A DNA stretch of 37,319 nucleotides from a virus: IMG/VR virus record IMGVR_UViG_3300042560_002246, positions 1-37,319 of that record, one strand, 5' to 3'. Under the pieces are notes generated by a model. The model saw only the letters and a list, made by a program, of their open reading frames with translations, had not been told where the DNA came from and searched no databases. Of this stretch, positions 1 through 37,319 are shown in pieces. Position 1 is the stretch's first letter. Each line of letters opens with the position of its first letter. The translations under genes were made by a program, and so were the position numbers.

Positions 1-281
1 CTGAAGAATACGAGGCAGCATTGGATGCATTGCTGGTTGCAGCTCAACAGGACGACATAGTTTTAGACGAAGCATTAGCTGCAGTTCCATTATTGGGAGA
101 TGTTGCAGGGGCAGCAGTAGAAGTATTTAACGCACTTGGAAATGCTGGAGCAGACATGTCTCCACAAGTCCGTGAACAATCAGAAAAGGTTGTTATCGCA
201 GCCGTCATTGTGGGACAAATTGCAATGACTGCTACGACAGCAGCCACTAGTGCAGCAGCAGCTGCAGCAAGGAGGCCGTAA
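1..281 (+). CDS. Ala-rich protein, 5' end outside window
   Basis: The frame is open from base 3 to the TAA at 279-281, with no start codon preceded by a ribosome-binding site, so the gene begins upstream of the window. The visible 92 residues are rich in Ala, Val and Leu and end in a poly-Ala stretch followed by Arg-Arg-Pro. There is no recognisable domain. The stop overlaps the ATG of the next gene by one base (TAATG) and a GGAGG just before it serves that gene, so the two are co-translated. A structural or membrane-associated phage protein is possible, but I do not recognise it. Confidence 0.6.
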   Translation, partial: EEYEAALDALLVAAQQDDIVLDEALAAVPLLGDVAGAAVEVFNALGNAGADMSPQVREQSEKVVIAAVIVGQIAMTATTAATSAAAAAARRP

Positions 282-466
282 TGATTAAATTCATCAAAGC
301 ACTATTTAAGGACATTGTAGATCAAGCCTGGACACTTCTGGGTATGTTCGTTGCCTGGGTAGTCTTGGAGGGATCAGCCAAAGATGTAGTAGGAATGCTA
401 ATCTGGGTGACCCTTGGTGTATGGGTAATAACCTTCCCATTACGCTATGAAAAAGACGACGAATAA
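281..466 (+). CDS. small two-helix membrane protein
   Basis: The 61-residue product has two hydrophobic segments (about residues 14-32 and 36-54) and a charged tail ending KDDE. The ATG at 281 follows a GGAGG motif inside the end of the previous gene. Size and topology would fit a holin or another small phage membrane protein, but a better holin candidate is at 11125-11466. Function unknown. Confidence 0.7.
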   Translation: MIKFIKALFKDIVDQAWTLLGMFVAWVVLEGSAKDVVGMLIWVTLGVWVITFPLRYEKDDE

Positions 467-484
467 TTGCGGTATAATATAGCC

Positions 485-751
485 ATGATTAAAAAGACTA
501 TTACCCTAATTGGTGTATCCGTTTTGGCCCTTATCCTTTCTGGCTGTGGCTATGACGGTCACTACAGATACCCCTGCCAGGACCCAGCCAACTGGGGAAC
601 TGAGGAATGCGTCCCACCAGTTTGTGAGGCTGCTGGCACATGCACAAGAGATTTGCTTGGATATGACCCATTGGCTACAGAATCTGCTACAATAGAAGAG
701 GAAATTGTTGAAGAAACAACAGAGTCTGAAACAGTAGAAGTTGAGGAATAA
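485..751 (+). CDS. small lipoprotein
   Basis: The N-terminus has two lysines, a hydrophobic core and a lipobox (LSGC), so the mature protein should begin at a lipidated cysteine and be anchored outside the cytoplasmic membrane. The mature part carries several more Cys residues and an acidic Glu/Thr-rich tail. I choose ATG 485 rather than an in-frame TTG at 467, because a TATAAT box at 473-478 sits exactly 6 bases before this ATG, which implies a leaderless transcript. The stop overlaps the next ATG (TAATG). Phage lipoproteins are sometimes superinfection-exclusion factors, but nothing here proves that role. Confidence 0.75.
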   Translation: MIKKTITLIGVSVLALILSGCGYDGHYRYPCQDPANWGTEECVPPVCEAAGTCTRDLLGYDPLATESATIEEEIVEETTESETVEVEE

Positions 752-1053
752 TGGGAAAAAGATATACATCATCAGAGCTAGAGGCTAGACTAAAGTTTTC
801 TCTTGGTCTTATTCTTGGCTCCATTTTGCTAATGACAGCAGTAGGCATTCTATATGCTTTGATTTTCGTAACCCAGCCAATAGGTGCACAGTCTGAGAAT
901 GACAAGATGTTCTTTAATGTGCTTGGAAGCATTGCAACATTTATTACTGGTACTTTGGCAGGTATTTTAATTGGTCAAAATAATAAGACTGAAGAGCCAG
1001 CAGCTATAGAAGAAGCTGAACCAGAATTTGAAGAGGGCCAAGAAGAGCAGTAA
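751..1053 (+). CDS. two-helix membrane protein with acidic tail
   Basis: This 100-residue protein has a basic N-terminus, two hydrophobic helices (about residues 16-40 and 54-76) and a strongly acidic Glu-rich C-terminus. Translation is coupled to the lipoprotein gene through the overlapping TAATG. No family is recognised. It is probably an integral membrane protein acting with the upstream lipoprotein and small membrane proteins. Confidence 0.7.
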   Translation: MGKRYTSSELEARLKFSLGLILGSILLMTAVGILYALIFVTQPIGAQSENDKMFFNVLGSIATFITGTLAGILIGQNNKTEEPAAIEEAEPEFEEGQEEQ

Positions 1054-1060
1054 AATATAT

Positions 1061-1089
1061 TTGACAAACCCCTTTGTGTTTTGTATAAT
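1061..1089 (+). promoter_or_regulatory. consensus sigma-70-type promoter inside an inverted repeat
   Basis: TTGACA (1061-1066), a 17-base spacer and TATAAT (1084-1089) form a consensus promoter for the gene at 1118. Arms at 1066-1077 (AAACCCCTTTGT) and 1101-1112 (ACAGAGGGGTTT) pair with one mismatch and flank the -10 box, so the site could be an operator or could fold in read-through RNA as a terminator. Confidence 0.8.
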
Positions 1090-1117
1090 TGATACGTAAT
1101 ACAGAGGGGTTTCTCAC

Positions 1118-1312
1118 ATGAGTGACAATACTAATATTGATCTAGATAAGCTTCAATTTTGGGCTTGGCTAGAGATGGGTATTAATAAGGGCTGGGTAAC
1201 TGAGCCATTTTGCAACACTCACGATGGTGACCCATATATGACAGAAGAAGAAGAAAAAGAGTGGGAAGATGGGGGAGACCCATGCCTACACGTAATTAAA
1301 CTAATAGATTAA
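1118..1312 (+). CDS. small acidic protein
   Basis: The 64-residue product is rich in Trp, Asp and Glu, with a run of Glu near residue 43 and two Cys. It is expressed from the consensus promoter at 1061-1089. Its AGAGGGG leader is both one arm of the promoter repeat and the nearest ribosome-binding candidate. I recognise it only as a type of conserved hypothetical protein seen in actinobacterial phages; function unknown. Confidence 0.65.
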   Translation: MSDNTNIDLDKLQFWAWLEMGINKGWVTEPFCNTHDGDPYMTEEEEKEWEDGGDPCLHVIKLID

Positions 1313-1333
1313 TAAATTGAAGGGTATTAAAAT

Positions 1334-2119
1334 ATGAAAAAGATAGCACTTCTCATTGCTATGCTAATTGGCTTTGTGGGAATCGTACCAGCACAAGCAA
1401 ATACAGATGGATCAATTGTCATAATTGATGCTAATTTTGAATCACAGCTAATTACTGGCCAAGTAACTGAAGTTTGCATTACTGCACAGGTAATCTGTAA
1501 CTCAACACCAAAACTCAGAATTGCATCTGAATTTAAGGCATTTAACCACGGCACTATGATGGCAGATGTCATTAGGGCCAACAATCCATCAGCACACCTA
1601 ATCCTGCTTGAGTCTGGAACAACTAAGACTGGCCAAGTAACTGGCATTCAGCTTGTGGCTGCACTAAGCTGGGTATCTGCGAATGCATCAAAGTTTAATA
1701 TTAAGGCTGTATCGTTTTCTTATAACGCAGGAGATGGCAGACGTTGCACACCATCTTCACCAGGTGTAAAGATAGCAACTACACACCAGAATATTGTTAA
1801 TGCTCTTGCTAGCTTAAAGGCTAATGGTATTAAGTTTTATGCTGCATCTGGAAACTATGCAAGTGGCAATAGAGTTGATTACCCAGCATGTATTGCAGAT
1901 GCTATTGCAGTAGGCTCCTCTGATTTTGTAGGCAGCACTAGACTATCTGATATAGTTGTTACTGCTGGAGTTTATACAAGTGCAGTTCTTAAGAGTCAGC
2001 GTAGTGCTTTGCAAGGCCTACACGACTCCTTTCCAATCACATTAACTGATCCAAATCCAGTTATGCTTGGAAACACAACTTCTGTTGCAACTGCTATAGC
2101 AGCTGCTACCAACAGATAA
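1334..2119 (+). CDS. secreted subtilisin-like (S8) serine protease
   Basis: A signal peptide (residues 1-22, cleavage after PAQA) precedes a compact subtilase domain. The catalytic set is in place: Asp32 in VIIDAN, His72 in NHGTMMA, oxyanion Asn174 in AASGN and Ser250 in GNTTSVATA; the segment around residues 183-197 (YPACIADAIAVGSSD) matches the usual family block before the Ser motif. Four cysteines (48, 55, 138, 186) could form disulfides outside the cell. At 261 residues it has no propeptide and is short for an S8 enzyme. A secreted phage protease could act on host surface proteins or mature virion proteins; both are inference. Confidence 0.85.
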   Translation: MKKIALLIAMLIGFVGIVPAQANTDGSIVIIDANFESQLITGQVTEVCITAQVICNSTPKLRIASEFKAFNHGTMMADVIRANNPSAHLILLESGTTKTGQVTGIQLVAALSWVSANASKFNIKAVSFSYNAGDGRRCTPSSPGVKIATTHQNIVNALASLKANGIKFYAASGNYASGNRVDYPACIADAIAVGSSDFVGSTRLSDIVVTAGVYTSAVLKSQRSALQGLHDSFPITLTDPNPVMLGNTTSVATAIAAATNR

Positions 2120-2124
2120 GGCCA

Positions 2125-2196
2125 TCCCCCTTAGCTCAACGGCAGAGCAGAGAGCTGTTAACTCTAAGGTTCGTGGTTCGAATCCACGAGGGGGAG
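2125..2196 (+). tRNA. tRNA-Asn (GTT)
   Basis: The 72-base cloverleaf has a 7-bp acceptor stem (TCCCCCT/AGGGGGA), a TTCGAAT T-loop and anticodon GTT at 2157-2159. The outermost anticodon-stem pair is a mismatch. CCA is not encoded. Confidence 0.92.
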
Positions 2197-2247
2197 CGGA
2201 GGCAAGACGGCTGTTGTCATTGTGATAATTGGTCGTAACTCTCTAAA

Positions 2248-2288
2248 GAGGGGTACAGGTATGGGAAAAGAATGGGCCTGTACCCCTC
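2248..2288 (+). terminator. 12-bp perfect hairpin before heme oxygenase
   Basis: GAGGGGTACAGG at 2248-2259 pairs perfectly with 2277-2288 around a 17-base loop. It is followed by CTTTAAA rather than a strong U-run, so it may stop transcription from the tRNA side, protect a tRNA 3' end, or control the gene starting 22 bases later. Confidence 0.6.
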
Positions 2289-2309
2289 CTTTAAATGATA
2301 AAGGAAAAA

Positions 2310-2903
2310 ATGTTTACTGAGGAATTAAAAAGGCAAACAGAGCAAAACCACTCTGATGCAGAACAAACCGAATTTATGCAAAGCCTATTCAAGGGAAGTT
2401 TGCCAATTGATTCATATGTAAAGTACTTGACTGTCTTGATGTATGTGTATGATACTCTTGAAATAACTGTCAGAGACAACCTTGACGATGATCTTATTGG
2501 AATGTTTTTTGATGATAAGCTAGAAAGGTCTTGGAAGATTTCTGCAGACCTTGGTAACTTGGATAAAGTTATTACTTTTAATGGCAAGCTAACAGATCAT
2601 GTTAATGAATATATGATTATGATTGGTAATGCTAGTCCAGTAGAGCTTTTGGCACATCACTATATTAGATATCTTGGAGATATTTCTGGTGGCCAAATTC
2701 TAAAAAGAATTCTTCAGCAGTCATACGGTTTGTCAGAAGTTCAAATGTCATTCTATGACTTTGACCTTGATATTAAGCAATACCGTGATAACTATAAAGC
2801 AAAGCTTAATAGTTTTATTAAATCTGCCAATGACCAACAACTATTTATAAATACAGCAAATGATGTTTATAAAGTTACAACTAAGATACTAAACGCATTT
2901 TAA
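2310..2903 (+). CDS. heme oxygenase (biliverdin-producing type)
   Basis: This enzyme family opens heme to biliverdin, CO and free iron. The 197-residue protein shows the proximal heme-ligand His14 in QNHSDAE and the family signature YIRYLGDISGGQ on the distal helix, with Gly123 and Asp124 at the positions of human HO-1 Gly139/Asp140. I start at ATG 2310 because AAAGGA lies 5 bases upstream; an in-frame ATG at 2295 would place translation almost inside the preceding hairpin. No bilin reductase is visible, so iron release or heme removal is as likely as pigment synthesis. The gene sits alone between tRNA-Asn and tRNA-Asp, like an inserted cargo gene. Confidence 0.88.
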   Translation: MFTEELKRQTEQNHSDAEQTEFMQSLFKGSLPIDSYVKYLTVLMYVYDTLEITVRDNLDDDLIGMFFDDKLERSWKISADLGNLDKVITFNGKLTDHVNEYMIMIGNASPVELLAHHYIRYLGDISGGQILKRILQQSYGLSEVQMSFYDFDLDIKQYRDNYKAKLNSFIKSANDQQLFINTANDVYKVTTKILNAF

Positions 2904-2907
2904 TATT

Positions 2908-2981
2908 GGCTCCGTAGCTCAGTAGGTTAGAGCACCACCCTGTCACGGTGGGGGTCGTGGGTTCAAGTCCCATCGGAGTCG
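2908..2981 (+). tRNA. tRNA-Asp (GTC)
   Basis: The 74-base cloverleaf has acceptor GGCTCCG/CGGAGTC (one G-U pair), anticodon GTC at 2942-2944 and discriminator G. It starts 4 bases after the heme oxygenase stop. CCA is not encoded. Confidence 0.95.
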
Positions 2982-2985
2982 CTGA

Positions 2986-3058
2986 GGTCCCATCGTCTAG
3001 AGGCCTAGGACACCGCCCTTTCACGGCGGTAGCACGGGTTCGAATCCCGTTGGGACTG
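2986..3058 (+). tRNA. tRNA-Glu (TTC)
   Basis: The cloverleaf has acceptor GGTCCCA/TGGGACT, anticodon TTC at 3020-3022 and a standard T-loop. It lies 4 bases after tRNA-Asp, so both are likely processed from one transcript. Confidence 0.95.
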
Positions 3059-3090
3059 CTCAAACAAACAACGAATGGTATAGTTATAAA

Positions 3091-3969
3091 ATGAAGTTTT
3101 ATTATTTTGGTGGATATCTTGGGCCAGAGGATGGAAACAATGTCTCATCTATTAATAATTTAGAAAAAAATAGTTTTGATGGCGTGTTATTTACTTATAA
3201 TCCATACCAGGGTGATTTTTTTACAAAAATAGCCAGAAGCTTAGATTTAAATCAAAAAATAAAATATATGATTGCAATAAGGCCACACACCATCTCTGCC
3301 CAATATCTTTGTATGATAAATAAATCAATGAATGAAGTACAAAAAGATAGGCTTCAAATTAATTTAATTGCTGGGCACATAAAACCAAATGAAATAGATT
3401 TTGATGGATTTGTTGGAGAAATAACAGACTATTCCTCTGTAAAGGATAGAACCAATTATTTAATAAATTATATAGAAGAACTTTCTAAAATGAAAAAAAA
3501 TGACAAAATTGAAATTCCAGACTATTATGTAAGCTGTACAAATATTTTTTCTTATGAAAAAGCAACTGAGCTAAAAGAAAAAATTATTTTACCTTATGCT
3601 GTTTATAAGAATAATTATTTTTTAGATAGAGAAATTTCTGGCCAAACAAAACCAGGTGCAAAATTAGATATTTCTGATCAAAAAATTATGTTAGCCATTG
3701 CTCCAATTATAAGAGAAACCCAGGAAGAAATAGACACGGAGTTTCCCCAAGATAAACTTATACACACTTATGGTGGGGGTAGCTATATAGATAGAGAAAG
3801 AGCTACAACAGATACTGAATATTTTACATATAGAGAATTTTGTAATTTTATAAAAAAAATAGAATCAGAAAACATATCTGAGGTTCTTCTAAGCGGTTCT
3901 CCCGAAAAAGAACGCCCAAATATGATTCAATATATTAAAAAATATATAGATGGAAATACCACAATTTAA
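3091..3969 (+). CDS. luciferase-like flavin monooxygenase (SsuD-like), copy 1
   Basis: The 292-residue protein resembles the bacterial luciferase-like/alkanesulfonate monooxygenase TIM-barrel family: KYMIAIRPH (58-66) and RLQINLIAG (87-95) match the SsuD beta-strand blocks, and AIAPIIRETQEE near residue 210 matches the later helix-strand block. Such enzymes use reduced FMN or F420 and O2. A paralogue lies at 6924-7742. TATAGT at 3079-3084 stands exactly 6 bases before ATG 3091, so the mRNA is probably leaderless. The gene is visibly more AT-rich than its neighbours and lies between tRNA-Glu and tRNA-Thr, which suggests recent acquisition. The substrate is unknown. Confidence 0.75.
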   Translation: MKFYYFGGYLGPEDGNNVSSINNLEKNSFDGVLFTYNPYQGDFFTKIARSLDLNQKIKYMIAIRPHTISAQYLCMINKSMNEVQKDRLQINLIAGHIKPNEIDFDGFVGEITDYSSVKDRTNYLINYIEELSKMKKNDKIEIPDYYVSCTNIFSYEKATELKEKIILPYAVYKNNYFLDREISGQTKPGAKLDISDQKIMLAIAPIIRETQEEIDTEFPQDKLIHTYGGGSYIDRERATTDTEYFTYREFCNFIKKIESENISEVLLSGSPEKERPNMIQYIKKYIDGNTTI

Positions 3970-4017
3970 ATACCATATTAATTACTTAAATGATATAATA
4001 TATGTAAGGAGTTATAA

Positions 4018-4605
4018 ATGAATCATTGTCAGCTTATTTTTAATTCATTTCCTAGATCTGGAAATGTTTTTATGAGCAATGTGGCACGTCAAACGTTGTC
4101 ATTGGACATGATCTCAAGTGTTCATATACCAGAAATATACCAAGTAAAAGAAATTTTCAATGTGGCTATATTTAGAAATCCAGAAGAATCAATTGCTTCT
4201 TTACTATATAAGCAATTAGAAAACACAGAACTTGGATTTGATATAAGGTCAATGTATCAACCTGCAGAACAAGCATTTTTAAATTATCAAAAATATGTAG
4301 ATTATGCAACAAAATATTCAGACAATATCCATATTATTAATTTTAATAATGCTAAGGCTGATGCGATACAAGAAATCAAAAAAATTGTTAATAGATTTAA
4401 TTTTAGCTATCTTCCTGGAAAAGAAAATTTAACCATAAATGATATTAGTTTTGAAAACAATAAGGTTTGGGGAGATAGCCACGATGGTCATATGCCAAGA
4501 GAAAAGAGTAAGCTTAGGCTAGAAATCGATAATTTGGTTAGCAGCTTAGATTTTATAGCAGAGGCAGTAGATATGCATAAAAAGATAGTTAAATTAGCGG
4601 CATAG
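4018..4605 (+). CDS. sulfotransferase-family protein
   Basis: PRSGNVF (residues 12-18) matches the 5'-phosphosulfate loop and RNPEESIAS (53-61) the 3'-phosphate-binding motif of PAPS-dependent sulfotransferases; a late MPREKS matches a common C-terminal block. At 195 residues it is short for the family. It has a TATAAT box near 3993 and an AAGGAG site before ATG 4018. It follows a luciferase-like monooxygenase and lies about 1.4 kb upstream of an APS kinase that could supply PAPS. The acceptor (glycan, small molecule or protein) cannot be told. Confidence 0.75.
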   Translation: MNHCQLIFNSFPRSGNVFMSNVARQTLSLDMISSVHIPEIYQVKEIFNVAIFRNPEESIASLLYKQLENTELGFDIRSMYQPAEQAFLNYQKYVDYATKYSDNIHIINFNNAKADAIQEIKKIVNRFNFSYLPGKENLTINDISFENNKVWGDSHDGHMPREKSKLRLEIDNLVSSLDFIAEAVDMHKKIVKLAA

Positions 4606-4613
4606 TTATAAAT

Positions 4614-4686
4614 GCTACCCTAGCTCAGTAGGTAGAGCATCCGCCTTGTAAGCGGAAGGTCAAGAGTTCGAGCCTCTTGGGTAGCT
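4614..4686 (+). tRNA. tRNA-Thr (TGT)
   Basis: The 73-base cloverleaf has acceptor GCTACCC/GGGTAGC, anticodon TGT at 4647-4649 and a standard D-arm and T-loop. CCA is not encoded. Confidence 0.95.
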
Positions 4687-4721
4687 CTGATTCGTGATAT
4701 AATTATTAAAAAGGAGTTTTT

Positions 4722-5546
4722 ATGGCTAAAGCACAAATGCCACTTTCTGGTTTGCTGGGTAAGCACTGGAAGGTGACTAGCTATATGGGCTGGAGAATAC
4801 ACCCAGTAAAGAAAACACGCAAACACCACAACGGAACTGACATTATTTATACCGCTGGAAAAGATCGTGGTATCTATGCCCCGTATCCTGGAACTGTTAC
4901 ATATGCTGGACCATCTAAAACAAAGCAAGACAATGGTGAGCCAAGCGGTTTTGGGTACTATGTAAAAATTACTCATAACATTAATGGTCAATTTTATAGT
5001 TCTTTGTATGCCCACCTTGTAAAAGGCTCTATGAAAGTAAAGCAGGGGGATAAGGTTAAAGCTGGAGATTTGCTTGGAACGATGGGGACCAGTGGTATGA
5101 GCACTGGTGTTCATTTGCACTGGGAAATCTGGAAAGGAAAGACGCATGGATGGTCTGATGACGGCAAGGGCTTCGTTGAGCCAATTGAGTTTATGAAGTC
5201 TTTAATTGCCCTTGAGGGGGCTGCAGATTATGCTAATGTTGGATCTGCCCCATCAAACAAGGCCAGCTCTCCAAATACCCCAGGAGCTAGTGCCAAGCCG
5301 ATTGAGGTTAAGCCAAAGCCCGCTGTAAAGCCAGTTTCTAAGCCTGTACCAAAAGCTACCAAGCCAGCCACAAATGCCCCTCAAAAGCCTTCAAAGGCCC
5401 CTGTAAAGGCACATAAAGTAGTATCTGGGGATACACTTAGTGGAATTGCATTTAAGTATAAAACCACGGTTCAAAAGCTTGTTAGTTTAAATAAGCTTAA
5501 GAGTGCAAATCAGATTAAAGTTGGACAGGTTATTAAACTACCATAA
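4722..5546 (+). CDS. endolysin: M23 peptidase with C-terminal LysM
   Basis: The N-terminal domain is a zinc peptidase of the M23/lysostaphin type: His36 and Asp40 in HHNGTD, His98 in YAHL and HLHWE at 131-135 supply the metal and catalytic residues. A Pro/Lys/Ala-rich linker (about 170-228) joins it to a LysM peptidoglycan-binding domain (about 230-274). This is the layout of a lytic enzyme that cuts peptide cross-bridges; there is no signal peptide, so release through a holin is likely. TATAAT near 4694 and an AAAAAGGAG site precede ATG 4722. The stop overlaps the next ATG (TAATG). Confidence 0.92.
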   Translation: MAKAQMPLSGLLGKHWKVTSYMGWRIHPVKKTRKHHNGTDIIYTAGKDRGIYAPYPGTVTYAGPSKTKQDNGEPSGFGYYVKITHNINGQFYSSLYAHLVKGSMKVKQGDKVKAGDLLGTMGTSGMSTGVHLHWEIWKGKTHGWSDDGKGFVEPIEFMKSLIALEGAADYANVGSAPSNKASSPNTPGASAKPIEVKPKPAVKPVSKPVPKATKPATNAPQKPSKAPVKAHKVVSGDTLSGIAFKYKTTVQKLVSLNKLKSANQIKVGQVIKLP

Positions 5547-5728
5547 TGCCTATTTACGACTATAAGTGTGGATCATGCGATGCCATAGTTGCAATTTCTA
5601 GGGGCATTGCAGATAAAGAAAGAGTTCCAGAATGTCTAGCTTGTCAAAAGCCATTAAATAGAGTATACTCTTCTGTAGGAGTTACCTTTAATGGTGGTGG
5701 CTTTTATTCAACTGATAAAGGAAAGTAA
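5546..5728 (+). CDS. FmdB-family zinc-ribbon protein
   Basis: The 60-residue protein opens with MPIYDYKCGSC, has a second CLACQKP pair and ends in the family's GGGFYSTD motif; two CxxC pairs should bind one zinc. FmdB-type proteins are proposed regulators of poorly known function. Translation is coupled to the endolysin gene. Confidence 0.88.
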   Translation: MPIYDYKCGSCDAIVAISRGIADKERVPECLACQKPLNRVYSSVGVTFNGGGFYSTDKGK

Positions 5729-5730
5729 AT

Positions 5731-5973
5731 TTGCAGGTTCTTAAAGATAGGGTTGAGTGGACACTTACAGCCTTAGATAGATGTGACGCATATTGCTCAG
5801 CCCAGGCTTTTGTAAAAGCTGTTGGCGTAAATGGAGAGCTATTGTTTTGCTCCCATCACTATAATAGTATCGTTAATAATGCAGTAGGCTATGACAAATT
5901 ATCTAAATTTGCCTATCAAATTATTGATGAGCGAGAGCGACTTGTAGAGAATAGATTGGTTGGGGAAAATTGA
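5731..5973 (+). CDS. DUF7455-type small protein
   Basis: TALDRCDAYCSAQAF near the N-terminus and ELLFCSHHY in the middle match a small zinc-binding-like protein common in actinobacteria and their phages. The start is TTG 5731, chosen because AAAGGA lies 8 bases upstream and no ATG is available. The stop overlaps the TTG start of the next gene. Function unknown. Confidence 0.8.
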   Translation: MQVLKDRVEWTLTALDRCDAYCSAQAFVKAVGVNGELLFCSHHYNSIVNNAVGYDKLSKFAYQIIDERERLVENRLVGEN

Positions 5974-6734
5974 TTATTGAGATAATTGGGCTTCCTGGTA
6001 GTGGAAAAACTACCCTAGCTAAAGAGCTTGCAAGCAGAACTAATGCAATTTTATTAAATGGTGACGATGTCAGGGAGGACCTGAGCAGCGACTTAAGCTT
6101 TAGCGTTGACGATAGGATTGAGCAGGCAAGAAGAATTGGTGCAGTAGCAAGGCTTCTGTCAAAACAAGGTCATATTGTTATTGCAGATTTTGTATGTCCA
6201 ACGCAGTCTGCCAGAACAGCATTTGGAAAGTCAGATATTGTAATATGGATGAATACTATTGATGCAGGAAGATATAGCGATACAAATACAATCTGGCAAG
6301 ACCCTGCAGAAAGCTATGTAGATTTTACTTTTACTAGACTTGAAGACGACACCAAAGCTGATACAATTATTAAAGAATTTAATCTGTTTGATTGGTCTGC
6401 ACCAACAACCCTTCAGCTGGGCAGGTATCAGCCATGGCATGAGGGACATCAGGCATTGAAGCAGGAGGCCCACAAAAGAACAGAGCAAGTTCTTATAGGA
6501 GTTAGGAATACATATGGGACTTCGGAAAAAGATCCGCTCACTTATGAGGAAGTTAGAAAAAGAATACTTAAAAGTGACGGAAGTATACATGAACACACAT
6601 TGGTGGTAAAGCTACCAAATATTACCAATATTGTATATGGTAGGGATGTTGGCTACAAAATAGAACACATTGATCTTCCACCAGAAATCCAGGCAATCTC
6701 TGCTACACAGAAGAGAAAAGAACTTGGAATCTAA
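5970..6734 (+). CDS. APS kinase fused to HxGH nucleotidyltransferase
   Basis: Residues 1-about 135 are an adenylylsulfate kinase-like P-loop domain: GLPGSGKTT at 7-15, NGDDVRED from residue 30, and ADFVCPTQSAR in the place of the usual APS-kinase segment. Residues from about 146 form a Rossmann nucleotidylyltransferase domain with GRYQPWHEGH (HEGH 157-160) and a C-terminal ISATQKR, the counterpart of ISxTxxR. Known PAPS synthetases join APS kinase to ATP sulfurylase, which also carries HxGH; here the second domain looks more like the NMNAT/cytidylyltransferase group. TTG start with GGGGA upstream. With the sulfotransferase it could feed a sulfation pathway (inference). Confidence 0.82.
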   Translation: MIIEIIGLPGSGKTTLAKELASRTNAILLNGDDVREDLSSDLSFSVDDRIEQARRIGAVARLLSKQGHIVIADFVCPTQSARTAFGKSDIVIWMNTIDAGRYSDTNTIWQDPAESYVDFTFTRLEDDTKADTIIKEFNLFDWSAPTTLQLGRYQPWHEGHQALKQEAHKRTEQVLIGVRNTYGTSEKDPLTYEEVRKRILKSDGSIHEHTLVVKLPNITNIVYGRDVGYKIEHIDLPPEIQAISATQKRKELGI

Positions 6735-6927
6735 TGCTCGCTCCATTACAAAGGCTTTGACATATAGATTTTGGCAAAGTCTAAATACGTTTATTATTTC
6801 ATTTATCGTTACTGGAAAACTTGAGATGGCAACAGCAATTGTAAGTATTGAAATATTTATTAAAATTATTGTTTACTTTTTCCATGAAAGAATATGGTCT
6901 AGAATTAAGTGGGGCATTCGTAAATGA
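6724..6927 (+). CDS. DUF2061-like membrane protein
   Basis: KALTYRFWQS at the N-terminus, a first hydrophobic helix (FIISFIVTG), a second (IEIFIKIIVYFF) and the ending HERIWSRIKWG fit the DUF2061 family of two-helix membrane proteins; as I recall, this family is often found beside or fused to APS kinases. The start is probably TTG 6724 (67 residues), which overlaps the APS kinase gene by 11 bases; the frame extends further upstream but only inside that gene. The TGA overlaps the next ATG (ATGA). Confidence 0.75.
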   Translation: MESNARSITKALTYRFWQSLNTFIISFIVTGKLEMATAIVSIEIFIKIIVYFFHERIWSRIKWGIRK

Positions 6928-7742
6928 TAAGAAAACATTGGATAAATAGATATAGACCACCAGAGACACCAGAAAGCATTAAAGCTCTTACAGAAGAGCT
7001 AGATCCATACGGATATGAATCTGTATTGTTTACTGTACATTCTAGGCTTGGAGATATGTGGACAAGACTATCTAGCTCAGTAAATAAAAATCATAAATTT
7101 AAGTATATGATTGCAGTAAGACCATATTTATTTAGTCCACAGTATTTGGCTATGCTAATAGCGTCATTCAATCAAATATCCAATAACCGATTAATGCTAA
7201 ATCTTGTTCATGGCATAATTGGTCCTAAAGAAACATTTGATGGAATTATGCACGGCGAACAACTACACGATAATAATTATAGAAAAGAGTATGCTAAACA
7301 ATTTATGCATAAATTCTTAAATGAAACTAATGTTTATATTCCATATGAAATGCCAGAAATTTTAGTGTCAGGATCATCAAAAGAATCGCTAGATTTGGCA
7401 AAAGAAACATCCGATATTGTTGCTACATTTTATGAATCTTTTATGGAAGATCCAGAAAAGTTTACAAGCAGAAAGTTTAAAAAGATTTTTATATTTTTGT
7501 CTGTTTTAGTAAGAGAAACCGATGAGGCAGCAGAACAAGAGGTTGCGAATATTCCAGAAGAAAATAGAACAACTGATAGCTCACCTATCTATGGCTCAAA
7601 AGAAACATTAACAAAAAAGTTTTTAGAGCTTGAAAAGCTTGGGGTTACAGACATTCTTTTTAGCCAATTTGACCAGTGGCATGACCCCAAAGTGGTGCAT
7701 GAATTCCTAGGAGAGCTAACGGATGCTGGCATTTTAAGCTAA
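6924..7742 (+). CDS. luciferase-like flavin monooxygenase (SsuD-like), copy 2
   Basis: This paralogue of 3091-3969 keeps the block KYMIAVRP (60-67), RLMLNLVHG (89-97) and, more completely, the family motif PEILVSGSSKES near residue 145, which in SsuD-type enzymes lines the flavin-phosphate site. LVRETDEAA and SPIYGSKETL also match. It overlaps the DUF2061 gene by ATGA, so APS kinase, DUF2061 and this gene form one translationally coupled unit. That grouping suggests a sulfur-related substrate, possibly desulfonation, but the reducing partner and substrate are not visible. Confidence 0.8.
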   Translation: MIRKHWINRYRPPETPESIKALTEELDPYGYESVLFTVHSRLGDMWTRLSSSVNKNHKFKYMIAVRPYLFSPQYLAMLIASFNQISNNRLMLNLVHGIIGPKETFDGIMHGEQLHDNNYRKEYAKQFMHKFLNETNVYIPYEMPEILVSGSSKESLDLAKETSDIVATFYESFMEDPEKFTSRKFKKIFIFLSVLVRETDEAAEQEVANIPEENRTTDSSPIYGSKETLTKKFLELEKLGVTDILFSQFDQWHDPKVVHEFLGELTDAGILS

Positions 7743-7776
7743 AGTTTGATATACTTTATTAAAATAAGGAGATTTT

Positions 7777-8181
7777 ATGTATCAGTATTTTGTAAAAGAG
7801 GTCACAAAAGTCGTTGACGGGGACACAATCGATGTCATTATTGATCTTGGTTTTGATATCATGTTTTCGTCCAGGGTAAGGTTGGCTGGCATTGACACTC
7901 CAGAATCTCGCACTGCAGACAAGCGTGAAAAAGCTTTGGGTCTTGAATCAAAGAAATTTCTTGAATCTAAAATTAAAGCTGCTAAAAACATAGTAATTAA
8001 AACTGAGAAGCTTAATAGCTCAGAAAAGTATGGCAGAATATTGGGTTGGCTATATCTTGACGGCGATGGCAACTCCGTAAACCATGAAATGATTGAAAAG
8101 GGATATGCTTGGGGATACCTTGGAGATACCAAGGTCAAAGATTTTGATGCCCTACTTGCAAAACGTAATGTTCAATCATAG
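7777..8181 (+). CDS. staphylococcal-nuclease-like (thermonuclease) protein
   Basis: Residues VVDGDT (12-17), RVRLAGIDTPES (33-44) and KYGRILGW (84-91) match the SNase fold. By chance of numbering, Arg35, Asp40, Thr41, Glu43 and Arg87 coincide with the catalytic and calcium-binding residues of the staphylococcal enzyme. There is no signal peptide, so it would act inside the host cell, for example on host DNA or RNA. TATACT near 7750 and an AAGGAG site precede ATG 7777. Confidence 0.9.
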   Translation: MYQYFVKEVTKVVDGDTIDVIIDLGFDIMFSSRVRLAGIDTPESRTADKREKALGLESKKFLESKIKAAKNIVIKTEKLNSSEKYGRILGWLYLDGDGNSVNHEMIEKGYAWGYLGDTKVKDFDALLAKRNVQS

Positions 8182-8506
8182 TGATTCCGAAGACTATTTA
8201 GAATATTTAATTTTAAATGGCTATGTTGAAGTCTCTGGTATTGATCCAGAGACTCAAGAATTTTTATATTCATTTACAGAAGAAGCAAGAAACACAATTC
8301 CTGGATTGCAAGAACAGCTTAATGAAGAATTTTATGGCTTAATTGTTTATCTTTGGGAGCATGGTTTTGTTGCAATGGATATAGAATCGGAAAGTCCAAG
8401 GGTAACTTTAATGCCTAAAGCATTAAATGAATACGAAGTAGCACAGTTGCCAAAGATTTATAGGCATGCATTGATGACTATTATAGAGGCACTCAAGATT
8501 CAATAG
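8168..8506 (+). CDS. hypothetical protein, 112 residues
   Basis: The frame is open from 8093, but that stretch lies inside the nuclease gene; ATG 8168 is the likelier start, overlapping the nuclease stop by 14 bases. The product is soluble and acidic, begins MFNHSDSEDYLEYL and is probably all-helical. No family recognised. Confidence 0.7.
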   Translation: MFNHSDSEDYLEYLILNGYVEVSGIDPETQEFLYSFTEEARNTIPGLQEQLNEEFYGLIVYLWEHGFVAMDIESESPRVTLMPKALNEYEVAQLPKIYRHALMTIIEALKIQ

Positions 8507-8527
8507 TATAATAGTCTTGGGGTTTAT

Positions 8528-8962
8528 ATGGAATTTTTATTTGGTATAGTTTTCGGCATTGCTTCATTATATATTGCTGCTAAAGTAATACAAAAGCTTG
8601 AGATCGCTAGAAGATTTACTGTTTATCCCATTAGACGTAGTCAGAGCTATATACACAGTTTACTATTATTTGCTTTGCAAAATTTACAAGACGACCCAGA
8701 GCCTATTAAAACCCAATCTAGAGATCTAATGGCTAAGCAGAGTATGACAGTAGTATTCGTTGACGGCAATGCCTACTGGATAAAAGATAACAAATTCTAC
8801 CAGGCTTCAGTTATTAATGGACAAATTGATAATTCTACAATAAAAACAGTTGACACAATGGGTATGGATAGGGTAGAATTAGACAAGATGTTTTTTATTG
8901 TTCAAAAATTAACGGAAGGTAAGCAAAATGATAGTGGGGATTCAGGGTTCAAAAACCTATAA
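8528..8962 (+). CDS. membrane-anchored hypothetical protein
   Basis: An N-terminal hydrophobic helix (residues 2-22) is followed by a soluble domain with VVFVDGNAYWIKDNKFY, probably a small beta-rich module. TATAAT at 8507-8512 and a GGGG stretch precede ATG 8528. The 3' end overlaps the next gene by 35 bases. Function unknown. Confidence 0.7.
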   Translation: MEFLFGIVFGIASLYIAAKVIQKLEIARRFTVYPIRRSQSYIHSLLLFALQNLQDDPEPIKTQSRDLMAKQSMTVVFVDGNAYWIKDNKFYQASVINGQIDNSTIKTVDTMGMDRVELDKMFFIVQKLTEGKQNDSGDSGFKNL

Positions 8963-9296
8963 CGACTACGCTTCTTTCATTCATGGAATGGCCATGCCAT
9001 TACGATTAATGCCAATAACAGATAAAAGACTGACAGTTTTTAGTGCTGGACCAAAAAGAATTAATGAGATGGCACTAGAGTTTTTAAACGTTTCTGACTT
9101 TAAATCAAGGGGCATATCAGTTAAATTGGTTTATATGCCAGAGTCTTGGTTTAGAAATAACTTTGAAAAAATTGAAATGTTTATTTACTTTTGCTCAAAG
9201 AAGGAAACATTCTCTAGCCTTGCAAACTTTTTGGACAATAAAGAGGTTGACGTTCGTGCCTGGAGATATGACGAGATCAAAGATAAAAATAAGTAA
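8928..9296 (+). CDS. possible SLOG/DUF2493-like protein
   Basis: The first strand and loop (IVGIQGSKTYNDY) and the later LTVFSAGPKRIN resemble the nucleotide-binding start of YspA/DUF2493 SLOG-fold proteins, which bind nucleotide-derived ligands. The match is weak because the rest is unfamiliar. GGAAGG at 8914-8919 sets the start at ATG 8928, inside the previous gene. Confidence 0.5.
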   Translation: MIVGIQGSKTYNDYASFIHGMAMPLRLMPITDKRLTVFSAGPKRINEMALEFLNVSDFKSRGISVKLVYMPESWFRNNFEKIEMFIYFCSKKETFSSLANFLDNKEVDVRAWRYDEIKDKNK

Positions 9297-9305
9297 GGAG
9301 TTGTA

Positions 9306-9515
9306 ATGTTAATTACTTCGCTTGAACAAATGGAAGAGATTGTTGAATCTAATAAAACTCTTTCATGGCGTGGCTGGGACGTAGTCCAGTCTTTGCCAAA
9401 TCCTACTGCCTGGTCCAAGCCAGATGGTGCCTATATCAAAGGCAGGTGGTACACTCAAAAGATATTTGCTCTGTCCACTGAGGGTTGGGAGATTCCAAAT
9501 AAGTTTATGAGGTAG
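9306..9515 (+). CDS. hypothetical protein, 69 residues
   Basis: A clear AAGGAG site precedes ATG 9306. The protein is rich in Trp and includes LSWRGWDVVQSLP and YIKGRWYTQK. It is a conserved-hypothetical type of small phage protein; function unknown. It lies in a run of short plus-strand genes leading to WhiB. Confidence 0.7.
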   Translation: MLITSLEQMEEIVESNKTLSWRGWDVVQSLPNPTAWSKPDGAYIKGRWYTQKIFALSTEGWEIPNKFMR

Positions 9516-9518
9516 CAA

Positions 9519-9806
9519 ATGCAATCTCAAAAATGGAAAGAAAAAGCTGCTTGTAAAGACTATGACTGGAATTTATTCTTTGATAAATATGAAGAAAACA
9601 TAAGCTTAAGGCCTGCAATAGATCAGTTATGCTCAACTTGCCCAGTTGCAAGACAATGTTTTGCGGTTGGCATCTCGCAAAAAGAATGGGGTGTTTGGGG
9701 AGGAGTATATTTAGAAGGTGGAAAAATTTCTAAAGAATTTAATAAGCATAGAGACAAGGCTAGGTGGGCAGAAACCTGGAAATATCTAACGATGGATAAT
9801 AAATAA
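9519..9806 (+). CDS. WhiB-family transcriptional regulator
   Basis: Cys12, Cys38, Cys41 and Cys47 form the C-x25-C-x2-C-x5-C ligand set for a 4Fe-4S cluster and GVWGG (58-62) is the family's turn that contacts the principal sigma factor. WhiB proteins are confined to actinobacteria and their phages, which is the strongest host clue in the window. It may redirect host RNA polymerase or support phage gene control. The stop overlaps the next ATG (TAATG). Confidence 0.93.
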   Translation: MQSQKWKEKAACKDYDWNLFFDKYEENISLRPAIDQLCSTCPVARQCFAVGISQKEWGVWGGVYLEGGKISKEFNKHRDKARWAETWKYLTMDNK

Positions 9807-10045
9807 TGTATACAGACGATATGAAGCGAGCCTTTCATTCTCTTGATGGGACTGGGCCAAAAGGATTTACGTTACAGATTATTGACCACAATCACTTTCT
9901 TACTGTAAAAGCCAGTGAAAAACAGTTTATGTCACTACTTGACGCAGACAAGCGTCATGCGGTAGAATATATGATAAAGGTTAAAAAAGCCTTGGAAGAC
10001 AATGGAGCTATCGTGCTACTAGTACGAGAAGGTGGGGCAGAGTAA
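9806..10045 (+). CDS. hypothetical protein, 79 residues
   Basis: Coupled to whiB by TAATG and to the next gene by the same overlap. A small soluble protein with an N-terminal helix, a beta hairpin (FTLQIIDHNHFLTVKA) and a charged helix. No family recognised; its position between WhiB and a DNA-repair gene says little about function. Confidence 0.7.
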   Translation: MYTDDMKRAFHSLDGTGPKGFTLQIIDHNHFLTVKASEKQFMSLLDADKRHAVEYMIKVKKALEDNGAIVLLVREGGAE

Positions 10046-10527
10046 TGCAAACATTTTTGCCATCAAAAGATTTTGATACCGTAGCCAAAATGCTTGACTC
10101 CAAAAGATTAAACAAGCAAATACTTGAATGCTATCAAATACTTAAGGTTTTATCCAGCAATGATCCACACGCTGGTTGGAGAAATCATCCAGCAGTAAAA
10201 ATGTGGAAGGACTTTGAAGTATCTCTGTATGACTATGTGTCTTCTATGATTCGTGAAGCAAACTATAGAGGAATTAAGACAGACAAGAATACAAACAACT
10301 TGATAACTCTGAGAACTAATAACATCAAGAACTGGGGGAGCGGTTTTCCAAAATGGTATCAGAACTCAGAAATTATGAAATTTGTAACTACGACCCATAA
10401 AGCAAATCTGTTTTATAAAGATCCAGAATTCTACTTTGAGTTTGAGTCTGCAACTATTAGCAAATACAATCAGCCTTGCTGCGATACTTGCAAATATTAC
10501 TGGGTAACACATAAGGAGAGCCAGTGA
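10045..10527 (+). CDS. MSMEG_6728 / endonuclease V-like DNA glycosylase family protein
   Basis: The N-terminal MQTFLPSKDF followed by AKMLDSKRLNKQILEC and later GWRNHPAVKMW is the pattern of the MSMEG_6728 family, related to T4 endonuclease V (pyrimidine-dimer glycosylase). T4 enzyme family members cut at UV dimers. A CDTCKYYW ending with two Cys is extra compared with the family core. UV repair would suit a surface-water phage. The stop overlaps the GTG of the next gene. Confidence 0.8.
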   Translation: MQTFLPSKDFDTVAKMLDSKRLNKQILECYQILKVLSSNDPHAGWRNHPAVKMWKDFEVSLYDYVSSMIREANYRGIKTDKNTNNLITLRTNNIKNWGSGFPKWYQNSEIMKFVTTTHKANLFYKDPEFYFEFESATISKYNQPCCDTCKYYWVTHKESQ

Positions 10528-10907
10528 GTTCAGAATTAATCAATGTCTTAATTTTAGCTGGTCTTGCATCAATCATATTGGCTTTATCAATTATCGCTAT
10601 TGTACTAAAGATTAAGAATAACAAATTCATTTCAGTTATAGCACAACTATTTGTCGATAAAAATGTGTTGTCAGAAGAAATAGATAGACTATCTTTTATA
10701 GTAAACAATGGTCCAAGCATAGAGAACGACTTTATTAAGTTTCTCTCTGACTCCAGGGATGGAGCATATGAATATATTGAACAAGTCCAGACTGCTATTG
10801 AGGCCCTATATAAAGCCATGGAGTCTGACAAAGAGAGCGAAATTGATAGAACTTATAAAGAACTGTTAAAGTTTCTACCCTCCAAAAACATGGATGTGGT
10901 AGAATAG
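10524..10907 (+). CDS. membrane-anchored coiled protein
   Basis: GTG start at 10524 with AGGAG 5 bases upstream, overlapping the previous stop. One N-terminal transmembrane helix (residues 6-28) is followed by a charged, probably helical cytoplasmic part. No family recognised. Confidence 0.7.
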   Translation: MSSELINVLILAGLASIILALSIIAIVLKIKNNKFISVIAQLFVDKNVLSEEIDRLSFIVNNGPSIENDFIKFLSDSRDGAYEYIEQVQTAIEALYKAMESDKESEIDRTYKELLKFLPSKNMDVVE

Positions 10908-10917
10908 TAAAAGAAAA

Positions 10918-11106
10918 ATGTTACCTTTGAAGCAAGAGATAGATATAGAAAAAAGCCTGCAGGCATTGACCAATAAGATGCCAGCAGTTTGTTGCATATC
11001 CAAATGTAATGAGCTTGTTTCTAATATATACAAAACAATTGAAAAAAGATCTCTACCAATGTGCCCAATGCATTTTGGAATAATTGCTTCAGAGGTATTG
11101 TGGTAA
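10918..11106 (+). CDS. small Cys-containing hypothetical protein
   Basis: The 62-residue protein has Cys at AVCCISKC and a later MCPMH, a possible zinc site formed by Cys and His. AAAGAAA precedes the ATG. Function unknown. Confidence 0.6.
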   Translation: MLPLKQEIDIEKSLQALTNKMPAVCCISKCNELVSNIYKTIEKRSLPMCPMHFGIIASEVLW

Positions 11107-11124
11107 ATATAAATAAGGAGAAAT

Positions 11125-11466
11125 ATGAATAAGGCAATGATTGAGTCCTATCTAAGGAACCTTTTGGGATCTGTGCTAGGTGCAATTACAATCGTAATGG
11201 GAAGCACTGGCATTGCGTCTCCACTAGAGTTTGGTGGGGCTGAATGGCTACTTGTAGCAAATGCACTGTGGGCTTCTGCTGTTCCAACACTACTACGTTG
11301 GGTTAATAAGAAGGATCCAGCTTTTGGTCTAGTAGCAAAGGCCGTAACATCTTCAGTTACAAAGAAGCTTGAAGATGCAGCCGTAGAGGCAGCAAAGAAG
11401 CCAGCAGCCAAAAAGGCTACTGGCGACAAGAAGCCAGCAACAAAGAAGGCTACCACAAAGAAGTAG
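11125..11466 (+). CDS. holin-like membrane protein with Lys/Ala tail
   Basis: Two hydrophobic helices (about residues 12-32 and 38-60) are followed by an amphipathic stretch and a low-complexity Lys-Ala-Thr tail (AKKPAAKKAT type repeats). This topology is typical of holins in actinobacterial phages, where the basic tail stays in the cytoplasm. AAGGAG precedes ATG 11125. It lies about 6 kb after the endolysin and is followed by a strong terminator. Confidence 0.65.
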   Translation: MNKAMIESYLRNLLGSVLGAITIVMGSTGIASPLEFGGAEWLLVANALWASAVPTLLRWVNKKDPAFGLVAKAVTSSVTKKLEDAAVEAAKKPAAKKATGDKKPATKKATTKK

Positions 11467-11481
11467 TCTATTTAGAAATTG

Positions 11482-11517
11482 GCGGTCTGCATAATCTTGC
11501 AGACCGCTTTTTCTTTT
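11482..11517 (+). terminator. rho-independent terminator
   Basis: A perfect 9-bp stem (GCGGTCTGC, 11482-11490, with 11499-11507) and 8-base loop are followed by TTTTTCTTTT. It ends the long plus-strand run that finishes with the holin-like gene. Confidence 0.95.
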
Positions 11518-11525
11518 GCTATAAT
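11517..11525 (+). promoter_or_regulatory. extended -10 promoter (TGCTATAAT)
   Basis: TGC-TATAAT starts at the end of the terminator U-run and drives the small heat-shock gene; the leader is about 50 bases and contains a short TGCC...GGCA hairpin before its AAAGGAG site. Confidence 0.75.
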
Positions 11526-11580
11526 ATATATGCCTGCCATTTAGGGGGCAATAACTCGCTTAATAAAAGGAGATGATAAT

Positions 11581-11973
11581 ATGATGGTATCTTATGTAGA
11601 TCCATTTGCACAACTTAGTCGGGAATTCGATAAGTTATTTGGTGCACCAATGCAAAAAACAAACTATCCACCCTATAACGTAAAGAAAGTAGACAATGAT
11701 CACTTTATAATGGAGTTCGCTGTTGCTGGATTTAGTCGTGGAGAGCTAGAGCTTTCAGTAGAAAGAGGAGTTCTAACGATCAAGGGTGAAAAGCTAGGAA
11801 AGGATGATGAATATATTTACAAGGGAATTGCTACTCGTAAATTTATTCGCTCATTCTCCCTGCCAGAATACTTTGAGATAACGGATGCTTCAGCATTTGA
11901 CGGTATTCTGTACATTGATCTAAAACGCAATATGCCAGAGGAACTAAAGCCAAAGCAGATTGAGATCAGGTAG
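11581..11973 (+). CDS. Hsp20-family small heat-shock protein
   Basis: The 130-residue protein has an alpha-crystallin domain: FIMEFAVAGFSRGELELSVE, then GVLTIKGEK and a closing strand ILYIDLKR, ending in a KQIEIR tail that carries an I-x-I-type assembly motif. It acts as an ATP-independent chaperone. Phages use such proteins during capsid assembly or stress; which applies here is unknown. AAAGGAG at 11566-11571 favours ATG 11581 over 11584. Confidence 0.92.
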   Translation: MMVSYVDPFAQLSREFDKLFGAPMQKTNYPPYNVKKVDNDHFIMEFAVAGFSRGELELSVERGVLTIKGEKLGKDDEYIYKGIATRKFIRSFSLPEYFEITDASAFDGILYIDLKRNMPEELKPKQIEIR

Positions 11974-11988
11974 TATATAATTAAATAG

Positions 11989-12076
11989 TCCCCATACAGG
12001 GCAAGGCCGTTATCTTAGGATGGATTAGTTACCCATTTTGACCCCTGGCCTAATACAGGTTCTGTATGGGGATTTT
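11989..12076 (+). other. structured intergenic RNA candidate / terminator
   Basis: TCCCCATACAG (11989-11999) pairs perfectly with 12062-12072, closing a 62-base interior in which AGGCC (12004-12008) can pair with GGCCT (12047-12051). TTTT follows the closing stem. It may end transcription after the Hsp20 gene or form a distinct structured RNA just upstream of the promoter at 12083. Confidence 0.5.
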
Positions 12077-12094
12077 CCATGCTATAATATTTCT

Positions 12095-13252
12095 ATGCCA
12101 TATCGTGTTGGAGCTAAGGGATCTTACGGCTGCTCAGGCTACCCTGCTATAAAAGAAGACGGCACTGTGATGGGCTGTCACAAAACAAAAGAGGCTGCAG
12201 CACGACAAATTTATGCCATTAATCAATCCGAAGGTAATATAGATAAGGCTTCTCCATGCTGGGATGGATATACACAGCGTGGAATGAAGCCAGGGAAAAA
12301 TGGAAAAATGGTTCCAAATTGTGTTCCAATATCTAAAATGGATGAGCGAATTGTTGAGGGTGACTTTGTTATGGGACAAACCACTGAGGGCATTGCACAT
12401 GGAATGGTAGAACACATCATGTGGGAAGGTGGAACTCTTGGAACGCCTGGAAGTGAATATGCACTTGAATCTATGCCACCAGAAAATCCAGCGATGTCTG
12501 TTCGCATTTATGAAGAAGAAAATGGATCTTGGGAGCCAACAGCATACAGTATTGGCATGATGTATTTAGACGCACAAAAACTTGAAAGTTTAGAGGGACA
12601 CAATATGCCAGAGGACATGGATGACGACATGCTTGAACTTATGCTTAAGGCAGAAACTTTTACACCAACCTCTGGAATGAAAGCAGCAGCACGTAGAGCT
12701 TTGCGTTGGAAAGAAGAAGGTAAGGCAACTGGGGCAGGAACTCCAGTAGGCTGGGGTCGTGCAAGAGATATAGTTGCAGGCAGATCAATGTCACTAAGTG
12801 TTGTGCGTAGAATGTTCTCATTCTTTTCTCGCCATGAAGTAGATAAGAAGGGTAAAGACTTTTATAACACAAGCAATCCATCTAATGGTCGTATTATGTG
12901 GGATGCATGGGGCGGAGATGCAGGATTTAGCTGGTCACGGGGCATTGTAAACAGAATGAAAGACAAAGCTTTGTTTGCTAATTTTGGTAAAGATTGGACA
13001 ACATCAGAATCATTGACAGACATATTTAAGGCTTTAGGCGTAGGTTCAATGGTATCTTGGAATTCTTCTGGCGGCAGGGCAACAGGTAAAATAAGACGAA
13101 TAATCAGAAGTGGAACCTATAACGTACCAAATAGCGACTTTGCTTTAAATGCCTCTGAAGATGATCCTGTGGCCGTTATAACCCTATATAGAGACGGTAA
13201 GCCAACAGATATTACTGTTGGTCATAAGTTGAAGACTCTAAGAGCTGCCTAA
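12095..13252 (+). CDS. mosaic phage protein with C-terminal HVA1/Tudor-like domain
   Basis: The start is ATG 12095, exactly 6 bases after TATAAT (12083-12088), giving a leaderless message; the frame is open further up but only across the structured element. The 385-residue protein is built of short modules seen in other phage proteins: HKTKEAAARQIYAINQSE, a CWDGYTQRGMKPG...VPNCVP element, a basic helical module (KAAARRALRWKEEGKAT... GWGRARDIVAG) and a C-terminal region SMVSWNSSGG...TGKIRRI resembling the HVA1/DUF2945 Tudor-like fold. Such mixes occur in head-maturation and other structural proteins. I cannot name a specific function. Confidence 0.6.
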   Translation: MPYRVGAKGSYGCSGYPAIKEDGTVMGCHKTKEAAARQIYAINQSEGNIDKASPCWDGYTQRGMKPGKNGKMVPNCVPISKMDERIVEGDFVMGQTTEGIAHGMVEHIMWEGGTLGTPGSEYALESMPPENPAMSVRIYEEENGSWEPTAYSIGMMYLDAQKLESLEGHNMPEDMDDDMLELMLKAETFTPTSGMKAAARRALRWKEEGKATGAGTPVGWGRARDIVAGRSMSLSVVRRMFSFFSRHEVDKKGKDFYNTSNPSNGRIMWDAWGGDAGFSWSRGIVNRMKDKALFANFGKDWTTSESLTDIFKALGVGSMVSWNSSGGRATGKIRRIIRSGTYNVPNSDFALNASEDDPVAVITLYRDGKPTDITVGHKLKTLRAA

Positions 13253-13373
13253 GTCTATCAACATACCTTTCATAATCAATATCAATAACAATATTGTCAT
13301 CATCTATTTTTAACAGTTTAATTTCTTTTCCTATGTCAAACAGGATAGCTCTGATCTCTTGCTCAAGATTCAT
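13212..13373 (-). CDS. hypothetical protein, 53 residues
   Basis: ATG at 13373 is preceded by GCAGGAAA. The product is acidic and helical (MNLEQEIRAILFDIGKE start). It overlaps the 3' end of the convergent plus-strand gene by 41 bases and the end of the HNH gene upstream by 11 bases. Function unknown. Confidence 0.6.
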   Translation of the reverse strand: MNLEQEIRAILFDIGKEIKLLKIDDDNIVIDIDYERYVDRLRQLLESSTYDQQ

Positions 13374-13644
13374 TTTCCTGCTCCCTTTGGTATGTTCTAA
13401 TTTTATGGCAGTTTGCACAAACCACATCGCATTTTTTTACTTCGATCCATGCAGCCTCTGGACCGTAAGCTCTTAATACCCTATACACAACATCTATTTT
13501 ATTTTCTTTTGGTCTATGATCAAATTCTAGTACGTAATGTGGAAAATGATTCCTGCAATCAGCACAGCCGTGTTTTTCCTTATAAAGGTGAAGTTCTTCT
13601 AAAACCTTATATAGCTGTTTCTTCTGTTTGGCTGATTTGACCAT
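13363..13644 (-). CDS. HNH endonuclease-like protein
   Basis: Cys27/Cys30 (HGCADC) and Cys76/Cys79 (VCANCHK) form a structural zinc site around the beta-beta-alpha core, with FDHRP (His43) and the NCH segment as the catalytic part. At 93 residues it is a stand-alone HNH domain. It could be a packaging-associated nuclease or a homing-type enzyme. TATAAT on the minus strand at 13658-13653 is 8 bases before the start codon, so the message is almost leaderless. Confidence 0.75.
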   Translation of the reverse strand: MVKSAKQKKQLYKVLEELHLYKEKHGCADCRNHFPHYVLEFDHRPKENKIDVVYRVLRAYGPEAAWIEVKKCDVVCANCHKIRTYQREQENES

Positions 13645-13648
13645 ACGA

Positions 13649-13658
13649 TATAATTATA
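13649..13658. promoter_or_regulatory. overlapping divergent -10 boxes
   Basis: A 10-base palindrome contains TATAAT on the plus strand (13649-13654, toward 13668) and TATAAT on the minus strand (13658-13653, toward the HNH gene). The two promoters share bases and should compete for polymerase. Confidence 0.7.
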
Positions 13659-13667
13659 CCAGGAGTT

Positions 13668-14390
13668 ATGTTGGAAAAAGAAATAGTGTTTGTATACATT
13701 TGTAGAAATGGAGATAACGAAGAGCTTAGATATTCGCTACGCTCTGCTCAAACCTTCTACCCAAATTCTACTGTCTGGGTTGTTGGGGGCAAGCCAGACT
13801 GGTACGTTGGGAATTTTATACCAATTAGGCAAGTAGCAGATGCTTTTCAAAATGTAAAAAATAGCTTGATTGCAATAATGGATAATCCAAACATACCAGA
13901 CGAAATAGTTATTATGAATGATGACTTCTTTTTTGTTAGATATGTTCCAAATATAAAGGCATACTCGTCTGGGACACTATATAATAAAATAGTTTTTAAT
14001 AAATCAAACGGAGTCAATTCCCCATATATTAAAAGGTTAAATCATTTATTGAGGCATTGTAAGAAATATAGAGATGTTCCACTAGATTTTGAAACACATG
14101 CACCAATGCTTATTAGCAAAAGCAAGCTATCAATAATAGCTAAAGAAAATGTAATGTGGAGATCAAACTATGGAAATAGATTTTTATCAGAAGATCAAAT
14201 TGAAGTAATAGATGATGTCAAGGTTTATTCAGATCCAAAATATGATTTTAAAAGTTATGAATATCTAAGCTTTAAGTATCCATTTTTTTCAACACAAGAT
14301 AGCTCTTTTGGAATGGCTTACGATAGAATGCTAAAAAATATGTTTTGCATTCCATCAAGATACGAGCTAAAAGTATTTTCTAGTAGCTAA
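13668..14390 (+). CDS. Stealth-like sugar-phosphate transferase
   Basis: The start RNGDNEELRYSLRS resembles the first conserved region of Stealth proteins and EIVIMNDDFFFV (around residue 80) the second, with paired Asp that would bind metal and nucleotide sugar. Stealth proteins transfer hexose-1-phosphate in capsule synthesis. The gene is AT-rich, has AGGAG before ATG 13668, and converges with the GT4 gene with a 24-base overlap, next to a glycan-related cluster on the other strand. Confidence 0.65.
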   Translation: MLEKEIVFVYICRNGDNEELRYSLRSAQTFYPNSTVWVVGGKPDWYVGNFIPIRQVADAFQNVKNSLIAIMDNPNIPDEIVIMNDDFFFVRYVPNIKAYSSGTLYNKIVFNKSNGVNSPYIKRLNHLLRHCKKYRDVPLDFETHAPMLISKSKLSIIAKENVMWRSNYGNRFLSEDQIEVIDDVKVYSDPKYDFKSYEYLSFKYPFFSTQDSSFGMAYDRMLKNMFCIPSRYELKVFSSS

Positions 14391-15416
14391 AGCTATTGAT
14401 TTTCTGCGTAAGTCGTTGCTGGCTGGCTTTTTTATGGTTTCAATTAGCTCAGCAAATTGACTTAGCTCCACTTCTTGTCTTGCATGAAGAGACTCAGCCT
14501 TCAGCCTAGCATTTTCACTAAACTTATTGTAATACTTTTCTATCTGGTTAATTCCTCTTTGGGCACCCATTACATTAAGTGGTTTTATTAATACTGCAGC
14601 ACCGCCAATACCCTCCCTAACATGGGGTGTGTCAACGTGCACTGATGGAATTCCATAGCCAGCTGCCTCAATTGCAGACATTCCATATGTTTCATATCTG
14701 GATGGCACTAATAGTATTCTGGTTTGTTTTAAATATATATCTACATTTTCTGGAGCCACTCTGGGATGAAGCTCTATGTTTGGAATTTTGGAAACAATTT
14801 CTTCAATATCTTTAAGGCCATGCGTTGGTTCAGCTGGCGACCTGACTATTATAAATCTTTTGTTGGGATATATTTTTGCTAAATCAATTACGACTGTGAC
14901 ACCTTTATTTGTTAAAGATGACAAGAGGGTATACGCATCACCAGTATTGCTAATGCTGTTTGGAATTGGGCTAATTGGTGGATGCAAAACAAATGCATCA
15001 GGCTCTCCCCACTCTTTTGCCGCAGCTCTTGTATTATAAATGGCATAATCTGATTCTAACATTGCAGCTGAGATTCCGCCACCATATTTTGGAGGGGTAT
15101 GAACATTAACAATTGAGGTTGCACCAATATCTTTAGCAGCCAAAACAGCTGGCAAAGATAATTCATTTTGTCCAATAACAACTCTAGCATTTAGTTCTGC
15201 GAGCTGCTGGGCAATTGGCCTTGGATCTGCATTTATATCTAAAACATCTGGAGTATTAATTTGTCTTACGTTAATGCCCTCAAAAGTGTATGACCTATCT
15301 GTTTTGGTCAAAACGTACGATTCTTCTTTTATTGCCTTCATAGTTCTATGAAGTGAAACTTCTCCGCCCATATTCCAAAGTGGCGGATAGCCATGTGATA
15401 ATGCAACAACTGTCAT
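14367..15416 (-). CDS. GT4-family glycosyltransferase
   Basis: The C-terminal half carries the GT-B signature LVPSRYETYGMSAIEAAGYG followed by IPSVHVDTPHVREGI, where the first Glu of the E-x7-E pair contacts the donor sugar nucleotide; the N-terminal half (PPLWNMGGEV) is the acceptor side. 349 residues, normal length. It starts 3 bases after the stop of the FkbM gene, in the same minus-strand operon as the GT2 gene. The likely role is to build or decorate a glycan. Confidence 0.85.
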   Translation of the reverse strand: MTVVALSHGYPPLWNMGGEVSLHRTMKAIKEESYVLTKTDRSYTFEGINVRQINTPDVLDINADPRPIAQQLAELNARVVIGQNELSLPAVLAAKDIGATSIVNVHTPPKYGGGISAAMLESDYAIYNTRAAAKEWGEPDAFVLHPPISPIPNSISNTGDAYTLLSSLTNKGVTVVIDLAKIYPNKRFIIVRSPAEPTHGLKDIEEIVSKIPNIELHPRVAPENVDIYLKQTRILLVPSRYETYGMSAIEAAGYGIPSVHVDTPHVREGIGGAAVLIKPLNVMGAQRGINQIEKYYNKFSENARLKAESLHARQEVELSQFAELIETIKKPASNDLRRKSIALATRKYF

Positions 15417-15419
15417 TTA

Positions 15420-16079
15420 TTAATTCCTATATCTTTCATGTTTTGTGTTTACCCAAGTCTGGTCTTGAATACTCCATCCCCACTGATAGCTAACGTTTGC
15501 CAAACAAAATCCAAGGTCTTGCATAATTTCAATAACTTTTAAATTATTTGATGGCTCTCCCCAGGCAGACCTTTCAGGTGTTTCAGTCTCAATATGAGCA
15601 ACTAAAACATCTTTTATTAGGCTTCCCATGCCCTCAATTGTTGGAACAGAGTGTCCTTCAACATCTATTTTTAAAATATCAATTATCCCTGGTTCAATTA
15701 TGGCATCTAATCTTGTTACTGGAACATCTATGAGTGTGCTTTCTATTGGATATGCATTTGCTCTTACTAGCTCAAGGGAAGATGAGCCCAAAAATTCTGG
15801 ATCATTCATTTGTACAAATTTGGCTTCTCCAATAAAATTAGAAACTGCTGTTTGAAATACTGCGAAGTTTGGATATTTGTTTCTAATTTCAAGAGCTGCT
15901 GCTTCTCTTGCTTCTATGCAAATAACCTTACACTCGTCTTCATCTCCTAATTGTGACAAAAGCCACTGAGCATCATCTCCATCACGAGATCCAACATCAA
16001 TTATTCTAAAAGCTTTTTCTACAAAATATTTTTTATGTGCATCCACTACGGGGTCAAGCCAACTAATATCCTGCATCAT
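15420..16079 (-). CDS. FkbM-family methyltransferase
   Basis: IIDVGSRDGDDA is the SAM-binding motif I and DILKIDVEGHS the late conserved block of FkbM proteins, which O-methylate sugars and other natural products. I start at ATG 16079 (219 residues), which overlaps the TGA of the preceding gene (ATGA), instead of the longer frame that begins at 16130 inside that gene. It lies between two glycosyltransferases, so methylation of a glycan is likely. Confidence 0.85.
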   Translation of the reverse strand: MMQDISWLDPVVDAHKKYFVEKAFRIIDVGSRDGDDAQWLLSQLGDEDECKVICIEAREAAALEIRNKYPNFAVFQTAVSNFIGEAKFVQMNDPEFLGSSSLELVRANAYPIESTLIDVPVTRLDAIIEPGIIDILKIDVEGHSVPTIEGMGSLIKDVLVAHIETETPERSAWGEPSNNLKVIEIMQDLGFCLANVSYQWGWSIQDQTWVNTKHERYRN

Positions 16080-16744
16080 TGCTGCGATAAAGCCTTTTTG
16101 GCAATTTGTAGGCCTTTTCCATTCTTCCAAGTCTCAAATGCTTTTTTATCTTGTTCACGCTTACGCTTATCATTTGCTTGCTGATAAATTTCATCATCTG
16201 GGGCTTTCTGATTCCAGCGATGCAAATGGGATAGCTTCACCTGTGGATGATAAATAAAGTTGGTCATCTTGCCAAGCTCTCTCCAAACATTGTCGCAAAA
16301 TAAATGTCTTAGTGTTGGTAATGCAATCCAGCCCAAACGTTTATACATTTCAATTGGAACAACTACATGTGTTGGAAGATCTTGTCCATGCAGATGCTCT
16401 AAGCCATCACTTCCGTATGCAACTCCAAGATCTGATAAAGAATCAATCATTATCTTATCCCAGCCTTTTGTTTCAGGCAAAACATCATCGCCAAGGATTG
16501 CAATATGTGTAAAGCCATCCTCTAATGCCTTTTGTGCAATTTCATTAACTGATTTAGCATAAAATATTCTAGGCCCAACAAGATAAGTTGTATTTTCTAG
16601 CTCTATGTATGGAGATGTGTCATCATTATCAATACGAGCAAAAAGCTGATATTCGACAGTACAAGTTTCTTTTAGGGCATTCGCAAGTCTCAATAAATTG
16701 TGTGGCCTACCACGAGTGGGAACAGCAATAGCTAATTTTGTCAT
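16076..16744 (-). CDS. GT2-like (GT-A fold) glycosyltransferase
   Basis: LAIAVPTRGRPHNLLRL at the start and HIAILGDDVLPETKGWD around residue 92 are the nucleotide-sugar loop and DxD-type metal site of GT-A enzymes. ATG 16744 follows a minus-strand TATAAT (16759-16754) by 9 bases and is preferred to an upstream in-frame start that would lie before the promoter's likely start point. It is the first gene of the GT2-FkbM-GT4 unit. Confidence 0.8.
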   Translation of the reverse strand: MTKLAIAVPTRGRPHNLLRLANALKETCTVEYQLFARIDNDDTSPYIELENTTYLVGPRIFYAKSVNEIAQKALEDGFTHIAILGDDVLPETKGWDKIMIDSLSDLGVAYGSDGLEHLHGQDLPTHVVVPIEMYKRLGWIALPTLRHLFCDNVWRELGKMTNFIYHPQVKLSHLHRWNQKAPDDEIYQQANDKRKREQDKKAFETWKNGKGLQIAKKALSQQ

Positions 16745-16768
16745 AGTAATACTATTATACAGCATGGA

Positions 16769-17365
16769 CTAAAGCTTAATTGCTTTAGCAAATACAACTC
16801 TGGATGCCATCTTGGATGCACTAATAATTGCAATTGGTGCTGCAATGCTTAGTATAATACCTGCCCACATACGTGGCTCAGTCCATGCCCACTCCCAAAA
16901 ATCAAAAGTGTGGAAGGCATTAGCAAGAACTGCAATACCACCAAAGGCTATCATTCCAATCAATGCACCGCCAGTTTTTTCTGACTTACCATCTTCATCT
17001 ATTCTAGACGCAAGTACAAGATATGCAACCAAGAATAAAAGATACATAAGCTCAATAAAGAAAAAGAATAGTCCAGCCATCCATGACTGAGATAGTCCAA
17101 CAAATTCTGCAACAGAAGTAATACCATTAAATGATACGATTGCAGATGATATAAAAGCAGCAGCAATACCAATTAGCCATGTCCAAAGAATTATCTTTTG
17201 GTCTACCTGAATTTTGGGAGCACGCTTAGATTCCTGAAGCTCATAACGCTTACGCTTCTGATCTTCAATCTTTTCTTTAGTTGCAGCCGTGGCCTGTTCT
17301 CCAGACAATTGCTGCATCTTTTCTCTACGTCTTGGGCTAATCCTACCCCATGCATTTATACTCAT
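16769..17365 (-). CDS. four-helix membrane protein, DUF2637-like
   Basis: A basic, helical N-terminal part (about 55 residues, with REKMQQLSGEQ and many Lys/Arg) is followed by four hydrophobic helices (about 58-80, 92-117, 130-150, 164-184). This resembles DUF2637/SpdA-type proteins of actinobacterial plasmids and phages. TATAAT (17378-17373, minus) is 7 bases before ATG 17365, placing transcription start on the A of the ATG. Confidence 0.65.
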   Translation of the reverse strand: MSINAWGRISPRRREKMQQLSGEQATAATKEKIEDQKRKRYELQESKRAPKIQVDQKIILWTWLIGIAAAFISSAIVSFNGITSVAEFVGLSQSWMAGLFFFFIELMYLLFLVAYLVLASRIDEDGKSEKTGGALIGMIAFGGIAVLANAFHTFDFWEWAWTEPRMWAGIILSIAAPIAIISASKMASRVVFAKAIKL

Positions 17366-17385
17366 ATTGTTAATTATACCATGTT

Positions 17386-17461
17386 TGGTGCCCTCAGTCA
17401 GATTCGAACTGACACTGAACAGATTTTAAGTCTGCTGCCTCTACCATTGGGCTATGGGGGC
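17386..17461 (-). tRNA. tRNA-Leu (TAA) with short variable loop and encoded CCA
   Basis: On the minus strand a 73-base body has acceptor GCCCCCA/TGAGGGC (one C-A mismatch), anticodon TAA at 17428-17426, a 5-base variable loop and T-arm GTCAG/CTGAC. CCA is encoded at 17388-17386. Bacterial tRNA-Leu normally has a long variable arm, so this is atypical. The anticodon reads UUA; it is not a stop suppressor. Confidence 0.85.
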
Positions 17462-17462
17462 G

Positions 17463-17536
17463 TGGGGCAACTGGGACTTGAACCCAGGACCGAACGATTA
17501 TGAGTCGTTTGCTCTAACCTGCTGAGCTATTGCCCC
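17463..17536 (-). tRNA. tRNA with CAT anticodon (Met, or Ile2 if modified)
   Basis: The 74-base cloverleaf has acceptor GGGGCAA/TTGCCCC, anticodon CAT at 17502-17500 and a standard T-loop. The anticodon stem CGA-CTCATAA-TCG resembles tRNA-Ile2, whose C34 is converted to lysidine, so elongator Met or Ile cannot be separated by eye. It lies one base from tRNA-Leu. Confidence 0.9.
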
Positions 17537-17678
17537 TGGCTTCGTAATCCAGCTCTGCTTGTAAAAATCTTAGCTCCATTTCAATAGATTCTATTGCTTC
17601 ATTATTCATGCCAAGTTGCATTTCAATAGCATCAAGATCTTTTTTAATAGACTTGAGTTCTTCCCAAATATTATTCAT
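17514..17678 (-). CDS. short coiled-coil protein
   Basis: ATG at 17678 gives 54 residues with a heptad-like pattern (IWEELKSIKKDLDAIEMQLG, then IESIEMELRFLQAEL). Its last 23 bases run into the 5' end of the tRNA-Met gene. Overlap of 8 bases with the next upstream gene. Function unknown. Confidence 0.6.
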   Translation of the reverse strand: MNNIWEELKSIKKDLDAIEMQLGMNNEAIESIEMELRFLQAELDYEARGNSSAG

Positions 17679-17898
17679 TAATAATATTCTGCAATTCAAA
17701 TACTGCAATACTTAAATGACCACTAGAAGATTTAGCAGTTAGTGCCTGCTCAATTCTTTCACGTTCTTTTTGTTGCCCTGCAGCAAATGCATCTGCAACA
17801 AATTGCATATCTTGTGGCGTTCTGGGACTTGCTAGATCAACACCATACTCAAATTGTCCCACATTTCTCAATTCATAGTCAATGTCTGGTAGGCTCAT
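17671..17898 (-). CDS. hypothetical protein, 75 residues
   Basis: A soluble protein with GQQKERERIEQAL in its centre. A related QERERI segment occurs in the gene at 21455-21676, so the two may be distant paralogues. No family recognised. Confidence 0.65.
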   Translation of the reverse strand: MSLPDIDYELRNVGQFEYGVDLASPRTPQDMQFVADAFAAGQQKERERIEQALTAKSSSGHLSIAVFELQNIINE

Positions 17899-17929
17899 AT
17901 ATTAATTTTACACTAACTAAGTCAAAAAA

Positions 17930-18151
17930 TCAAGCAGCTAAAAGATTAATCTTATCTGGCTGAAAGCCTGCCCAAGTACCTTTTTCTGAAATGACTACTG
18001 GTACTGATGAAAATCCCATGCCAACAATTAAGTCTAATGCATCTGGGTCCTCAGTAATATCCACGGTATTGTAAGAAATACCATTCTTATCCATATATCT
18101 TTTAGTCATATCGCACTGAACGCACGATGGCTTTGTATAAACAGTAGTCAT
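17930..18151 (-). CDS. nrdH: NrdH-like redoxin
   Basis: Cys10-Val-Gln-Cys13 is the redox pair, VP at 50-51 the cis-Pro, and TWAGFQPDK near the end matches the W-S-G-F-x-P-D motif that distinguishes NrdH from other glutaredoxins. NrdH supplies electrons to class Ib ribonucleotide reductase; no reductase gene is visible here, so the host enzyme may be the partner. ATG 18151 follows AAGGAAG by 6 bases, preferred over GTG 18157. Confidence 0.88.
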   Translation of the reverse strand: MTTVYTKPSCVQCDMTKRYMDKNGISYNTVDITEDPDALDLIVGMGFSSVPVVISEKGTWAGFQPDKINLLAA

Positions 18152-18179
18152 AAACACTTCCTTATTAAGTTGATGATAT

Positions 18180-18185
18180 ATTATA
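18180..18185 (-). promoter_or_regulatory. -10 box of nrdH promoter
   Basis: TATAAT on the minus strand with TTGATT about 18 bases upstream; unlike many neighbours this promoter leaves a leader with a Shine-Dalgarno site. Confidence 0.65.
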
Positions 18186-18232
18186 CTCCTGTATGGGGGT
18201 AAAAATCAAGTAATTTATTACAGTTTGATAAC

Positions 18233-18679
18233 TTATTCACAAATATATGTAAATGACATATGGAACTTGTCATCAGTATCAATAATTACTGGAGTGTTGT
18301 GATCAAACGGGGCATCTGCAGCACTGCTACCAATTATCCAAAGGGTGAAAGTTGTGCTACCAGGAACTAAGTGACCTTTAATGCTATAGTGGTCTATTCC
18401 CTGATTCGTTATCTTATGTATGGAACCACCATAAACATCTGTGTGGTACTGAGATGCAACTGGCAATGTTAAAGAATATTGCCCAGTTCCAAAGTTTGTA
18501 ACGTTAGTAAAAATAACATCCATCTGTACGGTTACAAAGTTACCCATTTTAATGTATGAGCCACTTGCTGGTGTTCCAGTAAAGGCCAACCCAGTTCCAG
18601 ACCAAACTGGAGAATATGTTTTAATTTCAGTAGTTAGCCCGCCCACATCACCAAAAGCAGGATGTGTAAACCTAGCCAT
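18233..18679 (-). CDS. fibre/tail-type structural protein
   Basis: The 148-residue protein begins MARFTHPAFGDVGGLTTEI and is rich in Gly, Thr, Ser and beta-strand patterns (YIKMGNFVTVQMDVIFTN), with no signal peptide. This is the look of a short tail-fibre, head-fibre or receptor-binding beta-sandwich. It follows the gene at 18679-18960 with a one-base overlap. The exact part is unknown. Confidence 0.6.
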   Translation of the reverse strand: MARFTHPAFGDVGGLTTEIKTYSPVWSGTGLAFTGTPASGSYIKMGNFVTVQMDVIFTNVTNFGTGQYSLTLPVASQYHTDVYGGSIHKITNQGIDHYSIKGHLVPGSTTFTLWIIGSSAADAPFDHNTPVIIDTDDKFHMSFTYICE

Positions 18680-18960
18680 TAACTACCACTCTCAAGATTG
18701 GTAATCATAACAGCTGCCTTCATAGAATTGACAGAAGAGATTGCATAAAGAGCGTCCTTTCCAGGAAGCTCAAAAGAAATGGAGTGGTTTGGTAAAATTC
18801 TAAAGCCATAGTTTGTGCTGGATACTGCAGAATTTCCAAGGTAGATGTAACCAGTATCATTAACATTTTGTACTGTTACGTCACATCCAGAGTGAACACC
18901 AGCTGGAGACACCCTTGTAACGTTGCTGCTTGAAAGGGTAATTAGAGAATGTGTTAGCAT
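18679..18960 (-). CDS. small beta-rich structural protein
   Basis: The 93-residue protein (GYIYLGNSAVSSTNYGFRIL, then SFELPGKDALYAIS) looks like a small virion beta protein and is coupled to the next fibre-like gene. TACAAT on the minus strand lies 6 bases before the ATG, so the message should be leaderless. Confidence 0.6.
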   Translation of the reverse strand: MLTHSLITLSSSNVTRVSPAGVHSGCDVTVQNVNDTGYIYLGNSAVSSTNYGFRILPNHSISFELPGKDALYAISSVNSMKAAVMITNLESGS

Positions 18961-18962
18961 TC

Positions 18963-19070
18963 TTATATTGTATCACAGTTATGTGTAGTAATGATGGTAG
19001 GGATTTGATCAGTCTGCTCTGCCCTAATAGACATACCACATTCTGGACATTTCCAAAAAATAGGTATCAT
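18963..19070 (-). CDS. 35-residue zinc-knuckle microprotein
   Basis: ATG 19070 to TAA 18963 encodes MIPIFWKCPECGMSIRAEQ and more, with one CPEC pair and a later His-Asn-Cys that could complete a metal site. TATAAT (19082-19077, minus) is exactly 6 bases before the ATG. Its end overlaps the leader of the structural gene at 18960. Short, but the promoter placement supports it. Confidence 0.6.
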   Translation of the reverse strand: MIPIFWKCPECGMSIRAEQTDQIPTIITTHNCDTI

Positions 19071-19108
19071 TTGCCAATTATATTGTATTTATATGATAAA
19101 ATTAATTA

Positions 19109-19294
19109 ATGGTCTGCTCAATTTGTAATCAATTTTTTATGGTGCCAATAGTTTATGGGTATCCTACACCTGAAATGATTGAGGCATCTAGACGAGATGA
19201 AGTTGTTCTTGGCGGTACTGTTATTAAAGACTATACGCACTATTGCTTAAATTGCAATGAAGCACAGACAGTTTTTCCAGACCTAGATTTTTAA
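19109..19294 (+). CDS. small zinc-ribbon protein
   Basis: CSIC near the N-terminus and CLNC near the C-terminus give two CxxC pairs in 61 residues. TGA-TAAAAT (19094-19102) puts the -10 box 6 bases before ATG 19109; the divergent minus-strand gene starts 39 bases away. It overlaps the convergent thioredoxin-like gene by 12 bases. Confidence 0.7.
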   Translation: MVCSICNQFFMVPIVYGYPTPEMIEASRRDEVVLGGTVIKDYTHYCLNCNEAQTVFPDLDF

Positions 19295-19555
19295 TAGTCT
19301 AGATAGCTCATCTGCAGAAATTAATCCAGCAGCACTGGCAAACATCTTGCCATCGTAAAAGCTCACAAAAAATGGACTAATTGTTGGTGGCTGAGAAGCA
19401 ATCATGGCCTTTACTAGGTCTGGCTCTTCATCATAATTAATTCTAGTATATGTAACATCTGGGTTATTGTGAAGTAGTTCTTGAACTATTGGTTGCATTA
19501 TTTCAGAGGTTTTAGATCCAGAAGTAGAAAACTCAACAATTTCTTTTTGTGTCAT
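19283..19555 (-). CDS. thioredoxin-fold protein lacking the active-site cysteines
   Basis: EIVEFSTSGSKTSEIMQPIVQ has the thioredoxin layout, but the CxxC is replaced by SGSKTS; the later PPTISPFFVSFYDGK supplies the cis-Pro strand and GLISADELSRLL the last helix. The protein has no Cys at all, so it cannot be a disulfide reductase; a binding or scaffold role (as in T7's use of thioredoxin) is possible. TATAAT (19567-19562, minus) is 6 bases before ATG 19555. Confidence 0.75.
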   Translation of the reverse strand: MTQKEIVEFSTSGSKTSEIMQPIVQELLHNNPDVTYTRINYDEEPDLVKAMIASQPPTISPFFVSFYDGKMFASAAGLISADELSRLLKI

Positions 19556-19581
19556 ACTTCTATTATATACCTCAAAAAATG

Positions 19582-19698
19582 CTATTTTGCTCTTACAAGC
19601 CTTCTTTTTTCAGGATCAAATACTAGTGGCCTTTTTTTATTTGCCTTGCCATTTTGCCTGTTGGAGTTTCTTTCTCCTTTTGTTTTTTTACCTGCCAT
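19582..19698 (-). CDS. 38-residue basic microprotein
   Basis: ATG 19698 to TAG 19582 encodes MAGKKTKGERNSNRQNGK and a KKRPLVFDPEKRRLV ending. Very basic, so probably nucleic-acid binding. The start overlaps the end of the preceding gene by 11 bases. Confidence 0.6.
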   Translation of the reverse strand: MAGKKTKGERNSNRQNGKANKKRPLVFDPEKRRLVRAK

Positions 19699-19915
19699 CA
19701 TTGTCCTCTCTATAATCTGATGCCAAGACTACCCATTGTCCCTTAGTATATACTGACGGGGGAACTGATTTATTCCATGGCTCTATAATTATTTCAGAGC
19801 CATTCTTCCAAACCACAAAGTTGTAATCGCCTTCACGTGGCTTATTTTCGGCCATGCGTTTTTGCCAAAGGGTATGCCATTTGGCGTTCTGAACATCAGT
19901 CTTAATCTTATCCAT
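19688..19915 (-). CDS. hypothetical protein, 75 residues
   Basis: A Trp-rich small protein (WHTLWQKRM, FVVWKNGSEIIIEPWNKS). TATAAT (19926-19921, minus) is 5 bases before ATG 19915, so the message is leaderless or nearly so. No family recognised. Confidence 0.65.
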   Translation of the reverse strand: MDKIKTDVQNAKWHTLWQKRMAENKPREGDYNFVVWKNGSEIIIEPWNKSVPPSVYTKGQWVVLASDYREDNDGR

Positions 19916-19945
19916 ACCTAATTATATCATTGTCAAAATGAAATA

Positions 19946-20740
19946 TTAGTTAGATGTGGGATTAATAATGGATTTTTGACCAGCAATTAGCTGCTCAATT
20001 TCTTGACAAATCACTGTCCATTCTTCTTCAAATATCTTTTTGGATCGTCCAGGACCAACGCCAATTTCCATGTTTCCATCAACACCAACTTCTTTAATTG
20101 TTCTTTCAACATCAATATTTAGTGTGGTACATTGAAAATGCTTGTGAACATATCCATCTTTATCAATTAAATATTTTTCAAAGTTTCCGCCCATTTGATC
20201 TCCGTTATAAAAGCCCATATTGAGCCAATATGAAAAGTATTTATCTTTAAACATATTGTAGGGGTCAAGGCCGTTTGCTTTCAATACTTCTTTTGCAGCA
20301 AGCTGGTGTTCTCTAATTGTTAAATAAAGTTCATGGGGTTCGCCATTTGGCTGTCCCAATCCATTGTGTCCTGGCTCTACTCCAAGTTGTACGCTTACAC
20401 CAGGCTGAGGAATTGATGATACCATTTCTGAAAACTTAAATGTAGTTCCATAAACATCTTGGCCATAATTTTGAGAATCTAAACCACAGGTAATTCCCTC
20501 AGACCACTTTCCATAAGTAACTCCTGGTCCACAGTAATCGTTAGTTGGAATAGCAATAATTTGAAATTGATCTCCGCCATACTTTTCTTGCAGCCATTGC
20601 AAAACTTCCATTTGATTGGCATTGCCACATCCAACGGTAGTATTTACAACAATAGCAGCCTTGCCCTTAAATTGCTGTAAAAAACCAGGCTCTCCATCTG
20701 CCGAATTTAATTCAATATCATAAATAGATTTTAGTGTCAT
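19946..20740 (-). CDS. glutathione peroxidase-family protein
   Basis: VVNTTVGCGNANQM places Cys38 at the peroxidatic position, IIAIPTNDYCG matches the family's second block (usually PCNQF), and NFEKYLIDKDGYV the last conserved block. It is 264 residues, longer than the usual 160-180, with an insertion between about 80 and 190. Such enzymes reduce H2O2 or lipid peroxides, often with thioredoxin, and nrdH lies in the same strand block. ATG 20740 has GGAGGT 6 bases upstream and is preferred to TTG 20752. Confidence 0.8.
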   Translation of the reverse strand: MTLKSIYDIELNSADGEPGFLQQFKGKAAIVVNTTVGCGNANQMEVLQWLQEKYGGDQFQIIAIPTNDYCGPGVTYGKWSEGITCGLDSQNYGQDVYGTTFKFSEMVSSIPQPGVSVQLGVEPGHNGLGQPNGEPHELYLTIREHQLAAKEVLKANGLDPYNMFKDKYFSYWLNMGFYNGDQMGGNFEKYLIDKDGYVHKHFQCTTLNIDVERTIKEVGVDGNMEIGVGPGRSKKIFEEEWTVICQEIEQLIAGQKSIINPTSN

Positions 20741-20783
20741 TATGACCTCCAAAAACTATTATACATTCCTTTATTTGTGTTTA

Positions 20784-20812
20784 TTGACAAGCCGCTTTTT
20801 TTGCAGTAAACT
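20784..20812 (+). promoter_or_regulatory. promoter TTGACA-N17-TAAACT
   Basis: The -35 (20784-20789) and -10 (20807-20812) drive the gene at 20819, whose ATG follows after exactly 6 bases. The minus-strand promoter of the peroxidase gene lies in the same 80-base gap. Confidence 0.75.
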
Positions 20813-20818
20813 ATATAT

Positions 20819-21028
20819 ATGTTCGTAATAGCCAAGCGTGATACATTTATTAATCTTATGAAGAATATGGATGCTGAGACTGCCGTACCCAAGGGCACTT
20901 ATATGTTTCACATTACCTCAGAAAATCAGGTCAAATATCTAGAGCCTGACGAGATCTGCGTCTATACCCCAGAGCTGGGATTAAATTATACATATAGGGG
21001 CGATTGGGATGAGTTTCGAACGGTTTAG
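20819..21028 (+). CDS. hypothetical protein, 69 residues
   Basis: Leaderless start at ATG 20819. Mixed alpha/beta protein with Tyr-rich C-terminus (VYTPELGLNYTYRGDWDEF). It overlaps the next gene by 20 bases. Function unknown. Confidence 0.7.
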   Translation: MFVIAKRDTFINLMKNMDAETAVPKGTYMFHITSENQVKYLEPDEICVYTPELGLNYTYRGDWDEFRTV

Positions 21029-21275
21029 CACATCAGATGTTTACATATTTGAGCATGTGGGTGGGTACATTGAGTGCTGTGGATGCCTGTTTGCAGATTG
21101 GGATAAGGACTGGTGGCCTGAGTTTAAAACTCCAAGAGAAGCAATTGCCCATCTAAGCAGACATGAAGAAGTGGGACACGATACAGGGCAAGCTATAAAA
21201 AGAATTACAGAAGACTATCCTGACTTAGATATTGAAATAGAGACATATAATTCGCCATTGACATCTGAGGGATAA
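21009..21275 (+). CDS. small Cys/His protein, possible zinc binding
   Basis: YIECCGCLF and later AHLSRHEEVGHDTG resemble a C-C-H-H zinc-finger arrangement. It is a conserved-hypothetical type of actinobacterial phage protein. Starts inside the previous gene, which indicates translational coupling. Confidence 0.7.
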   Translation: MSFERFSTSDVYIFEHVGGYIECCGCLFADWDKDWWPEFKTPREAIAHLSRHEEVGHDTGQAIKRITEDYPDLDIEIETYNSPLTSEG

Positions 21276-21276
21276 A

Positions 21277-21453
21277 ATGATAAACTTAAGTATGACCAAC
21301 GCTTACTTAACTTTAAAGAATATCATTAAGTACTATAAGAAACAAATTGACTGGAATGTTATACAGGTAATTGCACTAGTTGGGCTAGTCCCAGCTATGC
21401 TAATTATAGGTGCAATATTTTTCCCATTTTTTACATCATATTACGGGAGATAG
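21277..21453 (+). CDS. small membrane protein, 58 residues
   Basis: ATG 21277 follows the previous stop (GGGATAAAATG) and runs to TAG 21453. A basic amphipathic first half (IIKYYKKQIDW) leads into one strong hydrophobic helix (VIQVIALVGLVPAMLIIGAI). It sits cleanly between two genes, with GGGAGA at its end serving the next start. Confidence 0.7.
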   Translation: MINLSMTNAYLTLKNIIKYYKKQIDWNVIQVIALVGLVPAMLIIGAIFFPFFTSYYGR

Positions 21454-21454
21454 C

Positions 21455-21676
21455 ATGATCAAGTATGAATACGGAATGCTAGTATTAGACAATACTGCAT
21501 CTAAATCTGACGTAAAAGCAATTGATAACTTTATTCAAGATGCTAGGTTTCAGGAAAGAGAAAGAATTTTGACGGCAATTGATGAGCTAGAGCAGCAGTC
21601 TCATGCCACCAAGACTCCAATTTATCAGGATACTTTGTTTAAGAAAGTTCGTGAAATTGTGGCAGATACTCTCTAG
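21455..21676 (+). CDS. hypothetical protein, 73 residues
   Basis: ATG 21455 follows GGGAGA by 4 bases; the frame is open further upstream, but only through the preceding gene. Helical protein with FQERERILTAIDELEQQ, like the gene at 17671-17898. It overlaps the convergent gene at 21639 by 38 bases. Confidence 0.65.
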   Translation: MIKYEYGMLVLDNTASKSDVKAIDNFIQDARFQERERILTAIDELEQQSHATKTPIYQDTLFKKVREIVADTL

Positions 21677-21830
21677 GCATAAGCCTATCCCAATGCCCAT
21701 TTGCAGAACCCTGAAATATTTTTCCAGTTTCTCTATCAACAAGTATCCACTTTTCGGGGGACTTGGTATGAACCACAAGGTCTATGGCCTGTTCTAGTTC
21801 TGGAAATACGTGGGGTTCTCTATCTGTCAT
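21639..21830 (-). CDS. hypothetical protein, 63 residues
   Basis: ATG 21830 is exactly 6 bases after TATAAT (21842-21837, minus); the longer frame to 21863 is rejected because it would start upstream of the -10 box. A soluble protein with WILVDRETGKIFQG. Function unknown. Confidence 0.65.
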   Translation of the reverse strand: MTDREPHVFPELEQAIDLVVHTKSPEKWILVDRETGKIFQGSANGHWDRLMPREYLPQFHELS

Positions 21831-21845
21831 CGTAATATTATACCA

Positions 21846-21874
21846 TTGACTTTCTGATGCCAATCCTGTATAAT
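21846..21874 (+). promoter_or_regulatory. promoter TTGACT-N17-TATAAT
   Basis: This promoter serves the gene at 21901. It gives a leader of about 20 bases with AAGGA, in contrast to the leaderless genes around it. It overlaps the minus-strand promoter at 21837-21842 by proximity. Confidence 0.8.
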
Positions 21875-21900
21875 AGACCTACATTGAGCTAAGGATTCCC

Positions 21901-22251
21901 ATGCCAACTAGAGACCCAAGACCTACCAAGGTTAGGATTGGACCACAGACTTACAATATTGAATATCGCTATTCCCATGAAGATGGAATGTTGAGCGATG
22001 GCTCTCACGGATATACCCTGGATCAGGGTAACCTTATTGTAATAGCAAATGAGCTATCTGTTGGGAAACAAAAGGTTGTTGTAATGCATGAAATACTTCA
22101 TGCTATGCGTATGATATTTGAAAATGGTTTGCCAGAAAAAGAAGCAGATTATGAAAAGTGGGAGCACTTTTTCATTGGGGTATACGAAAATGCACTCATT
22201 ATGTTTATGAGAGATAATCCAGAAATTATAGATTGGATGATGACAGAATGA
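21901..22251 (+). CDS. HExxH zinc-metallopeptidase-like protein
   Basis: VVVMHEILHAM places HEILH at residues 63-67 on a helix, preceded by a strand pair (IGPQTYNIEY, LIVIANEL) as in minimal zincins and ImmA/IrrE-type proteases; a downstream Glu in PEKEADYEKWEH could be the third ligand. 116 residues, no signal peptide, so it would act in the cytoplasm. In phages such proteins can cleave repressors or be inactive relatives; the target is unknown. Confidence 0.7.
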   Translation: MPTRDPRPTKVRIGPQTYNIEYRYSHEDGMLSDGSHGYTLDQGNLIVIANELSVGKQKVVVMHEILHAMRMIFENGLPEKEADYEKWEHFFIGVYENALIMFMRDNPEIIDWMMTE

Positions 22252-22586
22252 AAGACTATAAAGATTTAACTCTAGAAGAGCGAGAGCTTTGGGATGCAGG
22301 ATATTCTGCTGGACATGACGCAGGATATGATGAAGGTTTTGATAATGGCATAGAGGCAGAGCCACAAGACGAAGCATATGAAGCAGGAGAAGAGGCGGGC
22401 TTTAAATCTGGCTTTGAGCAGGGCGTTGAAAAAGAAAGAGAGCGTGTTCAGTTCATTCTTAACATGATGTTTGAATCATCGCTTAATATGGGCAAGGGAC
22501 AAAGAGCGGTATTCTACAGAGAAGTAATGGAACTACTAAAGCCAGCAGACATTAAAGAATATTATCCAGAGGACGATGACTTTTAA
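22248..22586 (+). CDS. acidic Gly/Tyr-repeat protein
   Basis: Starts at ATG 22248, overlapping the previous TGA (ATGA). Residues about 15-70 repeat a four-residue pattern of the type AGY-x-x-GHDAGYDEGFDNG, as in Yae1 or FliH N-terminal segments that form GxxxG helices. The rest is a charged helix ending DEDDDF-like. Function unknown. The stop overlaps the next ATG. Confidence 0.7.
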   Translation: MKDYKDLTLEERELWDAGYSAGHDAGYDEGFDNGIEAEPQDEAYEAGEEAGFKSGFEQGVEKERERVQFILNMMFESSLNMGKGQRAVFYREVMELLKPADIKEYYPEDDDF

Positions 22587-22789
22587 TGCAAAGAAAAGCC
22601 ATTCACAAAACTCCAGGAAATAAAACAAAGACACGCCAGCAGACTTTTGCAGAAGGATCCTTAGAAAGAAAGGCCAAGTTTCACGCCAAAGAGCAAAAGG
22701 CCTTTGACAAAGAAACAGAAAAACTTTTGAGCAAATATGCTAAGGCTTCATCGCAAACCAAATTGCCACCAGGCAAAGAAAGCCGATAA
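22586..22789 (+). CDS. basic protein, 67 residues
   Basis: Lys/Gln/Thr-rich and highly charged, probably disordered or nucleic-acid binding. Coupled to the previous gene by TAATG. Its 3' end is covered on the other strand by a 23-codon gene (22740-22811). Confidence 0.65.
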   Translation: MQRKAIHKTPGNKTKTRQQTFAEGSLERKAKFHAKEQKAFDKETEKLLSKYAKASSQTKLPPGKESR

Positions 22790-22811
22790 CACTAATAAGT
22801 TCGATAGTCAT
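22740..22811 (-). CDS. 23-residue leaderless membrane peptide
   Basis: ATG 22811 to TAG 22740 encodes MTIELISVIGFLCLVAIWF plus four residues: one hydrophobic helix with a Lys-Pro end. TATAAT (22823-22818, minus) is exactly 6 bases before the ATG, the same spacing as the other leaderless genes. It lies antisense to the end of the basic protein gene. Confidence 0.55.
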   Translation of the reverse strand: MTIELISVIGFLCLVAIWFAMKP

Positions 22812-22909
22812 TAAGATATTATAGCTTAAAGTTCGGCGGTAAAATAGAGTTACCCATGCTACTCCGTAGCAATATCCTCTAGTAAGCCTATAGCTGCTAT
22901 AATGCTTAT

Positions 22910-23482
22910 ATGGAAAATGTATATAAAGTCCCAAACTTCTTACCCCCAGAAGAGCTTGAAGAAATAGATCGTATATTGACGGATGAAAATTTATGGTCTT
23001 TAAGGTCTGAAAAGAAAGAAGATGCAAGGCTTGGAAGAGTTATTTATACAATTGAAATGCCACATCGCATAAAAGAAAACATAAAACAAAAAGTAGAAAA
23101 ATTGCTAGAAAAAGAACTTCCTAACATAAACCTTATGTTTGCTCATTATGAAGCTAAGTACGGACATCCAAATCTAGCACCACATTTTGATGGGGACAAT
23201 AATAGTGTAATCATAGATTATCAATATAAGTCTAATACTTTTTGGCCACTGGGATTAGACACAGAAGTTTTTGAAATGAATGACAATGATGCTCTTATTT
23301 TTAATCCTAATCAGTATCCACACTGGAGGCCCCACAAGGTCTTCAAAGAGGGTGAGTTTGTAACCATGATATTCTTTAGATTTCCAGATCAATCTGGCCA
23401 GATAAACTATTCACATTTAAACCTATTAGAAAATGATCCAGCTTTTGATAAGGCCAAAAAGGTGAGGGATAACCTACTCTAA
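22910..23482 (+). CDS. 2OG-Fe(II) oxygenase-like protein
   Basis: PHFDGD gives the H-x-D metal pair (His92, Asp94) and YPHWRPH the distal His (138 or 142) of the double-stranded beta-helix; the usual 2-oxoglutarate Arg about ten residues later appears as Phe150, so cosubstrate use is uncertain. TGC-TATAAT (22895-22903) is 6 bases before ATG 22910, giving a leaderless message. Relatives lie at 35476-36072 and in the C-terminal part of 36154-37319. Substrate unknown. Confidence 0.7.
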   Translation: MENVYKVPNFLPPEELEEIDRILTDENLWSLRSEKKEDARLGRVIYTIEMPHRIKENIKQKVEKLLEKELPNINLMFAHYEAKYGHPNLAPHFDGDNNSVIIDYQYKSNTFWPLGLDTEVFEMNDNDALIFNPNQYPHWRPHKVFKEGEFVTMIFFRFPDQSGQINYSHLNLLENDPAFDKAKKVRDNLL

Positions 23483-23561
23483 AATCCAGGGGTATCAAAC
23501 CAGAGCATCCCAATCCCCTATATAAACATAATACTGATATAATAGATCAATAGGAGATATT

Positions 23562-23738
23562 ATGGAAACTATCTATAGATGTATGACATGTGGCAACAAT
23601 CTACCAGGTGATGGAGATAAGATGCCGAAGTGCAATTACTGTTCAGAAGAGACAGTTATGACTGCTGTTACAGAAGAGAACAAAGACTCTTTGCAGCCAA
23701 GCAACCCATATATCCCAGACACTCCAAAAGATGAGTAA
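23562..23738 (+). CDS. zinc-ribbon microprotein, 58 residues
   Basis: CMTCGN and CNYCSE form two CxxC pairs in the first 27 residues; the tail is Pro/Glu/Thr-rich. TGA-TATAAT (23535-23543) and AGGAGA before ATG 23562 give a normal leader. Its last codons overlap the next gene by 8 bases. Confidence 0.7.
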   Translation: METIYRCMTCGNNLPGDGDKMPKCNYCSEETVMTAVTEENKDSLQPSNPYIPDTPKDE

Positions 23739-23835
23739 TCTTCAAATACTAGCTATTGTTTTATCAAGCATGTTTCTTTTGGGAGCTACCATTTTAGTGC
23801 TATTGGATATAGACGATAGACGCAAAAGAAAATAG
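23731..23835 (+). CDS. 34-residue membrane peptide
   Basis: ATG 23731 to TAG 23835 encodes one hydrophobic helix (ILAIVLSSMFLLGATILVLL) followed by DIDDRRKRK, a positive-inside end. It overlaps the zinc-ribbon gene. Holin-associated or regulatory small peptide is possible. Confidence 0.55.
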   Translation: MSNLQILAIVLSSMFLLGATILVLLDIDDRRKRK

Positions 23836-23918
23836 CCCATATCCAGTCAAACGAAGGTTTTGATGCCCCCCTCAAAATCGATTTTAAGGCTAATTAGGCT
23901 ATGGTTTTGACATGATTT

Positions 23919-23945
23919 CTGGGAAAAATATATTACTGATCGTAA
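23919..23945 (+). promoter_or_regulatory. bipartite element E1
   Basis: CTGGGA-N16-CGTAA, just upstream of the CAAACC array. Confidence 0.65.
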
Positions 23946-24024
23946 TGGTTTTTATAGTGGAGAGAAGTGGAGGAAAGTGGTATGGGTAACTGAGCGTATT
24001 AAACCTTAAGCTCGTAATCTTTCT

Positions 24025-24101
24025 CAAACCATTATATCCCCAAACCATTCAAATGTCAAGCCCCAAACCATATATTTATCAAACCGTTATATGCCCAAAC
24101 C
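24025..24101 (+). repeat. iteron-like CAAACC array
   Basis: CAAACC starts at 24025, 24041, 24064, 24080 and 24096, so steps are 16, 23, 16 and 16 bases; three copies continue as CAAACC(A/G)TTATAT or CAAACCATATAT. Further single copies occur at 24276, 24308 and 24485, and inverted GGTTTG at 24135, 24467, 24500, 24585 and 24636. Confidence 0.75.
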
Positions 24102-24198
24102 TTCAAATAAAACTATCCGAAATCAAGGATAATTGGTTTGTTATTGTATCTTATATAGGGGAAATTTATTAAAAGGATTTGGTTATTTTTATAAATAC

Positions 24199-24224
24199 CT
24201 GGGAATTTTTATGCCCCATCGTAA
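24199..24224 (+). promoter_or_regulatory. bipartite element E2
   Basis: CTGGGA-N15-CGTAA, followed by TGTCTATTTAT, which is also found after E3. It lies just past the 3' end of the minus-strand gene at 24228. Confidence 0.65.
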
Positions 24225-24227
24225 TGT

Positions 24228-24443
24228 CTATTTATCTTTGTTATCTTCTGGCTTCGCCAGTATTCCAATAGCTGCCAAACCCTTGTACCACAAAAAGCGG
24301 GGGTATCCAAACCAAGCCTTGATCCTATTCTCCATAGCTATATAAGAATCAATATCTTTTTGATACTGATCACTATTCTTATACTCCTCTGTAGTAAAAT
24401 GAGGATGTATAGATTCTTTACTGAAGAAACCTCTAGGACTCAT
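24228..24443 (-). CDS. hypothetical protein, 71 residues
   Basis: The product (MSPRGFFSKESIHPHF start, Trp/Tyr-rich middle) is probably small and soluble or peripheral. TATACT on the minus strand ends 6 bases before the ATG at 24443, the usual leaderless spacing. Single CAAACC motifs fall inside it at 24276 and 24308. No family recognised. Confidence 0.6.
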   Translation of the reverse strand: MSPRGFFSKESIHPHFTTEEYKNSDQYQKDIDSYIAMENRIKAWFGYPRFLWYKGLAAIGILAKPEDNKDK

Positions 24444-24529
24444 GTATATAGTATATCAGGTATTAAGGTTTGCCTAAGTACCCCCAAACCAAATATAACG
24501 GTTTGATAACGATATAATGACAAAACTTT

Positions 24530-24556
24530 CTGGGATTTTTTTCGTTGCGTTCGTAA
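24530..24556 (+). promoter_or_regulatory. bipartite element E3
   Basis: CTGGGA-N16-CGTAA followed by TGTCTATTTATTT. Confidence 0.65.
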
Positions 24557-24607
24557 TGTCTATTTATTTAAATTTGGATATAGAGGTTTGGATCTGCGAA
24601 AAATATT

Positions 24608-24634
24608 CTGGGGTTCTTAATGTCTGGTTCGTAA
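24608..24634 (+). promoter_or_regulatory. bipartite element E4
   Basis: CTGGGG-N16-CGTAA, followed by a GGTTTG motif, CTGCGGCC and a CAGGGG/CCCCTG hairpin (24672-24697) at the end of the minus gene at 24701. Confidence 0.7.
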
Positions 24635-24700
24635 AGGTTTGGGCACTAGGGATAGATCACTGCGGCCAGACAGGGGCCACATTAAAGTGACCCCTGACTA

Positions 24701-24988
24701 TTACTTCTCGTTATTGTTTTTTGTTACAGCCAAAGTTAGAATCTGGTCTAGGTCTTCAAACCCTGTATCATTCAGACCAATGCCTGTAAGCAAGATTGAA
24801 AAACTCTCGTCAATAATTTCTCCTGCTGGGCTGTCCTCATCTATAGCAATAAGCTCTGTGTATGCACAATAAGCAAGTGGCAGACCTAAGTCATTGAACT
24901 CAACATAGTCTTCAAATTGCTCGTCATCTCTATAGTCCATCCACACATCTGCTAGAATGGCACACTTATTAGAAAAGGTAGTTTTCAT
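24701..24988 (-). CDS. acidic hypothetical protein, 95 residues
   Basis: A conserved-hypothetical type of phage protein with LADVWMDYRDDEQFEDYVE and LGLPLAYCAY. It overlaps the end of the upstream gene by 20 bases, so it is translationally coupled. A CAGGGG/CCCCTG hairpin directly after its stop probably ends transcription. Confidence 0.7.
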   Translation of the reverse strand: MKTTFSNKCAILADVWMDYRDDEQFEDYVEFNDLGLPLAYCAYTELIAIDEDSPAGEIIDESFSILLTGIGLNDTGFEDLDQILTLAVTKNNNEK

Positions 24989-25181
24989 CTTGTATCATCT
25001 CCCATTGTTCTTCTTTCTCCCACTTAGCAGCTTCCAAAATCACCATAAGTCTGTTATAGGTTATGTTGTTATCTCTACCCAAATACATACCAACTTGGTC
25101 TAAATCTAAAGTTAGGTCATTTACTAGGCTACCGATTTTGATTGCTGTTTTTTCTGCTGTGCTTTGCCTGTGTCTTGTCAT
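24969..25181 (-). CDS. hypothetical protein, 70 residues
   Basis: AGGAGA 5 bases before ATG 25181. N-terminus is basic (MTRHRQSTAEKTAIK), the C-terminus acidic and Trp-rich, probably helical. First gene of a two-gene unit from the promoter at 25197-25225. Confidence 0.65.
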   Translation of the reverse strand: MTRHRQSTAEKTAIKIGSLVNDLTLDLDQVGMYLGRDNNITYNRLMVILEAAKWEKEEQWEMIQDENYLF

Positions 25182-25196
25182 TATTCTCCTGTGCGT

Positions 25197-25225
25197 ATTG
25201 TATCAGAAATTGGGTGGGGTGTCAA
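25197..25225 (-). promoter_or_regulatory. promoter TTGACA-N17-TACAAT with inverted repeat on the -35
   Basis: Minus-strand -35 at 25225-25220 and -10 at 25202-25197. The -35 lies in one arm of the perfect repeat 25216-25253. Confidence 0.8.
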
Positions 25226-25253
25226 GGTGAAAGTAGAAAGTCCTTGACACCCC
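25216..25253. repeat. 12-bp perfect inverted repeat (operator or terminator)
   Basis: GGGGTGTCAAGG (25216-25227) and CCTTGACACCCC (25242-25253) are separated by 14 bases. Both arms contain TTGACA, so the repeat can present a -35 in each direction. Either a repressor operator or a hairpin; no U-run follows. Confidence 0.75.
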
Positions 25254-25329
25254 TTGGATACCCTGGCTACCCCTAACCAGCTGTATCCATGATGCGGAGC
25301 TAGGCTCAGACGCATCAATCTTTATTTAG

Positions 25330-25686
25330 TTAGATTACATCTTCAGCGTACTTTGGCAATTGATCGAAATACATCTTGAGTCTGTCAGACATCTTGTGCC
25401 AGTATTCCATCCTGAATCCGTCTAGGCCATACCACACGTCCTGCTCATTGCTGAAGTACTCATCCCTATTAAAACCTAGGGCCATGATTTCTTCAGCTGT
25501 TAACTTGACAGGCTCATCGAATTCCTCGTGACCATACCTGTTAACGATGTATACATGTATCTTCCAGCTGGCGGGGTCCCAATATGAATTCCCTCCCTCA
25601 TCCAGCTCTTCAGGCATGTAGATGTTAAGGTCATAGTCAATAAGAGTCTTGTTACGGTTCTTGTTACGATACATAGTTTGTGACAT
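25330..25686 (-). CDS. hypothetical protein, 118 residues
   Basis: ATG 25686 follows GAGGGGAG by about 6 bases; the longer frame to 25755 is inside the previous gene. Asp/Glu/Tyr/Trp-rich, with YWDPASWKIHVYIV and FDQLPKY. No family recognised. Last gene of a five-gene minus-strand unit that begins at 26928 or 26674. Confidence 0.65.
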   Translation of the reverse strand: MSQTMYRNKNRNKTLIDYDLNIYMPEELDEGGNSYWDPASWKIHVYIVNRYGHEEFDEPVKLTAEEIMALGFNRDEYFSNEQDVWYGLDGFRMEYWHKMSDRLKMYFDQLPKYAEDVI

Positions 25687-26056
25687 ACCCGCTCCCCTCA
25701 CAAGGCTTGCAATCTGGGTCTCCATACTCCCACCCGTCTTCGTCATAGCATTCACATTCTACCTGAACACTAAGCAGACAACTGTCCCACTCATTGTCCC
25801 ACGGTAGCTCAGTAATGTAGTAACCTAATCTATTTACATAGCTTCTGCCTGCTACGATAATATCGCATAGGTCACCTTGCACCCAAGTCCATACGAACTT
25901 TTCATCAACAGTCTTGACATAGTCATACTCTTCCCCAAAGGTTTCAAACATATGCTCATTGGGGTCTTTGCTAAACTGGTTTTTGGTAGGCTTGAACTTA
26001 TCAGCCCAGTTGCCCCAGCCTTGATACTCTACTGCTTCTACTTTCTCAATCATCAT
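25664..26056 (-). CDS. hypothetical protein with C-terminal Cys-rich motif
   Basis: The 130-residue protein ends with VECECYDEDG...DCKPCEGSGYV, a CxC...CxxCxGxG arrangement like one half of a DnaJ-type zinc centre. The first 90 residues are Trp/Asp-rich. Its ATG overlaps the stop of a 27-codon gene (TAATG). Confidence 0.65.
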   Translation of the reverse strand: MMIEKVEAVEYQGWGNWADKFKPTKNQFSKDPNEHMFETFGEEYDYVKTVDEKFVWTWVQGDLCDIIVAGRSYVNRLGYYITELPWDNEWDSCLLSVQVECECYDEDGWEYGDPDCKPCEGSGYVTNYVS

Positions 26057-26139
26057 TAGTCGTGATTCCTTACATCAAATATACCGTTTAGAAAACCACC
26101 AGCAATCAATATGAATGCCAGTATAGTTAGAAACTCCAC
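26056..26139 (-). CDS. 27-residue membrane peptide, GTG start
   Basis: GTG 26139, preceded by AGAAAGTAGG, encodes MEFLTILAFILIAGGFLNGI and a short DVRNHD tail: a single hydrophobic helix. Its TAA overlaps the ATG of the next gene. The cassette-type ribosome site and the overlap support a real gene. Confidence 0.6.
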   Translation of the reverse strand: MEFLTILAFILIAGGFLNGIFDVRNHD

Positions 26140-26152
26140 ACTTACCTACTTT

Positions 26153-26674
26153 CTAAAAGTGGAAATCCACAGGAACAAGATACCAGTTATCATCACCTTT
26201 GTCAATACTTTCACGCATGTATTTTCTGGAGGTAGCCTCATGTTCTATGTCAAAGAAATAAGACTGATAGTCCCATACCCCCATGCATAGGTCGTATAGT
26301 TTCTTGATAGGGTATAAGTCCATGCCTGCTTTGAAATGGTCAAACTCAAAGTCCTGCAGGCTGTCTAGTATCTCTGTTAGATTTATTTTACGTGCTTCTT
26401 CTTCATACGTAGACAATTCCTGCTGCCTGTATTTGTGAGCGGTATCTAGGTATTCCTCAAACTCATCGTCAGACTGGTGTCTAATATCTCCAGTCCAGTC
26501 ATCATTATATTGGTTGTCACCTGTAGCCCAACGTCCGCCACCTGTTACAAACCAGTCAAACCATGTATTGTGTGTATCTCCACTACCTAATTGGTCTTCA
26601 AGATAACTTTTGACAGAGCGATGAGCATGTGATACGTCATCTGCTTTTACTGCAATGTATTGTATTACGTGCAT
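26153..26674 (-). CDS. hypothetical protein, 173 residues
   Basis: Contains WFDWFVTGGGRWATG, a Trp/Gly motif shared by a widespread but uncharacterised group of phage proteins. Preceded by CGAAAGTAG 5 bases before the ATG. The rest is acidic with many Tyr and Asp. Function unknown. Confidence 0.7.
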   Translation of the reverse strand: MHVIQYIAVKADDVSHAHRSVKSYLEDQLGSGDTHNTWFDWFVTGGGRWATGDNQYNDDWTGDIRHQSDDEFEEYLDTAHKYRQQELSTYEEEARKINLTEILDSLQDFEFDHFKAGMDLYPIKKLYDLCMGVWDYQSYFFDIEHEATSRKYMRESIDKGDDNWYLVPVDFHF

Positions 26675-26694
26675 TTGTCTACTTTCGATTGGGG

Positions 26695-26928
26695 TTAGTT
26701 ACTAAAAACATTATAGCCTGCCATGCCTATTTTGTCAACTACATAGCTCTGGCATTGCATCCATGCAGTCTCACCAAAGAAATACTTAGGCCTGTCATTT
26801 CCAGCGGTAACTTTATAGTAATCATAATAGTTATCCGCCTCATATACCCTCACACCATTCTGATGGAAGATACCTTTCCAACATGATACGTCTGATACTT
26901 TTGGTCTTTTATTTGCATATACCTGCAT
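26695..26928 (-). CDS. hypothetical protein, 77 residues
   Basis: Small Tyr-rich protein (YEADNYYDYYKV) with FGETAWMQCQSYV near the end. First gene after the promoter at 26955-26983; CTGAAAGTAG stands 6 bases before ATG 26928. Function unknown. Confidence 0.65.
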   Translation of the reverse strand: MQVYANKRPKVSDVSCWKGIFHQNGVRVYEADNYYDYYKVTAGNDRPKYFFGETAWMQCQSYVVDKIGMAGYNVFSN

Positions 26929-26954
26929 GAATTTCTACTTTCAGTTGGGAATCA

Positions 26955-26983
26955 ATTATCTCAAAATTTGGGGGATTTGTCAA
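26955..26983 (-). promoter_or_regulatory. promoter TTGACA-N17-GATAAT
   Basis: Minus-strand -35 (26983-26978) lies inside the spacer of element E5 (26968-26994), so anything binding E5 should affect this promoter. Confidence 0.75.
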
Positions 26984-26994
26984 CAGGTTCGTAA
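26968..26994 (+). promoter_or_regulatory. bipartite element E5
   Basis: TTGGGG-N16-CGTAA; GCCGCAGC follows at 27029-27036 within a CCTGC...GCAGG stem next to a GCTC-GAAA-GAGC hairpin. Confidence 0.7.
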
Positions 26995-27054
26995 TTAATT
27001 TTTTATGTTTAATAGATTATGTTAACCTGCCGCAGCTCGAAAGAGCAGGATCCC

Positions 27055-27195
27055 CTACTCTTCCTCCAGCAAATCATACTGAACTTCTAAATCATAAGTC
27101 CAGTCTTCAACAGCCTGTTCAATAGTTGTCTCATCAGTATCAATCTCAATGATGCCTTCTTTATAGATTGATACCTGCCAAACTTGCCTAGACAT
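27055..27195 (-). CDS. acidic protein, 46 residues
   Basis: ATG 27195 to TAG 27055 encodes MSRQVWQVSIYKEGIIEI and a strongly acidic end (LLEEE). It overlaps the upstream gene by 8 bases and is the last gene of a seven-gene minus-strand run. Function unknown. Confidence 0.65.
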   Translation of the reverse strand: MSRQVWQVSIYKEGIIEIDTDETTIEQAVEDWTYDLEVQYDLLEEE

Positions 27196-27373
27196 CTAGA
27201 GCCATCTCTCTGCCGTATTCCATGATAACTTCTTCAAACTTGTCCCCCTCCAAAGCCTCATAGACTTGTTCTAGAACAGTCTCAGGAACTTCATTGGTAT
27301 CAAGAACAAACAGTGGATGTCCCTCATGGAACTGCCACCAGTCGCCATTGATGTTTGAAATAAAGATTGCCAT
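27188..27373 (-). CDS. acidic protein, 61 residues
   Basis: ATG 27373 overlaps the previous TAA (TAATG) and has GGGAGAAAG upstream, so the in-frame start at 27388 is rejected. FISNINGDWWQFHEGHPLF start, Glu-rich C-terminus. Function unknown. Confidence 0.65.
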   Translation of the reverse strand: MAIFISNINGDWWQFHEGHPLFVLDTNEVPETVLEQVYEALEGDKFEEVIMEYGREMALDV

Positions 27374-27645
27374 TATACTTTCTCCCACTTTAGTGAATCA
27401 ACATACTCTATGTATGCTGTGTGTTCCATAAACTCTACCCCACATTTTAGCAGGTATACCTGTGTTGTGTCAATACTTCCGCTAATGTAGTCCCAGTCAT
27501 CTGAAAACTCTTCTACTTCCTCTATGCTGTCATACAGGCTATAGAGGTGACTAACCATAAAATCTGTTAGTTGGTTTAGTTTAGTAAAATCATTTGTCTT
27601 AGTCACTTTAGCAGACCATACCCTATTCTGTCTCTTGATTATCAA
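27373..27645 (-). CDS. acidic protein, 90 residues
   Basis: TTG start at 27645 inside the end of the preceding gene. Glu/Asp/Tyr-rich (LYDSIEEVEEFSDDWDYI). No family recognised; member of the coupled run of small acidic proteins. Confidence 0.6.
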   Translation of the reverse strand: MIIKRQNRVWSAKVTKTNDFTKLNQLTDFMVSHLYSLYDSIEEVEEFSDDWDYISGSIDTTQVYLLKCGVEFMEHTAYIEYVDSLKWEKV

Positions 27646-27784
27646 TATGAGCTACTTCCCAAAATCCGTCTGGCAAATGTGCGTGTATCTCTTGTCCAAT
27701 ATCCATAGCTTCAGGCGAACTATCTGCCTCAACATCATACTGAGCTGTATAAGTAACAATAAACTTTTTCTTAGGATTATTCAC
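27623..27784 (-). CDS. small acidic protein, 53 residues, GTG start
   Basis: GTG 27784 overlaps the stop of the previous gene and encodes MNNPKKKFIVTYTAQYDV onward. VTYTAQYDVEADSSPEAMDI resembles the start of the protein at 28188-28388 (YVTMRVDFAGYLEADSEDEA), so the two may be paralogues. Confidence 0.6.
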   Translation of the reverse strand: MNNPKKKFIVTYTAQYDVEADSSPEAMDIGQEIHAHLPDGFWEVAHIDNQETE

Positions 27785-27929
27785 AATCAACCAATCTTTC
27801 TAATTCCTCATCAGGTATAGTATCTAGTGTAGCAAGGGCATCTGACAATATAGCAGCCATCTGCTGTTTGAACTCATCGTCCCCTGCATTAGAAATAAAC
27901 TTAGTCCATGTACTAATTGTGCTACTCAT
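27777..27929 (-). CDS. helical protein, 50 residues
   Basis: ATG 27929 overlaps the previous stop (TAATG) with GAGAGAGTAG upstream; the longer frame to 27989 is rejected. Helical, acidic C-terminus (IPDEELERLVDCE). Confidence 0.6.
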   Translation of the reverse strand: MSSTISTWTKFISNAGDDEFKQQMAAILSDALATLDTIPDEELERLVDCE

Positions 27930-28195
27930 TATGCTACTCTCTCTAGGGTGAATGGGTCTAACTCTTGGTTGAAATACATATACTGACACTCAACACAGAA
28001 ACCTAATTCTTCGTGCCAAATATCTTCCTCAACATATTCTCCACAATGTCCAAATCTATTACAGGGTAGATAACCATTAGACTCATACTCTTGGTTACCC
28101 TCACAGATACGGCAGAATGGGTTACAGTCAAAATTGCCATCATGGGCAGGGCATACTTTCATCATAGGAACAATTATAGTAGTAGGGTCAGACAT
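27929..28195 (-). CDS. Cys-rich zinc-finger-like protein, 88 residues
   Basis: Cys pairs occur in CPAHDGNFDCNPFCRIC, CNRFGHC and CVEC, enough for two or three zinc sites. ATG 28195 with GAAGAAGAAA upstream overlaps the previous gene by 8 bases. Possibly a nucleic-acid-binding or adaptor protein. Confidence 0.65.
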   Translation of the reverse strand: MSDPTTIIVPMMKVCPAHDGNFDCNPFCRICEGNQEYESNGYLPCNRFGHCGEYVEEDIWHEELGFCVECQYMYFNQELDPFTLERVA

Positions 28196-28388
28196 TTTCT
28201 TCTTCGTCATCATCTTCCTCATCTTCCTCTACTTCTTCAACATCAATGGAATAAATACCGTCATAAGTTATGTCGTTGTCCATTGTGTCACCCCAGCTTG
28301 TCCAAGCAAGTTTCTCTGCTTCGTCTTCGCTATCAGCTTCAAGGTATCCAGCAAAATCAACACGCATTGTTACATAGTATTTGGGCAT
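28188..28388 (-). CDS. acidic-tail protein, 66 residues
   Basis: Beta-hairpin N-terminus (YYVTMRVDFAGYLEADSE) and a run of Glu/Asp at the C-terminus. AAGAAAGTAG is 3 bases before ATG 28388; first gene after the promoter at 28414-28442. A DNA-mimic or charge-tail role is possible but unsupported. Confidence 0.7.
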   Translation of the reverse strand: MPKYYVTMRVDFAGYLEADSEDEAEKLAWTSWGDTMDNDITYDGIYSIDVEEVEEDEEDDDEEENV

Positions 28389-28413
28389 AATCTACTTTCT
28401 TTAGGTTGTAATT

Positions 28414-28442
28414 ATTATAGGGTAGGGGTCAGACATTTTCAA
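28414..28442 (-). promoter_or_regulatory. promoter TTGAAA-N17-TATAAT
   Basis: Minus-strand -10 at 28419-28414 and -35 at 28442-28437; the spacer holds the shared GACATT block (plus-strand sense). Confidence 0.75.
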
Positions 28443-28446
28443 TAAT

Positions 28447-28473
28447 TCGGGCGATTTTGTTATAGGTTCGTAA
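28447..28473 (+). promoter_or_regulatory. bipartite element E6
   Basis: TCGGGC-N16-CGTAA (first half diverged); GCCGCAGC follows at 28507-28514. Confidence 0.65.
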
Positions 28474-28546
28474 TTGTATTTTTTTGTTTAACAATATGAT
28501 TATTGATGCCGCAGCCGATTTCGATCCGCTTGTCAAGTATGAATGG

Positions 28547-28573
28547 AGGGCAGTTTATACTCATGCCCAGGAG
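28547..28573 (-). ncRNA. H-type pseudoknot 1 in 3' UTR
   Basis: On the minus strand, ACTC pairs with GAGT and GGGC with GCCC in interleaved order, with a CT first loop and ATAAACT last loop. It follows the stop of the DUF932 gene by 8 bases. Copies at 29770-29796 and 31493-31520 change both stems in a compensatory way. Confidence 0.7.
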
Positions 28574-28580
28574 TTTTGTT

Positions 28581-29582
28581 TTAGCTGTTAGCCAAAACTA
28601 GGTTCATCAACCTATTCTTTTCAGCAGTTGTTACAGGGTCAAAACCTGAAGCAGCAGCTAGGATACTTTCGTTAGAACCACCTCTGGCAGTTCGATACCA
28701 GTCTAGTCTTTCTGTTAGAGCATTGAAAGCACCCCAAGCAGTTCCAGCAATCATAGAGTTAGTGTCACCAACATAGATAGACTGAAGAATGTCTGTTTTG
28801 TTTTCCCACTTTTTGACAGCACCCTTAGTGTCTTTGTCTGGCTTTGGATACGCTAGCTCAACAATCTTGTCAAACTGAGCTTTGGTAATTTCTGTTTCAA
28901 TCATCTTGCTAGCTAGCTTGTCAAACTCATCAAGATACTGGTTAGCAAGACCAAGAGCCTCACGAGCCTGAGCAACCTTACCTGAAGCTGTAGCAGTGTG
29001 TCTGATTTTGAATGTTTGCTTTACGCCTCTGTTAACCTTGCCAAGAGCTAGGTTTAGAGTGTTAGCACATACAACACGAACAGGTGTGATACTAGCCTGA
29101 ATTGCTACTGAACCGTCATGACTTGTGTTGATTAGCAAATAAGACTTTACAACATCAGACACGCCGTTAGGGTCAAGCACAACATCACGCTCAAGAGCAA
29201 GAGAACCAAAAACCTGTCTGCCGTTCTTGATAGAACCAGCAGTCTCCCAGCGTCCCCCGTCAAGCAGGGCATCACCAAAATCAAAAAGGTCTTCGTTCTG
29301 CAAAACATTGTAACGCTCACCAACAACACCAAGAACATCATTCTGTTCTGAGTTGAATGGGTTAGTTCTAGTTACAAAGAAATAGTTCTTGTCACTAGAG
29401 AAACCATTAGGGATAGATACATCTTCCAAGCGGACATCCCAACGGTCTAGGTGAGCAAGTGCCAACATCTCGCTTGTTGTTACTTCCTCATTGAACACAG
29501 TTCCAAGCTGGTGCCAAGCTGGCTCCCTGAAGGAAGCAAAAGCGGTTTCGCCTGTTGCTGATTGTTCTAGTAAATGGGCCAT
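28581..29582 (-). CDS. DUF932 / phage-plasmid-like protein (TIGR03299 type)
   Basis: The 333-residue protein has the family layout: N-terminal FREPAWHQLG, FFVTRTNPF, VLGVVGERYNVLQNEDLFDF, the Asn/Thr-rich LLINTSHDGSVAI and VRVVCANTLNLAL. The family is common in phages and plasmids, with no firm function (a single-strand-binding or recombination role has been suggested). It is the largest gene in the 24-35 kb region. AAGAAAGTAGG 5 bases before ATG. Confidence 0.9.
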   Translation of the reverse strand: MAHLLEQSATGETAFASFREPAWHQLGTVFNEEVTTSEMLALAHLDRWDVRLEDVSIPNGFSSDKNYFFVTRTNPFNSEQNDVLGVVGERYNVLQNEDLFDFGDALLDGGRWETAGSIKNGRQVFGSLALERDVVLDPNGVSDVVKSYLLINTSHDGSVAIQASITPVRVVCANTLNLALGKVNRGVKQTFKIRHTATASGKVAQAREALGLANQYLDEFDKLASKMIETEITKAQFDKIVELAYPKPDKDTKGAVKKWENKTDILQSIYVGDTNSMIAGTAWGAFNALTERLDWYRTARGGSNESILAAASGFDPVTTAEKNRLMNLVLANS

Positions 29583-29614
29583 AGTTTCCTACTTTCTTAT
29601 TGTTTGATGAGTCT

Positions 29615-29643
29615 ATTTTACATTGGGGGTCTGACATTGTCAA
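29615..29643 (-). promoter_or_regulatory. promoter TTGACA-N17-TAAAAT
   Basis: Minus-strand -35 at 29643-29638, -10 at 29620-29615. Element E7 begins 4 bases beyond the -35. Confidence 0.8.
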
Positions 29644-29647
29644 GAAT

Positions 29648-29674
29648 CTGGGGCAAATTTATTTGTCTTCGTAA
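29648..29674 (+). promoter_or_regulatory. bipartite element E7
   Basis: CTGGGG-N16-CGTAA; GGGC-CGCA-GCCC hairpin at 29701-29712 contains the GCCGCAGC core. Confidence 0.7.
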
Positions 29675-29769
29675 ATGAATTATTATAACAATTCGGTAAC
29701 GGGCCGCAGCCCAAGATCCAGGCATAAGAAATCCCCCTGCTACTTACCACAATGGAATTCACAGGGGGC

Positions 29770-29796
29770 GAGCAGTTTATACACTTGCTCAGGTGT
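29770..29796 (-). ncRNA. H-type pseudoknot 2 in 3' UTR
   Basis: Minus strand: ACAC pairs with GTGT, GAGC with GCTC, loops CT, AA and ATAAACT. It follows the stop of the gene at 29808 by 11 bases. Confidence 0.7.
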
Positions 29797-29807
29797 TCCC
29801 CTAAAGT

Positions 29808-30254
29808 TTAGAGGAGTTCCATTACGGAGTTGTAAGTGGAAGCATTTACTTCCTCTTGGTTTGTCATCTTGAGAACCTTGAGGTTTTTCTTGAGCAAGTC
29901 CAACTTGGTAGTGTAGTCACGCCCATAGTAAGACTGCTGGTTTGGTCTGCTTGGCTCTTCTGGCTTCTTTGGGAAACCTAGTGCCTCAGCATCAAACTCA
30001 ACGCTAACGCCATTCTGATAACGGCTGTATGAAACAGAAACTAGACTATTGCTTTCTGTTCCAATGTTGTCTGGGTTGTTTAGTGCCTTGATAGCGTGAG
30101 AGATTATGTCTCTCTGCCATTGTTTTAGGTCAGCCTCATACTGCTTACGCTTGTCAGCATACTGCTCAATGTCTGCCTCTAGTTTAGCAATCTGAGTTTC
30201 TACCTCAGCAATTAGTGAAGCGGTTGGGATTTTTACTGCTAGTGATTTTGCCAT
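29808..30254 (-). CDS. coiled-coil protein, 148 residues
   Basis: Residues 12-50 form a strong coiled coil (LIAEVETQIAKLEADIEQYA) and a second charged helix follows a Pro-rich middle (KKPEEPSRPNQQ). TAGAAAGTAG stands 3 bases before the ATG. It comes from its own TATAAT box (30288-30283, minus). Function unknown; it neighbours DUF932, as small recombination or scaffold helpers might. Confidence 0.7.
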   Translation of the reverse strand: MAKSLAVKIPTASLIAEVETQIAKLEADIEQYADKRKQYEADLKQWQRDIISHAIKALNNPDNIGTESNSLVSVSYSRYQNGVSVEFDAEALGFPKKPEEPSRPNQQSYYGRDYTTKLDLLKKNLKVLKMTNQEEVNASTYNSVMELL

Positions 30255-30311
30255 TTTCTACTTTCTATTTGGGGTTGTTATTATTATACATAGGGGGTGA
30301 GACATTTTAGG

Positions 30312-30427
30312 TAAGAACTAGGGGAAAGCGTTCTGTTCGGTTATCTCTACTAAAGGCTTTCATTATGGATAACAAACCTAGTTCTTATTGAGGGGGTAGT
30401 GAAAGGATAATAACCCTACCCCCTCAA
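30312..30427 (-). other. nested hairpin structure between cassettes
   Basis: TAAGAACTAGG (30312-30322) pairs over 11 bp with 30377-30387, enclosing GTTATC/GATAAC (30340-30345 with 30368-30373). Next to it, a 12-bp perfect stem (30388-30399 with 30416-30427) lies 6 bases after the stop of the gene at 30434. No U-run, so a processed or protective 3' structure is as likely as a terminator. Confidence 0.65.
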
Positions 30428-30433
30428 ACTAGA

Positions 30434-30586
30434 TTACTTGATAGTAGTCCAGCGTGGGTTGCCATTTACATCAAGACGGACACGGAACGAGCCACTTGGG
30501 TTAGCCACAACTTCCTGAACAACGCCAGTTACGCCAGACTTAGCGGTGGTGAATTGTGAGCCAACAATCGGTGCTGATACAGCCAT
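30434..30586 (-). CDS. small beta-barrel (KOW/SH3-like) protein, 50 residues
   Basis: ATG 30586 with AAGGAAG 5 bases upstream. MAVSAPIVGSQFTTAKSG, then VTGVVQEVVANPSGSFRVRL and a WTTIK end is a conserved phage small-protein pattern that looks like a five-strand SH3/KOW fold. Its long leader (about 70 bases) includes a CCTAAC-TCT-GTTAGG hairpin at 30601-30615. Confidence 0.75.
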   Translation of the reverse strand: MAVSAPIVGSQFTTAKSGVTGVVQEVVANPSGSFRVRLDVNGNPRWTTIK

Positions 30587-30657
30587 TTTGCTTCCTTACA
30601 CCTAACAGAGTTAGGATTTATTTAGTTTATGTTTGTAGTCATCTTTGCTACCCCTAA

Positions 30658-30686
30658 ATTATACAGCAGGGGACAGACATTATCAA
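30658..30686 (-). promoter_or_regulatory. promoter TTGATA-N17-TATAAT
   Basis: Minus-strand -35 at 30686-30681 and -10 at 30663-30658, driving the KOW-like gene. Confidence 0.75.
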
Positions 30687-30717
30687 GTGCCACGCCAAAG
30701 ATTTTTTATACAAATTT

Positions 30718-30744
30718 TTGGGGGATTTTTTGTAGGTTTCGTAA
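30718..30744 (+). promoter_or_regulatory. bipartite element E8
   Basis: TTGGGG-N16-CGTAA; GCCGCAGC at 30768-30775 and a strong hairpin plus U-run at 30782-30818 follow, which would end a plus-strand RNA of about 65-70 bases. Confidence 0.75.
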
Positions 30745-30781
30745 ATTGACAAATAGACCAAAGGCGGGCCGCAGCACAAAA

Positions 30782-30818
30782 CCACCAGGATGTCAAGTCC
30801 TGGTGGCTCTGTTTTTTT
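30782..30818. terminator. bidirectional terminator
   Basis: CCACCAGGA (30782-30790) pairs with TCCTGGTGG (30798-30806). Plus-strand side is followed by CTCTGTTTTTTT; the minus-strand side is followed by TTTTGTGC. It can stop the minus gene at 30822 and anything transcribed from E8. Confidence 0.9.
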
Positions 30819-30821
30819 ATT

Positions 30822-31376
30822 TTACACTAACGCTTCTTGTTTGAACTTTGCGTGATAGTCCTCTACCTTCATTGCTTTGACTTCATCAAAGGTTAGTGTT
30901 ACAACAAATTCCCATTCACCAGTCTTGGAGTCTCTTCCCCACTTGCTAGTGAATGTTTGCTTATCTAAATCAACAACATAAACAGCCTCACAGAATAAAG
31001 CGTCACTCTCAAACTCTTTATCAAGACTGATAGGAATTTTTGGTGATTTGTCATAGTTAGCAATTACTCTGATAATTTCAGCACAGGTATTGCGTGTTAG
31101 TGTTGGCAATGCCTCTTCTAGCTTATCACCACTACCTATGGTCATAAATCCTGGACTAGAGCCATCCATAAATGGAGCAAACAAAGCCTCTAGCTCAGTT
31201 TCTGTGGGGTAGTAAATTCTTGGAATGTTGTTTATAAACTTCTCTATAGTTCCATCTTCTTGCAGGGTATAAAACATAGTTGTTCCCTGCCCCTCTGGAT
31301 AACCATCCCATTGTCCATACTGGCTAACAATTGTTTCGCCCTCATAGATTACATTGGTCAGATTACGTGTTCCCAT
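30822..31376 (-). CDS. hypothetical protein of the TRNLT...QYGQWDGYP type
   Basis: MGTRNLTNVIYEGETIVSQYGQWDGYPEGQG is the hallmark opening of an uncharacterised family found in several phages and bacteria. The rest is mixed alpha/beta with few charged clusters. GAAAGGTAA precedes the ATG; TATAGT (31408-31403, minus) is its -10 box. Function unknown. Confidence 0.8.
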   Translation of the reverse strand: MGTRNLTNVIYEGETIVSQYGQWDGYPEGQGTTMFYTLQEDGTIEKFINNIPRIYYPTETELEALFAPFMDGSSPGFMTIGSGDKLEEALPTLTRNTCAEIIRVIANYDKSPKIPISLDKEFESDALFCEAVYVVDLDKQTFTSKWGRDSKTGEWEFVVTLTFDEVKAMKVEDYHAKFKQEALV

Positions 31377-31426
31377 TAGTTACCTTTCGTTTTGTTAGTA
31401 TTACTATACAGGATGGGTCAGACATT

Positions 31427-31453
31427 TTGGGGGCGTGTCGTAAACAATCGTAA
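31427..31453 (+). promoter_or_regulatory. bipartite element E9
   Basis: TTGGGG-N16-CGTAA, directly after the GACATT block of the minus-strand promoter; a GGCGTGTC motif (31432-31439) overlaps it, and the core appears inverted (GCTGCGG, 31478-31484). Confidence 0.7.
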
Positions 31454-31492
31454 ACCGTTACGGATCTGTTACATTTGGCTGCGGTCGGAGGT

Positions 31493-31520
31493 GGCCAGTT
31501 TAACGTCATGGCCAGGACGT
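31493..31520 (-). ncRNA. H-type pseudoknot 3 in 3' UTR
   Basis: Minus strand: ACGTC pairs with GACGT, GGCC with GGCC, loops CT, AT and TAAACT. It lies about 58 bases after the stop of the GP88-like gene. Confidence 0.7.
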
Positions 31521-31577
31521 GGGACCTAAGAAAGGAATAAGAAGGTCCCTATATTACATGCCCCTATGCATGCAAGT

Positions 31578-32297
31578 TTATTTTTTACTAGCACTAAACA
31601 AAATGTCATTACGTGCAAACACACACTGCCCACAGGTTACACAGGCAGAACCTTTTTCACTAATCAGTGGAAGTTTCTTTGCGTTTTCAGGGCAGGGAAT
31701 AGCAGACTTAGGCGTGATAGTCAACATCCGCTCTTTACCCATTGCAAAATTGTTAGCAAGATAAGCTAGCTTGACACCGTTAGTTTCTTTGAGTTGACTT
31801 GCCAGCTGCCAGTTGTCATCATCCGTTGAAAAGTACAGTGATAGATTCTCAATACCCGTTAGAATTGGCACTGCAAAATCAGACCTAGTGTATACCCAGA
31901 ACTGAATTGCAGGGAATGCAAGAATTACATTTTTCCAGGCGTGAGTATAAGTTTCATTGAAAAAGTCACCGTCCCAGTGAATACGAAACAGTTTCTCTGC
32001 ATTACGCTTGACACAGTCTTTGTCAAACTCGTCAACCATTTCATAGAGTAAAGCTTCCATTTCCAGTTGGTCCGCATTGCGTAGCAGGTCCCAATTGTTT
32101 AGAAGAACATCCTTTACGCCTTTGTAGATTTTCTCAAGCTTGCCCGCATAGCAGACTTTCTCGCATACGCTTGTTGCTCCAGGGCAGGAATAACTCTTCC
32201 CAGAAGGAAGGCCAAAAGTGTTCGAGATAGTTGCTGTTTTACCGTTGGGCGATACTGCATTAGTTACCTTTCTGTCTTTGCTTCGAATTAGGGGCAT
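31578..32297 (-). CDS. GP88-family protein
   Basis: SCPGATSVCEKVCYAG near residue 38 and CPENAKK...CVTCGQC near the C-terminus are the Cys clusters of mycobacteriophage GP88-like proteins, probably a metal or iron-sulfur site. LFRIHWDGDFFNETYTHAW and FWVYTRS match the conserved core. Function is not established. GAAAGGAAAGC before the ATG at 32297; TATAAT on the minus strand near 32310-32305. Confidence 0.85.
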   Translation of the reverse strand: MPLIRSKDRKVTNAVSPNGKTATISNTFGLPSGKSYSCPGATSVCEKVCYAGKLEKIYKGVKDVLLNNWDLLRNADQLEMEALLYEMVDEFDKDCVKRNAEKLFRIHWDGDFFNETYTHAWKNVILAFPAIQFWVYTRSDFAVPILTGIENLSLYFSTDDDNWQLASQLKETNGVKLAYLANNFAMGKERMLTITPKSAIPCPENAKKLPLISEKGSACVTCGQCVFARNDILFSASKK

Positions 32298-32343
32298 TGC
32301 TTTCCTTTCAACTGAATCTATTATAATCTAGGCCTAGGACATT

Positions 32344-32370
32344 TTGGGGGAAATCTTAAACTCTTCGTAA
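32344..32370 (+). promoter_or_regulatory. bipartite element E10
   Basis: TTGGGG-N16-CGTAA, directly after GACATT; GCCGCAGC at 32396-32403 and a CCCGTT/AACGGG hairpin follow. Confidence 0.75.
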
Positions 32371-32407
32371 ATTGTTACCATCCTGTTACGATCTGGCCGC
32401 AGCCCGT

Positions 32408-32557
32408 TTAGAACGGGACAGCAAACAATTCTTCTTCACCAATCAAAACTTCATAGCAAGTTTCACACTCAACAAAATACTCAGGCTCAACAATTCCGTC
32501 TGTGTATTTAGCAATTACTATGTCGTGTCCAAAATGTTCAGCAAACTTATTCATCAT
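32408..32557 (-). CDS. acidic protein with CxxC, 49 residues
   Basis: ATGATG at 32557/32554 overlaps the end of the previous gene by 11 bases. VECETCYEVLIGEEELF has one CxxC. The stop codon lies inside a CCCGTT...AACGGG hairpin (32403-32417), so terminator and gene end are shared. Confidence 0.6.
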   Translation of the reverse strand: MMNKFAEHFGHDIVIAKYTDGIVEPEYFVECETCYEVLIGEEELFAVPF

Positions 32558-32810
32558 AGCTAATCCAAGGGTCTAGGTGGTGTTGATTTGAAATGTCCCA
32601 AGCAGGAGCAGTTGTTTGTCCTTTATAGGTTACCCCTTCAGGTAGCTCAATCTCACGATAGTAGTCACCTTCATTCATAGCGTCAATAGCTTCCATACAT
32701 ACTCTAACCATAGACTTAGGAACAGGGGGGTAGTGATTAGATAGCAAGTGCCAAGTCAAGCCTGTTTCCAAATCACCTTCAGCAAACTCTAATGCTTGTA
32801 AGTGTCCCAT
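32547..32810 (-). CDS. hypothetical protein, 87 residues
   Basis: LTWHLLSNHYPPVPKSMVRVC is a recognisable conserved-hypothetical segment of actinobacterial phage proteins. The ATG overlaps the previous stop (TAATG) and AGAAAGG precedes it. Function unknown. Confidence 0.7.
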   Translation of the reverse strand: MGHLQALEFAEGDLETGLTWHLLSNHYPPVPKSMVRVCMEAIDAMNEGDYYREIELPEGVTYKGQTTAPAWDISNQHHLDPWISYDE

Positions 32811-32938
32811 TACTTTACCTTTCTTGTTGAGGGGTGTCCAACTCTAATAGCATAGCACCTAGCACAGACATTTATGGTCTGAAACGCCAATAGGTGTCTA
32901 GTTAGTTTATTACAATCAAAGCAGTTGTATTTACTCAT
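32810..32938 (-). CDS. zinc-ribbon microprotein, 42 residues
   Basis: ATG 32938 to TAA 32810: CFDC and CARC pairs 18 residues apart in a basic 42-residue protein. It starts inside the end of the previous gene. Likely a stand-alone zinc ribbon. Confidence 0.65.
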   Translation of the reverse strand: MSKYNCFDCNKLTRHLLAFQTINVCARCYAIRVGHPSTRKVK

Positions 32939-33095
32939 TACCCTTGCTTTCTTTGATAGCCTTAGCCTTGTTAGACTGACGGCTGCCTTTGTATTTTTGA
33001 GGGGTAGAAACTAGGTGAGGCGACTTCAGCAGGTCACGGAACAATACTCTACTTTCAGCCCTGCGTCTGGCTTCGTTCGCTTTTCCTAGTTTCAT
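32931..33095 (-). CDS. basic protein, 54 residues
   Basis: MKLGKANEARRRAESRV and KYKGSRQSNKAKAIKESK make it very basic; nucleic-acid or ribosome binding is likely. TATAAT (33107-33102, minus) is 6 bases before ATG 33095: a leaderless first gene of a four-gene unit. Confidence 0.65.
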   Translation of the reverse strand: MKLGKANEARRRAESRVLFRDLLKSPHLVSTPQKYKGSRQSNKAKAIKESKGNE

Positions 33096-33137
33096 AAGAT
33101 GATTATACATCTTGCGTCTGACATTTTGGGAAAATTT

Positions 33138-33164
33138 CTGGGCGTGTCATAATTCGCTTCGTAA
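33138..33164 (+). promoter_or_regulatory. bipartite element E11
   Basis: CTGGGC-N16-CGTAA with a GGCGTGTC motif overlapping its first half; a GGGCCGC/GCGGCCC hairpin follows at 33180-33200. Confidence 0.7.
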
Positions 33165-33208
33165 ATGATTGGATCCTGGGGCCGCTGCCAGCTGCGGCCC
33201 GCCGTTCG

Positions 33209-33319
33209 TTAGAACGGGGTCTTGTGAAAATTTTTCTTGTAGTATCTGCTTGTCAAAAAAATTGTTAGTGAAACTAAAATTACATCAACTAACAAATTGA
33301 ACCCGTTGTAAAAAATCAT
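33209..33319 (-). CDS. 36-residue membrane peptide
   Basis: ATG 33319 with AGAAAGCGAG upstream encodes MIFYNGFNLLVDVILVSLTI and a basic tail. The TAA sits in the loop of a CCGTTC...GAACGG hairpin, as in the gene ending at 32408. Confidence 0.6.
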   Translation of the reverse strand: MIFYNGFNLLVDVILVSLTIFLTSRYYKKNFHKTPF

Positions 33320-33321
33320 TC

Positions 33322-33426
33322 TCACTCGCTTTCTGGTGTTGTGAATAGTGTAGCAACATCTTCTGACAACATCAAGTCAATTTTGAAAATTAGTTCTTCA
33401 AGTTCTGCTACTGATAGTTTGCTCAC
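33322..33426 (-). CDS. 34-residue acidic peptide, GTG start
   Basis: GTG 33426 overlaps the TGA of the upstream gene. MSKLSVAELEELIFKIDL and an acidic end suggest one amphipathic helix. Its final codons double as the ribosome site of the next gene. Confidence 0.55.
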   Translation of the reverse strand: MSKLSVAELEELIFKIDLMLSEDVATLFTTPESE

Positions 33427-33569
33427 TTTACTAACCCCAATCTGATTTGCTCAATACCATACTTTAGCACAGCGTATTCCATTTCTGTTAGGACACGCCC
33501 TAGAGTTGTTTCAGCATTAGCAACAATTTTTTCTAGTGTCTCATTTGCTACTATTCTTGTTTGTTCCAT
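33423..33569 (-). CDS. helical protein, 48 residues
   Basis: ATG 33569 follows GAAAGGATAAAAA. Helical (TRIVANETLEKIVANAETTL). First gene of the three-gene unit 33569-33209. Function unknown. Confidence 0.6.
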   Translation of the reverse strand: MEQTRIVANETLEKIVANAETTLGRVLTEMEYAVLKYGIEQIRLGLVK

Positions 33570-33616
33570 TTTTTATCCTTTCGATTATTTAGATACTAAC
33601 ATAGGGGTAAGACATT

Positions 33617-33778
33617 TTAGAGCAGGTGGTAGTTTGGCTGGCGGTATTCCTCTGGAAAATCCTCACCAAGATAACCCTCTGCATCTTTTAGTGGCATTAG
33701 ACCTTTATAGTCATCACACTCATAGCATACATAGTCATTGACTAGTGTCATACAGAACACACAGATTTTTTCTTCCAT
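33617..33778 (-). CDS. zinc-ribbon protein, 53 residues
   Basis: CVFC and CYEC pairs, 12 residues apart, then an acidic, Tyr-rich tail. ATG 33778 follows GAAGGGAAATAAA. Its TAA is followed at once by the promoter block of the next cassette. Confidence 0.65.
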   Translation of the reverse strand: MEEKICVFCMTLVNDYVCYECDDYKGLMPLKDAEGYLGEDFPEEYRQPNYHLL

Positions 33779-33828
33779 TTTATTTCCCTTCGTTTGATAG
33801 TTTTACATTAGCATACAGGACTGACATT

Positions 33829-33999
33829 TTACCTGCCAAAATCCTTGATTTGAGGAAACTTAGCAAGTCTTTCCTCACCAAGAGGAAACCCTGCCTTATC
33901 CCAAGCCCAAGCGATTTGGGTGGCGGTATCAAGACTAAGAGCCTCAACATCAACCCAAGCATACTCTGTGAAATACAACCATACTTTGTGAACCTTCAT
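33829..33999 (-). CDS. hypothetical protein, 56 residues
   Basis: MKVHKVWLYFTEYAWVDVEA opening, then a Trp-rich helix and GEERLAKFPQIKDFG. GAAAGGATAAATAA precedes ATG 33999. Probably a small two-layer alpha/beta protein; function unknown. Confidence 0.65.
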   Translation of the reverse strand: MKVHKVWLYFTEYAWVDVEALSLDTATQIAWAWDKAGFPLGEERLAKFPQIKDFGR

Positions 34000-34091
34000 T
34001 TATTTATCCTTTCTAACTATGATTACACTAACATAGGGGTCTGACATTTTGCAAGCGACACGCCGTCTTTGTTATCATTTTGTTATAATTT

Positions 34092-34118
34092 CTGGGGATA
34101 CTACATCTTGTGTCTTAA
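34092..34118 (+). promoter_or_regulatory. bipartite element E14 (variant)
   Basis: CTGGGG-N16-CTTAA, with CTTAA in place of CGTAA; core GCCGCAGC at 34150-34157 inside a 7-bp GC hairpin. Confidence 0.55.
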
Positions 34119-34175
34119 GATCCGATTTGACCACTACATCTAGGGGCGGGCCGCAGCCGCCCCTGGGGTGGTATG

Positions 34176-34209
34176 CCAGGTAGGCAGGGCTACCAGGTAG
34201 GTAGGGCTA
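34176..34209 (+). repeat. 17-bp tandem repeat, two copies
   Basis: CCAGGTAGG(C/T)AGGGCTA occurs at 34176-34192 and 34193-34209 with one difference. Confidence 0.85.
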
Positions 34210-34299
34210 TCTAGCAGTCACCCCTGGCGACACGCCACCACCCTCCACAAAAATGTCTGATGTCTATGCTAGATTTCTGGTGTTCGAGAAAGGAACCCT

Positions 34300-34449
34300 A
34301 TGTCCACCACCACCCCCGCCCCTGCTTTTGTCACCATTGTTGTCCCAGTTGCCTGTGACCCACACTATGTTGTTGCCCTCTATGATGACAATGACCTACT
34401 TACGTCACTTTTCTGTGAGGATTGCAATGTTGAATATTTCCCAGAATAA
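34300..34449 (+). CDS. plus-strand microprotein with CxxC, 49 residues
   Basis: ATG 34300 has GAAAGGAAC 4 bases upstream and encodes MSTTTPAPAFVTIVVPVAC and a later FCEDCNVEYFPE. Upstream, AATGTCTGA...TATGCTAGAT is the cassette promoter block in the reverse orientation. It is the only plus-strand gene among the cassettes. A longer overlapping frame (34253-34477) is rejected. Confidence 0.55.
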   Translation: MSTTTPAPAFVTIVVPVACDPHYVVALYDDNDLLTSLFCEDCNVEYFPE

Positions 34450-34450
34450 T

Positions 34451-34477
34451 CTGGGGGATTTTTTAATCTCTTCGTAA
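34451..34477 (+). promoter_or_regulatory. bipartite element E12
   Basis: CTGGGG-N16-CGTAA, starting 2 bases after the stop of the plus-strand gene; GCCGCAGC at 34509-34516. Confidence 0.75.
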
Positions 34478-34549
34478 ATTGGTGGCCCTCCCCACCCCCC
34501 CCCCTGGGGCCGCAGCACGGGGATCCGACAAAGTCAAATCCGACACGCC

Positions 34550-34573
34550 GTTATCTGATAACGATTAGATAAC
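34550..34573 (-). terminator. 7-bp hairpin after gene 34610
   Basis: GTTATCT (34550-34556) pairs with AGATAAC (34567-34573), next to a GACACGCC motif at 34542-34549. No clear U-run. Confidence 0.5.
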
Positions 34574-34609
34574 TAAGAAACCAACCTATTGCAAAAAGCA
34601 GGGTATCAA

Positions 34610-34768
34610 TTATTTGTTGTTGTTGTACCAATGCACACTCTCCACTTTATAACCAAATTTTTCTAATCTAATTATGTATTTACCTACCTGTTTATCAGGA
34701 ACATAGTTTCCAATATAGGTATCATAGTCTTTTCTCTCAACGGCTACCCAACACATTCTCCAATTCAT
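34610..34768 (-). CDS. hypothetical protein, 52 residues
   Basis: ATG 34768 overlaps the previous TGA (ATGA). MNWRMCWVAVERKDYDTYI opening, basic C-terminus with three Asn. Function unknown. Confidence 0.6.
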   Translation of the reverse strand: MNWRMCWVAVERKDYDTYIGNYVPDKQVGKYIIRLEKFGYKVESVHWYNNNK

Positions 34769-34938
34769 GCTACAGTTCCAACCTCAACAACATCACCATT
34801 ATCTAGCGTTGCTCTAAAGCCCTTGATTTCCTTCTTCCAGAACTCAGTAGTGTAGTAGCCAATTACCTCAGCTGTTTGGTCTGGGTGAAATAGTGGGTTG
34901 ATTACATGTCCGTCATTTAGAAATACCATTACGCTCAT
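34765..34938 (-). CDS. hypothetical protein, 57 residues
   Basis: ATG 34938 follows AAAAGGATAAACAA. MSVMVFLNDGHVINPLFHPD and a C-terminal RATLDNGDVVEVG hairpin; probably beta-rich. Coupled to the gene at 34610. Confidence 0.6.
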   Translation of the reverse strand: MSVMVFLNDGHVINPLFHPDQTAEVIGYYTTEFWKKEIKGFRATLDNGDVVEVGTVA

Positions 34939-35056
34939 TTGTTTATCCTTTTCTTTAGTTAGTTATACATTAGCATTGGGGTCTGACATTATTGGGATAC
35001 ACGCCGTAAATTCTTATTGTAGATAATCACAATGTTTATTGAGGAAACCTACAAAT

Positions 35057-35082
35057 CTGGGGGAATATATGTTGTATCGTAA
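35057..35082 (+). promoter_or_regulatory. bipartite element E13
   Basis: CTGGGG-N15-CGTAA; inverted core GCTGCGGC at 35107-35114 within a CCCCAC...GTGGGG stem. Confidence 0.65.
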
Positions 35083-35117
35083 ATTATTTGCCCCACTATA
35101 TGTTGGGCTGCGGCTGT

Positions 35118-35143
35118 GGGGTCTGACCTTATTGCCAGACCCC
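35118..35143 (-). terminator. GC-rich hairpin after gene 35152
   Basis: GGGGTCTG (35118-35125) pairs with CAGACCCC (35136-35143), 8 bases after the minus-strand stop. No U-run. Confidence 0.6.
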
Positions 35144-35151
35144 GCTAGAGG

Positions 35152-35241
35152 CTAGAACCTAACTGGTCTGCTAGCCTTAGCAAGAAACTTTCTCATTGAG
35201 AATACCTTTGCTACTACTGGGGTCTTTACTGTTTTGTTCAT
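35152..35241 (-). CDS. 29-residue basic peptide
   Basis: ATG 35241 follows ATAAGGATAAAAA and encodes a Lys/Arg-rich peptide (MNKTVKTPVVAKVFSMRKFL then AKASRPVRF). First cassette of the minus-strand array; its promoter has TTGACA beside a GACACGCC motif (35300-35307). Small, but leader and terminator fit. Confidence 0.55.
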   Translation of the reverse strand: MNKTVKTPVVAKVFSMRKFLAKASRPVRF

Positions 35242-35475
35242 TTTTTATCCTTATCTTTTGATACTTATACATTATTAGGTAGGTAGGACATTGTCAAGCG
35301 ACACGCCAAAGATTTTAGATAACATTTTTATAACGCAGGCCGTACGGGTGCTGGCAGTGTGCAGTCTAATTTCTTGCATTTTTTACAATAGATCCTGTAT
35401 CGTACATCTTTACAAAATATTCAGATTTTTGATATTTTTGATTTTTTAGAAAATCCGCTGTGATAAAATTGGAGA

Positions 35476-36072
35476 ATGGAAGACGGTAACCAAAAATACA
35501 CAGAGCAAATTAAAATAGTTAAAAACTTTATAACCTCTGAAGAGGCAGATTTCTATTTGCAATATATAAACAATAATGATCATTTAATGAAAAGAAGCCG
35601 TCTATGTGGAGAAGCAAGCAAGGTATTAAAATTTGGAAAGCAAACTTATGAAAAATATACAACCAATAAAAATCTTTCAATTATTAGTGATATTGAGCCT
35701 ATCGTAAGAAATAAAATTTTCCCCAAAGTGGAACAAACAATTAGGGCAATTTATGCAAACGAAAAAGATCTATTTTTATCTGATATATATTTTGCAAAAC
35801 AGTCTAGTGGTGGGTGGGTCCAGGAGCACTCTGATCAAGAAGGTGACGCTGCCTTACATGTAAAATATAGTGGCATTATTTATTTAAATGATGTGGAAAA
35901 AGGCGGGTCTTTGGTTTTTCCAAAATTAAATTATGAATATTCTCCAAAAGCTGGAGACTTAGTAACATTTCCATCTGCTGGAGATCAATATGTGCATTTT
36001 GTAACTACAGTATACGAAGATAGATATACTTTGCCTGTTTGGGTAACGGAAGACGAATTTTGGAAACTATAA
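35476..36072 (+). CDS. 2OG-Fe(II) oxygenase (prolyl-4-hydroxylase-like)
   Basis: His118 and Asp120 (EHSDQ), distal His174 (YVHFV) and Arg183 (EDRYTLPVW) form the complete iron and 2-oxoglutarate site, with GGSLVFPKLNYEYSPKAGDL as the typical beta-strand between them. 198 residues, the normal size for a phage P4H-like enzyme. TGA-TAAAAT (35461-35469) is 6 bases before ATG 35476, so the message is leaderless. It faces a methyltransferase gene that carries a dead relative of the same domain. Substrate unknown; nucleic acid, protein and small molecule are all possible. Confidence 0.85.
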   Translation: MEDGNQKYTEQIKIVKNFITSEEADFYLQYINNNDHLMKRSRLCGEASKVLKFGKQTYEKYTTNKNLSIISDIEPIVRNKIFPKVEQTIRAIYANEKDLFLSDIYFAKQSSGGWVQEHSDQEGDAALHVKYSGIIYLNDVEKGGSLVFPKLNYEYSPKAGDLVTFPSAGDQYVHFVTTVYEDRYTLPVWVTEDEFWKL

Positions 36073-36089
36073 TACGCTATAATATTTAT

Positions 36090-36161
36090 ATGCGTATTAT
36101 TCACAAAATGGCATGTGGCTGCAATAACAACTGCCCATGCAAGCTTCCTGAGCCTAAGTAG
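36090..36161 (+). CDS. 23-residue Cys-rich leaderless peptide
   Basis: ATG 36090 to TAG 36161 encodes a peptide whose centre is CGCNNNCPCK: four Cys in eight residues, a likely metal or Fe-S loop. TATAAT (36078-36083) is exactly 6 bases before the ATG. Its stop overlaps the end of the convergent methyltransferase gene by 8 bases. Confidence 0.6.
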   Translation: MRIIHKMACGCNNNCPCKLPEPK

Positions 36162-37319
36162 CCTTTCTCATTCTGATATAGGTAATAACAGAGTACTTGG
36201 TTCCTTCTTCAATCTTTGATATGCTATATTCATAGCCCTTTACTGAAGGCAAAATAACAACTTCATTTGCATTTGGCTTATAGGTCAAATTAAGCTCTGG
36301 GAACTCCAGGGCACCTCCTGAATAATCATCATTCAAAAAGTACATTACGGTAATAGCATTTGTATCTTCATTACTACTTAATGGAAAAGATGTTCCTGTG
36401 CTATATCTCATAAGCCCTATTTGATCATGAAGTTTCTGTGGTAATGCATTTGAATCAATATAATCTTTTTCAACAAATCCCATAAATCCAGCAGTAACCA
36501 AAGCAATTCTTTCCTCAAATGTAACCGAAAAGTCGTTTGGATCCTTAAATTCTTGGGGGTATGGGAATGACATAGTCTGAACATAGTTTCCAGATATCAT
36601 TTCCATATTCCACTCAGCCATTCCAGCATAAGTCATTTGCTCAACGTAAGGAATTAGTTGTTCGTATCCTGGTATAACATTCTTATATACAACTATTCCA
36701 GGTGCTAGATCTTCTTTTTCAATTGTTGGTGTATATGCTTGTTCGGTATTACTCATTTCTTTTCCTTCCAAATTTTTGGCTTTTCTTATACGCTCTTTTG
36801 CAATCCTGACTTGATCTTCTGACACGTCATTATAAATAAAGTTTCTATTTAGGTTTATACAGGCGTGTGCCACCGATCCAGTACCACCCATTATATCAGC
36901 AACCGTGTCCCCTTCTTCGGAAAAGTGGCTAACTATAATATTACAAAAATCTAGTGGAGTTGAATCGCCTGTATGGCCCTCTATGTTAATTAATTCTGCA
37001 TCTAGCTGCCAAGGAATATCAATTATCATTTTTTCAAGTTCTTTGAATTTTGGACTTCCTTTGCTAAAATGCAAAAAATATACTTGAGTTTTATTATGTT
37101 TGATTTTGCTAGGCTCATTATTGGTTGGCATATTGCCGTATTCCCAAACAATTGGGTGATGCGGCAATAGGCTGGTTTCTTTCATTACAGAGCTTATAAA
37201 ATAATACAGCAGTGGTTGTGAAAGTATTCCTATAAGAATAGAACCAGTGGGTTTTAAAGCATGCTCCATATGCTTCATAACCTTTACTAGGCGGTCAAGA
37301 TACTCTTCCTGACTTCCAT
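36154..37319 (-). CDS. DNA methyltransferase fused to degenerate 2OG-oxygenase-like domain (5' end cut)
   Basis: The frame stays open to the window edge (EEYLDRLVKVMKHMEHALKP), so the true start and the DPPY motif lie outside. STPLDFCNIIVSHFSEEGD and VADIMGGTGSV (about residue 127 from the Met at 37278) are the beta-class DNA methyltransferase motif I region. From about residue 190 a P4H-like domain follows; compared with 35476-36072, the H-x-D, distal His and Arg are all replaced (FPLSSNED, YEYSIS, Lys361). AAGGAAAAGAA precedes an in-frame ATG at 36756, so the second domain may also be made separately. Confidence 0.8.
   Translation of the reverse strand, partial: GSQEEYLDRLVKVMKHMEHALKPTGSILIGILSQPLLYYFISSVMKETSLLPHHPIVWEYGNMPTNNEPSKIKHNKTQVYFLHFSKGSPKFKELEKMIIDIPWQLDAELINIEGHTGDSTPLDFCNIIVSHFSEEGDTVADIMGGTGSVAHACINLNRNFIYNDVSEDQVRIAKERIRKAKNLEGKEMSNTEQAYTPTIEKEDLAPGIVVYKNVIPGYEQLIPYVEQMTYAGMAEWNMEMISGNYVQTMSFPYPQEFKDPNDFSVTFEERIALVTAGFMGFVEKDYIDSNALPQKLHDQIGLMRYSTGTSFPLSSNEDTNAITVMYFLNDDYSGGALEFPELNLTYKPNANEVVILPSVKGYEYSISKIEEGTKYSVITYIRMRKAT

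Follow-up and report, generated by a model that had tools for sequence, protein, structure and literature searches.

In bacteria, the REP/PU (BIME) intercistronic hairpins and the 3' stabiliser stem-loops are placed directly after the stop codon or between cistrons, where they stop 3'->5' decay. The luteovirus-type (BWYV) and other H-type frameshift pseudoknots stand 5-9 nt from the A-site codon. In the flavivirus-type xrRNAs, a ring fold blocks the 5'->3' exonuclease Xrn1, an enzyme which bacteria, to our knowledge, do not have.

The window, i.e., the whole stretch of 37,319 nt analyzed here, carries three predicted H-type pseudoknots, all on the minus strand and all in 3' UTRs, as a sequence-only reading had proposed (Table 1). 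A relaxed scan of the window returned exactly these three and none in reversed or complemented controls. Two of the spans given earlier, 29796-29770 and 31520-31493, were correct, while the remaining one (28573-28547) was off by one and is now placed at 28574-28548; pseudoknot 3 ends at 31493, or at 31492 with one more U-A pair. Pfam agreed with the identities proposed for the DUF932 and GP88 genes, whereas the label of coiled-coil protein for the 148-aa gene was left unconfirmed. The spacers between the stop codon and the first stem, S1, measured 6, 11, and 57 nt for pseudoknots 1, 2, and 3, respectively, and a promoter-like block comes next after pseudoknot 1. The bare string TAAACT was not enriched in the window (35 seen, 34.7 expected), and it is significant only in combination with both stems.

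Table 1. Pseudoknots, upstream cistrons, and neighboring hairpins in the window.
Feature	Position	Strand	Description
Pseudoknot 1	28548..28574	-	3' of DUF932 gene; S1 ACTC/GAGT, L1 CT, S2 GGGC/GCCC, L2 AT, L3 ATAAACT
DUF932 protein gene	28581..29582	-	Cistron upstream of pseudoknot 1; PF06067, E=1.2e-52
Hairpin CCCCCTG...CAGGGGG, then ATTTCTT	29733..29768	-	GC-rich, terminator-like, directly 3' of pseudoknot 2; RNAfold and sequence
Pseudoknot 2	29770..29796	-	3' of 148-aa gene; S1 ACAC/GTGT, S2 GAGC/GCTC, L2 AA, L3 ATAAACT
148-aa protein gene	29808..30254	-	Cistron upstream of pseudoknot 2; from ORF list, no Pfam match
Pseudoknot 3	31492..31520	-	3' of GP88 gene; S1 ACGTC/GACGT, L1 C, S2 TGGCC/GGCCA, L2 AT, L3 TAAACT
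Hairpin GGGACC...GGTCCC	31521..31549	-	Abuts pseudoknot 3 on its 5' side; RNAfold
GP88 protein gene	31578..32297	-	Cistron upstream of pseudoknot 3; PF17338, E=5.4e-51

Judged from its sequence, the element is an H-type pseudoknot of 27-29 nt with conserved loops, and its consensus reads S1 (3-6 bp)-C-S2 (URRGY, 4-5 bp)-AW-S1'-N(U/A/C)AAACU-S2'. The compensatory changes noted earlier in both stems held well beyond the window. Further homologues, whose loss of pairing had been named beforehand as the observation to speak against the fold, strongly favored pairing, and the covariation was far above chance. Among 45 distinct sequences, 97.8% of the pair cells were standard and 122 cells were doubly changed, against a mean of 40.5 in shuffled alignments (none of 500 shuffles reached that number); the covariation score was 0.833, with slid controls at or below 0.18. 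Two pairing-blind scans of the collection and one independent replicate were all concordant. The two interleaved helices are thus maintained by compensatory change, as is characteristic of the H-type. The short loops could suggest a DNA-level or chance repeat; this reading was refuted by a strand bias of 75:0 among loci fetched by protein only, and by a loop-only scan, which gave 322 fully paired matches and none in controls, and it retains practically no probability.

The loop letters (C, A, and AAACU) and the URRGY bias of S2 were far more conserved than S1, as would be expected of a recognition surface. A phage or host protein might accordingly bind here to regulate or localize the message, with the bound protein forming a barrier. 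However, loop-groove triples predict equal conservation, the occurrence in phages of many host phyla would require a very widespread protein, and a plain hairpin substitutes for the knot at the DUF932 gene. We regard protein binding as unlikely.

The element was present at hundreds of IMG/VR loci, and also in phages of Staphylococcus, Lactobacillus, Bacillus, Geobacillus, Roseobacter, Rhizobium, Nostoc, and Synechococcus, as well as in crAss-like phages. Among its carriers are Bacillus megaterium phage Page, Lactobacillus phage phig1e, Roseophage SIO1, and CRP-13. Phages 80alpha (scanned whole) and crAss001 (scanned nearly whole) gave no copies. In a fixed-pattern search of genome contigs, approximately 20 of the 53 matches had no paired S1 and look like chance. 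A search of 5,426 E. coli genomes for one variant yielded no full matches, only partial ones of 19 nt inside a coding gene; the enterobacterial phages gave only weak matches of the ST32 type, and the element seems rare in them. Some CRISPR spacers bear the pseudoknot; acquisition associated with a reverse transcriptase was rejected as their source, as no RVT_1 was found in that genome. The motif is too short for telling common descent from convergence.

The genes preceding the element encode 221 proteins in 101 unrelated clusters, and in some operons serial copies follow successive cistrons (four at locus L280, three at L463). Covariance models of Rfam 15 gave no match on the knot at either gathering or relaxed thresholds, although models of this type give low scores to short pseudoknots. 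The element is no Rfam family, and no published description of it was found in open-licence papers, by topic or by sequence. A small-molecule riboswitch of the preQ1-I kind would likewise have an H-type fold whose last loop is A-rich and similar in size, but none of the Rfam searches covering the copies gave a match, and no common pathway unites the 101 unrelated clusters whose 3' UTRs carry the knot; the riboswitch reading was rejected as extremely unlikely.

The distance of the copies from the stop codon was largely steady. S1 typically started 4-7 nt past the stop codon, with a peak at 5-6 nt and a sharp lower limit near 4, which is just clear of the stretch covered by a ribosome positioned at the stop codon. 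What follows downstream was variable: a co-directional, distant, or convergent gene, or a tRNA. Many copies lay in short gaps between co-directional genes, where no cut site is known. Many stood between the stop codon and the next Shine-Dalgarno sequence, and in others a promoter came next. Since the distance to the stop codon is largely steady across unrelated genes while the downstream neighbors vary, the position goes with the upstream gene. As in REP-like 3'-end stabilisers, the knot comes immediately after the coding sequence and is part of the upstream RNA.

The same spacing is that of frameshift and readthrough pseudoknots from the A-site codon, and together with the copies ahead of a Shine-Dalgarno sequence it could indicate a device acting on the terminating ribosome, either a stimulator of readthrough or frameshifting, or an insulator keeping post-termination ribosomes from the next start. 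However, the knot kept no fixed reading phase with the stop (59, 36, and 61 copies in phases 0, 1, and 2), and the stops were mainly TAA, like those of background ORFs (138/45/25 versus 968/363/343). Other copies stand 57 nt past the stop (GP88), or are followed by a tRNA, hammerhead, promoter, or convergent gene, without downstream translation. Readthrough was rejected, and a translational role of either kind appears improbable.

The knot is also often followed by a site at which an RNA 3' end is made. In the strict set, 8 tRNA genes started within 12 nt of a copy, against 0.10 expected, and in the extended set approximately 49 tRNAs started 1-10 nt downstream; the same adjacency is present in Nostoc phage NMeng1. 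RNase P must then leave the knot 1-10 nt from a new 3' end. Across all collected loci, 8 of 10 hammerheads had a pseudoknot immediately on their 5' side, the cleavage site being 5-20 nt past it; three of the eight had come via a joint pattern, leaving five unselected. Rfam confirmed the hammerheads at two loci (L390 and L451), and at L417 the end of the knot is the start of a DUF2800 RNA. This adjacency to sites yielding 3' ends, through tRNAs and hammerheads, concerns a subset of the copies only.

At the orthologous 3' end of the DUF932 gene, the pseudoknot was scored in 57 of 80 relatives, and in approximately 21 of the 80 it was replaced by a strong hairpin (-26 to -38 kcal/mol). Indeed, no relative was unstructured, as the two scored 'none' (L005 and L064) have near-pseudoknots. 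Both the exchange for a hairpin and the adjacency to tRNAs and ribozymes indicate that the pseudoknot belongs to the upstream RNA, at places where a 3' end results from the action of RNase P or a ribozyme. The location at gene ends, and hairpins with a T-run at the DUF932 position in three relatives (L049, L066, and L073), could also speak for an intrinsic transcription terminator or pause element. A GC-rich hairpin followed by a U-run was not the rule, however, with a T5 run within 20 nt in just 46 of 348 copies, and tRNA genes 1-10 nt downstream need transcription through the knot; this reading was rejected as very unlikely.

The sequence-only reading was supported as a whole, and among the roles it had named, 3'-end protection by an exonuclease block, itself a matter of inference, explains both the adjacency to tRNAs and hammerheads and the exchange for hairpins. 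We think it likely that the element functions across phages as a module for mRNA 3' ends, forming a compact barrier to 3'->5' exoribonucleases which would protect each cistron. The 3' end would be exposed by a cut of RNase P or a hammerhead, or by decay from the 3' side. The C of L1 would lie in the deep groove of S2, the A-rich L3 would occupy the minor groove of S1, and the compact knot would leave a tail too short and too stably closed for enzymes like PNPase and RNase R. This would keep the upstream cistron intact and insulate it from the decay of its neighbors, much like the REP hairpins of E. coli operons. Counting against the barrier are the many copies without a known cut site between the flanking genes, the terminator-like hairpin 3' of pseudoknot 2, which would itself protect, and the apparent rarity in enterobacterial phages. 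On balance, we also favor the view that the copies form an RNA family specific to phages, occurring in those of most bacterial phyla but not represented in Rfam, that would act as a minimal (~28 nt) RNA resistant to 3'->5' exoribonucleases, closing the 3' ends which phages make via RNase P substrates or self-cleaving ribozymes placed directly downstream.

The reuse of a 28-nt element after more than 100 unrelated phage genes, in phages of diverse hosts, points to a general need, message integrity against host RNA decay, and to a portable solution. It also suggests why tRNAs and hammerheads directly follow messenger genes in phages, namely that a clean 3' end is cut behind the knot. For viral metagenomes the element offers a marker of mRNA 3' ends, and synthetic biology could use it to stabilise mRNAs in a compact format.

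Compared with known systems, the knot shares with the preQ1-I riboswitch (RF00522) an H-type fold of similar size and an A-rich L3, and differs in being unmatched by Rfam, in its location in 3' UTRs, and in having no queuosine genes with it. With the BWYV-type frameshift pseudoknots it has in common a very short L1 with a C, stems of 4-5 bp, an A-rich minor-groove loop, and the spacing, but it has no slippery site or conserved phase, and it stands after a stop codon and before non-coding elements. Like the viral xrRNAs, it is a pseudoknotted viral RNA proposed as an exonuclease stop; in contrast to them, it has only 27-29 nt and would face 3'->5' decay, and no ring element was seen. The DUF2800 RNA (RF02960) and the phage type III hammerhead ribozymes occupy common intergenic regions with it, directly 3' of the knot, as separate elements. 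The REP/PU (BIME) hairpins and 3' stabilisers resemble it in position, in the expected block to 3'->5' decay, and in the hairpins found at the same site in relatives, whereas the phage element differs from REP/PU in being a pseudoknot with conserved loops, distributed over many phyla and linked to the cut sites of tRNAs and ribozymes.

The three H-type pseudoknots that the sequence-only reading had claimed on the minus strand of the window were recovered both by reading of that strand and by a blind geometric scan. Their placement 3' of larger genes was likewise borne out, the DUF932 and GP88 genes being recognized by Pfam. A relaxed scanner found exactly these three copies in the window, and zero in the reversed or complemented window used as control. 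The TAAACT string by itself was not enriched in the window, and no Rfam 15 family was found at the window knots at gathering or relaxed thresholds.

Coordinates of the pseudoknots and of further features in the window and in collected loci (L-numbers)
Feature	Sequence	Coordinates	Strand	Position
Pseudoknot 1	window	28574-28548	minus	3' of DUF932 gene, stop-to-S1 spacer 6 nt
Pseudoknot 2	window	29796-29770	minus	3' of 148-aa gene, stop-to-S1 spacer 11 nt
Pseudoknot 3	window	31520-31492	minus	3' of GP88 gene, stop-to-S1 spacer 57 nt
Intergenic repeat	window	24000-35500	minus	
2OG-Fe(II) oxygenase gene	window	35476-36072	opposite to the 374-aa ORF	adjoins the 374-aa ORF
374-aa ORF	window	36154-37278	minus	
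Four successive knots	L280	12560-14540	plus	
DUF2800 RNA (RF02960)	L417	1691-1849	minus	starts at 3' edge of knot
Knot region	L453	1506-1542		

The knot is a real, covarying RNA family with the consensus S1 - C - S2 (URRGY) - A(U/A) - S1' - (N)(U/A/C)AAACU - S2', in which stem 1 (S1) may have any sequence, its inner pair being mostly C-G. Across 45 distinct 28-mers, 97.8% of cells were paired under this structure, double-change cells numbered 122 against a shuffled mean of 40.5, and the covariation score was 0.833 (slid controls at most 0.18). Since the rows of this alignment were picked for pairing, the weight rests on pairing-blind tests. With stem 2 (S2) and loops fixed in a viral scan, S1 had at least 3 bp in 117 of the 122 distinct matches listed and at least 4 bp in 88, against about 12 expected from shuffles. 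With S1 fixed, S2 was paired in 102/112 among the matches listed versus 64 in shuffles. When S2 was set to UAAGC in an independent scan, S1 reached at least 3 bp in 99/106 of the matches listed and at least 4 bp in 77/106 (shuffles about 14). Further homologues lacking the pairing would have counted against the fold, and the outcome strongly favoured pairing: a scan by loops only gave 645 matches in all collected loci, 322 with both stems perfect, whereas none of 111 control matches was fully paired. The proposed compensatory stem changes around fixed loops thus stand, on the blind scans and the alignment together. Strand bias was equally clear, with 75:0 for the loop-only scan in protein-fetched loci, and with 136 motif copies on the gene strand versus 9 on the opposite strand, 6 in complements and 2 in reversals for loci fetched solely via protein similarity to DUF932 or GP88.

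The stop-to-S1 distance falls off sharply below about 4 nt and is most often 5-6 nt, which would be just beyond the footprint of a terminating ribosome. A readthrough or frameshifting signal is disfavoured, as the reading phase of the knot is spread (59/36/61), stop-codon usage upstream resembles background and some copies have nothing translated downstream. Among 129 stop-proximal copies, a co-directional ORF follows within 120 nt in 55 and further off in 59, and a convergent gene in 15; the downstream neighbour varies, and therefore the knot belongs to the upstream RNA. At the DUF932 3' end knots were present in 57/80 loci, and nearly all the remaining ones carry a strong hairpin at the same site, a few with a T-run, so knot and hairpin take each other's place there. 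This neighbourhood anatomy speaks for a 3'-end role, in which the knot would halt 3'->5' exoribonucleases; a protein-binding role is possible.

In the strict set, tRNA genes start within 12 nt behind the knot in 8 cases against 0.10 expected. When the constraint on the last loop is loosened (632 copies versus 3 control matches), about 49 start 1-10 nt behind it, many being DUF932-stop-knot-tRNA-Asp arrangements and hence kin by descent. Cleavage of the tRNA 5' end by RNase P must then place the knot at the 3' end of the messenger. A transcription terminator is excluded, because these tRNAs must be transcribed through the knot and T-runs occur in just 46/348 copies. Of the 10 hammerhead ribozymes in all collected loci, 8 lie directly 3' of a knot, with cleavage 5-20 nt past it; Rfam supports those in L390 and L451, and four viral contigs match a joint knot and hammerhead pattern. 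In phage-like contigs the pair looks like an mRNA-cutting arrangement. Phage-like contigs with a hammerhead directly 3' of the knot are L390 (minus strand), L377, L449, L450, L451 and L530. The DUF2800 RNA behind one knot may itself mark an RNA processing site.

Proteins encoded upstream of knots fall into 101 unrelated clusters, including DUF932, SSB, ArdA, HSP20, head, portal and ribonucleotide reductase, and in some operons a knot follows each of 3-4 successive cistrons. In L280, a recurring leader (CTCAACTCAACTTGTT, or a sequence close to it) comes after each of four successive knots, a short way ahead of the following ATG. The knot lies between minor head and scaffold genes in S. aureus Phietavirus, after ribonucleotide reductase in Roseophage SIO1, ICBM2 and CRP-13, before the scaffold gene in Lactobacillus phig1e and after the portal gene in Bacillus Page; further carriers are a Rhizobium phage, crAss-like cr7_1, Nostoc NMeng1, Melnitz, Synechococcus S-CRM01 and Geobacillus GR1. 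The knot region of Staphylococcus phage B166 (L453) is annotated in the public record as a predicted promoter (BPROM P5R), and is more likely the knot RNA element instead. Among 85,000 genomes of bacteria and archaea, one variant had 53 exact matches. S1 is paired in about 33 of these, many of which adjoin phage genes (for minor head proteins, DUF7249 or a tail-type protein); the contigs carry labels such as Lactobacillaceae, cyanobacteria, Flavobacterium, Saccharibacteria, Omnitrophica and Polynucleobacter. In 5,426 genomes of E. coli, one knot variant had zero full-length matches.

CRISPR spacers offer a natural cross-check. In Ignavibacteria Ch128a (CP054675; loci L586/L587) the knot occurs in 5/138 distinct spacers of one array (in L586), all five on one strand, and is among the commonest recurrent sequences of that array. 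A second recurrent hairpin, CTGTTTAGATAAAC, was seen in several of its spacers. The genes beside the array belong to a Csm-type (III-A) system and include Cas10, Card1-like proteins and Cas1; no reverse transcriptase was found in this genome. The end of the repeat and the flank on which the cas genes lie suggest guide RNAs antisense to the knot, in keeping with targets that are transcribed.

Elsewhere in the window, the intergenic repeat reads GCTGCGGCCCG ... TTTACGAA ... CCCCCA ... AATGTCAGACCCC ... TATAAT and looks like a promoter that includes a conserved spacer element. The DNA methylase (N6_N4_Mtase) match of the 374-aa ORF is confined to its first ~160 residues.

Searches of open-licence papers, both by topic and by sequence, turned up no published description of the knot. 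H-type pseudoknots and 3' stabilizer hairpins are both known kinds; a phage-wide pseudoknot in such 3'-end use appears to be new.
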